48,598 nt of DNA from Vineibacter terrae (GTDB lineage Bacteria > Pseudomonadota > Alphaproteobacteria > Reyranellales > Reyranellaceae): the NCBI RefSeq assembly GCF_008039615.1, contig NZ_VDUZ01000064.1, positions 1 through 48,598 of the forward strand, read 5' to 3'. The notes below the pieces were generated by a model, which made no database searches, was not told the DNA's origin, and saw only the letters and a list, made by a program, of their open reading frames with translations. Positions 1 through 48,598 of this stretch are shown piece by piece. A program made the position numbers and the translations under genes. The stretch's first letter is position 1. Every line of letters starts with the position of its first letter.

Positions 1-162
1 CCGTAGCACAATATATCCATAATTGCTACTCAAAAACACCATTTACATGCCTACATACTGGACGCAAAATCGCCGCTTTTTTCAACAAAGCCAAATACTT
101 ACCTGACTCTGTCAGGGGTAACTTCGGACTAGTACTGGGAATCGCAGGTCGCTGATACATCC
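1..162. other. AT-rich non-coding left edge
   Basis: The first 120 bases are only about 41% G+C, far below the rest of the window. No credible reading frame or RNA gene was seen. It may be the promoter side of a gene outside the window or the edge of acquired DNA; the sequence does not decide. Confidence 0.4.
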
Positions 163-245
163 GTCATCCCGAGCGCGGCGAGGGATCTCCCGCGTGGGAC
201 GCAGTACGCCATTCGCAGGAGATCCCTCGCTTCGCTCGGGATGAC
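163..245. repeat. Dispersed palindrome, family A, copy 1
   Basis: The ends are inverted copies: GTCATCCCGAGCG at the left and CGCTCGGGATGAC at the right. The inner arms contain AGGGATCTCC and GGAGATCCCT around a short variable centre (GACGCAGTACGCCATTCGC). Four further copies lie at 1092, 5004, 5665 and 27311. It sits downstream of the tetR stop, so it may also act as a transcript end. Confidence 0.85.
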
Positions 246-277
246 AGTCACGACTCACCTTCTACCGATAGCTGGTA

Positions 278-973
278 CTAGCGCCTCGGGTTCTCCAGGC
301 CGCGCACCAGGGTTTCGACCATGGTGTCGAGCAGCTGCTTGCGGTCGGCCCAGGGGAACTCGGGGCGGGCGATCAGCAGCGCGACCAGGCCGTGACAGGC
401 GGCCCAGATGGTCTGCGTGGCCACGGTCACGTCCATGCGGCGCATGGCACCCGCCTGCACCATGCGCGCGACCTGCTCGCGAAACAGCGTGAAGGCCTGC
501 AGGCCGGGTGCCTGCTCGCTGAACGGCTGCGAGAGATCCTTGTGCTGCGGCGACTTCAGCATGGCGTGGCTCACCATGAAGGTGAGCTGGTATTCGTCGG
601 GATTCTCGAGCGCGAACGCCATGTAGCCGCCGATCAGGCGGCGCAGCAGCCCCAGGTCCGGCGGCGAATCGCCGACGGTCTGGCAGAAGCGCCGGGAGAG
701 CTCCTTGAACGTGGCCGTGCACAGCGCCTCGAGGATCTCCTCCTTGCTCTTGAAGTAGACATAGAGTCCGGTCTGCGACAGCCCGACCTGCTCGGCGAGC
801 TTGCGCGTGGTGACCGTCTCGTAGCCTTCCGACACGAACAGCGCCTTGGCGGCTGCCAGAATCTCGCCATGCCGCTCGTGGCCCAGCCCACGCGGCTTGC
901 GCCCACGCGGCGCCGGCGCCGGATGCCGCCGCGGCGGTGGTGGTTTCTTGGTCGTTGCGCGCGGTAAGGCCAT
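278..973 (-). CDS. TetR/AcrR family transcriptional regulator
   Basis: A DNA-binding repressor, probably of the neighbouring dioxygenase operon (inference). A basic, Pro-rich N-terminal tail is followed by a TetR helix-turn-helix (TTRKLAEQVGLSQTGLYVYF, then KSKEEIL) and an all-helical ligand-binding half with a C-terminal domain of the WHG-like type. Length, about 231 residues, is normal. The start at 973 has AGGGAG a few bases upstream; an in-frame ATG at 991 has no ribosome-binding site but cannot be excluded. It lies 3' of the dioxygenase beta gene on the same strand, separated by a family-A palindrome, and a palindromic operator candidate lies just upstream of its start. The ligand is unknown. 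Confidence 0.9.
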   Translation of the reverse strand: MALPRATTKKPPPPRRHPAPAPRGRKPRGLGHERHGEILAAAKALFVSEGYETVTTRKLAEQVGLSQTGLYVYFKSKEEILEALCTATFKELSRRFCQTVGDSPPDLGLLRRLIGGYMAFALENPDEYQLTFMVSHAMLKSPQHKDLSQPFSEQAPGLQAFTLFREQVARMVQAGAMRRMDVTVATQTIWAACHGLVALLIARPEFPWADRKQLLDTMVETLVRGLENPRR

Positions 974-1020
974 CGGCTCCCTGCTGGGCATTGGTTTGTC
1001 GGGTTGACGCCACTAATCAC

Positions 1021-1040
1021 TGAACATGAATGTACGTTCA
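1021..1040. promoter_or_regulatory. Candidate TetR operator
   Basis: An imperfect 20-bp palindrome with TGAAC and GTTCA as outer arms and an AT.../...AC interior. It lies about 50 bp upstream of the chosen tetR start, in the gap before the dioxygenase beta gene. Spacing and symmetry fit a TetR-family operator used for autoregulation. The assignment is inferred from position and symmetry only. Confidence 0.5.
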
Positions 1041-1091
1041 GCAACACGACACGTCCAGGAAGCCGTCTCGCAACGCAGCAAGAACAAGGCC

Positions 1092-1188
1092 GTCATCCCG
1101 AGCGCCCCTTCGACAGGCTCAGGAGAGGGATGCGGGAAGACGCACAGTGCGCCATTCGCGGGAGATCCCTCGCTACGCTCGGGATGAC
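1092..1188. repeat. Dispersed palindrome, family A, copy 2
   Basis: Same GTCATCCCGAGCG / CGCTCGGGATGAC ends as copy 1. The left arm carries an extra CCCCTTCGACAGGCTCAGGA segment, also present in copy 4 at 5665. It fills most of the space between the beta-subunit gene and the tetR promoter. Confidence 0.85.
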
Positions 1189-1196
1189 AGTTACTT

Positions 1197-1763
1197 TCAG
1201 AAGAACACCGTCAGATTCTTCGCCAGCAGCACGTTCTGGTCGAGGATGATCTCGCGGCGCGCCAGCTTCCAGGCGCCGTCGACCCGGCGCAGCGTGTCGG
1301 TGCGCTTGCCGACGAAGATGTAGGTCTCGGTCTCGACCCGGTTCTGGTAGACGAGGAAGCGGCTGCGTGCCGTCACCGTCTGCGGCGCGGCGGCCGAGGG
1401 CAGCGCCTCGAGCAGCTGCACGTTGCTGACCATGTGGCAGATGCGCGACAGCGGCTCCTCGGCCCAGTGCACGCCGGTCATGATCTGCTCGCAGCGCTTG
1501 GCCAGCGTCCACTTGTCCTCCTCGAACCAGCTGATGTCGCTGCCTTCGCGGGTGTTCTCGCGCGCCGCGTGCTCGCCCGCCTTCACGTTTCGGCGCATGG
1601 GCATGAAGTAGACGAGATCGTCGGCCAGCAGGTCGAGCCACGCCGTGTAGCGGCGCTGGTCCAGCAGTTCGGCCTCCTCGTAGAGGAACGCCGCGACCTC
1701 CTCCTTCAGGAGGTAGAAATCCAGGTCCCGCGTCGGGCGCGGCGTGGCGGCGGCATCGTTCAT
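1197..1763 (-). CDS. Aromatic-ring-hydroxylating dioxygenase, beta subunit
   Basis: The small structural subunit of a Rieske-type dioxygenase, with the SnoaL/NTF2-like fold; it stabilises the alpha3beta3 oxygenase and carries no cofactor. The 188 residues match the family size and show typical features: EVAAFLYEEAELLDQRRYTAWLDLLADD near the N-terminus (residues about 22-49, with the E/L/D pattern of the family) and DGAWKLARREIILDQ near the end. Its ATG overlaps the stop of the preceding SDR gene by four bases (ATGA), so translation is probably coupled. The substrate cannot be read from the sequence. Confidence 0.9.
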   Translation of the reverse strand: MNDAAATPRPTRDLDFYLLKEEVAAFLYEEAELLDQRRYTAWLDLLADDLVYFMPMRRNVKAGEHAARENTREGSDISWFEEDKWTLAKRCEQIMTGVHWAEEPLSRICHMVSNVQLLEALPSAAAPQTVTARSRFLVYQNRVETETYIFVGKRTDTLRRVDGAWKLARREIILDQNVLLAKNLTVFF

Positions 1764-2578
1764 GCGGGCGGCTCCTGCGGGGGCGCGTCGGGCCGCGGCG
1801 GGATCGGGCCGCCCTGATGGGCGAAGCAGCCGACATCGAGCACCGTGCCCGAGATCGTGGCCGCCTCGTCCGACAGCAGGAAGGCCACGGCCTGGGCGAT
1901 ATCCTCGCCCACCGCCACGCGCCCGGCGGCCGTGCCCGCGACGCTGCGGCTGGTGAAGCGCCGCACATCGCCGCCGGCCCGGCCGACGCCCATGCCCGAC
2001 ACGATGCCGCCGCCGCCCGGCACCACGGTGTTGACGCGGATGCGCTGATGGAAATGGTCGTAGGCCAGCGCCGCGCCGAGCGCGAACAGCCCGCCCTTGC
2101 TGGCGCTGTAGGCGGCCATGTTCGGCTTGCCCCAGCCGGCGCCGGAGCCGATGTTGACGATGGCGCCGCCGCCCTGGCCGATCATGTGCGGCAGCACCGC
2201 GCGGCAGCAGAGATAGGCGCCCTTCAGGTTCACATCGATGATGCGGTTCCACAGGTCCTCGGGCGTGTCGAGCACCGTGCCCAGCGGCCCGATGGCGGCG
2301 TTGTTGACCAGCGCATCGATGCGGCCATACCTGCCGGCGGCGAACTCCGCGACCCGGGCGACGTCGCCGGCCCTGGACACGTCGGCCTCCAGCACGTCGG
2401 CCTCCAGGCCATGCGCCGCCAGGTCGGCACGCAGCAGCGCGCTGCCGCCGGCTGCCGTGCTCGAGGGCTGCGGCGCATCGAGCCCGAACGCCACGACCTG
2501 CCAGCCGCGCTGCGCCAGGGTGACGCTGATCGCCTTGCCGATGCCGAACGTGCCGCCGCTGACGATGACGACGCGCAT
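1760..2578 (-). CDS. SDR family oxidoreductase, likely cis-dihydrodiol or alcohol dehydrogenase of the dioxygenase operon
   Basis: An NAD(P)-dependent short-chain dehydrogenase of about 272 residues. Visible are the cofactor motif SGGTFGIGKA at residues 7-16, the NNA motif, a catalytic Ser in NIGSGAG and the YSASK active site. The C-terminal part ends in a Pro-rich tail. It lies between the alpha and beta genes, overlapping beta by four bases, so by analogy with BphB/NahB-type enzymes it may oxidise the dioxygenase product; that role is inferred. ATG 2578 was chosen because MRVVIVSGG places the first beta strand correctly. A GTG at 2587, overlapping the alpha-subunit stop, is the alternative. 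Confidence 0.85.
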   Translation of the reverse strand: MRVVIVSGGTFGIGKAISVTLAQRGWQVVAFGLDAPQPSSTAAGGSALLRADLAAHGLEADVLEADVSRAGDVARVAEFAAGRYGRIDALVNNAAIGPLGTVLDTPEDLWNRIIDVNLKGAYLCCRAVLPHMIGQGGGAIVNIGSGAGWGKPNMAAYSASKGGLFALGAALAYDHFHQRIRVNTVVPGGGGIVSGMGVGRAGGDVRRFTSRSVAGTAAGRVAVGEDIAQAVAFLLSDEAATISGTVLDVGCFAHQGGPIPPRPDAPPQEPPA

Positions 2579-2583
2579 GAGGC

Positions 2584-3936
2584 TCACTCGGCGGCGGCGC
2601 GGCGTGGCGTGCCGTCGCGCCGCCCCATCAGCACGTCCCAGTCGCGGCCGGCCAGATAGTCCGACCAGCGGGCATAGAAGCGGCGCGAATTCTCCTCGGT
2701 GATCTGCACGCTGACATGGCCGGCGACGGGGTCGTCGTCCTTCCCGGCGCCCATCGACTGCTGATAGTTCAGAGGATAGCGCCGGGCGATGACGCCGCGC
2801 GCGCCTGCCGTGGCGTAGTTCCAGTTCTCCATGTCATCCTGCTCGGTCATGCCGGCCGGGCCGGAGTAGCGCATGTAGAAATGGCGCAGCAGGTCCTTGA
2901 CCTCGGCCGGTGCATCCTTGTCGACCAGGAAGATGCGCCACACCTCGGTCGATTCGGGGCCGTGCGGATGCCACATGCAGATCGAGCGCGGCTGGCGGCC
3001 GTGATAGGAGCTGTTGGGGAAGATCGTGCCCACGAACGGCAGCAGGCGCGACTTCTCACCCAGGCGGCGCTGGCGCTCCTCGTAGCAGTGGCGGAAATAC
3101 TCTTCGATGACCGGGGTGTCCCTGAACGCCTCGGCATAGGGCATCATCGCCGGCTGGATGGCGCTGTGGATGCCGTGGCCGGCCGGGAAGCTGACCCAGA
3201 CATGCTGCGCGCCCTTGAGCTCGTCATCGCGCCTTCCCTTCGTGCCCGACCGGGCGCTGGGGCCGATGCCGATCATGTCGACCGAGCGATGGCTGGGGTT
3301 GTGGTAGGTGTCGCCGCAGAAATTCTCGGCCGGCAGCTTCCAATTGCACGGGATGATCCATTTGTGCACGCCGAGGAAGGCCTCGGAGCCGCCCTCGCGC
3401 CCGTCACGGCAATCCAGCGCCAGGTCGAGATGCTCCTTGGCGGCGCCGAGATAGTCGAGGAAGGGCGGCGCGTCCTTGTCCCAGGTGGCCCAGATCGTGC
3501 CCTTGTAGTTGGCCATCTGCGCCACCTCGATCAGCGACCACTTCGCGCGATCCATGCCGGGATAGAGCGTGTCGTATTGCGGCACGCCCACCAGCTGGCC
3601 ATCGGTGGCGTAGCTCCAATGGTGGTAAGGGCAGGTGAAGTGCGTGGTGTTGCCTTCATCGTAGAGGCACACCTTCATGCCGCGATGCCGGCAGGTATTG
3701 AGCAGGACGTGGATCCCGCCCGCCTTGTCGCGGCTCAGGATCACCGATTCGGCGCCCATGCGCGAGACGAAGTAGTCGCCCGGGTTGGGGATCAGGCTCT
3801 CGTGGCCCACGAACAGCCAGGCCCGGGTGAAGAGCGTTTCCAGCTCCTGCTGGTAGAGATCCTTGTTGACGAACAGCTCGCGACTGATCAGGCCGTTGCG
3901 CGTGTCGACCAGCCGGTCGGTGTCCAGGCGCGCCAT
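2584..3936 (-). CDS. Aromatic-ring-hydroxylating dioxygenase, Rieske alpha subunit
   Basis: The catalytic subunit of a non-heme iron oxygenase that inserts O2 into an aromatic or related ring. The 450-residue protein has a Rieske [2Fe-2S] site, C82-x-H84 and C102-x2-H105. The mononuclear iron site is at D209, H212 and H216 in GDTYHNPSHRS, with a further carboxylate near DDMENWNYA. The start at 3936 follows a strong GGAGGAA site. It is first in the operon alpha-SDR-beta, and no ferredoxin or reductase gene is nearby, so electron transfer must come from elsewhere. The substrate is unknown; the residues around the iron resemble a benzoate/phenylpropionate-like subgroup, but this is only an impression. 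Confidence 0.93.
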   Translation of the reverse strand: MARLDTDRLVDTRNGLISRELFVNKDLYQQELETLFTRAWLFVGHESLIPNPGDYFVSRMGAESVILSRDKAGGIHVLLNTCRHRGMKVCLYDEGNTTHFTCPYHHWSYATDGQLVGVPQYDTLYPGMDRAKWSLIEVAQMANYKGTIWATWDKDAPPFLDYLGAAKEHLDLALDCRDGREGGSEAFLGVHKWIIPCNWKLPAENFCGDTYHNPSHRSVDMIGIGPSARSGTKGRRDDELKGAQHVWVSFPAGHGIHSAIQPAMMPYAEAFRDTPVIEEYFRHCYEERQRRLGEKSRLLPFVGTIFPNSSYHGRQPRSICMWHPHGPESTEVWRIFLVDKDAPAEVKDLLRHFYMRYSGPAGMTEQDDMENWNYATAGARGVIARRYPLNYQQSMGAGKDDDPVAGHVSVQITEENSRRFYARWSDYLAGRDWDVLMGRRDGTPRRAAAE

Positions 3937-4040
3937 CCGCTTCCTCCATCTTGTTGGCGCGATGATACGCCGGCCGGGCCGGCTCATGAACCCTGCGGTT
4001 GCGGGGCAGCCCTGCGCCAGCCGGCGCCAAGCCGCCGCTA

Positions 4041-4060
4041 CTCCCAAATGGCAATATCGT
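4041..4060 (+). promoter_or_regulatory. Upstream motif shared with position 5116
   Basis: CTCCCAAATGGCAATATCG lies 99 bases upstream of the metallopeptidase start. A close relative lies 103 bases upstream of the next plus-strand gene at 5219. Common promoter or operator function is inferred from this equal spacing alone. Confidence 0.3.
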
Positions 4061-4139
4061 GCGGCCGGCCGAAGGGCGTACGAAGGTTGCCGCTCGCAAT
4101 GTTGGGGGGTCCGGGACGCGCGGGCGTGCCGGCGGGATC

Positions 4140-4961
4140 ATGCTGCGCCTCAAGCTCTATCCGATCACCATCAGCGGCTCGACGCTCGACGAGGACTTCC
4201 GCTCCATCGTCACCGCGATCGGGCCCTGGCTCAGCGCCAGGCAGCAGGACTGGCTGCTCCGGCGCTCGAACCGGCTTGACTTCGTCAACGATCCCCGGGC
4301 GCCGGCCCAGCGCTACGAGGAGGATATCAGGGCGCTGATCGAAGCCCATCTCCTGCGCACCGAGATCGGCAAGACGCTTTTCGGCATGCTGCCCAAGGAT
4401 CTGCGGATCTGGATCATCCCCTACGATTCAATGGCCCAGACGTCGTTCGGCGCCTGCAATGCCATCACCAGCCAGATGAGCAGCCGGCTCAGCGACGGCG
4501 TGCGCATCCTCTACTCGCCCGAGACCTGGGCCTACTCGGCCTGCGGCCGGCTGCCGGGCTATCGTGCCGACGAGACGCTCTTCCATGAGATGGTCCATGC
4601 CTGCCGCCTGGCCCGCTTCGGCTTCGAAGGCAACAACCACGAGCCGTTGCGCGACAACAAGGATCACGAGGAGTTCCTCGCGGTCCAGATGAGCAACGTC
4701 TACCGCTCAGAGGGCAACGCCAGGACCTTCAACCACGCCTACATGACCAGCAAGCTGGGCACCCAGGCCGAGGTCGAGCGCACGCTGTCGGCCCCCGATT
4801 TCGTGAAGGCGATCGAAGACTTCCTGGACGATCCGTTCGTCGCCGCCGTCGCCAGGATCAACACCGCCTTCAATCCCTTCCGCGACATCGCGCGCCTGAA
4901 GGCGCAGGCCGAGCAGCTGGAGCAGCAGCGCAAGCAACAGCAGCAGCGCCGGCGCAAGTGA
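4140..4961 (+). CDS. Putative zinc metallopeptidase, M91 (NleD/HopH1)-like
   Basis: A 273-residue protein with a zinc-protease motif HEMVH at residues 149-153, followed by HEE at 176-178 within a segment (FLAVQMSNVYRSEG) like the third-ligand region of M91-type peptidases. The N-terminal 100 residues match no family I recognise. The C-terminal 25 residues are a Gln/Arg/Lys-rich helix (LKAQAEQLEQQRKQQQQ). No signal peptide or membrane segment is visible, so it is cytoplasmic or exported by a route without an N-terminal signal. ATG 4140 starts the conserved-looking region; an open extension further upstream is low-complexity. It is divergent from the dioxygenase operon. Protease activity is inferred from the motif; the substrate is unknown. 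Confidence 0.6.
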   Translation: MLRLKLYPITISGSTLDEDFRSIVTAIGPWLSARQQDWLLRRSNRLDFVNDPRAPAQRYEEDIRALIEAHLLRTEIGKTLFGMLPKDLRIWIIPYDSMAQTSFGACNAITSQMSSRLSDGVRILYSPETWAYSACGRLPGYRADETLFHEMVHACRLARFGFEGNNHEPLRDNKDHEEFLAVQMSNVYRSEGNARTFNHAYMTSKLGTQAEVERTLSAPDFVKAIEDFLDDPFVAAVARINTAFNPFRDIARLKAQAEQLEQQRKQQQQRRRK

Positions 4962-4977
4962 TGCCACGCTCCCCAAT

Positions 4978-5116
4978 GCAGGGCATTCGCATATGACCTC
5001 GCTGTCATCCCGAGCGCCAGCGAGGGATCTCCTGCGGCAAGGCGCACGGTGCGCAATTCGCGGGAGATCCCTCGCTACGCTCGGGATGACGGCAGAGGCA
5101 TATGCGAATGCCCTGC
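4978..5116. repeat. Dispersed palindrome, family A, copy 3, inside a longer perfect inverted repeat
   Basis: The core, 5004-5090, has the usual family ends. It is framed by an extra perfect 18-bp inverted repeat, GCAGGGCATTCGCATATG at 4978-4995 and its complement at 5099-5116. The whole 139-bp unit could fold into one long hairpin just after the metallopeptidase stop, so it may terminate that transcript. Confidence 0.85.
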
Positions 5117-5135
5117 TCCCAAATGGGAGTATCGA
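5116..5135 (+). promoter_or_regulatory. Upstream motif shared with position 4041
   Basis: CTCCCAAATGGGAGTATCG, differing at three positions from the motif at 4041, begins where the long inverted repeat ends, 103 bases before the start at 5219. It also contains a small CTCCC/GGGAG palindrome. A regulatory role is inferred. Confidence 0.3.
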
Positions 5136-5218
5136 CGATCCCCCGGCGCCCGCATGGTGGATCCGCGGCCGCCGCGACGAAGGTCGGCGGTGCGCGACCA
5201 GGCATGGCGGAGGCTTTC

Positions 5219-5614
5219 ATGGCGCAAGCGCCCCTCGTTCGCCCGCGGGGCATCTACGGCGACCCGCCACGGGCGCGGATCGGCGCGTATGGCGGCATCG
5301 GCCTGTTCGGGCAGGTCGACACCACGGCCGACGGTGTCGTCTATTTCATCCAGGCGATCGTGCTCAGAGGCCCGGACAGCCTGGCCCCGGCGATCCGCCA
5401 CGCGCGCGACGCGCATCGCTACATGATCGTGAGCGCGGCCGAGTTTGCCCGCCGCCGCGGACAGTGGCTGTTCAGGCTGCATGGCGTGCAGGCCGGCCCC
5501 GAATTCCGCGCCCACGCCGACCGGCTGGCACGCACGATCGGCATCGTCGGCTCGGGCATGGCCATCGAGCCCGACTACGAGGTGGCCCTCGTGGTGCCCA
5601 AGGTGCTGGCCTGA
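5219..5614 (+). CDS. Hypothetical protein
   Basis: A 131-residue protein I do not recognise. It has no signal peptide, no Cys and no clear membrane segment, and its alternating strands and helices (GIGLFGQVD, VVYFIQAIVL, RYMIVSAAEFA, YEVALVVPKVL) suggest a small soluble alpha/beta fold. The start at 5219 is supported by GGAGG five bases upstream; an in-frame ATG at 5204 has a poorer site. It stands alone between two family-A palindromes, and codon use looks like that of its neighbours, so it is probably a real gene. Confidence 0.6.
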   Translation: MAQAPLVRPRGIYGDPPRARIGAYGGIGLFGQVDTTADGVVYFIQAIVLRGPDSLAPAIRHARDAHRYMIVSAAEFARRRGQWLFRLHGVQAGPEFRAHADRLARTIGIVGSGMAIEPDYEVALVVPKVLA

Positions 5615-5664
5615 GTTCGGGACGCGATCTCACGGCATTCCGGGGCGATCGCATCCGCCACGCT

Positions 5665-5766
5665 GTCATCCCGAGCGCCCCTTCGACAGGCTCAGGAGAG
5701 GGATCTCCCGCGAATGGCGCACCGTGCGTCCTGCCGCAGGAGATCCCTTGCTGCGCTCGGGATGAC
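5665..5766. repeat. Dispersed palindrome, family A, copy 4
   Basis: Same ends as the other copies, and it shares the CCCCTTCGACAGGCTCAGGA insertion with copy 2. It ends 52 bases before the start of the MBL-fold hydrolase gene, so part of that gene's leader lies close to a strong hairpin. Confidence 0.85.
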
Positions 5767-5818
5767 AGGAGGGCCATATCCGGTGCTAGGCTCGGGATGC
5801 AGTCCCGGAGGAAGCACC

Positions 5819-6709
5819 ATGCAGGAACGGATGATCGGCGCGGTCAAGGTCACGCGCGTCGAGGAGATGATGGGGCCGGGCTTTCCGGCCAGCCAGTTCT
5901 TTCCCGAATTCGACGCCGAGACGTTCAAGGCGCAGGAGCATTGGCTGGCGCCGCGCTACTATGATCCGCCCAGCGGCAAGCTGATGACCAGCATCCATAG
6001 CTGGCTGGTGCGCACCGAGCGCCACACGATCCTGATCGACACCTGCAGCGGCAACCACAAGCCGCGGCCGGGCATGCCGCGCTTCGACATGCTGAACTCG
6101 CCCTGGCTCGAGCGCCTGGCCGCGGCCGGCGTGGCGCCCGAGGCCGTCGACTTCGTGATGTGCACGCATCTGCATGTCGACCATGTCGGCTGGAACACGC
6201 GACTCGACAACGGAACCTGGGTGCCGACCTTCCCCAACGCCAAGTACCTGATGTCGCGCGCCGATCACGAGCACTGGCAGAAGGTCGCCCGCACCCAGGA
6301 TGCCCCGGCCTTCGAGCGCAACACGTACAACGACTCCGTCCTGCCCGTGGTCGAGCAGGGCAAGGCCGTGATGATCGACGATGGCCATGCCTGCGGCGAC
6401 TGCCTGACCGTGCGCGCCGCCGACGGCCACACGCCGGGCCATGTGCGCGTCGACCTCGCGTCCCAGGACCGCCGCGCTGTCTTCTCCGGCGATGCGCTGC
6501 ACAACCCGGTGCAGGTGCCGCTATGGCGCTGGAACAGCGTGTTCTGCACCGACCGCGACCAGGCGCGCCGCACCCGCCACGGCATCCTGGCGCACTGCGC
6601 CGAGACCGGCGCGCTGCTGATGCCGGCCCACTTCGCCGCCCCGCACGCGGCGCGCATCAAGGCCAAGGGCGATGCCTTCGAGCTCGATTGGGATTGGGAG
6701 ACGCGGTAG
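5819..6709 (+). CDS. MBL-fold metallo-hydrolase
   Basis: A 296-residue soluble hydrolase of the metallo-beta-lactamase superfamily. The metal motif is H117-L-H119-V-D121-H122, with later ligands in DGHTPGH, FSGDALH and MPAHFAAPH, so the two-metal site looks complete. The overall pattern (W-L near residue 62, TCSGNHKPRP at 75-84) resembles the group often annotated as AHL-lactonase-like or quinoprotein-relay-like, but the substrate cannot be assigned. The start at 5819 has GGAGGA seven bases upstream. It runs tail-to-tail, eight bases apart, with the Nudix gene. Confidence 0.88.
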   Translation: MQERMIGAVKVTRVEEMMGPGFPASQFFPEFDAETFKAQEHWLAPRYYDPPSGKLMTSIHSWLVRTERHTILIDTCSGNHKPRPGMPRFDMLNSPWLERLAAAGVAPEAVDFVMCTHLHVDHVGWNTRLDNGTWVPTFPNAKYLMSRADHEHWQKVARTQDAPAFERNTYNDSVLPVVEQGKAVMIDDGHACGDCLTVRAADGHTPGHVRVDLASQDRRAVFSGDALHNPVQVPLWRWNSVFCTDRDQARRTRHGILAHCAETGALLMPAHFAAPHAARIKAKGDAFELDWDWETR

Positions 6710-6717
6710 CGCATCTG

Positions 6718-7221
6718 TCATCGCGCTCCAGGGTGCACGGGCGGAGCACATCCGGTCGCAGGAATATTCAACCGGCGCAGCAGCTCCTCGAGGATGGGCC
6801 GCTGGCCCTTGAGGATCTTCATCGCCGCCTGCGGTGCGGCGAACCACGCGATCCTGTCGATCTCAGGCACGTCCTGGACCTTGCCCGAGCGCGGCGGCCA
6901 TTCCAGCTTGAACGTGTTGCTGCGGAAGCGGGCGATATCGAGGTCGCACTCCACGGCCCAGGCGTGGACGGTCTTGCCGCCCGGCTGCTTCACCGGGTCC
7001 AGCGCGATGAAGTCGCCCTCGGCGCGCAGGCTCGTCTCCTCGATGAACTCACGCCTGGCGGTGTCGAACGGCGCCTCCCCTGGTTCGGGGATGCCCTTGG
7101 GGATCGACCACGCGCCGTCGTCCTTCCTGGCCCAGAACGGCCCGCCGGGGTGCGCCAACAGCACCTCCAGGGCCCCGTTCACGCGGCGGAAGACGAGCAG
7201 CCCCGCGGTGAGCTTTGCCAT
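6718..7221 (-). CDS. Nudix hydrolase
   Basis: A 167-residue hydrolase of nucleoside diphosphates linked to another group. The Nudix box runs from G43 to L65: G43, E49, then REFIEET at 57-63. The usual Gly near the end of the box is Ser64, a tolerated change; the metal-binding Glu residues are present. The N-terminal GLLVFRRVNG...VLLAHPGGPFW is typical of diadenosine-polyphosphate or dNTP-type members. It starts directly after the stop of the esterase gene (no gap) and is probably co-transcribed with it. Exact substrate unknown. Confidence 0.88.
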   Translation of the reverse strand: MAKLTAGLLVFRRVNGALEVLLAHPGGPFWARKDDGAWSIPKGIPEPGEAPFDTARREFIEETSLRAEGDFIALDPVKQPGGKTVHAWAVECDLDIARFRSNTFKLEWPPRSGKVQDVPEIDRIAWFAAPQAAMKILKGQRPILEELLRRLNIPATGCAPPVHPGAR

Positions 7222-7881
7222 CTACCTGGACACCTTCTTCATCTCGTCCAGCACCTTGATCACGGCCGGTGCCAGGTGTGCGACCACGGTATCGACGCCC
7301 TTGGCATTGGGGTGGATGCCGTCGGCCTGGTTGAGGTCCTGCACCATGGCCACGCCGTCGAGCAGGAACGGCAGGAGCGCCACGCCGTGCTTCGCCGCCA
7401 AGCGCTCGTACAGGCCATCGAACTTCGCGGCATATTCCGGGCCGTAGTTGCGCGGCGCCTTCATGCCGCACAGCAGGACCGTGGCGCCGGCAGCCTTGGT
7501 CCGGGTGATGATCGCGTCGAGGTTCTTCTCGGTCTCGTCGGGATCGAGCCCGCGCAGCGCATCGTTGGCGCCCAGCGCCACGATCACCAGCTTCGGCTTG
7601 TCGCCCAGGGTCCAGTCCAGCCGCGCCAGGCCGCCGGCCGAGGTGTCGCCGGAGACACCGTGGTTGGCGACGCTGACGTCGCGGCCGGCCGCCTTCAGGG
7701 CCTGCTCCAGCCGGGTCGGCAGCGCCTGCTCCGGCGGCAGGCCGAAGCCGGCGGTCAGGCTGTCGCCCAGCATCGCGATGCGCACCGGCTGAGCCTGGGC
7801 CACCGTCACGCTGGCGCAAAGAAAGGCAACGGCGAACCAAAGCGCCGCCGCGAGGGAAAACCCGCTTCTTCCCCGCCGCAC
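7222..7881 (-). CDS. tesA: Arylesterase / lysophospholipase, SGNH hydrolase (TesA)
   Basis: A periplasmic SGNH-family thioesterase/lysophospholipase. The first 30 residues form a signal peptide (basic start, hydrophobic core, cleavage after AQA). The mature part has the nucleophile S41 in GDSLTAG, oxyanion residues G78 and N106 (GAND), and D187-x2-H190 (DGIH), matching E. coli TesA block by block. GTG 7881 was chosen because it gives a standard signal peptide; ATG codons at 7983 and further out add a non-conserved extension that would overlap the divergent gene's control region. The divergent arrangement with ybbA-ybbP is the same as in E. coli, which supports the name. Confidence 0.92.
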   Translation of the reverse strand: MRRGRSGFSLAAALWFAVAFLCASVTVAQAQPVRIAMLGDSLTAGFGLPPEQALPTRLEQALKAAGRDVSVANHGVSGDTSAGGLARLDWTLGDKPKLVIVALGANDALRGLDPDETEKNLDAIITRTKAAGATVLLCGMKAPRNYGPEYAAKFDGLYERLAAKHGVALLPFLLDGVAMVQDLNQADGIHPNAKGVDTVVAHLAPAVIKVLDEMKKVSR

Positions 7882-8010
7882 GCGCGCAGAGGAGCCGTTG
7901 ACCCGGCCGGCGCAATCGCCATATCCCAGGCCGGCGCCTGCCGCCGCCAAAGAGCCCGATTCGCCTGCGAGCCTGCCGCCCATGATGTGTCCGCCATCGA
8001 AAGTCGCCGC

Positions 8011-8739
8011 ATGATCCGCCTGCGCGACGTGCACCTAGACATGGCGAGCGCTGCCGGCACGGTCAACATCCTGCGTGGCATCGACCTGGACGTCCCCACC
8101 GGCGGCAGCACGGCCCTGGTCGGGCCCTCGGGGGCCGGCAAATCGAGCCTGATGATGGTCGTGGGCGGCCTGGAACGGGCCACGGCGGGCACCATCGAGG
8201 TCGCGGACACGGCATTGCAGGGCATGTCCGACGACGCGCTGGCGCGCTTCCGGCGCGACAACCTGGGCATCGTCTTCCAGGGCTTCCACCTGATCCCGAC
8301 CATGACGGCGACCGAGAACGTGGCCCTGCCGCTGGAGTTCGCCGGCGTGGCCGACGCCTTCGCCCGCGCCGAGGCGGCACTGCGTGATGTCGGGCTGGGC
8401 CACCGGCTGACACATTATCCGGCGCAGCTCTCGGGTGGCGAGCAGCAGCGCGTCGCCGTGGCCCGCGCCTTCGCCACGCGGCCCAAGCTGCTGCTGGCCG
8501 ACGAGCCGACCGGCAACCTCGACGGCGCCACCGGGCGGCAGGTGATGACCCTGCTGTTCGACCTCACGCGCAATGCCGGCGCCACCCTGCTGCTGATCAC
8601 GCACGACCCCGGCATCGCCGAGCAGTGCGACCGTGTCATCCACATCGCCGACGGCCGCATCGCGGCCGATACCGTCAATTCCCTCTCCCCGCGCGAGCGG
8701 GGAGAGGGAGGGGCCCACGCCGCAGGCGTGGGAAGGTGA
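8011..8739 (+). CDS. ybbA: ABC transporter ATP-binding protein, YbbA type
   Basis: The ATPase partner of the large permease that follows; the MacB/LolD-like group acts on envelope substrates rather than classical import. Visible are Walker A GPSGAGKS at 38-45, Q-loop Q90, signature LSGGEQQR at 140-147, Walker B LLLADEP and the ITHD switch. ATG 8011 gives the normal first beta strand. The last 20 residues are not typical of the family: they are encoded by the left arm of a family-B palindrome that begins at 8681, so the repeat has extended the protein. Divergent from tesA, with about 130 bp between the two starts. Confidence 0.92.
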   Translation: MIRLRDVHLDMASAAGTVNILRGIDLDVPTGGSTALVGPSGAGKSSLMMVVGGLERATAGTIEVADTALQGMSDDALARFRRDNLGIVFQGFHLIPTMTATENVALPLEFAGVADAFARAEAALRDVGLGHRLTHYPAQLSGGEQQRVAVARAFATRPKLLLADEPTGNLDGATGRQVMTLLFDLTRNAGATLLLITHDPGIAEQCDRVIHIADGRIAADTVNSLSPRERGEGGAHAAGVGR

Positions 8740-8859
8740 GGGGTATGTCCGATCAGTCCCGACTTTCGGGCGCAGAGTCTGATCGCTCGTACCCCTCACC
8801 CTCCCATCGTGCTGCGCACGATGGGCCCCTCCCTCTCCCCGCTCGCGCGGGGAGAGGGG
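8681..8859. repeat. Dispersed palindrome, family B, copy 1, overlapping ybbA
   Basis: Outer arms are CCCTCTCCCCGCGCGAGCGG and a matching copy with GGAGAGGGG at the right end. Inside lie paired GGGGCCCAC/GTGGG-like and GGTGAGGGG/CCCCTCACC segments. The left 59 bases are coding for the YbbA C-terminus, and the right end supplies a purine-rich stretch just before the ybbP GTG. Confidence 0.85.
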
Positions 8860-8861
8860 AA

Positions 8862-11387
8862 GTGGCGTCATGGCGGCTGGCGGCGCGGATCGCGGTGCGC
8901 GAGCTGCGCACGGGCCTGGCCGGGTTCCGCCTGTTCCTGGCCTGCCTGGCGCTGGGCGTGGCGGCGATCGCCGGCATCCTCTCGATGTCGCGCGCCGTCG
9001 AGGAAGGGCTGCGCGCCGATGCCCGCCTGCTGCTGGGCGGCGACGTGGCCGTCACCCAGTCCTACCGGCCTATCACGGCCGAGCAGCGCGCCGCCCTCGC
9101 CGAAGGCGCAACGCAGGTCACCGACTGGATCGAGATGCGCGGCATGGCGCGCGCCGACACGCAAGGCGCACGGCCGAGCCTGGTGCAGATCAAGGCGGTC
9201 GACACCAACTACCCGCTGGCCGGGCGGCTGGAGCTGGTGGGCGGCGGCGATGTCGAAGCGCTGCTGAAGCCGCGCGACGGCGTCTTCGGCGCGGTGATGG
9301 AGGAGATCGGCCTGCGCCGGCTGGGCATCGCGGTCGGCGACGAAATCCGGGTCGGCGACGCCACGCTCGAGGTGCGGGGCATCATCGCGCGCGAGCCCGA
9401 CCGCGGGCTGGGCCTGTTCGGCATCGGGCCGCGGCTGATGATGGCGCGCGATGCGCTGCCGCGCACCGGGCTGCTCCAGCCCGGCAGCCTGATGACCTAT
9501 GAATATCGCGTGCTGCTGCCGGCGGGCACCGCCTACCGGCCCTGGATCGGCGACCTGCAGCGCCGCTTTCCCGAGGCCGGCTGGCGGGTGCGCGGCCTGA
9601 ACGACGCCGGCAACGGCCTGCGCGCCTGGGTCGACCGGCTGACGCAGTACCTGGCGCTGATCGGCCTGGCGGCGCTGCTGGTGGGCGGCGTCGGCGTCGG
9701 CAATGCCGTCGACAGCTTCCTGCGCGCACGCTCCCGCACCATCGCGATCCTGAAATGCCTGGGCGCGCCGGCCGGGCTGGTCACGCGCATCTACTTCCTG
9801 CAGCTGGCGATGCTGGCCAGCGTCGGCGTCGCGATCGGCCTGGTGGTCGGCGCGCTGCTGCCCTATGCGGCGCAGGGGGCGATGGGCGACCTGCTGCCGG
9901 TGCAGGCGCGGGTGGCGCTCTATGTCCGGCCGCTGGCCAGCGCCGCGGTGTTCGGGCTGCTGGTGGCGACGCTGTTCGCGCTGTGGCCGCTGATGCGGGC
10001 CCGCCACGTGCCGGCCTCGACCCTGATGCGCGGCGCGGTGGCGACCGACGAGCCGCGCCCCGGCTGGCGCGATGCCCTGCTGATCCTGGGGATGGTGGCC
10101 GGGCTGGCCGCCTTCACGGTGATGACGGCGCCGGACCGGCGCATCGCGATCTGGTTCGTGGCCGGCGCGATCGGCGCCTTCATCGCCTTCCCGCTGCTGG
10201 CGCGGCTGGTGATGGCGCTGGCGCGGCTGGCCGGCCGGCCACGCTCGGCGGCGCTGCGGCTGGCGCTGGCCAATATCCACCGGCCCGGCGCGCCGACGCC
10301 GACCGTGATGCTGTCGCTGGGGCTGGGGCTCACCGTGCTGGTGGCCACGGCGCTGATCGAGGGCAACCTGCAGAACCAGATCGGCCAGCGCCTGCCCAAG
10401 GATGCCCCGGCCTTCTTCGTGGTCGACCTGCAGCCCGACCAGGTCGAGCGCTTCCGCGACCAGCTCCAGGCGCAGCACGTGCAGCGCATCGAGCAGGTAC
10501 CGATGCTGCGCGGACGCATCTCACGCATCGCCGGCAAGCCGGTGCGCGAGCTGGCGATCCCGCAGAACGCGCGCTGGGCGGTGGAGAGCGACCGCGGCCT
10601 GACCTACGCCACGACCGTGCCGGAAGGCAGCAAGGTGGTGGCCGGCCAGTGGTGGCCGGCGGATTATAGCGGCCCGGCATTGATCAGCTTCGATGCCGAG
10701 CTGGCGCGCGCCTTCGGCATCGGCGTCGGCGACAACATCACGATCAACATCCTGGGCCGCGAGGTCGAGGCCAGGATCGCCAACCTGCGCCATATCGACT
10801 GGGGGACGCTGGGGATGAACTTCACGTTCATCTTCGCGCCGGGAACGCTGGAGAAGGCGCCGCAGACCTTCCTCGCCACGGTCTACGCCAACGGCAGCAC
10901 CGAGGAAGCGGCCTACAAGGCCATCACCGACTCATTCACCAACGTCACCGTGGTGCGGGTGAAGGACGCGCTCGAGATCGCGGCCCAGATCCTGGGCAAT
11001 ATCGGCCTGGCGGCGCGCGTGGTGGGCGTCGTCGGCATCGTCGCCGGCCTGCTGGTGCTGGCCGGCGCCATGCTGGCCACGCAGCGGCGGCGGGTGCACG
11101 ACACGGTGGTCATGAAGGTGCTGGGGGCCACCAGCGGGCGCGTGCTGCGGGTCTTCACCTACGAGTTCGCGGCCCTGGGCCTGGTGACGGCGCTGGCCGC
11201 CACCGGCGCCGGCACGCTGGCGGCCTGGCTGGTGGTGCGCTTCGTGATGGCGCTGGACTGGACGTTCCTGCCCGAGGTCGCCGTCGTCACCGCCTTCGGC
11301 GCCATGGTGCTGACGCTGGCGTTCGGCCTGGCCGGTGCCGTCAACGCGCTGCGCCAGCGGCCGCTGGGCCTGCTGCGCAACGAGTAG
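8862..11387 (+). CDS. ybbP: ABC transporter permease, YbbP type (FtsX-like)
   Basis: An 841-residue inner-membrane permease working with YbbA. It has an N-terminal membrane segment (FRLFLACLALGVAAIAGIL), a large periplasmic domain, an FtsX block of three or four helices (about residues 260-400), a second periplasmic domain and a final FtsX block with GVVGIVAGLLVLAGAML. This two-FtsX layout matches E. coli YbbP. The GTG at 8862, preceded by GGAGAGGGG from a palindrome, puts ASWRLAARIAVRELR at the N-terminus as in the family. An ATG at 8745 would add 39 residues of repeat-derived sequence and is less likely. Substrate unknown; a link with the TesA esterase is suggested by position only. Confidence 0.9.
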   Translation: MASWRLAARIAVRELRTGLAGFRLFLACLALGVAAIAGILSMSRAVEEGLRADARLLLGGDVAVTQSYRPITAEQRAALAEGATQVTDWIEMRGMARADTQGARPSLVQIKAVDTNYPLAGRLELVGGGDVEALLKPRDGVFGAVMEEIGLRRLGIAVGDEIRVGDATLEVRGIIAREPDRGLGLFGIGPRLMMARDALPRTGLLQPGSLMTYEYRVLLPAGTAYRPWIGDLQRRFPEAGWRVRGLNDAGNGLRAWVDRLTQYLALIGLAALLVGGVGVGNAVDSFLRARSRTIAILKCLGAPAGLVTRIYFLQLAMLASVGVAIGLVVGALLPYAAQGAMGDLLPVQARVALYVRPLASAAVFGLLVATLFALWPLMRARHVPASTLMRGAVATDEPRPGWRDALLILGMVAGLAAFTVMTAPDRRIAIWFVAGAIGAFIAFPLLARLVMALARLAGRPRSAALRLALANIHRPGAPTPTVMLSLGLGLTVLVATALIEGNLQNQIGQRLPKDAPAFFVVDLQPDQVERFRDQLQAQHVQRIEQVPMLRGRISRIAGKPVRELAIPQNARWAVESDRGLTYATTVPEGSKVVAGQWWPADYSGPALISFDAELARAFGIGVGDNITINILGREVEARIANLRHIDWGTLGMNFTFIFAPGTLEKAPQTFLATVYANGSTEEAAYKAITDSFTNVTVVRVKDALEIAAQILGNIGLAARVVGVVGIVAGLLVLAGAMLATQRRRVHDTVVMKVLGATSGRVLRVFTYEFAALGLVTALAATGAGTLAAWLVVRFVMALDWTFLPEVAVVTAFGAMVLTLAFGLAGAVNALRQRPLGLLRNE

Positions 11388-11410
11388 CCGCGACGGCAGC
11401 GGCCGATGCG

Positions 11411-11436
11411 GCTGCGGCTCCCGGGAGAGCCGCAGC
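11411..11436. terminator. Inverted repeat between convergent genes
   Basis: A perfect 10-bp stem, GCTGCGGCTC and GAGCCGCAGC, with a six-base loop lies between the ybbP stop and the racemase stop. There is no T-run on either side, so it is a hairpin that may stop transcription weakly or by a Rho-dependent route. Confidence 0.4.
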
Positions 11437-11448
11437 GCCTCACATTGT

Positions 11449-11476
11449 GTCACGCCTGCTGGGTCACGCCTGCTGG
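11449..11476. repeat. 14-bp tandem duplication at the racemase gene end
   Basis: GTCACGCCTGCTGG occurs twice in direct succession. The second unit contains the minus-strand stop codon of the racemase gene, and the first unit follows it. This is a likely replication-slippage duplication with no effect on the protein. Confidence 0.8.
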
Positions 11477-12621
11477 CTGATGACGCCCGCCTTGGTCAGC
11501 TCGGCGACCTCGGCTGACGAGAAGCCGTGCTCGGCCAGCACCTCGGCGGTGTTGCTGCCGCGCTTGGGGGCGGCGCCCTGCACTTCCTCCTTGGTGCGGC
11601 TGAAGCGCGGCGCCGGTGCCGGCTGCATGAAGCCGGCGACATCGACATAGGCGTTGCGCGCCTTGGCCGCCGGATGATGCGGCGCCTCGCTCATCGTCAG
11701 CACCGGCGCGAAGCAGATGTCGCTGCCCTCCATGATGGCGCACCACTCGTCGCGCGTCTTGGTCTTGAAGATCGCCTCCAGCCGCGACTTCATCTGCGGC
11801 CAGGCCGCACGGTCGTGCTGCGCCGGCAGCTCCTGCCCCTTCAGGCCGGTCTTCTCCAGCAGCAGCTCGTAGAACTGCGGCTCGATCGAGCCGATCGAGA
11901 CGTACTTGCCGTCCTTGGTCTCGTAGGTGTCATAGAAGTGCGCGCCGCCATCGATCATGTTGACCTCGCGCTCCTTGTCGTTCCAGAGGCCGGCGCCGTT
12001 CATGCCGAAGATCCCGCCCATCAGCAGCGCCGCGCCATCGACCATGGCGGCGTCGATCACCTGGCCCTTGCCCGACTTCTGGGCCTCGAGCAGGCCGCAC
12101 ACCATGCCGAAGGCCAGCAGCATGCCGCCGCCGCCGAAATCACCCGCGAGATTGAGCGGCGGCACCGGCTTCTGGCCCTTGCGGCCGATGGCATGCAGCG
12201 CGCCGGTGAGCGCGATGTAGTTCTGGTCATGGCCAGCCGCCTTGGCCAGCGGCCCGTCCTGGCCCCAGCCCGTCATGCGACCGTAGACCAGCTTGGGATT
12301 GCGCTTCAGGCACACCTCGGGGCCGATGCCCAGGCGCTCGGCGACACCGGGGCGGAACGGCTCCATCAACCCGTCGGCCTTGGCGCACAGGCGCAGCACC
12401 ACCTCGGCGCCTTCCGGCTTCTGCAGGTCGACCGCGACGGACCGGCGGCTGCGGCCATGGACGTTGAACTTCGGGTCGGCGATCCGGTCCGGAAGACGTG
12501 TCTTGACCCGATCGACGCGAATGACGTTGGCGCCCATGTCACCCAGCATCATGGCCGCCATCGGCCCGGGGCCGATGCCCGCCACCTCGATCACCGTGTA
12601 CCCCGTCAGCGGTCCTGACAT
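11464..12621 (-). CDS. Alpha-methylacyl-CoA racemase-like CaiB/BaiF family enzyme
   Basis: A 385-residue member of the class III CoA-transferase fold. Within it, H131 in GHDQNY and D161 in NLAGDFGGGG match the His/Asp acid-base pair of 2-methylacyl-CoA racemases. Epimerisation of a 2-methyl (or 2-substituted) acyl-CoA is therefore more likely than CoA transfer, which uses an Asp in a different context. The start at 12621 has AAGGAGA six bases upstream. It is downstream of the acyl-CoA ligase gene on the same strand, but a 143-bp gap with its own operator-like motif suggests an extra promoter. Its place in the cluster suggests it prepares the right stereoisomer for the acyl-CoA dehydrogenase. 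Confidence 0.88.
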   Translation of the reverse strand: MSGPLTGYTVIEVAGIGPGPMAAMMLGDMGANVIRVDRVKTRLPDRIADPKFNVHGRSRRSVAVDLQKPEGAEVVLRLCAKADGLMEPFRPGVAERLGIGPEVCLKRNPKLVYGRMTGWGQDGPLAKAAGHDQNYIALTGALHAIGRKGQKPVPPLNLAGDFGGGGMLLAFGMVCGLLEAQKSGKGQVIDAAMVDGAALLMGGIFGMNGAGLWNDKEREVNMIDGGAHFYDTYETKDGKYVSIGSIEPQFYELLLEKTGLKGQELPAQHDRAAWPQMKSRLEAIFKTKTRDEWCAIMEGSDICFAPVLTMSEAPHHPAAKARNAYVDVAGFMQPAPAPRFSRTKEEVQGAAPKRGSNTAEVLAEHGFSSAEVAELTKAGVISQQA

Positions 12622-12652
12622 TGCCGTCTCCTTGTGTCTTAGTGTTGTTCTG

Positions 12653-12666
12653 ATATCGGAATATCG
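12653..12666. promoter_or_regulatory. Candidate IclR-regulator site upstream of the racemase gene
   Basis: ATATCGGAATATCG lies about 32 bases before the racemase ATG. Its first 12 bases are identical to a stretch overlapping the perfect palindrome at 16393. On the gene's strand a TATAAG box lies just upstream of it, so a bound protein could block the promoter. The function is inferred from the shared sequence and position. Confidence 0.5.
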
Positions 12667-12764
12667 TTCTTATACTGGATGTTAATGGCTTGCCTTCCGC
12701 CTGGGACGCAACCCAAACCGCCGATACGCCGCGCATGCCTGATATGACACCGCGCGCCGCGGCC

Positions 12765-14321
12765 TCATGACCTCTTGGCCGCGACCGCGCGGCCATCATC
12801 CGGGGCCGCATCCTGACCGAGGATCAGGTTGCGCAGGTCGCCCTTGACCACCTTGCCGGTGAGGTTGCGGGGCAGCGACGGCAGGAAGACGAACCGGCGC
12901 GGCACCTGGAAGCGGCTGAGACGCTGGGTGCAGAAGCCGGCGACGTCGATATCGGCCGGTGCGCCCGATCCCGGCCTGAGCACGATGGCGGCGCAGATCA
13001 TCTCGCCCCAGGCGCGGTCGGGCAGGCCGACGCAGGCCACCTCGGCCACCGCAGGGTGGCGGGCGATGACATCCTCGACATCGGCGGCCGGCACGTTGAT
13101 GCCGCCTGTCTTGATGATGTCGCGCTTGCGGCCGACCAGGAACAGGAAACCCTCGTCGTCGAAGCGCCCGAGGTCGCCCACGCTCACCATGTCGCCGCGC
13201 CGGGTCTCTGCCGTCAGCTCGGGCTCGTTGAGGTACTCATCGTATTGCGAGGCGCCGCGCACGCAGATCTCGCCGACCGCGCCGGTCGCGACATCGTGCC
13301 CGTCGTCGTCAAGCAGCCGCACCTCCGAGCCGAAGAACGTGCGCCCGATGCCGCTGGCGGTCTGATCGCGCAGGATGTCGCGGCCCTTGAGGTTGGCGTA
13401 GGGACCCGACTCGGTCGAGGCGGCGTAGGTGCTGAGCACGTAGCCCAGCTTGTCGACCACGGCCGCGCGCGTCTCGTAGGACAGGGCGCCGGCGGCGTTC
13501 TGGATCAGGCGCAGCGACGGGCATTTCAGGCTGGCAAAGCCTTCATAGTCCACCAGCCGCTGCACCAGGGTCGGGATCATGAAGGTGGAATTGATGCCTT
13601 CAGCCTCGAGCAATCCCGCGACCCGCTGCTCGTCGAAGTCCGGCTCCAGATACAACGTGGCGCCGAGATAGAGCGGCAGCAGGCTGTAGCCATAGCCGTA
13701 GGACAGGCACAGCGGCATCACGCCCAGCGTGCGGTCGTCCTGCGTGAAGCCCTGCTCGATCGCCCGCGCGCTCAACCCCCAACGGGCGCGCAGCGCCCCC
13801 TTGGGCCGGCCCGTGGTGCCCGAGGTATGCAGCAGCGCCAGGTTGGTGGCCGCTGTCCAGTCGAACGCCAGCGGCCGCGCAGCGGCGATCAGCGTGTCGA
13901 TCGCGTCAGGCGCGGCGCCGGATGCCGCCGGGCCGAGCGACAGCAGGCGCGCCTGCGGCAGCGCCTGCGACAACAGATCGGCATGGCCGCCATAGCCCGG
14001 CCCCAGCACCACCACCTTGGCGGCGCTGTTGCGGGCGATGAAGGCGATGTCGTCGTCCTTGAGGCGGTAGTTGATCGGGGCCGGGCTGGCGCCCAGCCCG
14101 AGCGCGGCGAGCATCACCGCCAGCATGTCGGGATGATTCTCCGACAGGAGGCTGACGCGGTCGCCGGCGCCCACGCCCTGCGCTGCCAGCAGCGCGCCCA
14201 GCCGCGCCACACGATCGTAGAGCTGGGCGTAGGTACAAGCCTCGCCCGCGAACACGATGGCGGGCTTGCGGGGATAGCGGCGCGCGTTCAGAAACAGCGC
14301 GCGCGTGTAGAGCATGTCCAT
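12765..14321 (-). CDS. AMP-forming acyl-CoA synthetase
   Basis: A 518-residue ANL-superfamily ligase that activates a carboxylic acid with ATP and CoA. The P-loop is LLHTSGTTGRPKGA, followed by YGYGYSLLPLY; the adenylate contacts are STYAASTESG and GDLGRFDDEGF, the hinge is VGRKRDIIKTGG, and the C-terminal catalytic Lys is in LTGKVVKGDL. The set is complete, so the enzyme should be active. The start at 14321 has GAGGA seven bases upstream. It follows the broken binding-protein gene in the same direction and is followed by the racemase gene. Chain length or ring type of the substrate cannot be read from the sequence. Confidence 0.92.
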   Translation of the reverse strand: MDMLYTRALFLNARRYPRKPAIVFAGEACTYAQLYDRVARLGALLAAQGVGAGDRVSLLSENHPDMLAVMLAALGLGASPAPINYRLKDDDIAFIARNSAAKVVVLGPGYGGHADLLSQALPQARLLSLGPAASGAAPDAIDTLIAAARPLAFDWTAATNLALLHTSGTTGRPKGALRARWGLSARAIEQGFTQDDRTLGVMPLCLSYGYGYSLLPLYLGATLYLEPDFDEQRVAGLLEAEGINSTFMIPTLVQRLVDYEGFASLKCPSLRLIQNAAGALSYETRAAVVDKLGYVLSTYAASTESGPYANLKGRDILRDQTASGIGRTFFGSEVRLLDDDGHDVATGAVGEICVRGASQYDEYLNEPELTAETRRGDMVSVGDLGRFDDEGFLFLVGRKRDIIKTGGINVPAADVEDVIARHPAVAEVACVGLPDRAWGEMICAAIVLRPGSGAPADIDVAGFCTQRLSRFQVPRRFVFLPSLPRNLTGKVVKGDLRNLILGQDAAPDDGRAVAAKRS

Positions 14322-14345
14322 GTGGTGATCCTCATGCGCACGGCA

Positions 14346-15292
14346 TCAGTCGAGCCTGGCGCCCGACTGCTCGATGATCGTCTTCCACTTGCTCTGCTCG
14401 GCCCGGATGAATGCGGCGAAATCTTCGCCAGCCAGATTGAATGATGCACCGCCGAGCCTCCTGATCGTCTCGACGACAGCCGGCTCCTGGAGGGTGCGGC
14501 TCACCTCCGCCTGCATGCGATCGACGATCGGCTTGGGCGTTCCGGCCGGGAAGAACATCCCGATCCAGGCCACGGCCTGTGCTTGCGGATATCCCGCTTG
14601 CCCGCCTGGATGTGGGGAAACGTCGATGCCGTGAAGTCCAGGCTCAGGTCGACCTGGCCGCCCAGCAGATCGGCCATCGCCGGCGTGCTGCCCTTGTACG
14701 GCACGTGCAGGAACTTGACGCCGGCCGTCCTCTGGAACAGCTCGGAGACCAGGTGGCTTGACGTGCCGTTGCCGGCGGATGCGATCGACAGCTTGCCGGG
14801 GTTCTGCCGGGCGTAGTCGACGAGATCCTTGAGTGTGCGATACGGCTGATCGGCCCTCAGGACCAGGCCGGTCGAGATCGACAGGAGGGAATGGACCGGA
14901 ATGAAGTCCTTGGCCGGATCGAACTTCAGGGATTTGTAGAGATACTGGTTGGCGGCGTGCGTGCCCTGCGTGCCCATCAGGATCGTGTAGCCGTCCGGTG
15001 CGGCCCGCGCGACGAACTCGGTTGCCAGGTTGCCGCCGGCGCCGCCGCGGTTGTCGATCAGGACACGTTCGCCGAGCCGCGCCGTCAGCCTGTCGCCGAT
15101 CACGCGTCCCAGCTGGTCGATGAGCCCGCCCGGCGGCGCGGGGTTGACGAAGGTCACCGGCTTCGAGGGATACACACTTTGTGCGAGAGCTGATGGCGCC
15201 GTCGCGATGGCGGCCGCACCGACCAACGGGCCAAGCACCCTGCCGGCACGGCGGCCAATCCGACACATCAGGTCATGTAGACGACGACGCAT
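14346..15292 (-). pseudogene. TctC/Bug family tricarboxylate-binding protein, disrupted by a deletion
   Basis: A second copy of the binding-protein gene next door, closely similar along most of its length. The first frame reads from a signal peptide (ending SALAQS) through the conserved YPSKPVTFV, NRGGAGGN and HVPYKG motifs to HIQAGK. Compared with the intact neighbour, about 70 bp are then missing near 14596, which shifts the frame: the rest (AVAWIGMFFPAGTPKPIVDR to the stop at 14346) continues in another frame. About 23-27 residues of the hinge and second lobe are lost. The deletion is not a multiple of three, so the product is truncated to about 263 residues with a wrong tail. It lies in a tandem pair, so it probably arose by duplication and then decayed. 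Confidence 0.85.
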
Positions 15293-15334
15293 GTTCCCAC
15301 CCTTCTGCCTGTTGCTGCTGGCTGTGGTTCCGGC

Positions 15335-16336
15335 TCACTGGAGCTTGGCGCCCGAGCGTTCGATGATCGCTTTCCACTTGCCGTGCTCGGACTGCGTGAA
15401 GGCGGTGAACGCCTGGCCGCCGATGTTGAACGGCGTGCCGCCGAACTTGCGGATCGCCTCGAGCACGCTGGCCTCCTGCAGCGCGCTTGCCGTCTCCGCC
15501 TGCAGGCGCGCGACGACCGCGGCCGGCGTCCCGGTGGGCGCGAACAAGCCGATCCAGGCCACCGCCTCGGCCTGCGGGTAGCCCAGTTCGGCGATCGTCG
15601 GCACATCCGGCAGAGTCGACAGCCGTGCCGGTCCGGTGACGGCCAGCGCGCGCAGCTTGCCGGCCTGGATATGCCCCAGGGTCGTGGCTGCGAAATCGAA
15701 GGCGAGATCGACCTGGCCGCCCAGCAGATCGGCGATCGCGGGCGCGTTGCCCTTGTAGGGCACGTGCAGGAACTTCACCCCGGCAGCCGTCTGGAACAGC
15801 TCGCCCACCAGATGGGTCGACGTGCCGTTGCCGGCCGACGCCATCGACAGCTTGCCGGGATTCTTCTTCGCGTACTCGATGAGGTCCTTGATCGACCGGT
15901 ACGGCCGCTCGCTGTTCACGACCAGCACGGTCGAGATCGAGATCAGGGCCTGGATGGCCACGAAGTCCTTGGCCGGATCGAACCGCAGCGATTTGTAGAG
16001 ATACGGGTTGGACACCTGCGTGCCCTGGGTGCCCACCAGCACGGTGTGGCCATCGGGCGCCGCACGGGCGACGAACTCGGCCGCCAGGTTGCCGCCGGCG
16101 CCGCCGCGGTTGTCGATCAGGATCCGCTGGCCCAGCCGTTCCGACACCCGGTCGCCGATGACACGCGCCACCTGATCGGTGATCCCGCCCGGCGGCGCCG
16201 GCACAACGAACGTCACCGGCTTGGCCGGATACGCGTCCTGGCCCTGGGCCGGCGCGACGGCCGCAACGGCGAGCGCCGTCAGCATTCCCATGACGATGCC
16301 GGGCCGACGGCAAGTCAACACCTTGATTCCACGCAT
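15335..16336 (-). CDS. TctC/Bug family tripartite tricarboxylate transporter substrate-binding protein
   Basis: A 333-residue periplasmic carboxylate-binding protein with a signal peptide cleaved after about residue 33 (AQGQ before DAYPAKP). Conserved Bug-family blocks are YPAKPVTFVVPAPPGG, NRGGAGGNLAAEFVARA, ASAGNGTSTHL and HVPYKGNAPA. ATG 16336 was preferred because it starts a normal signal peptide; an upstream ATG at 16369 adds a charged extension. There are no TctA or TctB membrane genes here, as is usual for the many orphan Bug proteins of alpha- and betaproteobacteria. It is first in the minus-strand group and faces the IclR gene across a palindrome. It is likely the uptake sensor for the acid degraded by this cluster. 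Confidence 0.92.
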   Translation of the reverse strand: MRGIKVLTCRRPGIVMGMLTALAVAAVAPAQGQDAYPAKPVTFVVPAPPGGITDQVARVIGDRVSERLGQRILIDNRGGAGGNLAAEFVARAAPDGHTVLVGTQGTQVSNPYLYKSLRFDPAKDFVAIQALISISTVLVVNSERPYRSIKDLIEYAKKNPGKLSMASAGNGTSTHLVGELFQTAAGVKFLHVPYKGNAPAIADLLGGQVDLAFDFAATTLGHIQAGKLRALAVTGPARLSTLPDVPTIAELGYPQAEAVAWIGLFAPTGTPAAVVARLQAETASALQEASVLEAIRKFGGTPFNIGGQAFTAFTQSEHGKWKAIIERSGAKLQ

Positions 16337-16392
16337 ATTTCCATCCCTATCTCGATGATCTGTCCGCATTTGCCGCCGAATCTTGATTGACG

Positions 16393-16410
16393 ATTCCGAT
16401 ATATCGGAAT
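16393..16410. promoter_or_regulatory. Perfect 18-bp palindrome, candidate IclR operator
   Basis: ATTCCGATATATCGGAAT is a perfect palindrome in the divergent gap between the binding-protein gene and the IclR gene. The following bases extend it to ATATCGGAATATTG, 12 bases of which recur in front of the racemase gene at 12653. Length and position fit an IclR-family operator controlling both directions. Binding itself is inferred. Confidence 0.65.
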
Positions 16411-16489
16411 ATTGTACGGCTAATCGGATTCATTGCCTTATTTGGCGGCGACGTCAAGGGGCCGATGACGCAGCCATCGAAGGACAGCC

Positions 16490-17230
16490 ATGCCGACCCT
16501 GATTCCAGCGGCCAGCCGTGCGCTTGCAGTGTTCGAGGTGTTCGCGCGCGAGAAGCGCGAGCTGTCCAATTCGGACATGGCCCGGTTCCTGTCCGTGGCC
16601 GACAGCAGCTGCTCGGACCTGCTGCACACCCTGCATTCGCTGGGCTACCTGATGCGCACGTCGCGCACGCGCCGCTTCTATCCCACCGGACGCCTGCACG
16701 AGATCGCACGCCAGATCGCCGAGAACGACCCGCTGACGACGGTGGGCCGCGAGGCGGTGGAGCTGCTGGCCGAGCGCGCCAACGAAAGCGCCTCCTTCGG
16801 GATCATCGACACCACGGCGGTGAAGGTCGTGGCGGCGCAATCCAGCAAGCACCCGCTGCGCTACATCTTCGATGTCGGCGAGCGGGTCGCCTTCCATGCA
16901 TCGGCCCTGGGCAAGGCCCTGCTGGCGCTGCTGCCACGCGAGGAGGCGCTGGCGGCGCTGCAGCGCCGGACGCTGCGCCAGGTCACACCGCACACGATCA
17001 CCAACATCGACCAGATCCTCGCCCAGCTCGAGCAGGGCCGCGAGCGCGGCTGGTACGAGACCCGCGGCGAAGGCACCGAAGGCGTCACCGCGCTCGCCGT
17101 CTCGGGCCGGCTGGGCGGCCAGCCGGTGTCGATGTCGCTGGTCGGCCCCACCGAGCGCATGGAGCGCAACCGCGAAGCCTATCTGCGGGTCCTGCAGGAC
17201 GTGCGCCGCACCATGCTCGCGGGCGACTGA
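16490..17230 (+). CDS. IclR family transcriptional regulator
   Basis: A 246-residue regulator with an N-terminal winged helix (LSNSDMARFLSVADSSCSDL followed by LHTLHSLGYL) and a C-terminal effector domain (SALGKALLALLP, RGWYETRGEGTEGVTALAVS) typical of IclR proteins that sense small carboxylates or their CoA esters. AAGGA precedes the ATG by six bases. It sits at the divergent point of the cluster and heads the plus-strand genes, so it most likely controls both halves through the ATATCGGAATAT sites. Whether it represses or activates is not visible. Confidence 0.9.
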   Translation: MPTLIPAASRALAVFEVFAREKRELSNSDMARFLSVADSSCSDLLHTLHSLGYLMRTSRTRRFYPTGRLHEIARQIAENDPLTTVGREAVELLAERANESASFGIIDTTAVKVVAAQSSKHPLRYIFDVGERVAFHASALGKALLALLPREEALAALQRRTLRQVTPHTITNIDQILAQLEQGRERGWYETRGEGTEGVTALAVSGRLGGQPVSMSLVGPTERMERNREAYLRVLQDVRRTMLAGD

Positions 17231-17261
17231 CACGCCTCACGCATCGCCATCAGGAGACATC

Positions 17262-18011
17262 ATGGATCTGGGACTCAAGGATCGCGTCGCCATCGTCACC
17301 GGCTCGGCGCGCGGCATCGGCGCGGAGACGGCGCGCATGCTGGCCAGCGAGGGCATGGCCATCGTGGTCAGCGACATCGACGGCGACGGCGCCGTGGCTG
17401 CGGCCAAGGCGATCGCGGACAACGGCGGCAAGGCGATCGGCGTGCGCTGCGATGTGCGCCGGGAAGAGGATGTGCGCGCCATGGCCGGCGCCGGCCGTGA
17501 CGCGTTCGGGCGCATCGATGTGCTGGTCAACAACGCCGGCCTGGTGAAGGACCGCAGCCTGCTGAAGATGGACGAGACCGACTGGGACCTGGTGCTCGAC
17601 GTCACGCTGAAGGGCGCGTTCCATTGCTGCCGCGCCGTGCTGCCGGCCATGCACGAGCGCAAATGGGGCCGCATCATCAACATCACGTCGCGGGCGCTGT
17701 TCGGCAACCCCGGCCAGGCCAACTACTCGTCGGCCAAGGCCGGCCTGGTGGGCTTCACGCGCGCGCTGTCCCTGGAGCAGGCGCGCAACGGCATCACCGT
17801 CAACGCCATCGCGCCCGGCTTCATCGAGACCGAGTACATCCAGAGCCTGCCCAACTACGCCCATGTGCGCGACAACGCGCTGGCGAAGAACGCGGTGCCG
17901 TTCGGCGGCGAGCCGCGCGACATCGCCTCGGCCGTGGCCTTCCTGGCCTCGGCGCACGCCCGCTACATCACCGGCACCACCCTGTTCGTGACCGGAGGCC
18001 GCTATGGATGA
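17262..18011 (+). CDS. SDR family oxidoreductase, FabG-like
   Basis: A 249-residue short-chain dehydrogenase with TGSARGIG (about residues 13-20), NNAG, ITS and YSSAK motifs and the closing IAPGFIETE and GTTLFVTGG segments, that is, a complete classical 3-oxoacyl-(ACP/CoA) reductase or 3-hydroxyacyl-CoA dehydrogenase type. AGGAG stands six bases before the ATG. Its last eight bases overlap the start of the acyl-CoA dehydrogenase gene, so the two are coupled. It may oxidise a hydroxyacyl-CoA made by the MaoC hydratase; this is inference. Confidence 0.9.
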   Translation: MDLGLKDRVAIVTGSARGIGAETARMLASEGMAIVVSDIDGDGAVAAAKAIADNGGKAIGVRCDVRREEDVRAMAGAGRDAFGRIDVLVNNAGLVKDRSLLKMDETDWDLVLDVTLKGAFHCCRAVLPAMHERKWGRIINITSRALFGNPGQANYSSAKAGLVGFTRALSLEQARNGITVNAIAPGFIETEYIQSLPNYAHVRDNALAKNAVPFGGEPRDIASAVAFLASAHARYITGTTLFVTGGRYG

Positions 18012-19161
18012 GATCGACGCCGACGGCCTGTCGCCCGAGCAGCGCCTGCTGCGCGACAATGTGCGGCGCTACCTGAAGGAGCATCTGGCGCCCCTCGTCC
18101 AGAAGAGCGAGGCGGAGAAACGCTTCCCCTTCGAGGCCATGACCGGGCTCGCCGATTTCGGCTATTTCGGCGGCTACCTGCCCGAGGATGCCGGCGGCCT
18201 CGGCCTGGACTACCTGACCTGGGCGGTGCTGATGGAGGAAGCCGGCTACTGCTGGCTGTCGCTGCGCGTGCTGCTGAGCGGGCTGAACATCGTTTCGGGC
18301 ATCATCAACACCTGCGGCACCGAGGTGCAGAAGGATCGCTTCATGCGGCCGCTGCTGCGCAACGAGCGCCGCACGTTCGTGTCGATCTCCGAGCCCGGAG
18401 TCGGCTCGAACGTGGCCGAGATCAAGACCCGCGCCGACAAGCGCGGCGACCGCTACGTGCTGAACGGCAGCAAGCTGTGGATCACCAACGGCATGTTCGC
18501 TGATTTCGGCATCGTCGTGGCGCGCACCTTCAGCGACACCTGCGATGGCGGGCTGTCGCTGTTCCTGGTCGAGAAGGCGCAGACGGCGTTCGAGCAGCGC
18601 CCGGTCGAGACGATGTTCGTGCGCAGCACCGGCACGGCCGCCTTCACGTTCGAGAACGCCGAGGTGCCGGCAGCCAACCTGCTGGGCCGCGAGGGCGAAG
18701 GCCTGAAGCAGGTCCTGATCGGCCTGAATTTCGGCCGCCTGAACGTCGCCATGGGCGCCGTCGGCGCGGCTCAGTGCGCGCTCGACCTGTCGATCGAGTA
18801 CGCCCGCGCCCGCACCCAGTTCGGCCGCCCGATCGCCTCCTTCCAGCTGGTGCAGAAGCACATCGTCGACATGACGATGAAGACGCAGGCCTCGCGCGCG
18901 TTGGGCTATCGCGCCGCACGCGCCATGCAGACGGGCCAGGCGCGCTCGGAATGCTCGATCGCCAAGCTCTACGCCACCGAGGCGGCGCACCAGGTCGCCA
19001 ACCTGGCGCTGCAGGTGCATGGCGGCATGGGCTACGCCACCGAGTATCCGATCGAGCGCATCTTCCGCGACACCCGCGGCGGCATGATTCCCGAGGGCAC
19101 GACCGAGATCCAGACCCTGATCATCGGCCGCGAGATCCTCGGCATCTCGGCCCTGACCTAG
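18004..19161 (+). CDS. Acyl-CoA dehydrogenase
   Basis: A 385-residue FAD flavoprotein that introduces a 2,3 double bond into an acyl-CoA. Family signatures are ISEPGVGSN, KLWITNG, QFGRPIASFQ, QVHGGMGY and PEGTTEIQ; the Glu at about 364 in the last one is at the usual catalytic-base position. The sequence most resembles the short/branched-chain and glutaryl-type group. It overlaps the preceding SDR gene by eight bases. Electron transfer to ETF is expected from the family. The specific acyl group is unknown. Confidence 0.93.
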   Translation: MDEIDADGLSPEQRLLRDNVRRYLKEHLAPLVQKSEAEKRFPFEAMTGLADFGYFGGYLPEDAGGLGLDYLTWAVLMEEAGYCWLSLRVLLSGLNIVSGIINTCGTEVQKDRFMRPLLRNERRTFVSISEPGVGSNVAEIKTRADKRGDRYVLNGSKLWITNGMFADFGIVVARTFSDTCDGGLSLFLVEKAQTAFEQRPVETMFVRSTGTAAFTFENAEVPAANLLGREGEGLKQVLIGLNFGRLNVAMGAVGAAQCALDLSIEYARARTQFGRPIASFQLVQKHIVDMTMKTQASRALGYRAARAMQTGQARSECSIAKLYATEAAHQVANLALQVHGGMGYATEYPIERIFRDTRGGMIPEGTTEIQTLIIGREILGISALT

Positions 19162-19179
19162 GCTCGGACCCGTCAGAAG

Positions 19180-19293
19180 AAACCACAGAGGCACAGAGAC
19201 ACAGAGGCCGCACAGAGAAAGGACGATCGCGCGCGGCGGCGCGCAACTTTTCAATCTCTGTGCCTTCTCTGTGCCTCTGTGTCTCTGTGGTTG
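19180..19293. repeat. CACAGAG-rich long inverted repeat
   Basis: The left arm, AACCACAGAGGCACAGAGAC, and the right arm, GTGCCTCTGTGTCTCTGTGG, are near-complementary over more than 30 bases around a G+C-rich centre. It lies between the acyl-CoA dehydrogenase and MaoC genes, so it may weaken or end the upstream transcript. The motif family is common in unrelated bacterial intergenic regions. Confidence 0.8.
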
Positions 19294-19319
19294 CCTTCAC
19301 GGCAACATCAGGAGACAGC

Positions 19320-19820
19320 ATGAGCAATCCGTCCGTCATCGAGGCCGTGGCGCAGGCGGCCATCTACTGGGAAGACCTGCCGGTCGGCACCCGCTACACC
19401 ACCTCCTCGCGCACCATCACCGAGGCCGATGTCGCGGCCTTCGCGGCGCTGACCGGCGATTTCAACCGCCTGCATGTCGATGCCGAATACGCCAAGGCCA
19501 GCATCTACGGCCAGCGCATCGCGCACGGCATGCTGGTGGCGTCGTTCATGGCCGGCCTCACCTCGCGCTCGATCCCCAACCAGCTGATGGAAGGCGCGCT
19601 CTTCGGCGTGCTGCAGAACACGCTGAAGTTCCCCAGGCCGACCTTCATCGGCGACACCATCCGGGTCGAGATCGAGGTCGTCGAGCAGCGGCCCACCAGC
19701 CGGCCCGACCGCGGCCTGATCAGCTTTCTGCGCAAGGCCATCAACCAGCGCAACGAGGTGGCCGCCGAGCTCGGCGCGACGTGCCTGCTGAAGCGCCGCA
19801 ACCCGGCGGTGGCATCATGA
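19320..19820 (+). CDS. MaoC-like acyl dehydratase
   Basis: A 166-residue hot-dog-fold hydratase. The active-site region TGDFNRLHVDAEYAKASIYG, followed by QRIAHGML, has the Asp/His pair of (R)-specific enoyl-CoA hydratases and of itaconyl/mesaconyl-CoA hydratases. AGGAG precedes the ATG by five bases. Its stop overlaps the start of the citrate-synthase-like gene by four bases (ATGA), so the two enzymes are probably made in equal amounts and act in succession. Hydration of the enoyl-CoA produced by the neighbouring dehydrogenase is the natural reading. Confidence 0.9.
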   Translation: MSNPSVIEAVAQAAIYWEDLPVGTRYTTSSRTITEADVAAFAALTGDFNRLHVDAEYAKASIYGQRIAHGMLVASFMAGLTSRSIPNQLMEGALFGVLQNTLKFPRPTFIGDTIRVEIEVVEQRPTSRPDRGLISFLRKAINQRNEVAAELGATCLLKRRNPAVAS

Positions 19821-20599
19821 CCCAGGCCGTCGTGAAGACCGATATCGGCTACACCACCACCGACACCATCATGGTGCGCGGGCTCAACCTCGCGACCGAG
19901 ATCATCGGCACGTTCGACTTCGTCGACATGATCTTCCACACCATGCTGTCGCGCCGGCCAAGCCCGCAGGAAAAGGCGATGGTCAACGCCCTGCTGGTGA
20001 CCACGGCCGACCACGGCATCACCCCCAGCTCGCTTGCCGCGCGGCTGACCTATATCGGCGCGCCCGAGGCGCTGCAGGGCGCCGTGGCCACCGGCCTGCT
20101 GGGCGCCGGCAGCGTGTTCCTGGGCACGATGCAGAACGCCGCCGAGATGCTGTGCGACGCCGCCCGGCCACTCGCCGCCGACACCGACGACGCGGCAATC
20201 CGCGACGCGGTGCGCGACTTGATCCGGCGCCACAAGGCCGAGCGCCGCGCCATCTACGGCGTCGGCCACCCGATCCATGTCGATGGCGACCCGCGGGTGC
20301 CGGCGCTGCGCGAGGTGTCGCGTGCCAACGGCTTCTTCGGCGTGCACTGGCGCATGATGGACATGATCGCCGCGGTGCTGGCGAGCGAGCATGGCAAGAA
20401 GCTGCCGGTGAACGCCGTCGGCGCCATCGCGGCGATGGTGGCGGCCATGGGGCTGGACCCGCTGATCGCACGCGGCCTGTCGCTGGTCGGCCGCTCGGCC
20501 GGGCTGCTGGCCCACATCCTGGAGGAGAAGGAGGCACCCATGGCCCGCGAGGCCTGGGAGCTGGTGCTGCGCGCCGACCCGCGCAACGTGCTGCCGTGA
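19817..20599 (+). CDS. Citrate synthase superfamily protein, citryl-CoA-lyase-like
   Basis: A 260-residue protein, far shorter than citrate synthase (about 400 or more). It keeps two recognisable active-site blocks: TTADHGITPSSLAARLT, whose H66 matches the first catalytic His, and GVGHPIHVDGDPR, whose H151 matches the second. I could not locate a clear equivalent of the third catalytic residue (Asp375 of pig citrate synthase). Short members of this superfamily include citryl-CoA lyases, which cleave a 3-hydroxy-3-carboxyacyl-CoA to acetyl-CoA and a 2-oxoacid. With its gene coupled to the MaoC hydratase, a final C-C cleavage step is plausible. The reaction is inferred. Confidence 0.8.
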   Translation: MTQAVVKTDIGYTTTDTIMVRGLNLATEIIGTFDFVDMIFHTMLSRRPSPQEKAMVNALLVTTADHGITPSSLAARLTYIGAPEALQGAVATGLLGAGSVFLGTMQNAAEMLCDAARPLAADTDDAAIRDAVRDLIRRHKAERRAIYGVGHPIHVDGDPRVPALREVSRANGFFGVHWRMMDMIAAVLASEHGKKLPVNAVGAIAAMVAAMGLDPLIARGLSLVGRSAGLLAHILEEKEAPMAREAWELVLRADPRNVLP

Positions 20600-20666
20600 T
20601 GCAATCCCGCAAGGCGGAACAAGCGTCGCGACGCCCGGTCACCCCGGCCGGGCCGACGGCGCGGCC

Positions 20667-21245
20667 TCAGTTCACGACCTCGCCCTTGTAGACGCCCCAG
20701 ACCTTGATGCGCTCGATCCAGCCGACAAGCGGGCCGACCTGCACGCGGCACCATTCGCCGCTGCAGGATTTCACCAGGCAGATCACCTCGGTCTGCAGCC
20801 GGGCGATCTCGGTCGCGTTGGTGGCCGGCGTCTTGTAGAGGATCGCCTCTTTGGCCGAGACCGTGACCGAGCGCTTGCCGGTCAGCAGGCTCTGGTGCAC
20901 CCAGCCGCCCGAGCCTTGCCAGTCGCGGATCTTCCGCCAGTTCTCGTACTCGGCGATGATCTCGACCGGCATGGATTTGCGCTTGAAGACCCAATCGATG
21001 GGATAGCGGCTGCCGGGGCCGGTGCGCACGTTGGTCTCGTCCGACCGCAGGGACGCGAAGCGCGGCAGCGGCAAGCCGGTGCCCTTGCGCAGGGGCGGCG
21101 GCCCCTCGGCTGTCACCCGCGACCCGAACTGCTGCGCCGGCGCAGGCGACAGGCCTACGAACGCGATCGACAGCAGCACCAGGGACGCCGCGACAGCAGC
21201 CGCCTTGACGACGGCGCGGGGCGCGGCCACGCGGGAACGCAACAT
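20667..21245 (-). CDS. Exported protein with bacterial SH3-like domains
   Basis: A 192-residue protein with a hydrophobic N-terminal segment (AAAVAASLVLLSIAFVGLSPAPAQ) acting as signal peptide or anchor. Two SH3-like units follow: NVRTGPGSRYPIDWVFK to GGWVHQSLLTG, and ILYKTPATNA to CRVQVGPLVGWIERI. Such domains bind cell-wall or peptide ligands. ATG 21245 was chosen because the signal region starts normally there; ATG 21281 is the alternative, and neither has a clear ribosome-binding site. It is divergent from the hydroxyacid dehydrogenase gene. Function beyond the envelope location is unknown. Confidence 0.82.
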   Translation of the reverse strand: MLRSRVAAPRAVVKAAAVAASLVLLSIAFVGLSPAPAQQFGSRVTAEGPPPLRKGTGLPLPRFASLRSDETNVRTGPGSRYPIDWVFKRKSMPVEIIAEYENWRKIRDWQGSGGWVHQSLLTGKRSVTVSAKEAILYKTPATNATEIARLQTEVICLVKSCSGEWCRVQVGPLVGWIERIKVWGVYKGEVVN

Positions 21246-21451
21246 CTGGAACTTATACCCTATCCCGAGCCGCGCGGCCATTGCAGACCGCCGTGCAAGG
21301 GGCCGGAATCGTTGGCGAAATGCTTCCGCGTGACGGCTGGCGGGCGCGCTGGACTCGCGGCACGGCCCTTGCTATTGCCGAGCTGACATCGACCCGGGCG
21401 CCGCACGCCGACGCGGCTCCTCAAGACACCCACGGGCCCGCCGGAGCCAAT

Positions 21452-22444
21452 ATGCCGTTTGCGCAGAAGAAGCCGCTGGTGATCGTCACCCGCAAGCTGC
21501 CCGACGCCATCGAAACGCGCATGATGGAGCTGTTCGACACCCGGCTCAACGCCGACGACAAGCCCCTGTCGCAGGCCCAGCTGGTCGAGGCGGTCAAGCA
21601 GGCCGACGTGCTGGTGCCGACCGTGACCGACCGGATCGATTCCAAGGTCTTGGCGCAGGCGGCGCCGAAGCTGCGGCTGATCGCCAGCTTCGGCACCGGT
21701 GTCGACCATATCGACCTCGACAGCGCCCGCCAGCGCGGCATCACCGTCACCAACACCCCGGGCGTCCTGACCGAGGACACCGCCGACATGACCATGGCCC
21801 TGATCCTGGCCGTGGCACGGCGGCTCGGCGAGGGCGAGCGCCTGGTGCGGGCCGGCAAGTGGACCGGCTGGGCGCCGACAGCCATGCTGGGCGGCCGGAT
21901 CTGGGGCAAGCGGCTGGGGATCGTGGGCATGGGCCGCATCGGCCAGGCGCTGGCACGGCGCGCCCGCGGCTTCGGCATGACCGTCCATTACCACAACCGC
22001 CGCCGGGTCCATCCCGACATCGAGCGGGCGCTGGAGGCCACCTACTGGGAAAGCCTCGACCAGATGCTGGCGCGGATGGACATCGTGTCGGTGAACTGCC
22101 CGCACACGCCGGGCACCTACCACCTGCTCTCGGCGCGGCGCCTGAAGCTGCTGCGGTCGACCTCGATCGTGGTCAACACGGCACGCGGCGAGGTGATCGA
22201 CGAGAACGCGCTGATCCGCATGCTGCGCGGCAAGGAGCTGGCCGGCGCCGGGCTGGACGTGTTCGAGCACGAGCCGGCGATCAGCCCCAAGCTGCTGGAG
22301 CTCGACAACGTGGTGCTGCTGCCGCATATGGGCTCGGCCACACTCGAGGGCCGCATCGAGATGGGCGAGAAGGTGCTGATCAACATCAAGACCTTCGCGG
22401 ACGGCCACAAGCCGCCCGACCGCGTCTTCGCAGCGATGCTGTAG
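21452..22444 (+). CDS. D-2-hydroxyacid dehydrogenase, glyoxylate/hydroxypyruvate reductase type
   Basis: A 330-residue NAD(P)-dependent dehydrogenase of 2-hydroxyacids. The substrate-domain motif is IASFGTGVDHID, the Rossmann site is GMGRIG at 159-164, and the catalytic residues are R245 in NTARGEVID, a Glu in DVFEHEP and H292 in LPHMGSAT. NRRR after the second beta strand suggests preference for NADPH. The start at 21452 has GGAG six bases upstream; the open frame continues upstream but without conserved features. It runs tail-to-tail with the YihY gene, three bases apart. The GyaR-like assignment is by family; the physiological substrate is not proved. Confidence 0.9.
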   Translation: MPFAQKKPLVIVTRKLPDAIETRMMELFDTRLNADDKPLSQAQLVEAVKQADVLVPTVTDRIDSKVLAQAAPKLRLIASFGTGVDHIDLDSARQRGITVTNTPGVLTEDTADMTMALILAVARRLGEGERLVRAGKWTGWAPTAMLGGRIWGKRLGIVGMGRIGQALARRARGFGMTVHYHNRRRVHPDIERALEATYWESLDQMLARMDIVSVNCPHTPGTYHLLSARRLKLLRSTSIVVNTARGEVIDENALIRMLRGKELAGAGLDVFEHEPAISPKLLELDNVVLLPHMGSATLEGRIEMGEKVLINIKTFADGHKPPDRVFAAML

Positions 22445-22447
22445 GCT

Positions 22448-23317
22448 TCAGCCCTCGCCTTCGGTGCCCTCGGCGCCGCGGACCTCGAGCGCATCGCGGG
22501 TAGCGCGGCCGACCTGGCCGGCGACCAGCACGATGATCGCCGAGTAGTAGACCCAGACCATGACGGCGGCGAGCGCGCCGGCGGCGCCGAAGGCGCTGGC
22601 CAGCACGCTGTGCGCGAAATACCAGGCGATGGCGCTGTTGCCGATCAGGAACAGCACCGCCACCACCGCGCCGCTGATCAGCGCGAAGCGCCAGGGGATC
22701 GGCACGTCGGGCAGGAACTTGTAGATCAGCGCGAAGAAGCCGGCCGTGACGCCCAGCGACCAGCCCTCCGATAAGGCCGAGCCGAGATACTGGCCCAGCC
22801 ACGGCAGGCGGCGCAACACCCCGTCATAGGCGGCGATGGTGGCGGTGGCCGTGAACACCAGGATGAACAGCACGCCGATCACCGCCATCAGCCCCAGCGC
22901 CAGCAGCCGCGAGCGGATCTCCGCCAGCACCGGATGGCGCCGCCAGCCGACTCCCGGCCCCCAGATCACGTCGAACGCCGAATCCAGCTCGACGAAGATC
23001 GCCGTGCCGGAATAGAGGATCACCCCGACGCTGACGATGGTCGTCCAGGTCGAGCCGCCGCGGAACAGGCCTTCCTGCACGGCACGACGGATCACCTCCA
23101 GGTTCTCGACGCCCAGCGCCTCGGACAGGCCCGACATGATCGCCTCTTCCGCCGCCATGTGGCCCAGGATCGGATCGGCGATGGTGATGGCCACCAGCAA
23201 GATCGGGCCGACCGAGAACAGGGCGTAGAACGCGATCGCGGCCGCCATCGATGTCAGGCGGTTATCGAAAAAGCCGTTCCAGGTCGCAACGACGATCGTC
23301 TTCAGCGTCTGCAGCAT
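22448..23317 (-). CDS. YihY/virulence factor BrkB family membrane protein
   Basis: A 289-residue inner-membrane protein with six predicted transmembrane segments, among them AIAFYALFSVGPILLVAIT, LLALGLMAVIGVLFILVFTA and ALISGAVVAVLFLIGNSAI. Hallmarks of the family are the early MAAAIAFYALFSVGP and the closing LASAFGAAGALAAVMVWVYYSA. Such proteins were once called RNase BN by mistake; their role is unknown. It starts 12 bases after the DUF35 stop and may share that operon. Confidence 0.9.
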   Translation of the reverse strand: MLQTLKTIVVATWNGFFDNRLTSMAAAIAFYALFSVGPILLVAITIADPILGHMAAEEAIMSGLSEALGVENLEVIRRAVQEGLFRGGSTWTTIVSVGVILYSGTAIFVELDSAFDVIWGPGVGWRRHPVLAEIRSRLLALGLMAVIGVLFILVFTATATIAAYDGVLRRLPWLGQYLGSALSEGWSLGVTAGFFALIYKFLPDVPIPWRFALISGAVVAVLFLIGNSAIAWYFAHSVLASAFGAAGALAAVMVWVYYSAIIVLVAGQVGRATRDALEVRGAEGTEGEG

Positions 23318-23329
23318 GCGCCGCCCGTG

Positions 23330-23719
23330 TCAGGCCGCAGCGACGAAGCGCGGCACGGCGCGGTCGCCGAAAGGCGCGACCGTGGCCCGCACCCGCGCCC
23401 CGATCGCCAGCGACGGATCGGCGTGGGCCATCATGCGCACCCCCTCGTCGAGGTCGACCAGCGCGATGGCATAGGGTGCGAAGGGCTGCAGCGCCGCCGA
23501 CGGCGGGCGGTGCACGACGGTAATCGAGAAGATCGTGCCGGTGCCGGCCGCCGTGCGCATCGCGACCTTCGCCGAGCCGCAGGCCGTGCAGTGGCCGCGG
23601 GGATAGAACTGTGCCGCGCCGCAGTCGGTGCAGGCCTCGTAGCCGATCCGGCCCTCGGCGATCCCGGCCCACCAGTCGCGCGCGATCGGATCGGCGGACA
23701 CGTTCGTTGCTTCTGTCAT
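23330..23719 (-). CDS. DUF35 Zn-ribbon / OB-fold protein, thiolase partner
   Basis: A 129-residue protein with a rubredoxin-like zinc ribbon, C30-x2-C33 and C44-x2-C47, followed by an OB fold (GTGTIFSITVVHRPP, YAIALVDLDEGVRMMAH). Proteins of this type form complexes with SCP2-thiolase-like or aldolase subunits and can bind acyl-CoA. Seven bases separate it from the stop of the thiolase-like gene, so the two are co-expressed. What the complex does is not known. Confidence 0.88.
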   Translation of the reverse strand: MTEATNVSADPIARDWWAGIAEGRIGYEACTDCGAAQFYPRGHCTACGSAKVAMRTAAGTGTIFSITVVHRPPSAALQPFAPYAIALVDLDEGVRMMAHADPSLAIGARVRATVAPFGDRAVPRFVAAA

Positions 23720-23726
23720 GCCTACC

Positions 23727-24860
23727 TCACACCCGCTCCAGCACCATCGACACGTGCGATGACATCACGCCGCCGTCGCCGTGCACGAAGCCGACCGTCG
23801 CGTCCTTCACCTGGCGCCCGTCGGCGCGGCCGGCGAGCTGGCGCTGGGTCTCGACCAGATGCGCCAAGCCACCGCCGACCCCGCAATGACCGAACGACAA
23901 AAGGCCGCCATGCGTGTTCAGCGGCAGGTCGCCGTCGACGTCGAACCGCCCGGCCCGTGCCGCCTCGCCGGCGCCGGCGCGGCGCACGAAGCCGATCTCC
24001 TCCAGCAGCATGGCGAGCGTGATGGTGAAGGAGTCGTAGACCGCGAGATAATCGATGTCGGCGGTCCGCATGCCGGCATCGGCGAAGGCGCGGTCGGCGG
24101 AGGCCTTGGCGCCCATGGCGGCCCAGTCGCGGGCGCAGGAGATGTGCTGGTGCAGATGGGCCTGGCCGGCACCGCGGATGCGCACGCGCGCCGCCGCCGT
24201 GGGCTCGCGCGTGATGATCGCGGCGATGCCGCCATCCGACACCGGGCAGCAGTCGAGCAAGCGCAGCGGCAGCGCGATCGGCTTGGACGCCATCACCTCT
24301 GCGGCCGTGATCGGCGTGCGCAGATGGGCATCGGGATGCCGGCCGGCGTGACGGCGCATCACCACCGCCAGCTCGGCGAGATCCTCGTCGGTGACGCCGA
24401 ACTGGTGCATGTAGCGCGCCGCCAGCAGGCCATAATAGGCCGGGATGGTGGCGCCATAGGGTACCTCGTAGTCGGGATGGCCGGCCTGGGCCAGGGTCTG
24501 GATCGCCTGGTCGCGGCTCTGGCCGCTGGCACGGTTCTCGGCGGCGACGATCAGCACCGCGCGGCAGCGGCCGCCGTCGACCAGGATCTTGGCCAGCATG
24601 GCCATGGCCACGCCGGTGGCGCCGCCGGCCTGCAGGGCATGCGCGTAGGCCGGCTGCACGCCCAGCCGCTCGGCGATCACCGTCGCCAGCATGATGTGCG
24701 GCATGGTCGTGGCGTAGCCGGTGAGCAGGCCGTCGATGTCCTGCGGCTTCAGGCCGGCGTCCGCCATGGCGGCCTGGGCCGCCGCGGCCGCCAGGCTCAT
24801 GGTGGTGCTGCCGTCGATCTTGCCGTAGCGCGTGTTGCCGACGCCGGAAATGAAAGCCAT
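23727..24860 (-). CDS. SCP2-type thiolase-like protein lacking the usual nucleophilic Cys
   Basis: A 377-residue protein of the thiolase superfamily, SCP2/non-specific-lipid-transfer branch. The start at 24860 follows AGGAGGAG. The fold is recognisable from ISGVGNTRYGK at the N-terminus to HGGLLSFGHCGVGGGLAH at the C-terminus. At the position of the acyl-accepting Cys (around residues 75-82, AHALQAGG) there is no Cys, so a classical Claisen thiolase reaction is unlikely. In DUF35-paired relatives that act as aldolases on CoA thioesters other residues do the work, which could apply here. The downstream DUF35 gene is the expected partner. Confidence 0.85.
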   Translation of the reverse strand: MAFISGVGNTRYGKIDGSTTMSLAAAAAQAAMADAGLKPQDIDGLLTGYATTMPHIMLATVIAERLGVQPAYAHALQAGGATGVAMAMLAKILVDGGRCRAVLIVAAENRASGQSRDQAIQTLAQAGHPDYEVPYGATIPAYYGLLAARYMHQFGVTDEDLAELAVVMRRHAGRHPDAHLRTPITAAEVMASKPIALPLRLLDCCPVSDGGIAAIITREPTAAARVRIRGAGQAHLHQHISCARDWAAMGAKASADRAFADAGMRTADIDYLAVYDSFTITLAMLLEEIGFVRRAGAGEAARAGRFDVDGDLPLNTHGGLLSFGHCGVGGGLAHLVETQRQLAGRADGRQVKDATVGFVHGDGGVMSSHVSMVLERV

Positions 24861-24921
24861 CGCAACTCCTCCTGCCGGCGACCATAGCCCGCCGATGGCG
24901 CGCCACTCCAGTGCTGCCCTC

Positions 24922-25069
24922 ATCTCCTCTCCCGCCGTGCGGGAGGGGAAGGGACCCATCGCGTCAGCGATGGGAAGGCGAGGGGTTAGGGACGAGGCAT
25001 CTTGTCCTTGGGCCCTCACCCGCCGGGCGCTTACGCGCCCGGCGACCTCTCCCGCTCGCGGGAGAGGTT
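24922..25069. repeat. Dispersed palindrome, family B, copy 2
   Basis: Paired segments CCTCTCCCGCC...GGGAGGGG at the left and CCTCTCCCGCTCGCGGGAGAG at the right enclose GGACCCATCG/CGATGGG and a GCCGGGCGC/GCGCCCGGC hairpin. It fills the divergent gap between the thiolase-like and acyltransferase genes. Its right half is very like that of copy 4 at 33806. Confidence 0.85.
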
Positions 25070-25089
25070 ATAAGTCGCTACACTGCGGC

Positions 25090-26547
25090 ATGCTCGAGCC
25101 GGTCGCGGTACCGCTTTGGCTGTTCCTGCCGATCGCTGCGTTCGCGCTGTGGTCGCTGCTCGACCGCCTGCTGATCCCCTCTGCGCGCTGGGTGCTGCGG
25201 CGGCGCGTCAATCGTCTGATCGACCAGGTCAACCGGCGCCTCCAGGTCGAGATCCGCCCGTTCCAGCTCACCAAGCGGCAGGTGCTGATCGACCGGCTGA
25301 TCTACGACCCACAGGTCGTCGCCGCGGCCAACGAGCATGCCCTTGCCGCCAAGGTGCCGCGCGACGTCGTGATGAGCGACGTGCGCCGCTACGCCAACGA
25401 GATCGTGCCGGCGTTCAACGCCTACTTCTATTTCCGCATCGGCTACCTGCTGGCACGCGCTTTCGCCCGCGCCCTCTACCGGGTGCGCCTGGGCATCGCC
25501 GACGACGCGGCGCTGGCCGCGGTCGGCCAGGATGCCACGGTGGTCTTCGTCATGAACCACCGCAGCAACATGGACTACGTGCTGGTCGCCTTCCTCGCCG
25601 CCGACCGCACGGCGCTGTCCTATGCCGTCGGCGAGTGGGCCCGCGTCTGGCCCTTGCAGACGCTGATCAAGGCCATGGGCGCCTATTTCGTGCGCCGCGA
25701 CTCCAACGACCCGCTCTATCGCCGGGTGCTGGAACGCTATGTCCACATGGCGACCGAAGCCGGGGTGGCTCAGGCGATGTATCCCGAGGGCGGATTGACG
25801 CGCGACGGCAAATTGCGCCCGCCGCGGCTGGGCCTGCTCGACTATGCCTTGAAATCGTTCGACCCCAGCGGCCCACGCGACATCGTGTTCGTGCCGGTGG
25901 GCATCAACTATGACCGCGTGCTGGAGGACCGCACCCAGCTGCGCGCCGCCGACCCTGCCGCCGAACGCCGCAGCGGCGGCTATGCGATCCGCACCACCCT
26001 GCGCTTCGCCGGCCGCAACCTGCGCCAGATGCTGGGCGGCAGCTGGTACCGCTTCGGCTACGCCTGCGTGAATTTCGGCCGGCCGGTCTCGGCCCGCGCC
26101 TGGCTGGCGCAGCACGCGGCGCAGTTCGGCGGTGATCTGCGGCCGCTGACCCGGGAACGGCGCTTCGAGGCCGTCGCACTGCTGGCCCGCGACCTGATGG
26201 ATGCGATCGGCCAGGTGGTGCCGGTGCTGCCGGTATCGCTGGTCTCGACCGTGCTGCTGCAGGCCGGGCAGCCGCTGGACGAGCTCGAGCTCAAGGCGCG
26301 CTGCCAGGCGCTGGCCGACGCCCTGCGGGCCGGCGGCGCGCGCATCTACGTGCCGCGCGACGACCGCGACTACGCCATCCATGTCGGACTGCGCATGCTG
26401 CGCCTGCGCCGCCTGGTCACGGCCAGCGATGAGGGCCTCTACAGCCCGGCCACGGCCGAGACGCCGCTGCTGCTTTACTATGCCAACGCCATCGCCCATC
26501 TGCCGCGGGGCCCGGTTGCGCCGGAGGCCCACACTCCCGGCCATTGA
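25090..26547 (+). CDS. Glycerol-3-phosphate acyltransferase, PlsB type
   Basis: A 485-residue membrane-associated acyltransferase that should place an acyl group on glycerol 3-phosphate or lysophosphatidate. An N-terminal hydrophobic segment (LWLFLPIAAFALWSLLD) anchors it. The catalytic HX4D box is H157-RSNM-D162, and YPEGGLTRDGK is the phosphate-binding block. E. coli PlsB is about 800 residues, so this is the shorter alphaproteobacterial form. ATG 25090 starts the anchor; the ribosome-binding site is weak. A family-B palindrome ends about 20 bases upstream. MsrA follows in the same direction after 51 bases. Confidence 0.85.
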   Translation: MLEPVAVPLWLFLPIAAFALWSLLDRLLIPSARWVLRRRVNRLIDQVNRRLQVEIRPFQLTKRQVLIDRLIYDPQVVAAANEHALAAKVPRDVVMSDVRRYANEIVPAFNAYFYFRIGYLLARAFARALYRVRLGIADDAALAAVGQDATVVFVMNHRSNMDYVLVAFLAADRTALSYAVGEWARVWPLQTLIKAMGAYFVRRDSNDPLYRRVLERYVHMATEAGVAQAMYPEGGLTRDGKLRPPRLGLLDYALKSFDPSGPRDIVFVPVGINYDRVLEDRTQLRAADPAAERRSGGYAIRTTLRFAGRNLRQMLGGSWYRFGYACVNFGRPVSARAWLAQHAAQFGGDLRPLTRERRFEAVALLARDLMDAIGQVVPVLPVSLVSTVLLQAGQPLDELELKARCQALADALRAGGARIYVPRDDRDYAIHVGLRMLRLRRLVTASDEGLYSPATAETPLLLYYANAIAHLPRGPVAPEAHTPGH

Positions 26548-26598
26548 CGCAGCGCCCGGTCGGGCACACTTTGAGGCTACAGGATCCGGGAGATCGCC

Positions 26599-27273
26599 AT
26601 GTTGACGTCGCTGTTCTCCAAGAAGGTGAAGATGCCGGAGCCGGAGCGCGCGCTGCCCGGCCGCAAGAGTCCGACGTTCGAGGTGCCTGAGTCGCATTTC
26701 GTGAACGGCAACCGCATCCAGCCGCCGTTCCCGGCCGGCCTGGAGGAGGCGATGTTCGGCCTCGGGTGCTTCTGGGGGGCCGAGCGCAAGTTCTGGCAGG
26801 CGCCCGGCATCTACAGCACCGCCGTGGGCTATGCCGGCGGCTACACGCCGCATGCCACCTACGAGGAGGTCTGTTCCGGCCTCACCGGCCATAACGAGGT
26901 GGTGAAGGTATGGTTCGACCCGGGCAAGACGTCCTACGAGGCGCTGCTCAAGGTGTTCTGGGAGAGCCACGACCCGACGCAGGGCATGCGCCAGGGCAAC
27001 GACATCGGCACGCAGTACCGTTCCGGCATCTACACCTTCTCACCGGCCCAGAAGGCGGCGGCGGAAGCGTCGCGGCGCATGTACCAGGCAGCGCTGCGGA
27101 GCCAGGGCTTCGACGACATCACCACCGAAATCCTCGACGCGCCGGCGTTCTACTACGCCGAGGACTATCACCAGCAATACCTGGCCAAGGAGCCCAACGG
27201 CTATTGCGGCCTGGGCGGCACCGGCGTGTCGTGCCCGATCGGAGTCGGCGTGCAAGTTCCAGCAGCGGAGTAG
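26599..27273 (+). CDS. msrA: Peptide-methionine (S)-S-oxide reductase MsrA
   Basis: A 224-residue repair enzyme reducing methionine-S-sulfoxide in proteins. The catalytic C57 is in [16 protein letters not shown] and [16 protein letters not shown] complete the site, and resolving Cys residues are at about 203 and 212 ([12 protein letters not shown]). The N-terminal 45 residues, beginning [20 protein letters not shown], are the longer cytosolic type without a signal peptide. GGGAG stands seven bases before the ATG. Confidence 0.96.
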
Positions 27274-27310
27274 CCGCTGGCGCCGGAGGTGCGGCTAGCT
27301 GATACAATTG

Positions 27311-27394
27311 GCATCCCGCACGCAGCGAGGAATCTCCTGCGAAAGACGCATCATGCGACATTCGCGGGAGATCCCGCGCTGCGCTCGGGACAGT
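27311..27394. repeat. Dispersed palindrome, family A, copy 5 (divergent)
   Basis: It has GCATCCCG...AGCGAGGAATCTCC on the left and GGGAGATCCCGCGCTGCGCTCGGGA on the right. It is the most degraded copy: the left end lacks the canonical GTCATCCCGAGCG, and the right end reads CGGGACAG instead of CGGGATGACAG. It lies after msrA and may serve as its terminator. Confidence 0.75.
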
Positions 27395-27760
27395 GAACGG
27401 TCCCGCGGCCGCGGCCTTTGACGGCCGGAGCGAAAATCAATCGTCAGGAATGGTTGCGAAGTCTGACGGGCTTCGCAAAAATGCGACGGCCCGACAATGG
27501 GACACAGGCCATCCGCAACGGCCTTCCCATCGCCGGCTCATGGCGACTGCTCACCCTTCGCCGCCCGCTTGCCGGGCACTGACTGGTCGATGGCTCGGCC
27601 GGTTCCGCGAGGTCGAGAAAGAGGAGCGCCACCCCTCTCCTCCGTCACTCCGAGATTCGGAATGCCCGATCGGCCGATTTTCCCGGAACGTTCCTCGAAT
27701 GCATCATATGTGCAAGCAGCCAGCGCGACGCGCGCCGTCTTGCTGGCACCGACCCTGGTG
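27395..27760. other. Intergenic region before the M23 peptidase
   Basis: Nothing clearly coding was seen. The peptidase frame stays open back to 27497, but that part lacks the signal/anchor features of the family and its residues look like random translation. A perfect 8-bp stem, TTGCGAAG and CTTCGCAA, lies at 27454-27478 with a nine-base loop and no T-run after it. The region is long enough to hold the promoter of the peptidase-PBP2 operon, but no box could be named with confidence. Confidence 0.4.
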
Positions 27761-29290
27761 ATGATCCGGCGCCGTGAGCGACCGATGCGCCGCTGGATGA
27801 AGCGCGGCGCCGGGCTTGGCGGCCTGGTGCTGCTGGCGGTCATCGGCTGGCTGGCCCTGCGGCAGGATCCTGTCGCGCCGGAACCAACCGCCACAGATAT
27901 CGCAACGGCCGATCTGACCGCGCCAGAGGTCGCGGACGACCCTGAACCGCCGCCCATCGCGGCCGTGCCCGAGACGGCGGAGGCTGCGACGCAGCCTCCG
28001 CCGCAGCCGGCCGCCGCGGCGCCTCAACCCGGCGCCGCCCCCGGACAGCCCACCGCTGACGGCCAGGCACCGGCCGCACCGGATGCGCCGACCGCCTCCG
28101 CCACCCCCGAAGGCGCATCACCATCAACGCCGGGCAGCGCCGATGCGCCGCCGGAGGCGGACTCCTATGTCACGATCGTGCGCCTCGAGAAGGGTGACAC
28201 CATCAGCAGCGTGCTGCAGGACCTCGATTTTGCGCCGGCGGAGATCGGCAACGCGGTGCAGGCGCTGTCGAGACGCCTCACGCTGAAGCGCCTGCAGATC
28301 GGCCAAGCGCTGACCCTGGAAGTCCGCACGCCGGAGGACGCCGACGCCAAGCCGATCCTGCAGACCCTCACGATACGGCCTGATGCGCGCCGGGAGATCA
28401 CGCTGCAGCGCGACGATAACGGCACGTTCAGCGCGGCGGAAAAAATCTTCGACGTCATCGCCAAGCTGGTGCGCGCATCGGGCGTCGTCGATGGCTCCCT
28501 GATCGCCAGCGCCGACGACGCCGGCGTGCCGCGGCCGGCGCTGGCCGAGATGGTGCGCGCCTTCTCATGGGATGTGAATTTCCAGCACGACATGAAGGCC
28601 GGCGACCGCTTCGCCGTGCTGATCGAGCAGTCCTGGACCACGGACGGCAAGCTGGTCGATTCCGGACGCGTGCTCTGGGCCGAGCTGACGACCGGCGGCG
28701 GCCGGCAGACCTACGCCATCTACCGCTTCAAGCCGCAGCGCGGCGCGGACGGGTTCTACTACGGCAATGGCCAGAGCGTGGTGAAGGCGCTCTTGCGCAC
28801 GCCCTTGAGCCTCAGCCGCATCTCCTCGCGTTTCGGCATGCGCCGCCATCCCGTGCTCGGCTTCAGCAGGATGCACAAGGGCATCGATTTCGCGGCGCCA
28901 CCCGGCACGCCGATCCTGGCCGCCGGCGCTGGCCAGGTGGTGCAGGCCGGCCGCAACGGCGGCTACGGCAACTGGGTGAAGCTGCGCCACAGCCGTGGGC
29001 TCGCCACCGGCTACGCCCACATGTCGCGTGTCGCGCGCGGCCTGCGCCCCGGCCACAAGGTGCGCCAAGGCCAGGTGATCGGCTTCGTCGGCAGCACCGG
29101 CATGTCGACGGGGCCGCACCTGCATTTCGAGCTGCACCGCAACGGCATACCGGTGAACCCCCTGACCGTCGCCCAGACGTCGGTGCGGGCCAGCCTTGCC
29201 GGCGCCGACCTGACGCGGTTCAAGGCCGCCGTGGCGAGGATCAACCGCGCCCGCGCCGATGCCACGGTGCTGCAGGCGAGCACGCCGTGA
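27761..29290 (+). CDS. M23 family metallopeptidase, MepM-like murein endopeptidase
   Basis: A 509-residue envelope protein that cuts peptide cross-links in peptidoglycan. A basic start and a single membrane segment (about 17-33) are followed by a Pro/Ala-rich linker (36-134), a LysM/OapA-like domain (VRLEKGDTISSVLQDLDFAP, to about 240) and a C-terminal LytM domain. Zn ligands are H372 and D376 in HKGIDFAAPPGTP and H465 in HLHFE; H420 and H463 complete the site, so it should be active. ATG 27761 was chosen; ATG 27785 is equally possible. Its stop overlaps the GTG of the PBP2 gene by four bases. Confidence 0.88.
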   Translation: MIRRRERPMRRWMKRGAGLGGLVLLAVIGWLALRQDPVAPEPTATDIATADLTAPEVADDPEPPPIAAVPETAEAATQPPPQPAAAAPQPGAAPGQPTADGQAPAAPDAPTASATPEGASPSTPGSADAPPEADSYVTIVRLEKGDTISSVLQDLDFAPAEIGNAVQALSRRLTLKRLQIGQALTLEVRTPEDADAKPILQTLTIRPDARREITLQRDDNGTFSAAEKIFDVIAKLVRASGVVDGSLIASADDAGVPRPALAEMVRAFSWDVNFQHDMKAGDRFAVLIEQSWTTDGKLVDSGRVLWAELTTGGGRQTYAIYRFKPQRGADGFYYGNGQSVVKALLRTPLSLSRISSRFGMRRHPVLGFSRMHKGIDFAAPPGTPILAAGAGQVVQAGRNGGYGNWVKLRHSRGLATGYAHMSRVARGLRPGHKVRQGQVIGFVGSTGMSTGPHLHFELHRNGIPVNPLTVAQTSVRASLAGADLTRFKAAVARINRARADATVLQASTP

Positions 29291-31266
29291 AACGGGACAC
29301 CGACCGGTACGGGCTGTTCGTACGCCGCGCCCTGATGCTGGGCGCGTTCAAGACCGGCCTGCTGGGCATCCTGGGCGCGCGGCTCTACTGGCTGCATGCG
29401 GTGGACGGCGAGGAATACAAGGTCCTGGCCGAGGAGAACCGCATCAGCACGCGGCCGCTGGCGCCGACACGCGGGCTGATCTTCGACCGCACCGGCGAAC
29501 CCCTGGCGACGAACCGCAATACCTACCGCCTGCTGATCGGCTCCGACACGGGCCGCATTTCCGATGCGATGCGGCAGGCAGAAATGGTGCTGCGGCGGCT
29601 CGACCGCGTGATCGAAATCAGCGGCCCCGAGCACGACCGCATCCTGGCGCAGCTGCGGCGCAACCGCGCCATCGTGCCCGTCGCGGTGCGCGAGAACCTG
29701 ACATGGGAGGAAGTGGCCCGCATCGAGTTCAACACGCCGGACCTGCCCGGCGTGTCGATCGAGCTCGGCCGCATCAGGGACTACCCGCACCCCGAGGCGA
29801 TGAGCCATGTCATCGGCTATGTCGGCCGCGTCTCGCCGGAGGACCTGGACAACAGCGACGATCCGCTGCTGGAGCTGCCGGGCACGCGCATCGGCAAGAG
29901 AGGCATCGAGAAGGATGCCGAGGAAACGCTGCGCGGCAAGCCCGGCGCCGTGCAGGTCGAGGTCAACGCCCTCGGGCGCGTGGTGCGCGAGCTGGACCGG
30001 GTCGAAAGCGAGCCCGGCGCCAACCTGCTGCTGACGATCGACCTCGCCTTGCAGCAATACGTCAACAGCCGGCTGGAAGGCCAGAGCGCTTCGGCCGTGG
30101 TCATCGACGTCGTCACCGGCGACATCCTCGCCATGGCATCGATGCCGGGCTTCGACAACAACGCCTTCGCACGCACCATCACGCAGGCCGAATGGCAGGC
30201 GCTGCTGAACGATCCGAAGAAGCCGCTGATCAACAAGGCCGCGCAAGGGCAATACCCACCGGCGTCGACATACAAGATGGTCACCGCCCTGGCCGCATTG
30301 GAGAGCGGCACGCTGGGACTGTCCGAGCGCCTGTTCTGCGGCGGCTATATCGAGCTGCCGGGCAAAGGCCAGAAGAAGTACTGCTGGATACATCCGGGCG
30401 GCCATGGCTGGCTCGATGTGGCGGAGGCGCTGCAGCAATCCTGCGATTGCTTCTTCTACGAGGCCGCCAGGCGCGCCACTGTCGATCGCATCGCCGAGGT
30501 CGCGACCCGGCTCGGGCTCGGCGCATCCACGCATGCGGGCCTGCCCGAAGAGGCCGGCGGGCTGCAGCCGACCCGGGCCTGGAAGCAGGGGCGCGGGACC
30601 GCGCCCTGGGGGGTCGGCGACACCTACAACCTCGGCATCGGCCAGGGCGCGATGCTGGCCACGCCGCTGCAGCTCGCCCTGATGACGGCACGTATCTGCA
30701 ACGGCGGCCATGCCGTGCGGCCACGGCTGATCGCCGCCAGCGCCGGCCCGGGCGCGAAGCTGCAGGCGCCGCCGGTACAGATGAAACCGGATGCGAAGAG
30801 CCTCGGCTTCCGCCCGGAGCACCTGCGCGCCGTGCGGATCGGCATGGAGATGGTGGTCAACAGCCGCAACGGCACGGCCCACGGCGCGCGCATCACCGAA
30901 GCGCACATGGCCATGGCGGGCAAGACCGGCACGGCCCAGGTCAAGCGCATCACCGAGAGCGAGCGCAGCCGGCGCATGTCGCAGGAAGAGCTGCCCTGGC
31001 ATCTGCGCCACCACGCATTGTTCGTCGGCTACGCGCCCACCGACAAGCCGCGCTACGCATGCTCGGTCGTGGTCGAGCATGGCATCGGCGGCTCGGTCAC
31101 GGCCGCGCCGATCGCCCGCGACATCCTGCACGAGGTGCAGCAGATCGACCCCTCCCGACACCCCGAGCGTTTCGACAACCCCCTGCTCGACGGCAGCAAC
31201 GCCGCCGAAGCCAGTTCGGCAACGCCGGAACCGACGCCACCGCCGGAGGGCAGCGGCAGCAACTGA
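29287..31266 (+). CDS. mrdA: Penicillin-binding protein 2 (elongation transpeptidase)
   Basis: A 659-residue class B PBP, the DD-transpeptidase of the rod/elongation complex. It has an N-terminal membrane anchor (FKTGLLGILGARLYWLHAV), a dimerisation domain with RGLIFDRTGEPLATN at about residue 62, and transpeptidase motifs S327-TYK, SCD at 385-387 and KTG at 546-548, all intact. The start codon is a GTG overlapping the M23 stop (GTGA). The expected neighbour rodA is not present; instead the cluster ends with a convergent DsrE gene four bases away. The acidic, Pro-rich C-terminal 40 residues are probably disordered. Confidence 0.94.
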   Translation: MKRDTDRYGLFVRRALMLGAFKTGLLGILGARLYWLHAVDGEEYKVLAEENRISTRPLAPTRGLIFDRTGEPLATNRNTYRLLIGSDTGRISDAMRQAEMVLRRLDRVIEISGPEHDRILAQLRRNRAIVPVAVRENLTWEEVARIEFNTPDLPGVSIELGRIRDYPHPEAMSHVIGYVGRVSPEDLDNSDDPLLELPGTRIGKRGIEKDAEETLRGKPGAVQVEVNALGRVVRELDRVESEPGANLLLTIDLALQQYVNSRLEGQSASAVVIDVVTGDILAMASMPGFDNNAFARTITQAEWQALLNDPKKPLINKAAQGQYPPASTYKMVTALAALESGTLGLSERLFCGGYIELPGKGQKKYCWIHPGGHGWLDVAEALQQSCDCFFYEAARRATVDRIAEVATRLGLGASTHAGLPEEAGGLQPTRAWKQGRGTAPWGVGDTYNLGIGQGAMLATPLQLALMTARICNGGHAVRPRLIAASAGPGAKLQAPPVQMKPDAKSLGFRPEHLRAVRIGMEMVVNSRNGTAHGARITEAHMAMAGKTGTAQVKRITESERSRRMSQEELPWHLRHHALFVGYAPTDKPRYACSVVVEHGIGGSVTAAPIARDILHEVQQIDPSRHPERFDNPLLDGSNAAEASSATPEPTPPPEGSGSN

Positions 31267-31270
31267 GGCG

Positions 31271-31708
31271 CTACAGCGTCACGACCTGCGCGCCGGGCGG
31301 CGTGGCCTCGAGCAGCGTGACAATGCCGGCGACCTCGTAAACGAGGTCGCCGCGCAGGCTGGCGGGATCGATGCCCTGGGCACGCAGGCCCATCTCGCAG
31401 ACGATGAACCGCACGCCCAGCTCGACACATGCCGCCAGCAGCGTCTCGAAATCGCCGACGCCGCGAGCCTTGAAGTCGTCGTCACGCGCCGCGCCGGTCT
31501 GGCCATCCGAGGTCAGGTCTGCCGGCAGCGCCGCCCAGCCCGGCCGGCCATGGCGATCGTGCCGCAGCGCATGAAGCGCGCCCTGGGTGAAGAACAGGGT
31601 GACGTCGCGGCCGACGGCGCGGGCGGCGCTGGCCATGGCGAGCGCGTAGTGCACGCGCTCGAAATCGCCCGACAGGGCGATGATCGACAAAGATGCGTCA
31701 GTCGCCAC
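31271..31708 (-). CDS. DsrE/DsrF-like family protein
   Basis: A 145-residue small alpha/beta protein of the DsrE/TusD fold, whose members carry or transfer sulfane sulfur or help peroxide-free persulfide chemistry. Two Cys residues lie close together in CVELGVRFIVCEMGLR, and the second is at the place where sulfur-carrying members have theirs. The start is a GTG at 31708, chosen because GGAGG lies six bases before it; an ATG at 31723 has none. The gene overlaps the end of moeB by 11 bases, so translation is coupled. A role in sulfur transfer with MoeB is suggested by that arrangement. Confidence 0.8.
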   Translation of the reverse strand: MATDASLSIIALSGDFERVHYALAMASAARAVGRDVTLFFTQGALHALRHDRHGRPGWAALPADLTSDGQTGAARDDDFKARGVGDFETLLAACVELGVRFIVCEMGLRAQGIDPASLRGDLVYEVAGIVTLLEATPPGAQVVTL

Positions 31709-32531
31709 AGTAAGCCTCCGCATAGCTGGCCTGGGCCAGCGGCGAGGCGAGCGACGTGATGGCGGGGCTCGATCCGCATAGCGGGCAATCGTCGCGGCGC
31801 GCCACGGCCAGGCGCTCGACGCGCGCATCGAGTGCGTCGTACAGCAGCAGCTTGCCGGACAACGACTCGCCGATGCCCAGGATCTCCTTCACGACCTCCG
31901 TCGCCTGCCAGGCGCCGATGGTGCCGGCCATCGAGCCCAGCACGCCGGCAGCGGCGCAGCTCGGCACCGCCTCGGGCGGCGGCGGCTCGGCAAAGATGCA
32001 GCGATAGCAGGGATGCGGCGGCCCCAGATGTGGCTTGTAGGTCGAGAGCTGGCCCTCGAAGCGCAGGATGGCGGCAGCGACCAGGGTCTTGCCCGCCAGG
32101 AAGCAGGCATCGGTCAGCAGGTAGCGGGTGGCGAAGTTGTCGGAGCCGTCGGCGATCACGTCGTAGCCGGCGATCAGCTCCAGGGCGTTGTCGGGCGACA
32201 GGCGCAGCGCGTGCGCGGCCACATTGGCCTCGGGGTTGATCTCGGCCAGCGCCCGCCGGGCGCTGGCGACCTTGGCGGCGCCGACATCGGATGTGCGGTG
32301 GATCACCTGGCGCTGCAGGTTGGAGAGCGACACGGTGTCGTGGTCGACGATGCCGATGGTGCCGATGCCGGCAGCGGCGAGATATTGCAGCAGCGGTGTG
32401 CCCAGGCCGCCGGCGCCCACCACCAGCACCCGCGCCGCGCGCAGCCTCGCCTGCCCGATGCCGCCGATCTCGGGCAGGATGATGTGCCGCGCATAGCGAT
32501 GCAGCTCGGCCTCGGTGAAATCGAGATTCAT
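31698..32531 (-). CDS. moeB: MoeB/ThiF family adenylyltransferase (E1-like)
   Basis: A 277-residue ATP-dependent enzyme that adenylates the C-terminal glycine of a MoaD/ThiS-type sulfur carrier. The nucleotide loop is GAGGLG at 39-44, DNFATR holds the adenylate, the zinc site is C175-x2-C178 plus C249-x2-C252, and C192 in PSCAAAG matches the MoeB cysteine. It lacks the C-terminal rhodanese domain found in longer MoeBR/MOCS3 forms. The start at 32531 lies just after a family-B palindrome, whose end supplies GGAGAGGG some 8-15 bases upstream. No carrier protein gene is in the window, so MoeB versus ThiF use is not settled. Confidence 0.9.
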   Translation of the reverse strand: MNLDFTEAELHRYARHIILPEIGGIGQARLRAARVLVVGAGGLGTPLLQYLAAAGIGTIGIVDHDTVSLSNLQRQVIHRTSDVGAAKVASARRALAEINPEANVAAHALRLSPDNALELIAGYDVIADGSDNFATRYLLTDACFLAGKTLVAAAILRFEGQLSTYKPHLGPPHPCYRCIFAEPPPPEAVPSCAAAGVLGSMAGTIGAWQATEVVKEILGIGESLSGKLLLYDALDARVERLAVARRDDCPLCGSSPAITSLASPLAQASYAEAYCGD

Positions 32532-32540
32532 CTTATCAGC

Positions 32541-32722
32541 CCTCTCCGCCCACGCAGTGGGGGAGAGGGAGGGGCCCATGCCGAAGGCATGGGAGGGTGA
32601 GGTGGGCGTCGGGCCCGAGCGCAACCTCACGGGAGACATCCGGTTCGTCTTCAACACCCACCTCACCCTCCCACGCTTCGTGTGGGCCCCTCCCTCTCCC
32701 CCCACTTCGTGGGCGGAGAGGG
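32541..32722. repeat. Dispersed palindrome, family B, copy 3
   Basis: The arms begin CCTCTCCGCCCACGCAGTGG and end with the complement in CCACTTCGTGGGCGGAGAGG. The inner arms GGGGCCCATGCC... and CCACCTCACC are paired around a 60-base centre. It fills the space between cysK and moeB. Confidence 0.85.
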
Positions 32723-32727
32723 AAGTA

Positions 32728-33720
<993 letters not shown>

Positions 33721-33805
33721 GACGGTTCCCCTCACGTTCGGCTCATTTCACATGGCGATGACGTAAGACACAACAGCCGGCGGTTCAAGCAGGGCGCGGA
33801 CCTGA

Positions 33806-33953
33806 TCTCCTCTCCCGCGAGCGGGAGAGGAAGGGGCCCATCGTGCGCCAGCACGATGGGAAGGTGAGGGGCCAGGGACGAGGCGCCGTGTCCTTGGGCC
33901 CTCACCCGCCGGGCGCTGCGCGCCCGTCGACCTCTCCCGCACGCGGGAGAGGT
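33806..33953. repeat. Dispersed palindrome, family B, copy 4
   Basis: Outer parts TCCTCTCCCGCGAGCGGGAG and CCTCTCCCGCACGCGGGAGAG are each a small hairpin; between them GGGGCCCATCG/CGATGGG and the GGGCGCTGCGCGCCC arm form further stems. It lies between cysK and the pnp terminator. Confidence 0.85.
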
Positions 33954-33960
33954 GAAGACG

Positions 33961-33985
33961 AAAACGGCGGCCTGTGGGCCGCCGC
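33961..33985 (-). terminator. Rho-independent terminator of pnp
   Basis: Read on the minus strand, an 8-bp stem (CGGCGGCC and GGCCGCCG) with a four-base CACA loop is followed by TTTTCG. It lies 21 bases after the pnp stop, the normal place for an intrinsic terminator. Confidence 0.8.
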
Positions 33986-34006
33986 TCGCTCTTCTGCTCC
34001 CAACCG

Positions 34007-36166
<2,160 letters not shown>

Positions 36167-36341
36167 GTTCTTCTCTTCCTTTCCCTACCGGCCGGACGCC
36201 CCCGCGACGCCGACCGCCCGGCCCTGCCCCATGCAGAACCGGGACCGACGGGATGATTCGCTCTCGCCCGCATCCCGCCGGTTGCGCTGACAATGCCGGC
36301 AAGGCCGACCGCTTCCTCGGGGAATCGGCCTCGTCGACACG

Positions 36342-36369
36342 AAAAGGCCCCGCCATGTGGACGGGGCCC
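36342..36369 (-). terminator. Intrinsic terminator between rpsO and pnp
   Basis: On the minus strand GGCCCCG and CGGGGCC form a 7-bp stem around a nine-base loop, followed by TTTTC. It begins seven bases after the rpsO stop, so ribosomal-protein transcripts can end here while part reads into pnp, as in E. coli rpsO-pnp. Confidence 0.8.
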
Positions 36370-36375
36370 TCTTCC

Positions 36376-36645
36376 CTAGCGGCGCAGACCGAGCCGATCG
36401 ATCAGGCCCTCGTACCGCTTGGGGTCCCTGGACTTCAGATAGTCCAGGAGTCGGCGGCGCTGGCTGACCATCTTGAGCAGGCCGCGCCGCGAATGGTGAT
36501 CCTTCGTGTGGCTTTTGAAATGCTCCGTCAGGTTGTTGATCCGCTCGCTCAGCAGGGCGACCTGCACTTCGGGCGAGCCGGTATCGTTGTCCTTGACGGC
36601 GTATTGCTTGACGAGCTCTGTCTTGCGCTCGGCGGTGATCGACAT
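36376..36645 (-). CDS. rpsO: 30S ribosomal protein S15
   Basis: An 89-residue primary 16S rRNA-binding protein of the small subunit platform. The sequence is the standard one: [21 protein letters not shown], then [21 protein letters not shown], ending in ERY...[14 protein letters not shown] precedes the ATG. It starts 14 bases after the truB stop, the conserved truB-rpsO arrangement. Confidence 0.98.
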
Positions 36646-36659
36646 CGGGAACTCCCGGA

Positions 36660-37697
36660 TCAGAGGTTGAGGACGCGCACAGGGCGCACCAGCCCCGCGT
36701 CGATCCGGGCGATTGCCACCAGCCTGTCCCCTGCCATGGCCCGCACGACGCCCTTGTCGGCGCCTGTGCCGGGTCCGGCCGATTCCTCGGCGGGCGACAT
36801 CGTCCCGATCGGCGCCGCCGGGCGGACGCCAGCCTCGGGCAGCTTCACGGCCATCCCCTGGGAGAGCCGTTGCGCTTCGCGATCCGTCAGGGCCAGCGCC
36901 GGGATGTCGTCCAGCGCGGTCACGACGGGTCGCAGGTACCCGAAGAGCGCGGATGTATGCCCCAATTCCCCCACCGGGGAAAGCGAATTTCCTGCCAGAT
37001 CATGGCCCTGGGCGCCGCTGGCATCGCGGCCTGCTGCCGCAGCCAGTGCGTCCAGGGTAACCGACTCGCCCTCTGCAAAGGGTCCGCAGGCGGTCCGTCG
37101 CAGGGCCGCCACGTGGCCCACCGTGCCCAGCACCTGGGCGATATCGCGGGCCAGGGAGCGGATATAGGTGCCCTTGCCGCAGCGCACCTGCAAAACAGCC
37201 AGGTCGGCGCTGGTCCTTTCAAGCAGCTCCAGCGCGTGGATATCGACCTGACGCGGCGCCAGATCGACGACGGCGCCGGCCCTGGCCAGGGCATAGGCGC
37301 GCTGGCCGGCCACCTTCAGGGCCGAGAACGCCGGCGGCCGCTGCTCGATACGTCCGCGGAAGCCGGGCAGGATGGCGGCGAGGGCGGCATCGTCCGGCCG
37401 GACATCGGATGTGGCGACGATCTCGCCCTCGGCATCGTCAGTGGCGGTGGCGATCCCGAAGCGCAGGGTGAAACGGTACGCCTTGGGGCCGTCCATCACC
37501 CAGGCCACGGTCTTGGTCGCCTCGCCGAAGGCGATGGGCAGCACGCCGCTGGCCAGCGGGTCGAGCGTGCCGCCATGGCCGACCTTGGCGGCGCCGAACA
37601 GCCGGCGCGCCCGCGCCACCGCCTGGGCCGAGCTCAGCCCCAGCGGCTTGTCGAGGTTGAGCCAGCCGTCGACCTTGAGTCCGCGTCGTTTCGTCAT
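36660..37697 (-). CDS. truB: tRNA pseudouridine(55) synthase TruB
   Basis: A 345-residue enzyme forming pseudouridine 55 in the T-loop of tRNAs. The catalytic D46 is in [32 protein letters not shown] and [14 protein letters not shown] are the expected RNA-binding blocks. It is about 30 residues longer than E. coli TruB; the extra length lies in the C-terminal third (around 215-250 and 290-320), which reads as low-complexity Gly/Ala/Ser-rich linkers. ATG 37697 begins the conserved domain. Its normal upstream neighbour rbfA is 7.7 kb away, across an insertion. Confidence 0.95.
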
Positions 37698-38474
37698 GCG
37701 CCGGCTTCTATCGAAAGCGCCCACGCTCCGGAAGCGGCCCTGAAGGGTTGGCCTCCGGCGAACGGCGGGGCAGTTGCAACGGGCAGCTCCGGCCGTCAGG
37801 ACCGCGCCGGCCGAGATGGCGTGCTGAAGTGTTGTTGCGCGAAGATTTGCGCGAATTCGATTGTGCAGCAAAGACAAGGGCTTGCGGGGACTGCGGGGAC
37901 TTGCGCAAATCATTTGCGCAAGTCCCGGGGGCGCCTTCCGGCCGGCCATGAGACCGGCGAAGTCCGGTTCGCGATACGGCGTGCGGAAATTGCGCAACCC
38001 CGTTGGACGCACCGGCATCGCGGAAGCCCGCAGGTTCGCCGGCTGACCCGACCCCATGCGCGAGACACGGGTTGCGGAAATTGCGAAAGTCCGCTGGGCA
38101 CTGGCTGGACGGGCCCGCCGGGTTCGCGCCGACGATAGGGCCTGCGTTGTCGCCGGGAAGCACGGATCCCAGGCGGGGCAGCCGTGAGTTCACCCGGCGG
38201 GTTGCGGGAATTGGGAAGGCTATCTGTCTCACGGTGGGGTTCTACGAGATCGGCTTCCGAAAGCATCCGCAAGCCAACAGGTTCAAGACCAGGAGAGATG
38301 GACTCTCCTCCTGCCCGCTTTTTGTATCAGGGTTCCGATCTGGAAACAAGAACAAAAAATGAACAACCACCCGGGCGTCGCGTCCAGGCGAAGGCGGATC
38401 AGCCTGAGGACGACCGGCATCGGCAGCAGGCCACGGGCCGCCGGCCGCATCCGGCCCACCCAATCGGTGCGCGC
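37698..38474. other. Long non-coding region with scattered TTGCGCAA-type repeats
   Basis: No convincing gene. The stretch holds several short direct and inverted repeats: TTGCGCAA three times between 37901 and 37997, TTGCGGAAATTGCG at 37982 (one base shorter at its start) and 38073, and a relative TTGCGGGAATTGGG at 38203. A 7-bp hairpin AGGAGAG/CTCTCCT at 38291-38309 is followed, eight bases on, by a T-run, like a weak terminator on the plus strand. It marks the truB-side border of the insertion between rbfA and truB and contains no tRNA. Confidence 0.5.
37896..37926. repeat. Perfect 15-bp inverted repeat
   Basis: GGGACTTGCGCAAAT and its exact complement are separated by a single base. It would make a very stable cruciform or hairpin, placed 200 bases upstream of truB. 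It is the strongest of the TTGCGCAA repeats in this region. Confidence 0.85.
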
Positions 38475-39528
38475 ACCATCGAGGTCGCGACACTCGTGTT
38501 GGCCGCGATGCAAAAGGCCAGAGCCGACGTACGCGACAGCGGCGTCGGCGACCCTTTCGCTCTCCGTCGTTTGCTTGACCTCGATGGTGACGTCGATCTG
38601 CGCGTTTTTGAGTCGGGTACCATTAGCTTCCACCCAAAGTCGTGGATTTTCCATTTTCACAGCAGCCCAGGCATCGCGATCGTCGGCAGCTCGAATCTGT
38701 CAGCAACCGCACTTAGGACCGGTGTCGAGTGGAACTACCGGGTTGTTGACCCTTCCATGACTGCAGGTTGGAGAGACGTACTGAAAGGCTTTGAAGAACT
38801 ATTTTTCCACGCCCGAGTTCGCGAACTTAGTCATTCTTGGATCGATAGCTATGCCGAGCGCCGTTCGATCGGACATCTGAGGAACTTCGCGCCTGACGCT
38901 TTCGACTACATCATCGTTGACGAATTCCATCATGCTGCCGCGCGCACCTACCGAAATCTCATTGAGCACTTCACTCCGAAATTCATGCTGAGTCTCACGG
39001 CGACACCAGACAGAACCGACGGCAGTGCTGATGTTGCGTCCCACCGAATCGGCCATAGTCTGACGAAGTCATACAAGATGCTGCTGTTGCGAGCGATGCT
39101 GCGAGCGGACGAGTTTCCAGGCTCACTTCATATCGACCAGCTCGTTACCAGCTTGGAGAGTGTCGCTGGCCGGAACCCGCACTACAGGGCAGACCTTTCT
39201 GCTCGTGACTCTCAATAAAGACGGTATGTCACCTCAAGCCCAATATGGTGATCGGTTCTTGGATGCGTCCCGGCTTCTGTGGCACAGTCAGAATCGTACG
39301 AAGCGAGCTTCCTCGCATGGCCGCATCATCTCACAACCGGGCCATCGCCTTCATCTGTTTGTCCGGGCGTCCAAGAAACGCCCAAGCGGCGCAGCGGCGC
39401 CCTTTGTATATTGCGGACTGGTGGAATTTGTGACCTGGACAGGCAACCAACCGATCGAAGTTGAATGGCGCGTTCTACAACCACTGCCCGAGCACCTGCA
39501 CAGGGTCTTTGGTGTTCCGGCCAGATAG
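38475..39528 (+). pseudogene. Decayed PLD-domain SF2 helicase with DUF3427 C-terminus
   Basis: Three recognisable parts of a protein that is normally about 1000 residues remain. First is a phospholipase-D-like unit with FHPKSWIF at about 38628 and GSSNLSATAL (to about 38830). Then come only helicase motifs II and III, VDEFHH at 38919 and SLTATPDR at 38991, without the Walker A motif. The last is a C-terminal DUF3427-type region: KSYKM at 39066, then in another frame FLLVTLNKDGM to HRVFGVP, ending at 39528. The parts are joined by internal deletions, and a frameshift near 39190 separates the last part. Such helicases often sit in defence or mobile regions. It cannot make the original protein. 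Confidence 0.8.
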
Positions 39529-39671
39529 CGGTTTGCTAGGTCAAGCGTAGCTGCCAGCACTTTACGGCGCTCCCATCTTGACGCCGCAGACGGGATGCCG
39601 ACGATGGCGCGGGCGCGGCCGGACTTGCGCCGCCCGCTGCGGCACGACAGCAACGACGGATGCGGACGGCC

Positions 39672-40043
39672 ATGTCGCGTGACTTTCCGGAGCGGGATTG
39701 GAGGCTCCTGCGGGAGCTGAAGCCCATTGCGCTCGATCGGCTCTGTCAGCGGACCCTGGGTGAGGTTCAGGCGCTCTGCGCAGACGCCGGCAAGACGAAC
39801 CACCAGCGCTATCTGGCGCTTTGGGACATGATCCGCGAGCGCGACGATGAGCTCGCCGGAGCTTTCGACGACCTGCGACGCTCCACGGCAGTATGGCGCC
39901 TTACGGCCATGCGGCAGCTCGGCGTGCTGACCGACGATGAGTTTGGCCGCTTCAGCGAGGAAGTGCGTGATTCCGTGTTGACGGCAATCGAGATCCTGGG
40001 CGCAGCTCGCGGCGGCCGCAGCAAGCGGTCGAAGAAAGAATGA
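39672..40043 (+). CDS. Hypothetical protein
   Basis: A 123-residue, almost wholly helical, highly charged protein (MSRDFPERDWRLLRELKPIA, then LTDDEFGRFSEEVRDSVLTAIE) ending in a basic tail, GGRSKRSKKE. It has no membrane or signal segment. I recognise no family; the composition suits a small cytoplasmic or nucleic-acid-associated protein. ATG 39672 was chosen over ATG 39660; neither has a clear ribosome-binding site. It follows the decayed helicase on the same strand within the island. Sequence quality and normal codon use argue it is expressed, but function is unknown. Confidence 0.6.
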   Translation: MSRDFPERDWRLLRELKPIALDRLCQRTLGEVQALCADAGKTNHQRYLALWDMIRERDDELAGAFDDLRRSTAVWRLTAMRQLGVLTDDEFGRFSEEVRDSVLTAIEILGAARGGRSKRSKKE

Positions 40044-40191
40044 CCCCGGTCACCGGCGACACCCGACGGCCCTGTGCGGGGCGCGAGCTTGGCTGACGGC
40101 CGCCCCATCCCAGCCATCCCGGCCATCGGCCCGATCAACTGCCGCCCTCGAACTGGGCGCATCGGCAGGCCGTCACCGAAGGAGCCTGAGC

Positions 40192-40425
40192 ATGGCAGCC
40201 CCGAGCTTCGTCTTCACCATCGCCCGTGCGGCCAGGATGTTCGGCGAGGACGAAGACTGGTTGGAAGAGCTCGCCATGAAGATGCAGCCCGAAGACGGTC
40301 GCCTCCATGTCCGCGATATCGACGACGATATTGCCGTCACTGCCTTCACGCCGGCCGGCGTCGAACACCTCAAGGAGCTCGTCGAGGAATACAAAGCTTG
40401 GCGGGCAGCCGGCCGCCGCGTGTGA
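40192..40425 (+). CDS. Hypothetical small acidic protein
   Basis: A 77-residue protein with a good AGGAG site eight bases before the ATG. The sequence is acidic and appears compact: FVFTIARAARMFGEDEDWL, LHVRDIDDDIAVTAFT, HLKELVEEYKAWRAAG. It looks like a small helix-strand-helix fold with no Cys and no membrane segment. The family is not recognised. It lies 148 bases after the previous small gene and 166 before the Fic gene, all on the plus strand. Confidence 0.6.
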   Translation: MAAPSFVFTIARAARMFGEDEDWLEELAMKMQPEDGRLHVRDIDDDIAVTAFTPAGVEHLKELVEEYKAWRAAGRRV

Positions 40426-40591
40426 CGACGTCAGTGCTCCATGCCGTCCGCGGGGAATCCCCCTTTAGTAACGAATCCTTTACTTTCGAAGCGCATTGAT
40501 AAAGACTTCGTTCCTAACGGAGCCGACTGGGAATGAAATCGTGCCCTGTCCGCTGCGAGCCGGCACCGAACCATACGTGACATCGCGCAAC

Positions 40592-41761
40592 ATGACACGC
40601 ATCACAGGCCGGCATGAGCGCACCCTCGCGGGAAGCGAGGAGGTGTCCGCATTCGTTCCCCGCCCTTTGCCACCACGAGCCCCCGCCCTGACGATCTATG
40701 GCCAGCTCGCGGAGCGGCTGCGCGAGGCCGAGCAGGCGTTGGCGCGGCTCGACCTTGCCGGCGAGATGATTCCCTCCATCGACTGGTTCCTCTATGCCTT
40801 TGTCCGCAAGGAAGCGGTGATCTCGTCGCAGATCGAGGGCACGCAGGCCACGCTGGTCGATCTGCTGGTCTTCGAGGCGGAGAGCGAGATCGCGCCGGCC
40901 GCGGACGTCGAGGCCGTCTGCAACCATCTCCAGGCGTTGAACCATGCCCGAGCCGAACTGGCCAAACCGCGCGGCCTGCCGCTCTCCATGCGCCTGCTCA
41001 ATGAAGCGCACCGGCAGCTGATGCAAGGTGCGCGAGGCGCGAGCAAGCAGCCGGGCGAGGTGCGGCGAAGCCAGAACTGGATCGGCGGCAGCCGGCCGGG
41101 CAACGCCACCTATGTCCCGCCGCCTGCACATCTGCTGCCGGCGCTGCTCGGCGATCTCGAAAAGTATCTGCATGCCGTGGACAGGCTGCCGCCGCTGGTG
41201 CGCACGGGGCTGGCCCACGCGCAATTCGAGACCATCCACCCCTACCTTGACGGCAACGGCCGGATCGGACGCCTGCTCATCACCCTGCTGCTGGAGCACT
41301 GGGGGCTGCTGCGGGCGCCGCTGCTCTACCTCAGCCTGTTCTTCAAGCGCCACCGCGCCGAGTACTACCGACGCCTGAACGCGGTCCGAAGCGAGGGCGA
41401 CTGGGAGGGCTGGACCGACTTCTTCCTCGATGGCGTCGCCACCATCGCCGGCGAGGCTGTCGCGTCGGCGCGCGAACTGTTCGCCGTCGTCAGCGCCGAC
41501 CGGTCCCGCGTGCTGGCCCGCGACACGACGTCGATCGCGGCGGCGCGGTTGTTCGAGCTGCTGCCGAAGCACCCGATCGTGACGGTGGCCGGCGCGGTGA
41601 AGCTCATCAAAACGACCAAGCCCACGGCGACGCGAGCCATCGAGTCGCTGGTCGCCGCGGATGTCCTCGTCGAGATCACGGGCCGACGACGCGACCGCAG
41701 CTTCGCCTACCAGGCTTACGTCGACCGGCTGAGGATCGGGACAGACATCGAGCGGGCGTGA
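40592..41761 (+). CDS. Fic family protein (class II, AMP-transferase type)
   Basis: A 389-residue Fic protein. The core motif HPYLDGNGRIGR starts at H216 and has every catalytic residue. An N-terminal autoinhibitory motif, S78-x3-E82-G83 (SSQIEG), is present, so activity is expected to be restrained in cis. An N-terminal Fic_N domain with FVPRPLPPRAPAL precedes it, and a winged-helix-like C-terminal part (AARLFELLPKHPIVTVAGAVKLI) follows. Adenylylation of a target protein is inferred from the family. The start at 40592 fits family length; frames open upstream only to a TTG. The gene is preceded by a short AT-richer stretch that probably contains its promoter. Confidence 0.9.
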   Translation: MTRITGRHERTLAGSEEVSAFVPRPLPPRAPALTIYGQLAERLREAEQALARLDLAGEMIPSIDWFLYAFVRKEAVISSQIEGTQATLVDLLVFEAESEIAPAADVEAVCNHLQALNHARAELAKPRGLPLSMRLLNEAHRQLMQGARGASKQPGEVRRSQNWIGGSRPGNATYVPPPAHLLPALLGDLEKYLHAVDRLPPLVRTGLAHAQFETIHPYLDGNGRIGRLLITLLLEHWGLLRAPLLYLSLFFKRHRAEYYRRLNAVRSEGDWEGWTDFFLDGVATIAGEAVASARELFAVVSADRSRVLARDTTSIAAARLFELLPKHPIVTVAGAVKLIKTTKPTATRAIESLVAADVLVEITGRRRDRSFAYQAYVDRLRIGTDIERA

Positions 41762-41797
41762 AGGCCTCGATGGTGTGGACGCCCCCCGACCCCCTGA

Positions 41798-42631
41798 CTA
41801 TGCCGGCGCTCGCCTCTCGTACAGGATCGGGTTGAGCGGGCTGGCGATGATGTCGCCGACCTTCGTGTTCCAGTTGTCGCCCTGATGCTTGTTCCGGGGC
41901 GCGGCCAGCCGCATGTCCCGGTCCATGTAGATGATGGTCATGACCTCGCGCGGACGCTGGGTCGTGTTGGGGCCGGCGCGGTGGAAGGTGCGGCCGAGGT
42001 GGATGCTGACCTCGCCGAGGTCGAACGGCGTCTCGTCGACCGGCAGGTTCGACAGCTTGAGCCGCTCGTTCATCGTCCTTTCGCTCTCGTCGCTGATCTC
42101 GAGATCGCGGCCGGTGCGGATCCGCTGGCTGCCGACGGAGAACATCAGCGGCCCCTGCGCGATGGGCACCGCATGCAGCGGGACCCATGCCGTGGCGACC
42201 CGGTCCGTCGCCAGCGGCCAGTAGAACTGGTCCATGTGCCAGGGCGTGTAGCCGCCGCCTGACTCCTTGTAGAGGGCCTGGTCGTGGAAGAGCCGCACGC
42301 CTTCGGTCTGCAGCAGCTCGGTCACGATCCGCGCCAGGCGCCGGCCGGAAACGAATTCCCGGACGATGTCGCTCTGCCGCCACAGATTGATCACCTGCAG
42401 GAACGCCTTGCCGTAGGTGTTGCGCTCCTCGAGCGGCCTCGTGTCCCGGCTCTGCTCAAGGACGAGGCGCGTGATCTCCCGTCCATAGGCATCAAGCGTT
42501 TCCCGACTGAACACACCCTTGAGCTTGATGTAGCCGTCCTGCCGGAAGCGGGCGACCTGCTCGGCTGAAATCCCGTACTCGGAATCAATATCAGGGGCGG
42601 CCGAACCCGGTTCCCGGGCCAACACTGCCAT
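41798..42631 (-). CDS. Phytanoyl-CoA dioxygenase (PhyH) family protein
   Basis: A 277-residue Fe(II)/2-oxoglutarate-dependent oxygenase. The iron ligands are H132-x-D134 in WHMDQFYW and H217 in TFHRAGPNTT; R228 is placed to bind 2-oxoglutarate. The rest (FRQDGYIKLKGVFS at the start, VMTIIYMD late) is typical of the family, whose members hydroxylate acyl-CoAs or small metabolites. GGAGAGG lies five bases before the ATG. It faces the Fic gene tail-to-tail and the next large gene head-to-head. Substrate unknown. Confidence 0.88.
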   Translation of the reverse strand: MAVLAREPGSAAPDIDSEYGISAEQVARFRQDGYIKLKGVFSRETLDAYGREITRLVLEQSRDTRPLEERNTYGKAFLQVINLWRQSDIVREFVSGRRLARIVTELLQTEGVRLFHDQALYKESGGGYTPWHMDQFYWPLATDRVATAWVPLHAVPIAQGPLMFSVGSQRIRTGRDLEISDESERTMNERLKLSNLPVDETPFDLGEVSIHLGRTFHRAGPNTTQRPREVMTIIYMDRDMRLAAPRNKHQGDNWNTKVGDIIASPLNPILYERRAPA

Positions 42632-42853
42632 AACGCCTCTCCAAATCCGCAGAGCGAATTATACTGTATTCCGGCCTTCTTCTTCAAGAAGACGCCGGAT
42701 CTGCGCGAAGGATCTTCGCAGCCCGAAGGCAGTCATCCCGAAAACAGGGGCGGCGGCGGCGTGGAACCGGCACGCCGGGACGGCGTTAGGCAGGAATCTG
42801 GTCTTCCAGGAAACGCCGACAGATCATCCGACATATACGGGCCGGGAGGGCGC

Positions 42854-45361
42854 GTGGCTGAAGCAAATATGCGCGAAGCAGCCGGGCGCAAGCTCTGGTT
42901 CTACCTGGCTCTCGGCCTGGTGACGGCAGCGACCCTGATGCTGCAGATCATCGAGACCAGGATCATCTCGGTCATCTCCTGGTACCACCTCGCCTTCTTC
43001 ATCATCAGCATCGCCATGTTCGGCCTGACCGCCGGCGCGGTGGTCGTCTACCTGCGCCGGGCGCGGTTCCGGCCGGAACGGCTGTCCGCCGACCTCACGG
43101 TGGCGACGCTGGCCTTCGCCCTCACCACCGATCTCGCCATCCTCGTGCAATTGACGTTGACGACAGGGGCCTCGCCGTCGCTCACCACCTTTGTCGCCTG
43201 GACGTTGTTCGCCCTCTGTATCGCGCTGCCGTTCTTCTTCTCCGGCGTCGTCGTCAGCCTGGCGCTGACGCGCAGTCCCTATCCGGTCGGCAAGGTCTAT
43301 GGCGCCGACCTGATCGGCGCCGCCGCCGGCTGCATCGGGGTCCTGGCGATCCTGAACCTGACGACCGGGCCGGCGGCGGTCCTGTGGGTGGGCGCGCTCA
43401 TCGCGCTGGCAGCCCTGGCCTTCGCGCAAGCCGGGGGCGCGCCACTGGAGTGGCGCGCTTCCGGCGAACGCGGCATCGCCTCGCGGCTGTTCCGCCACCG
43501 CCGCGGCATCGTCGCCGGCTGCCTGGTGCTGGCGATCGCCAACACCCTCACGGACCACGGCGTGCGGCCGACCAACGTCAAGGACCACGTCGAGACGGCG
43601 GACAAGTACGCCTACGACCGCTGGAACTCATTCTCCCGCATCACCGTCAGCCAGACCGCGAACGAAGCGCCGTCGATGTTCGGGGCCTCGCCGCACCTGC
43701 CCCGCTCAACGACCGTCGACCAGCGATCGCTGCTCATCGACGGCGGCGCCGGCACCGCCCTGTACCGCTTCGACGGAAACCTCGAGGGCCTCGGCTTCCT
43801 GCGCTACGACGTGACCAACCTGGCGTATGCCATCCCGAACCTGAAGACGGGCGCCGTGATCGGCGTCGGCGGCGGCCGCGATGTGCTGTCGCAGCGACTC
43901 TTCGGCCTGAGCGACGTGACCGGCGTCGAGATCAACCCGATCATCATCGATGTCCTGCGCGCCCGCTTCGCCGGCTACACCGCGATCGCGGCCCTGGACG
44001 GCGTGACGTTCGAGGTCGACGAGGCGCGCAGCTGGTTCGCCCGCACGCCGCGCACCTTCGACGCCATCCAGATGAGCCTGATCGACACCTGGGCGGCGAC
44101 CGGCGCCGGCGCCTTCACGCTGACGGAGAACGGCCTCTACACCGTCGAGGCCTGGCAGCGCTTCCTCGGCCGGCTCAACCCGGGCGGCCTGTTCACGGTG
44201 AGCCGCTGGCATGCGCCCGGCGAGGTGAACGAGACCGGGCGCCTGGTCAGCCTTGCCGTCGCGACGTTGATCGAGAACGGCGCCGCCACGCCCCGGCGCC
44301 ACCTGTTCCTGGCCACTGCGGGCAACGTGGCGACGCTGATCGTGACGAAGCAGCCGATCGCGCCGGACGCGCTCGCGGCGCTGAAGGACGCCGCCAGCGC
44401 CAATGTTTTCACGGTGCTGCTCAGCCCCGACATGGCGGCGCCGTCCGCGATGCTGGAGAGCATCGTCACGGCCCGCGACCGCCCGGCGCTCAGCCGTGCC
44501 ACCGCCAGCTACTACCTCGACCTCACGCCGCCGACCGACGCGCGGCCCTTCTTCTTCAACCAGCTGCGGTTCGCCACGCTGCTCGACGCGAGCGTGTTCT
44601 CACGCTTCACCCACACAGGCGTGTTCGCCGGCAACCTGGTCGCGACGCTGACGCTGGCCATGCTCGTGCTGATCTCGCTGGCCCTTGTCGCCGCCACGAT
44701 CATCGTGCCGCTGCGGCCGACCGTCAGGGAGGCCGGCTGGGCGCTGGCCGCCGGCGGCACCGCCTATTTCGCCCTGATCGGCGCCGGCTTCATGATGATC
44801 GAGATCGCGCTCCTGCAGCGGATGAGCGTCTTCCTCGGGCATCCGGTCTACGCCCTCTCCGTCGTGCTGTTCAGCCTGATCCTGTGGACCGGCTTCGGCA
44901 GCCTGGCGTCGGAACGCGTGCCGCTCGACGGGCCCGGCAAGCTCGCCGTCTGGAGCCTGGCGAGCGCCGTCTATGTCTTCGCCCTGCCGTCCTGGCTGCC
45001 GCCGCTGCTCGCCACGCTCGACGGCGCCGACCTCACCCTGCGCGCCGGGCTTTGCGTGCTTGTGCTGGCGCCCGCCGGGCTGCTGATGGGCTTCGGCTTT
45101 CCCACCGGCATGCGCCTCGCCGGCGCGATCAGCAGCGGACCCACGCCGTGGTTCTGGGGAGTCAACGGCGCCGCGGGGGTTCTCGCCGCCAGCGTCGCCG
45201 TCGTCACGAGCATCGCCTTCGGCATCGACACGACGCTCAGGATCGGCGCAGCCTGCTACCTGCTGGTCGGCGTTCCGGCCATGGTGCTGATGACCGCCGG
45301 CGCCCGCTCCAGCCGGACGGCGTCTCACGCGTTGTCATCGAGCGCGGCCGCGGACGGCTAG
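42854..45361 (+). CDS. Large membrane protein with a spermidine-synthase-like domain
   Basis: An 835-residue protein in three parts. An N-terminal set of about seven membrane segments (residues about 15-215, beginning LWFYLALGLVTAATLMLQII) is followed by a soluble domain at about 260-570 with the aminopropyltransferase/methyltransferase-type nucleotide fold (GAVIGVGGGRDVLSQ and GVEINPIIIDV). A C-terminal set of six or so membrane segments ends the protein. The acidic residues used by spermidine synthases to bind polyamine are not obvious, so SAM binding is the safer guess. GTG 42854 has GGGAGGG just upstream; ATG 42869 is the alternative. Function is unknown; related proteins occur sporadically in many phyla. 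Confidence 0.78.
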   Translation: MAEANMREAAGRKLWFYLALGLVTAATLMLQIIETRIISVISWYHLAFFIISIAMFGLTAGAVVVYLRRARFRPERLSADLTVATLAFALTTDLAILVQLTLTTGASPSLTTFVAWTLFALCIALPFFFSGVVVSLALTRSPYPVGKVYGADLIGAAAGCIGVLAILNLTTGPAAVLWVGALIALAALAFAQAGGAPLEWRASGERGIASRLFRHRRGIVAGCLVLAIANTLTDHGVRPTNVKDHVETADKYAYDRWNSFSRITVSQTANEAPSMFGASPHLPRSTTVDQRSLLIDGGAGTALYRFDGNLEGLGFLRYDVTNLAYAIPNLKTGAVIGVGGGRDVLSQRLFGLSDVTGVEINPIIIDVLRARFAGYTAIAALDGVTFEVDEARSWFARTPRTFDAIQMSLIDTWAATGAGAFTLTENGLYTVEAWQRFLGRLNPGGLFTVSRWHAPGEVNETGRLVSLAVATLIENGAATPRRHLFLATAGNVATLIVTKQPIAPDALAALKDAASANVFTVLLSPDMAAPSAMLESIVTARDRPALSRATASYYLDLTPPTDARPFFFNQLRFATLLDASVFSRFTHTGVFAGNLVATLTLAMLVLISLALVAATIIVPLRPTVREAGWALAAGGTAYFALIGAGFMMIEIALLQRMSVFLGHPVYALSVVLFSLILWTGFGSLASERVPLDGPGKLAVWSLASAVYVFALPSWLPPLLATLDGADLTLRAGLCVLVLAPAGLLMGFGFPTGMRLAGAISSGPTPWFWGVNGAAGVLAASVAVVTSIAFGIDTTLRIGAACYLLVGVPAMVLMTAGARSSRTASHALSSSAAADG

Positions 45362-45380
45362 GACAGCCTTCTCGCCGCCT

Positions 45381-45824
45381 TCACTCCTTGGGCTCGGCCT
45401 CGTCAGCCGCATCGAGATCGCGCGCCACGTTGGGCGAATTCAGCAGCTCGCCGATGCGGTGCGCATGATCGAAGCTGTGGTCGAGCTCGAAGCGGAAGTC
45501 GGGCGCATGCCGCAGCTCGACGCGCTGCGCCACCTGGGCCCGGAACCAGGGCGCGGCGCGGCGCAGCGCCGCCATGACCCGCTCGCGGTCGGCGCCGGCC
45601 AGCGGCATCACGAACGCCGTGGCGCTGCGCAGATCGGGGCTGACATCGACCTCGGTCACGGTGACGGAGACGCCGCGCAGGTCGGGGTCGCGCATCTCGC
45701 CGCGCTCCAGCACGGCGGCAAGGACATGCCGCAGCTCTTCACCGACGCGCAGCTGGCGCGGTGACTTGGCCCGGCCGGCAGCATCGGCGCCGCGGGCACG
45801 GTCGGTGCGACGGTGGCGGGACAT
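45381..45824 (-). CDS. rbfA: Ribosome-binding factor A
   Basis: A 147-residue 30S maturation factor with a KH-like fold. The N-terminal RQLRVGEELRHVLAAVLERGEMRDPDL and the central SPDLRSATAFVMPLAG, followed by LRHAPDFRFELDHSFDHAHRIGELL, are the family pattern. AAGGA precedes the ATG. It lies after infB, as expected; the gene that normally follows, truB, has been displaced by a 7.7-kb insertion that begins just past its stop. Confidence 0.96.
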   Translation of the reverse strand: MSRHRRTDRARGADAAGRAKSPRQLRVGEELRHVLAAVLERGEMRDPDLRGVSVTVTEVDVSPDLRSATAFVMPLAGADRERVMAALRRAAPWFRAQVAQRVELRHAPDFRFELDHSFDHAHRIGELLNSPNVARDLDAADEAEPKE

Positions 45825-45845
45825 GGTGGGGTTCCTTGATCTTGC

Positions 45846-45974
45846 CCTTCCTCCTCACGCAATGGGGAGGTGCCCCGAAGGGGCGGAGGGGAGCCAACGT
45901 GGTCTTCGCAACTGAGACTACGTCGGGTCCCCCTCCGGCCTTCGGCCACCTCCCCCAGCAAAGCTGGGGGAGGG
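45846..45974. repeat. Dispersed palindrome, family B, copy 5
   Basis: CCTCCTCACGCAATGGGGAGG at the left and CCTCCCCCAGCAAAGCTGGG at the right frame a GGTGCCCCGAAGGGGCGGAG / CTCCGGCCTTCGGCCACC pair. It differs most from the others in sequence but has the same plan. It fills the gap between infB and rbfA, so the two genes share a transcript with a large hairpin between them. Confidence 0.75.
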
Positions 45975-45980
45975 TTAGTG

Positions 45981-48598
45981 CTACAGCGTCGGGCGGATCT
46001 CCTCGACATCGAAGCACTCGATGATGTCGCCCTCGCGGATATCCTCGTAGTTCTCGAACGCCATGCCGCACTCGAAGCCGGCGCCGACCTCGCGCACCTC
46101 GTCCTTGAAGCGCTTGAGGGTCTTGAGCGTGCCTTCGTGGATGACCGTGTTGTCGCGCAGCAGGCGAACCTTGGCGCCGCGCTTGACCTGGCCTTCCGTG
46201 ACGTAGCAGCCGCCGACATTGCCGACCTTGGTGATCCTGAACACCTGCCGGATCTCGGCGTTGCCCAGGAACGTCTCCTTGTAGGTCGGCTCGAGCAGGC
46301 CGGTCATCAACGCCCGCACGTCGTCGACGACGTTGTAGATGATCGAGTAGTAGCGCATCTCGACCTTGTCGCGCCGCGACATCTCGCGTGCCTGCGGGTT
46401 GGCGCGCACGTTGAAGCCGATGATCAGCGCCTTCGATGCGCGCGCCAGCGTCACGTCCGACTCGTTGACGCCGCCGACGCCGGAATAGAGCACGCGCACC
46501 GAGACCTTGTCGGTCGACTGCTTGGCCAGCGAGGCGGCAATCGCCTCGACCGAGCCCTGCACGTCGGCCTTGATCACGACCGGCAGCTCCTTGGCGGTGC
46601 CGGCGCGGATGCCGGCCAGCATCTCCTCCAGCGTGCCGCGGCCGCCCGCCGCCTTGGCAAGCTGCGCCTGCCGATCGCGCCGGGCGCGGTACTCGGCGAT
46701 CTCGCGGGCGCGGCTTTCGGTGTCGACGACGTGGAACTCGTCGCCCGCCTCGGGCGTGCCGTTCAGGCCCAGCACCTCGACCGGGAAGGCCGGGCCGGCG
46801 ACCTCGACGCTGTTGTTGCGGTCGTCGACCAGACGGCGCACGCGGCCCCACACGGCGCCGGCCACGAACACGTCGCCGGTGTGCAGCGTGCCGCGCTGCA
46901 CCAGCACGGTGGCCACCGAGCCGCGGCCCGGATCGAGCTTGGCCTCGACGATCGTGCCTTCGGCGGCGCGCTCCGGGTTGGCCTTCAGGTCGAGCAGCTC
47001 GGCCTGCAGCAGGATCGCCTCCTCGAGCTTGTCGAGGTTGGTCTTCTTCAGGGCCGAGACCTCGACCGACTGCACGTCGCCGCCGAACTCCTCGACCTGC
47101 ACCTCGTGCTGCAGCAGGGCCTGGCGCACGCGCGAGGCGTCGGCACCCGGCTTGTCGATCTTGTTGATGGCGACGATCATCGGCACGTGCGCCGCCTTGG
47201 CATGCGCAATCGCCTCGATGGTCTGCGGCATGATGCCGTCATCGGCCGCTACCACCAGCACGACGATGTCGGTGACCTTGGCGCCGCGCGCACGCATGGC
47301 GGTGAACGCCTCGTGGCCCGGGGTGTCAAGGAAGGTGATCTTCTGGCCCGAGGGCAGGTTCACCTGGTAGGCGCCGATGTGCTGCGTGATGCCGCCGGCC
47401 TCGTGCGCCGCCACGTCCGTCGCGCGCAGGGCGTCGAGCAGCGACGTCTTGCCGTGGTCGACGTGGCCCATGATGGTGACCACCGGCGGCCGCGACTGCA
47501 GCGCCTCGGGCGCATCCTGATCGGCGCCCAGGCCGACCTCGATGTCGCCTTCGGCGACACGCTTGGGCGTGTGGCCCATCTCCGACACCACCAGCTCGGC
47601 GGTGTCGGCGTCGAGCGTATGGTTGATGGTGACCAGCTGGCCCATCTTCATCAGGGTGCGGATCACGTCGGCGCCGCGCTCGCTCATGCGGTTGGCCAGA
47701 TCCTGCACTGAAATGCTCTCGGGGATGGTGACCTCGCGGTAGACCTTCTGCGCCGGCTCCGAAGCGCTGTACATCTTGCGCTTCTCTTTCTCGTTGGCGC
47801 GCCGCAAGGCGGCCAGCGAGCGTCCCCGCACCGTGTCCTCGTCGTTGAGCGCCGCGCCGACGTCGATCTTGCCCGTGCGCCGCTTCGGATCCTCGCGCCG
47901 GCCCGGCGTCGTCGGCCGCTTCGGCGGTGGCATCATCGGCGGCCGGCGCAGGGCGCCGCCCGGCCCGGCGGCACCCGCCGGCCGTGCGCCGACAGGACGC
48001 GGCGCGCCACCGGCAGGACGCGGCGCGCCGGCCCCGGCACGCGGCGCGGTCCGATCCTCGCGGCCGCCGTCGGCATCGAGCAGCTGCTGCGCGCGGTGGG
48101 CCGCGGCCGTCGACTGCGGCGCCTGGGCCTGGGCCTCGCGCAGACGCTTCTGGAGCTGGTCCTCGGCCTTTCGCCTGGCTTCCTCCTCGAGCTTCTTGCG
48201 CGCCTCCTCCTCGGCCGCGCGCCGCTCGGCCTCCTCACGCTGCTTGGCCAGCCGCACCTCTTCCTCGGCACGGCGGGCAGCTTCCTCGATCGCCCGCTGC
48301 CGGCGCAGCACTTCCTCCTTGCCAGCCTCGACCAGGGCGCGCGCGCGGGCTTCCTTCTCCTCGTCGGTCAGCGTGCGCAGCACGACGCCGCGGCCGGCCG
48401 GCGAGCGCGGCGGGCCACCACGGCCACCAGCAGGTCCGTGGCCAGGCCGCACGGTGCGTGCCGGACCTCCCGGTCCACCGGCACCGCGGTGTTGCGGCCC
48501 ACCAGCCGATCCCGGCCGGCCGGCCGGCGGAGCGCCGCGGGGCGCCACGGGCGGCGGCGCAGCACGCGGTGCGGCAGGAGGCGGGGCCGGCGGCGCGG
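45981..48598 (-). CDS. infB: Translation initiation factor IF-2, N-terminus outside the window
   Basis: The GTPase that brings fMet-tRNA to the ribosome. Read from the window edge, a Pro/Ala/Gly/Arg-rich stretch and a long charged helix ([21 protein letters not shown] onwards, with AEEEARKK repeats) precede the IF2_N segment. The GTP-binding core follows ([28 protein letters not shown]), then domains II and III and the C-terminal fMet-binding domain ending DVEEIRPTL. The frame stays open to base 48598 with no credible start, so the first part of the protein is missing here. Normal order infB-rbfA is kept. Confidence 0.97.

Follow-up and report, generated by a model that had tools for sequence, protein, structure and literature searches.

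A carboxylic acid degradation cluster of Vineibacter terrae that may end in a citrate-synthase-fold carbon–carbon cleaving enzyme

Organization of the gene cluster

The cluster occupies positions 11464 to 20599 of the window (the whole stretch of 48,598 nucleotides analysed here), in the 8.76-Mb genome of V. terrae, which is assembled in 135 contigs. Profile matches and coordinates bore out all eight gene types of the original prediction, each at its position, together with one additional gene and a repeat:

11464-12621, minus strand: AMACR/MCR-type 2-methylacyl-CoA racemase (PF02515; 398 bits to MCR 1x74 / 9i2t)
12765-14321, minus strand: AMP-forming acyl-CoA ligase (PF00501 and PF13193)
14346-15292, minus strand: broken second tctC (PF03401 split over two frames)
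15335-16369, minus strand: TctC/Bug-type carboxylate binding protein (PF03401, 279 bits)
16490-17230, plus strand: IclR-family regulator (PF09339 and PF01614)
17262-18011, plus strand: FabG-like SDR, proposed 3-hydroxyacyl-CoA dehydrogenase (PF13561)
18004-19161, plus strand: acyl-CoA dehydrogenase (PF02771, PF02770 and PF00441; nearest solved structures 1ukw and 4o5m)
19181-19292, no strand: imperfect palindrome with 54-nt arms, copy of a dispersed repeat
19320-19820, plus strand: MaoC-type enoyl-CoA hydratase (PF01575)
19817-20599, plus strand: citrate-synthase-fold protein, here called the lyase (NCBIfam NF004868), proposed 3-oxoacyl-CoA C–C cleaving enzyme

Since the genes from the racemase to TctC lie on the minus strand and those from IclR to the lyase on the plus strand, the set is split over two divergent strands and does not form one operon. 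The predicted ATGA coupling of the MaoC and lyase genes is real (overlap 19817-19820). The second tctC, which the original prediction had not mentioned, lacks 70 bases when aligned with its counterpart in Reyranella sp. CPCC 100927 (L005), the nearest named relative of the host genome, where the frame is intact over 339 codons; "Bug" is the label that we assume for binding proteins of this type. The palindromic repeat, which sits between the dehydrogenase and MaoC genes, is outside the pathway: with up to two mismatches allowed, a 24-mer from its arm occurs 31 times in the genome and the reversed control not once.

Specifically, the racemase is similar to AMACR/MCR and aligns its HD and GD motifs with those of MCR 1x74 / 9i2t, the His and Asp of which we take to be the catalytic residues of MCR. 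The AMP ligase, whose gene is 90% identical at the equivalent place in L005, is the probable substrate activation step. Solved relatives of the MaoC protein include 1q6w and the (R)-specific hydratase 1iq6, and the window hydratase is probably (R)-specific as well.

The citrate-synthase-like protein and its conserved partners

The lyase has a citrate-synthase-like fold of about 260 residues and scores 347 bits against NF004868, a model named citryl-CoA lyase with a cut-off of 193. The corresponding segment of 6hxp, a solved citryl-CoA lyase, also passes this model (200.8 bits), so that the NF004868 cut-off alone cannot tell the two proteins apart. Against NF004869, which is the best-scoring NCBIfam model for the 6hxp segment (377.7 bits), the window protein reaches 150.8 bits, below the cut-off of 212. 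The equivalents of the catalytic His274 and Asp375 (presumably the pig citrate synthase numbering; the counterpart of Asp375 in ATP citrate lyase, ACLY, is D1026) are lacking in all 50 family rows aligned, whereas both are present, in the same alignment, in 6hxp and in the genome's own citrate synthase. The lyase retains His66/His151 and Arg160/Arg226, on the oxaloacetate side of the citrate synthase site, and 20 columns are invariant across 36 family members with identities down to 31%. The possibility that the loss marks SDR-linked members only was rejected, as members without an SDR also lack the His and Asp. Having lost two residues on which its relatives rely, the lyase probably does not catalyse the reaction of its database name.

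These observations bear on the main rival to cleavage of a 3-oxoacyl-CoA, namely a retro-aldol CoA lyase. Such an enzyme would take the 3-hydroxyacyl-CoA made by the hydratase, whether of citramalyl type or another, and split it directly; acetyl-CoA would be released together with an aldehyde, a ketone or a 2-oxoacid, and the SDR would act on another intermediate or on the product of the split. The fold that the lyase shares with citryl-CoA lyase, and the direct coupling of the MaoC and lyase genes in the window, agree with such a reaction. The absence of His and Asp from every aligned row speaks against it, as does the Asp-to-Ala mutant of ACLY, which, in the excerpted text of PMC10115795, formed no acetyl-CoA while the wild type did. 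Altogether we regard the retro-aldol reading as unlikely. The original prediction had proposed its citramalyl-type form, giving acetyl-CoA and a 2-oxoacid; this finds no support, given the missing enolisation residues and the sub-threshold score against NF004869, the model to which the solved citryl-CoA lyase belongs. In addition, the MaoC protein scores 52 bits against the itaconyl-CoA hydratase model RipB_Ich, far below its cut-off of 340, and a citramalyl-type split gives the SDR no role. Since the Ich/RipB and CitE-type proteins were not found among the cluster genes scanned by profiles, and the lyase has lost its His and Asp, an itaconate or alkylsuccinate route was rejected.

The neighbourhoods of related genes were compared at 69 loci, comprising 47 of the 48 loci from one search with the lyase (the truncated L051 was dropped) and 22 from plasmid records; the former 47 make up the clade of the window lyase. 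The 69 loci are not independent, eight roseobacter loci being near-identical. The L005 lyase is 96% identical to that of the window. A lyase match was found in three of the four genomes searched in the host genus, host included, two of these at 96-100% identity, and 11 of 75 genomes of the host family exceeded the NF004868 cut-off, compared with 0 of 14 control genomes. The family is not confined to bacteria, as one haloarchaeon or more (L062) also carries it. Outside Reyranella, the best matches (75-82%) come nearly all from Burkholderiales, so the cluster core was probably transferred between bacterial classes. This apparent mobility, seen also in the nearly identical copies of roseobacters, some of them on conjugative plasmids, and the broken tctC of the window cluster would suit a plain misannotation, that is, a degenerate paralogue riding in horizontally moved clusters with no special chemistry. 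The 20 invariant columns point instead to functional selection, and we find the misannotation explanation hardly credible.

The SDR is the most constant partner of the lyase: its gene lies within 6.5 kb of the lyase gene, in the same orientation, at 58 of the 69 loci and at 47 of 47 in the window's clade. By our own arithmetic, the 110 SDR matches of the window genome would place an SDR by chance beside about 8% of positions. This constancy argues further against the retro-aldol reading. The order IclR-SDR-dehydrogenase-MaoC-lyase, with or without an ADP-forming synthetase gene, recurs at 15 of the 69 loci; the synthetase gene stands between MaoC and lyase at 40, so direct MaoC–lyase coupling is not general. 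An AMP ligase or an ADP-forming synthetase is encoded within 6.5 kb on the lyase's strand at 55 loci: 14 have just the ligase, 28 just the synthetase and 13 both. This pattern suggests that, as a rule, they serve one common activation.

The loss of His and Asp would also suit a protein that catalyses nothing itself, and a further explanation gives the lyase a non-catalytic role, loading CoA for an acyl-CoA synthetase or regulating it allosterically. A model of this kind is argued in PMC10115795 for the domain of ATP citrate lyase that is homologous to citrate synthase. The two modules of that enzyme come together likewise where an ADP-forming synthetase gene lies within 6.5 kb of the lyase gene on its strand, as at 41 of the 69 loci. 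Such a synthetase is, however, absent from the window cluster and not linked in L005, L015 or L016, where the lyase is still 78-96% identical and keeps the invariant residues; members linked solely to CoA-transferase III keep them too. We therefore judge a purely non-catalytic role very improbable.

The complete eight-gene set of the window was found at none of the 69 loci. The core is conserved together in relatives, and it is the racemase that drops out: in the closest relative, L005, the 3.1 kb on the far side of the ligase gene contain two dehydrogenase-like genes and no racemase. The racemase was consequently rejected as a fixed part of the cluster. A racemase of at least 45% identity near 11 of the 69 loci keeps the 2-methyl-branched substrate of the original prediction plausible.

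Thiolases and sources of 3-oxoacids around the lyase genes

A tblastn search with 12 thiolases of the genome found no thiolase-superfamily gene between 11464 and 20599. On the other strand, 3.1 kb downstream of the lyase, lies a thiolase that we take to be SCP2-type (23727-25019), recognised by PF22691 and weakly by PF00108; with a ChsH2-like partner it spans 23330-25019, and three other genes separate the pair from the lyase. A complete lack of thiolases nearby was thus rejected for the window. PF02803 (Thiolase_C) has no match on the window's contig and 12 matches over cut-off elsewhere in the genome. As the SCP2-type gene is conserved in L005 at 92% identity, it may take part in this route. 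Thiolase-superfamily genes were found in 8 of the 69 locus stretches, with non-classical proteins as best-scoring queries; the three certain classical queries (L078, L080 and L081; L079 and L082 were queries of doubtful frame) matched L022 only, weakly.

These thiolases are central to another alternative, in which the lyase would belong to a side branch of the citrate synthase fold that acts like a thioesterase or decarboxylates its substrate and makes no C2–C3 split, thiolysis being left to another thiolase of the genome, such as the SCP2-type protein. The Thiolase_C matches elsewhere in the genome and the conserved thiolase/ChsH2 pair would allow it. Against this, that thiolase is just 25-35% identical in the other seven of the eight loci with a match, the L059 plasmid yields no thiolase match, and a thioesterase at the end of the route would waste the activation. 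We consider this alternative quite improbable, somewhat more so than retro-aldol cleavage.

The L059 locus, from Rhodococcus rhodochrous BX2, carries genes for a catechol-type dioxygenase, a muconate cycloisomerase-like protein, catC and pcaD, followed by an AMP ligase gene that overlaps the lyase-like gene; PcaD alone clears its NCBIfam cut-off. Judging from gene order, the ligase and lyase would occupy the positions expected for 3-oxoadipate CoA-transferase and thiolase, presumably PcaIJ and PcaF. Thiolase_N has no match on the whole 423-kb L059 plasmid or on the 154-kb L063 plasmid, and the 13 matches on the R. opacus plasmid of L074 are all away from the lyase locus. In L063, L074, L114 and L115 the lyase gene is linked with genes for a CoA-transferase-III protein and an intradiol dioxygenase. 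Compared with chains named (chloro)hydroxyquinol dioxygenase, the dioxygenases of L063, L074 and L114 reach best scores of 191-299 bits, and no catechol or chlorocatechol dioxygenase gives them more than 116 bits; a hydroxyquinol-type enzyme would yield a 3-oxoacid directly. LeuC- or LeuD-like genes occur in L063, L072, L074, L113 and L120, and we assume that LeuCD-like proteins can hydrate maleate (maleate hydratase). In L070, a 3-oxoacid CoA-transferase gene adjoins the lyase gene.

A step that would yield a 3-oxoacid or its CoA ester ahead of the lyase is encoded throughout the window's clade, where the SDR is always present. Among the 11 of the 69 loci that have no linked SDR, four have another likely source (L059, L063, L070 and L074), and seven have no evident one (L060, L061, L065, L067, L069, L071 and L072), which counts against cleavage of a 3-oxoacyl-CoA; L072 resembles the L074 cluster, but the intradiol dioxygenase was not found there. 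Taken together, the four kinds of neighbourhood (dehydrogenase/MaoC/SDR, L059, CoA-transferase-III/dioxygenase and L070) point to cleavage of a 3-oxoacid.

Some neighbourhoods lean towards the retro-aldol reading. L061 and L069 combine a dehydrogenase, a ligase, an enoyl-CoA hydratase and an aldehyde dehydrogenase without an SDR, which would suit an aldehyde product, and the LeuCD-like genes beside some members, found there with CoA-transferase III, could supply 2-hydroxyacids to a retro-aldol step. Conversely, the 3-oxoadipate of L059 offers no hydroxyl, and no aldehyde dehydrogenase was matched in the window. Aldehyde dehydrogenases lie near 15 of the 69 loci; those upstream in L039-L048, accompanied by an iron alcohol dehydrogenase, are compatible with retro-Claisen or retro-aldol cleavage.

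Proposed route and comparison with known systems

These data support the outline of the original prediction: activation of a carboxylic acid, its dehydrogenation and hydration, and a final step by a short citrate-synthase-like protein. A citrate synthase relative seems to have taken the place of the usual last C–C splitting enzyme, and the balance of the genomic evidence tips slightly towards a beta-oxidation-like breakdown of a dicarboxylic or 2-methyl-branched acid, ended by a citrate-synthase-fold enzyme that would cleave 3-oxoacyl-CoA in place of a thiolase. An imported carboxylic acid would be bound by TctC and converted to its CoA ester by the AMP ligase (of known family and presumed substrate), and the racemase, where linked, would fix the 2-methyl stereochemistry. 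From family and context, the acyl-CoA dehydrogenase would form the enoyl-CoA, the MaoC protein the 3-hydroxyacyl-CoA and the FabG-like SDR the 3-oxoacyl-CoA, which the lyase would cut, in a route without a thiolase of its own.

Within the active site, the substrate ketone may be held by His66/His151 and Arg160/Arg226 and then hydrated to a gem-diol. By analogy, this gem-diol resembles the tertiary alcohol of citryl-CoA, and the same bond would break as in the true lyase, giving acetyl-CoA and a free acid rather than a ketone; a 2-methyl substrate would give propionyl-CoA instead of acetyl-CoA. The overall reaction would be a hydrolytic retro-Claisen step, a counterpart of that of IpdAB on the CoA-transferase fold, and in a thiolytic variant free CoA may be the nucleophile.

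More tentatively, and with somewhat less than even confidence, we propose that the proteins now named citryl-CoA lyase, those of NF004868 and their relatives near NF004867, form a widespread family of retro-Claisen hydrolases on the citrate synthase fold, which would stand in for thiolase in routes of three kinds: beta-oxidation-like, beta-ketoadipate and hydroxyquinol. In a hydroxyquinol route, maleylacetate would be converted by the CoA-transferase-III protein to maleylacetyl-CoA, this would be cleaved to acetyl-CoA and maleate, and a LeuCD-like hydratase would turn maleate into malate, bypassing maleylacetate reductase. If so, the citrate-cycle label of a family present in bacteria and at least one haloarchaeon is wrong, a new reaction is added to the citrate synthase fold, many orphan TctC/IclR clusters (in Burkholderiales, roseobacters and Rhodococcus) share one chemical logic, and aromatic degradation has a bypass of maleylacetate reductase and thiolase. 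Whatever the reaction, the automatic name is no basis for inferring citryl-CoA lyase or a reductive citrate cycle, because both catalytic residues are missing from all 50 rows.

In openly licensed PMC full texts, no paper was found that joins citryl-CoA lyase with thiolase and 3-oxoadipate or with maleylacetate, or citrate synthase with retro-Claisen and thiolase. Among the matches listed there, as titles and abstract starts, none proposes a retro-Claisen reaction for a citrate-synthase-fold family, and the openly licensed PMC literature searched gave no activity data for this family. The Cupriavidus metallidurans CH34 genome encodes a 43% identical relative of the window lyase, yet the extract of PMC2864759 states that this genome has no citryl-CoA synthetase/lyase route; as far as that extract goes, the product is therefore not counted there as a citryl-CoA lyase.

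Among known systems, the window protein has its citrate-synthase-like fold in common with 6hxp, the Hydrogenobacter thermophilus citryl-CoA lyase, and with the C-terminal module of ATP citrate lyase. It differs from both in lacking the catalytic His and Asp and in the setting of its family, found in catabolic clusters, that of the window having no citryl-CoA synthetase; the best NCBIfam models of the window protein and 6hxp also differ (NF004868 and NF004869). The itaconate degradation set, consisting of Ict, Ich/RipB and a CitE-type citramalyl-CoA lyase, likewise uses CoA activation and a MaoC-type hydratase, but the window MaoC stays at 52 of the 340 bits of RipB_Ich and no CitE-type protein was matched among the genes scanned. 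Thiolases of the PcaF type, in beta-ketoadipate and beta-oxidation routes, would correspond to the lyase in substrate class and pathway position, as proposed here, and differ in their unrelated fold and in that the proposed product of the window protein is a free acid. IpdAB, according to the excerpt of PMC5380842, is the COCHEA-CoA hydrolase of steroid degradation, which performs a hydrolytic C–C cleavage on a CoA-transferase fold. The folds of IpdAB and the lyase are unrelated, and the substrate of IpdAB is a ring; the likeness lies in a CoA-enzyme fold that lacks its signature catalytic residue and turns to hydrolytic C–C cleavage, demonstrated for IpdAB and predicted here for the lyase.

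Features within and around the degradation cluster

The acid-degradation cluster (11464-20599) and the DNA close to it contain three features that were compared with the closest relative locus, that of Reyranella sp. CPCC 100927 (L005).

14346-15292 (-), second gene for a TctC/Bug-type carboxylate binding protein (tctC), out of frame
19181-19292, palindrome of CACAGAG units between the acyl-CoA dehydrogenase and MaoC genes
23330-25019 (-), SCP2-type thiolase, then a ChsH2-like zinc-ribbon/OB-fold protein

Specifically, comparison with the intact L005 copy showed that the second tctC has lost its frame via a 70-base gap. The arm 24-mer of the palindrome was found at 31 genomic sites at two mismatches or fewer (none for the reversed control), some of which are facing pairs with about 80 bases between them; in L005, the dehydrogenase–MaoC spacing is only about 11 bases. 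The thiolase pair, located about 3 kb from the cluster, is also kept in L005.

Elsewhere in the window, the segment 38000-42631 comprises a lower-G+C stretch (0.605 at 38001-40000) followed by the Fic-domain and PhyH-family genes.

1760-4047 (-), Rieske-type ring-hydroxylating dioxygenase alpha subunit, adjoining an SDR
40496-41761, Fic-domain gene
41798-42631, PhyH-family dioxygenase

Lyase-like genes in other contexts

A second paralogue matching NF004868, the best NCBIfam model for the lyase-like protein, is encoded in the same genome.

G000:C1:331412-332140 (loci L002, L125), 44% identical

This paralogue likewise lacks the catalytic His and Asp; genes close by encode an SDR and a protein resembling an enoyl-CoA hydratase.

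In four loci (L063, L074, L114 and L115), the lyase-like gene is grouped with a CoA-transferase III and an intradiol dioxygenase, which is of the hydroxyquinol type in all three tested. When the iron alcohol dehydrogenase of locus L054 was used as query, none of the 21 compared loci matched, and therefore no maleylacetate reductase of that kind was seen.

Closely similar versions of the cluster occur across several roseobacter genera (L029-L034, L050, L052, L055 and L064). L055, adjoined by IS66 genes, and L064 are plasmid-borne, on plasmids typed as conjugative and carrying TRAP transporter genes.
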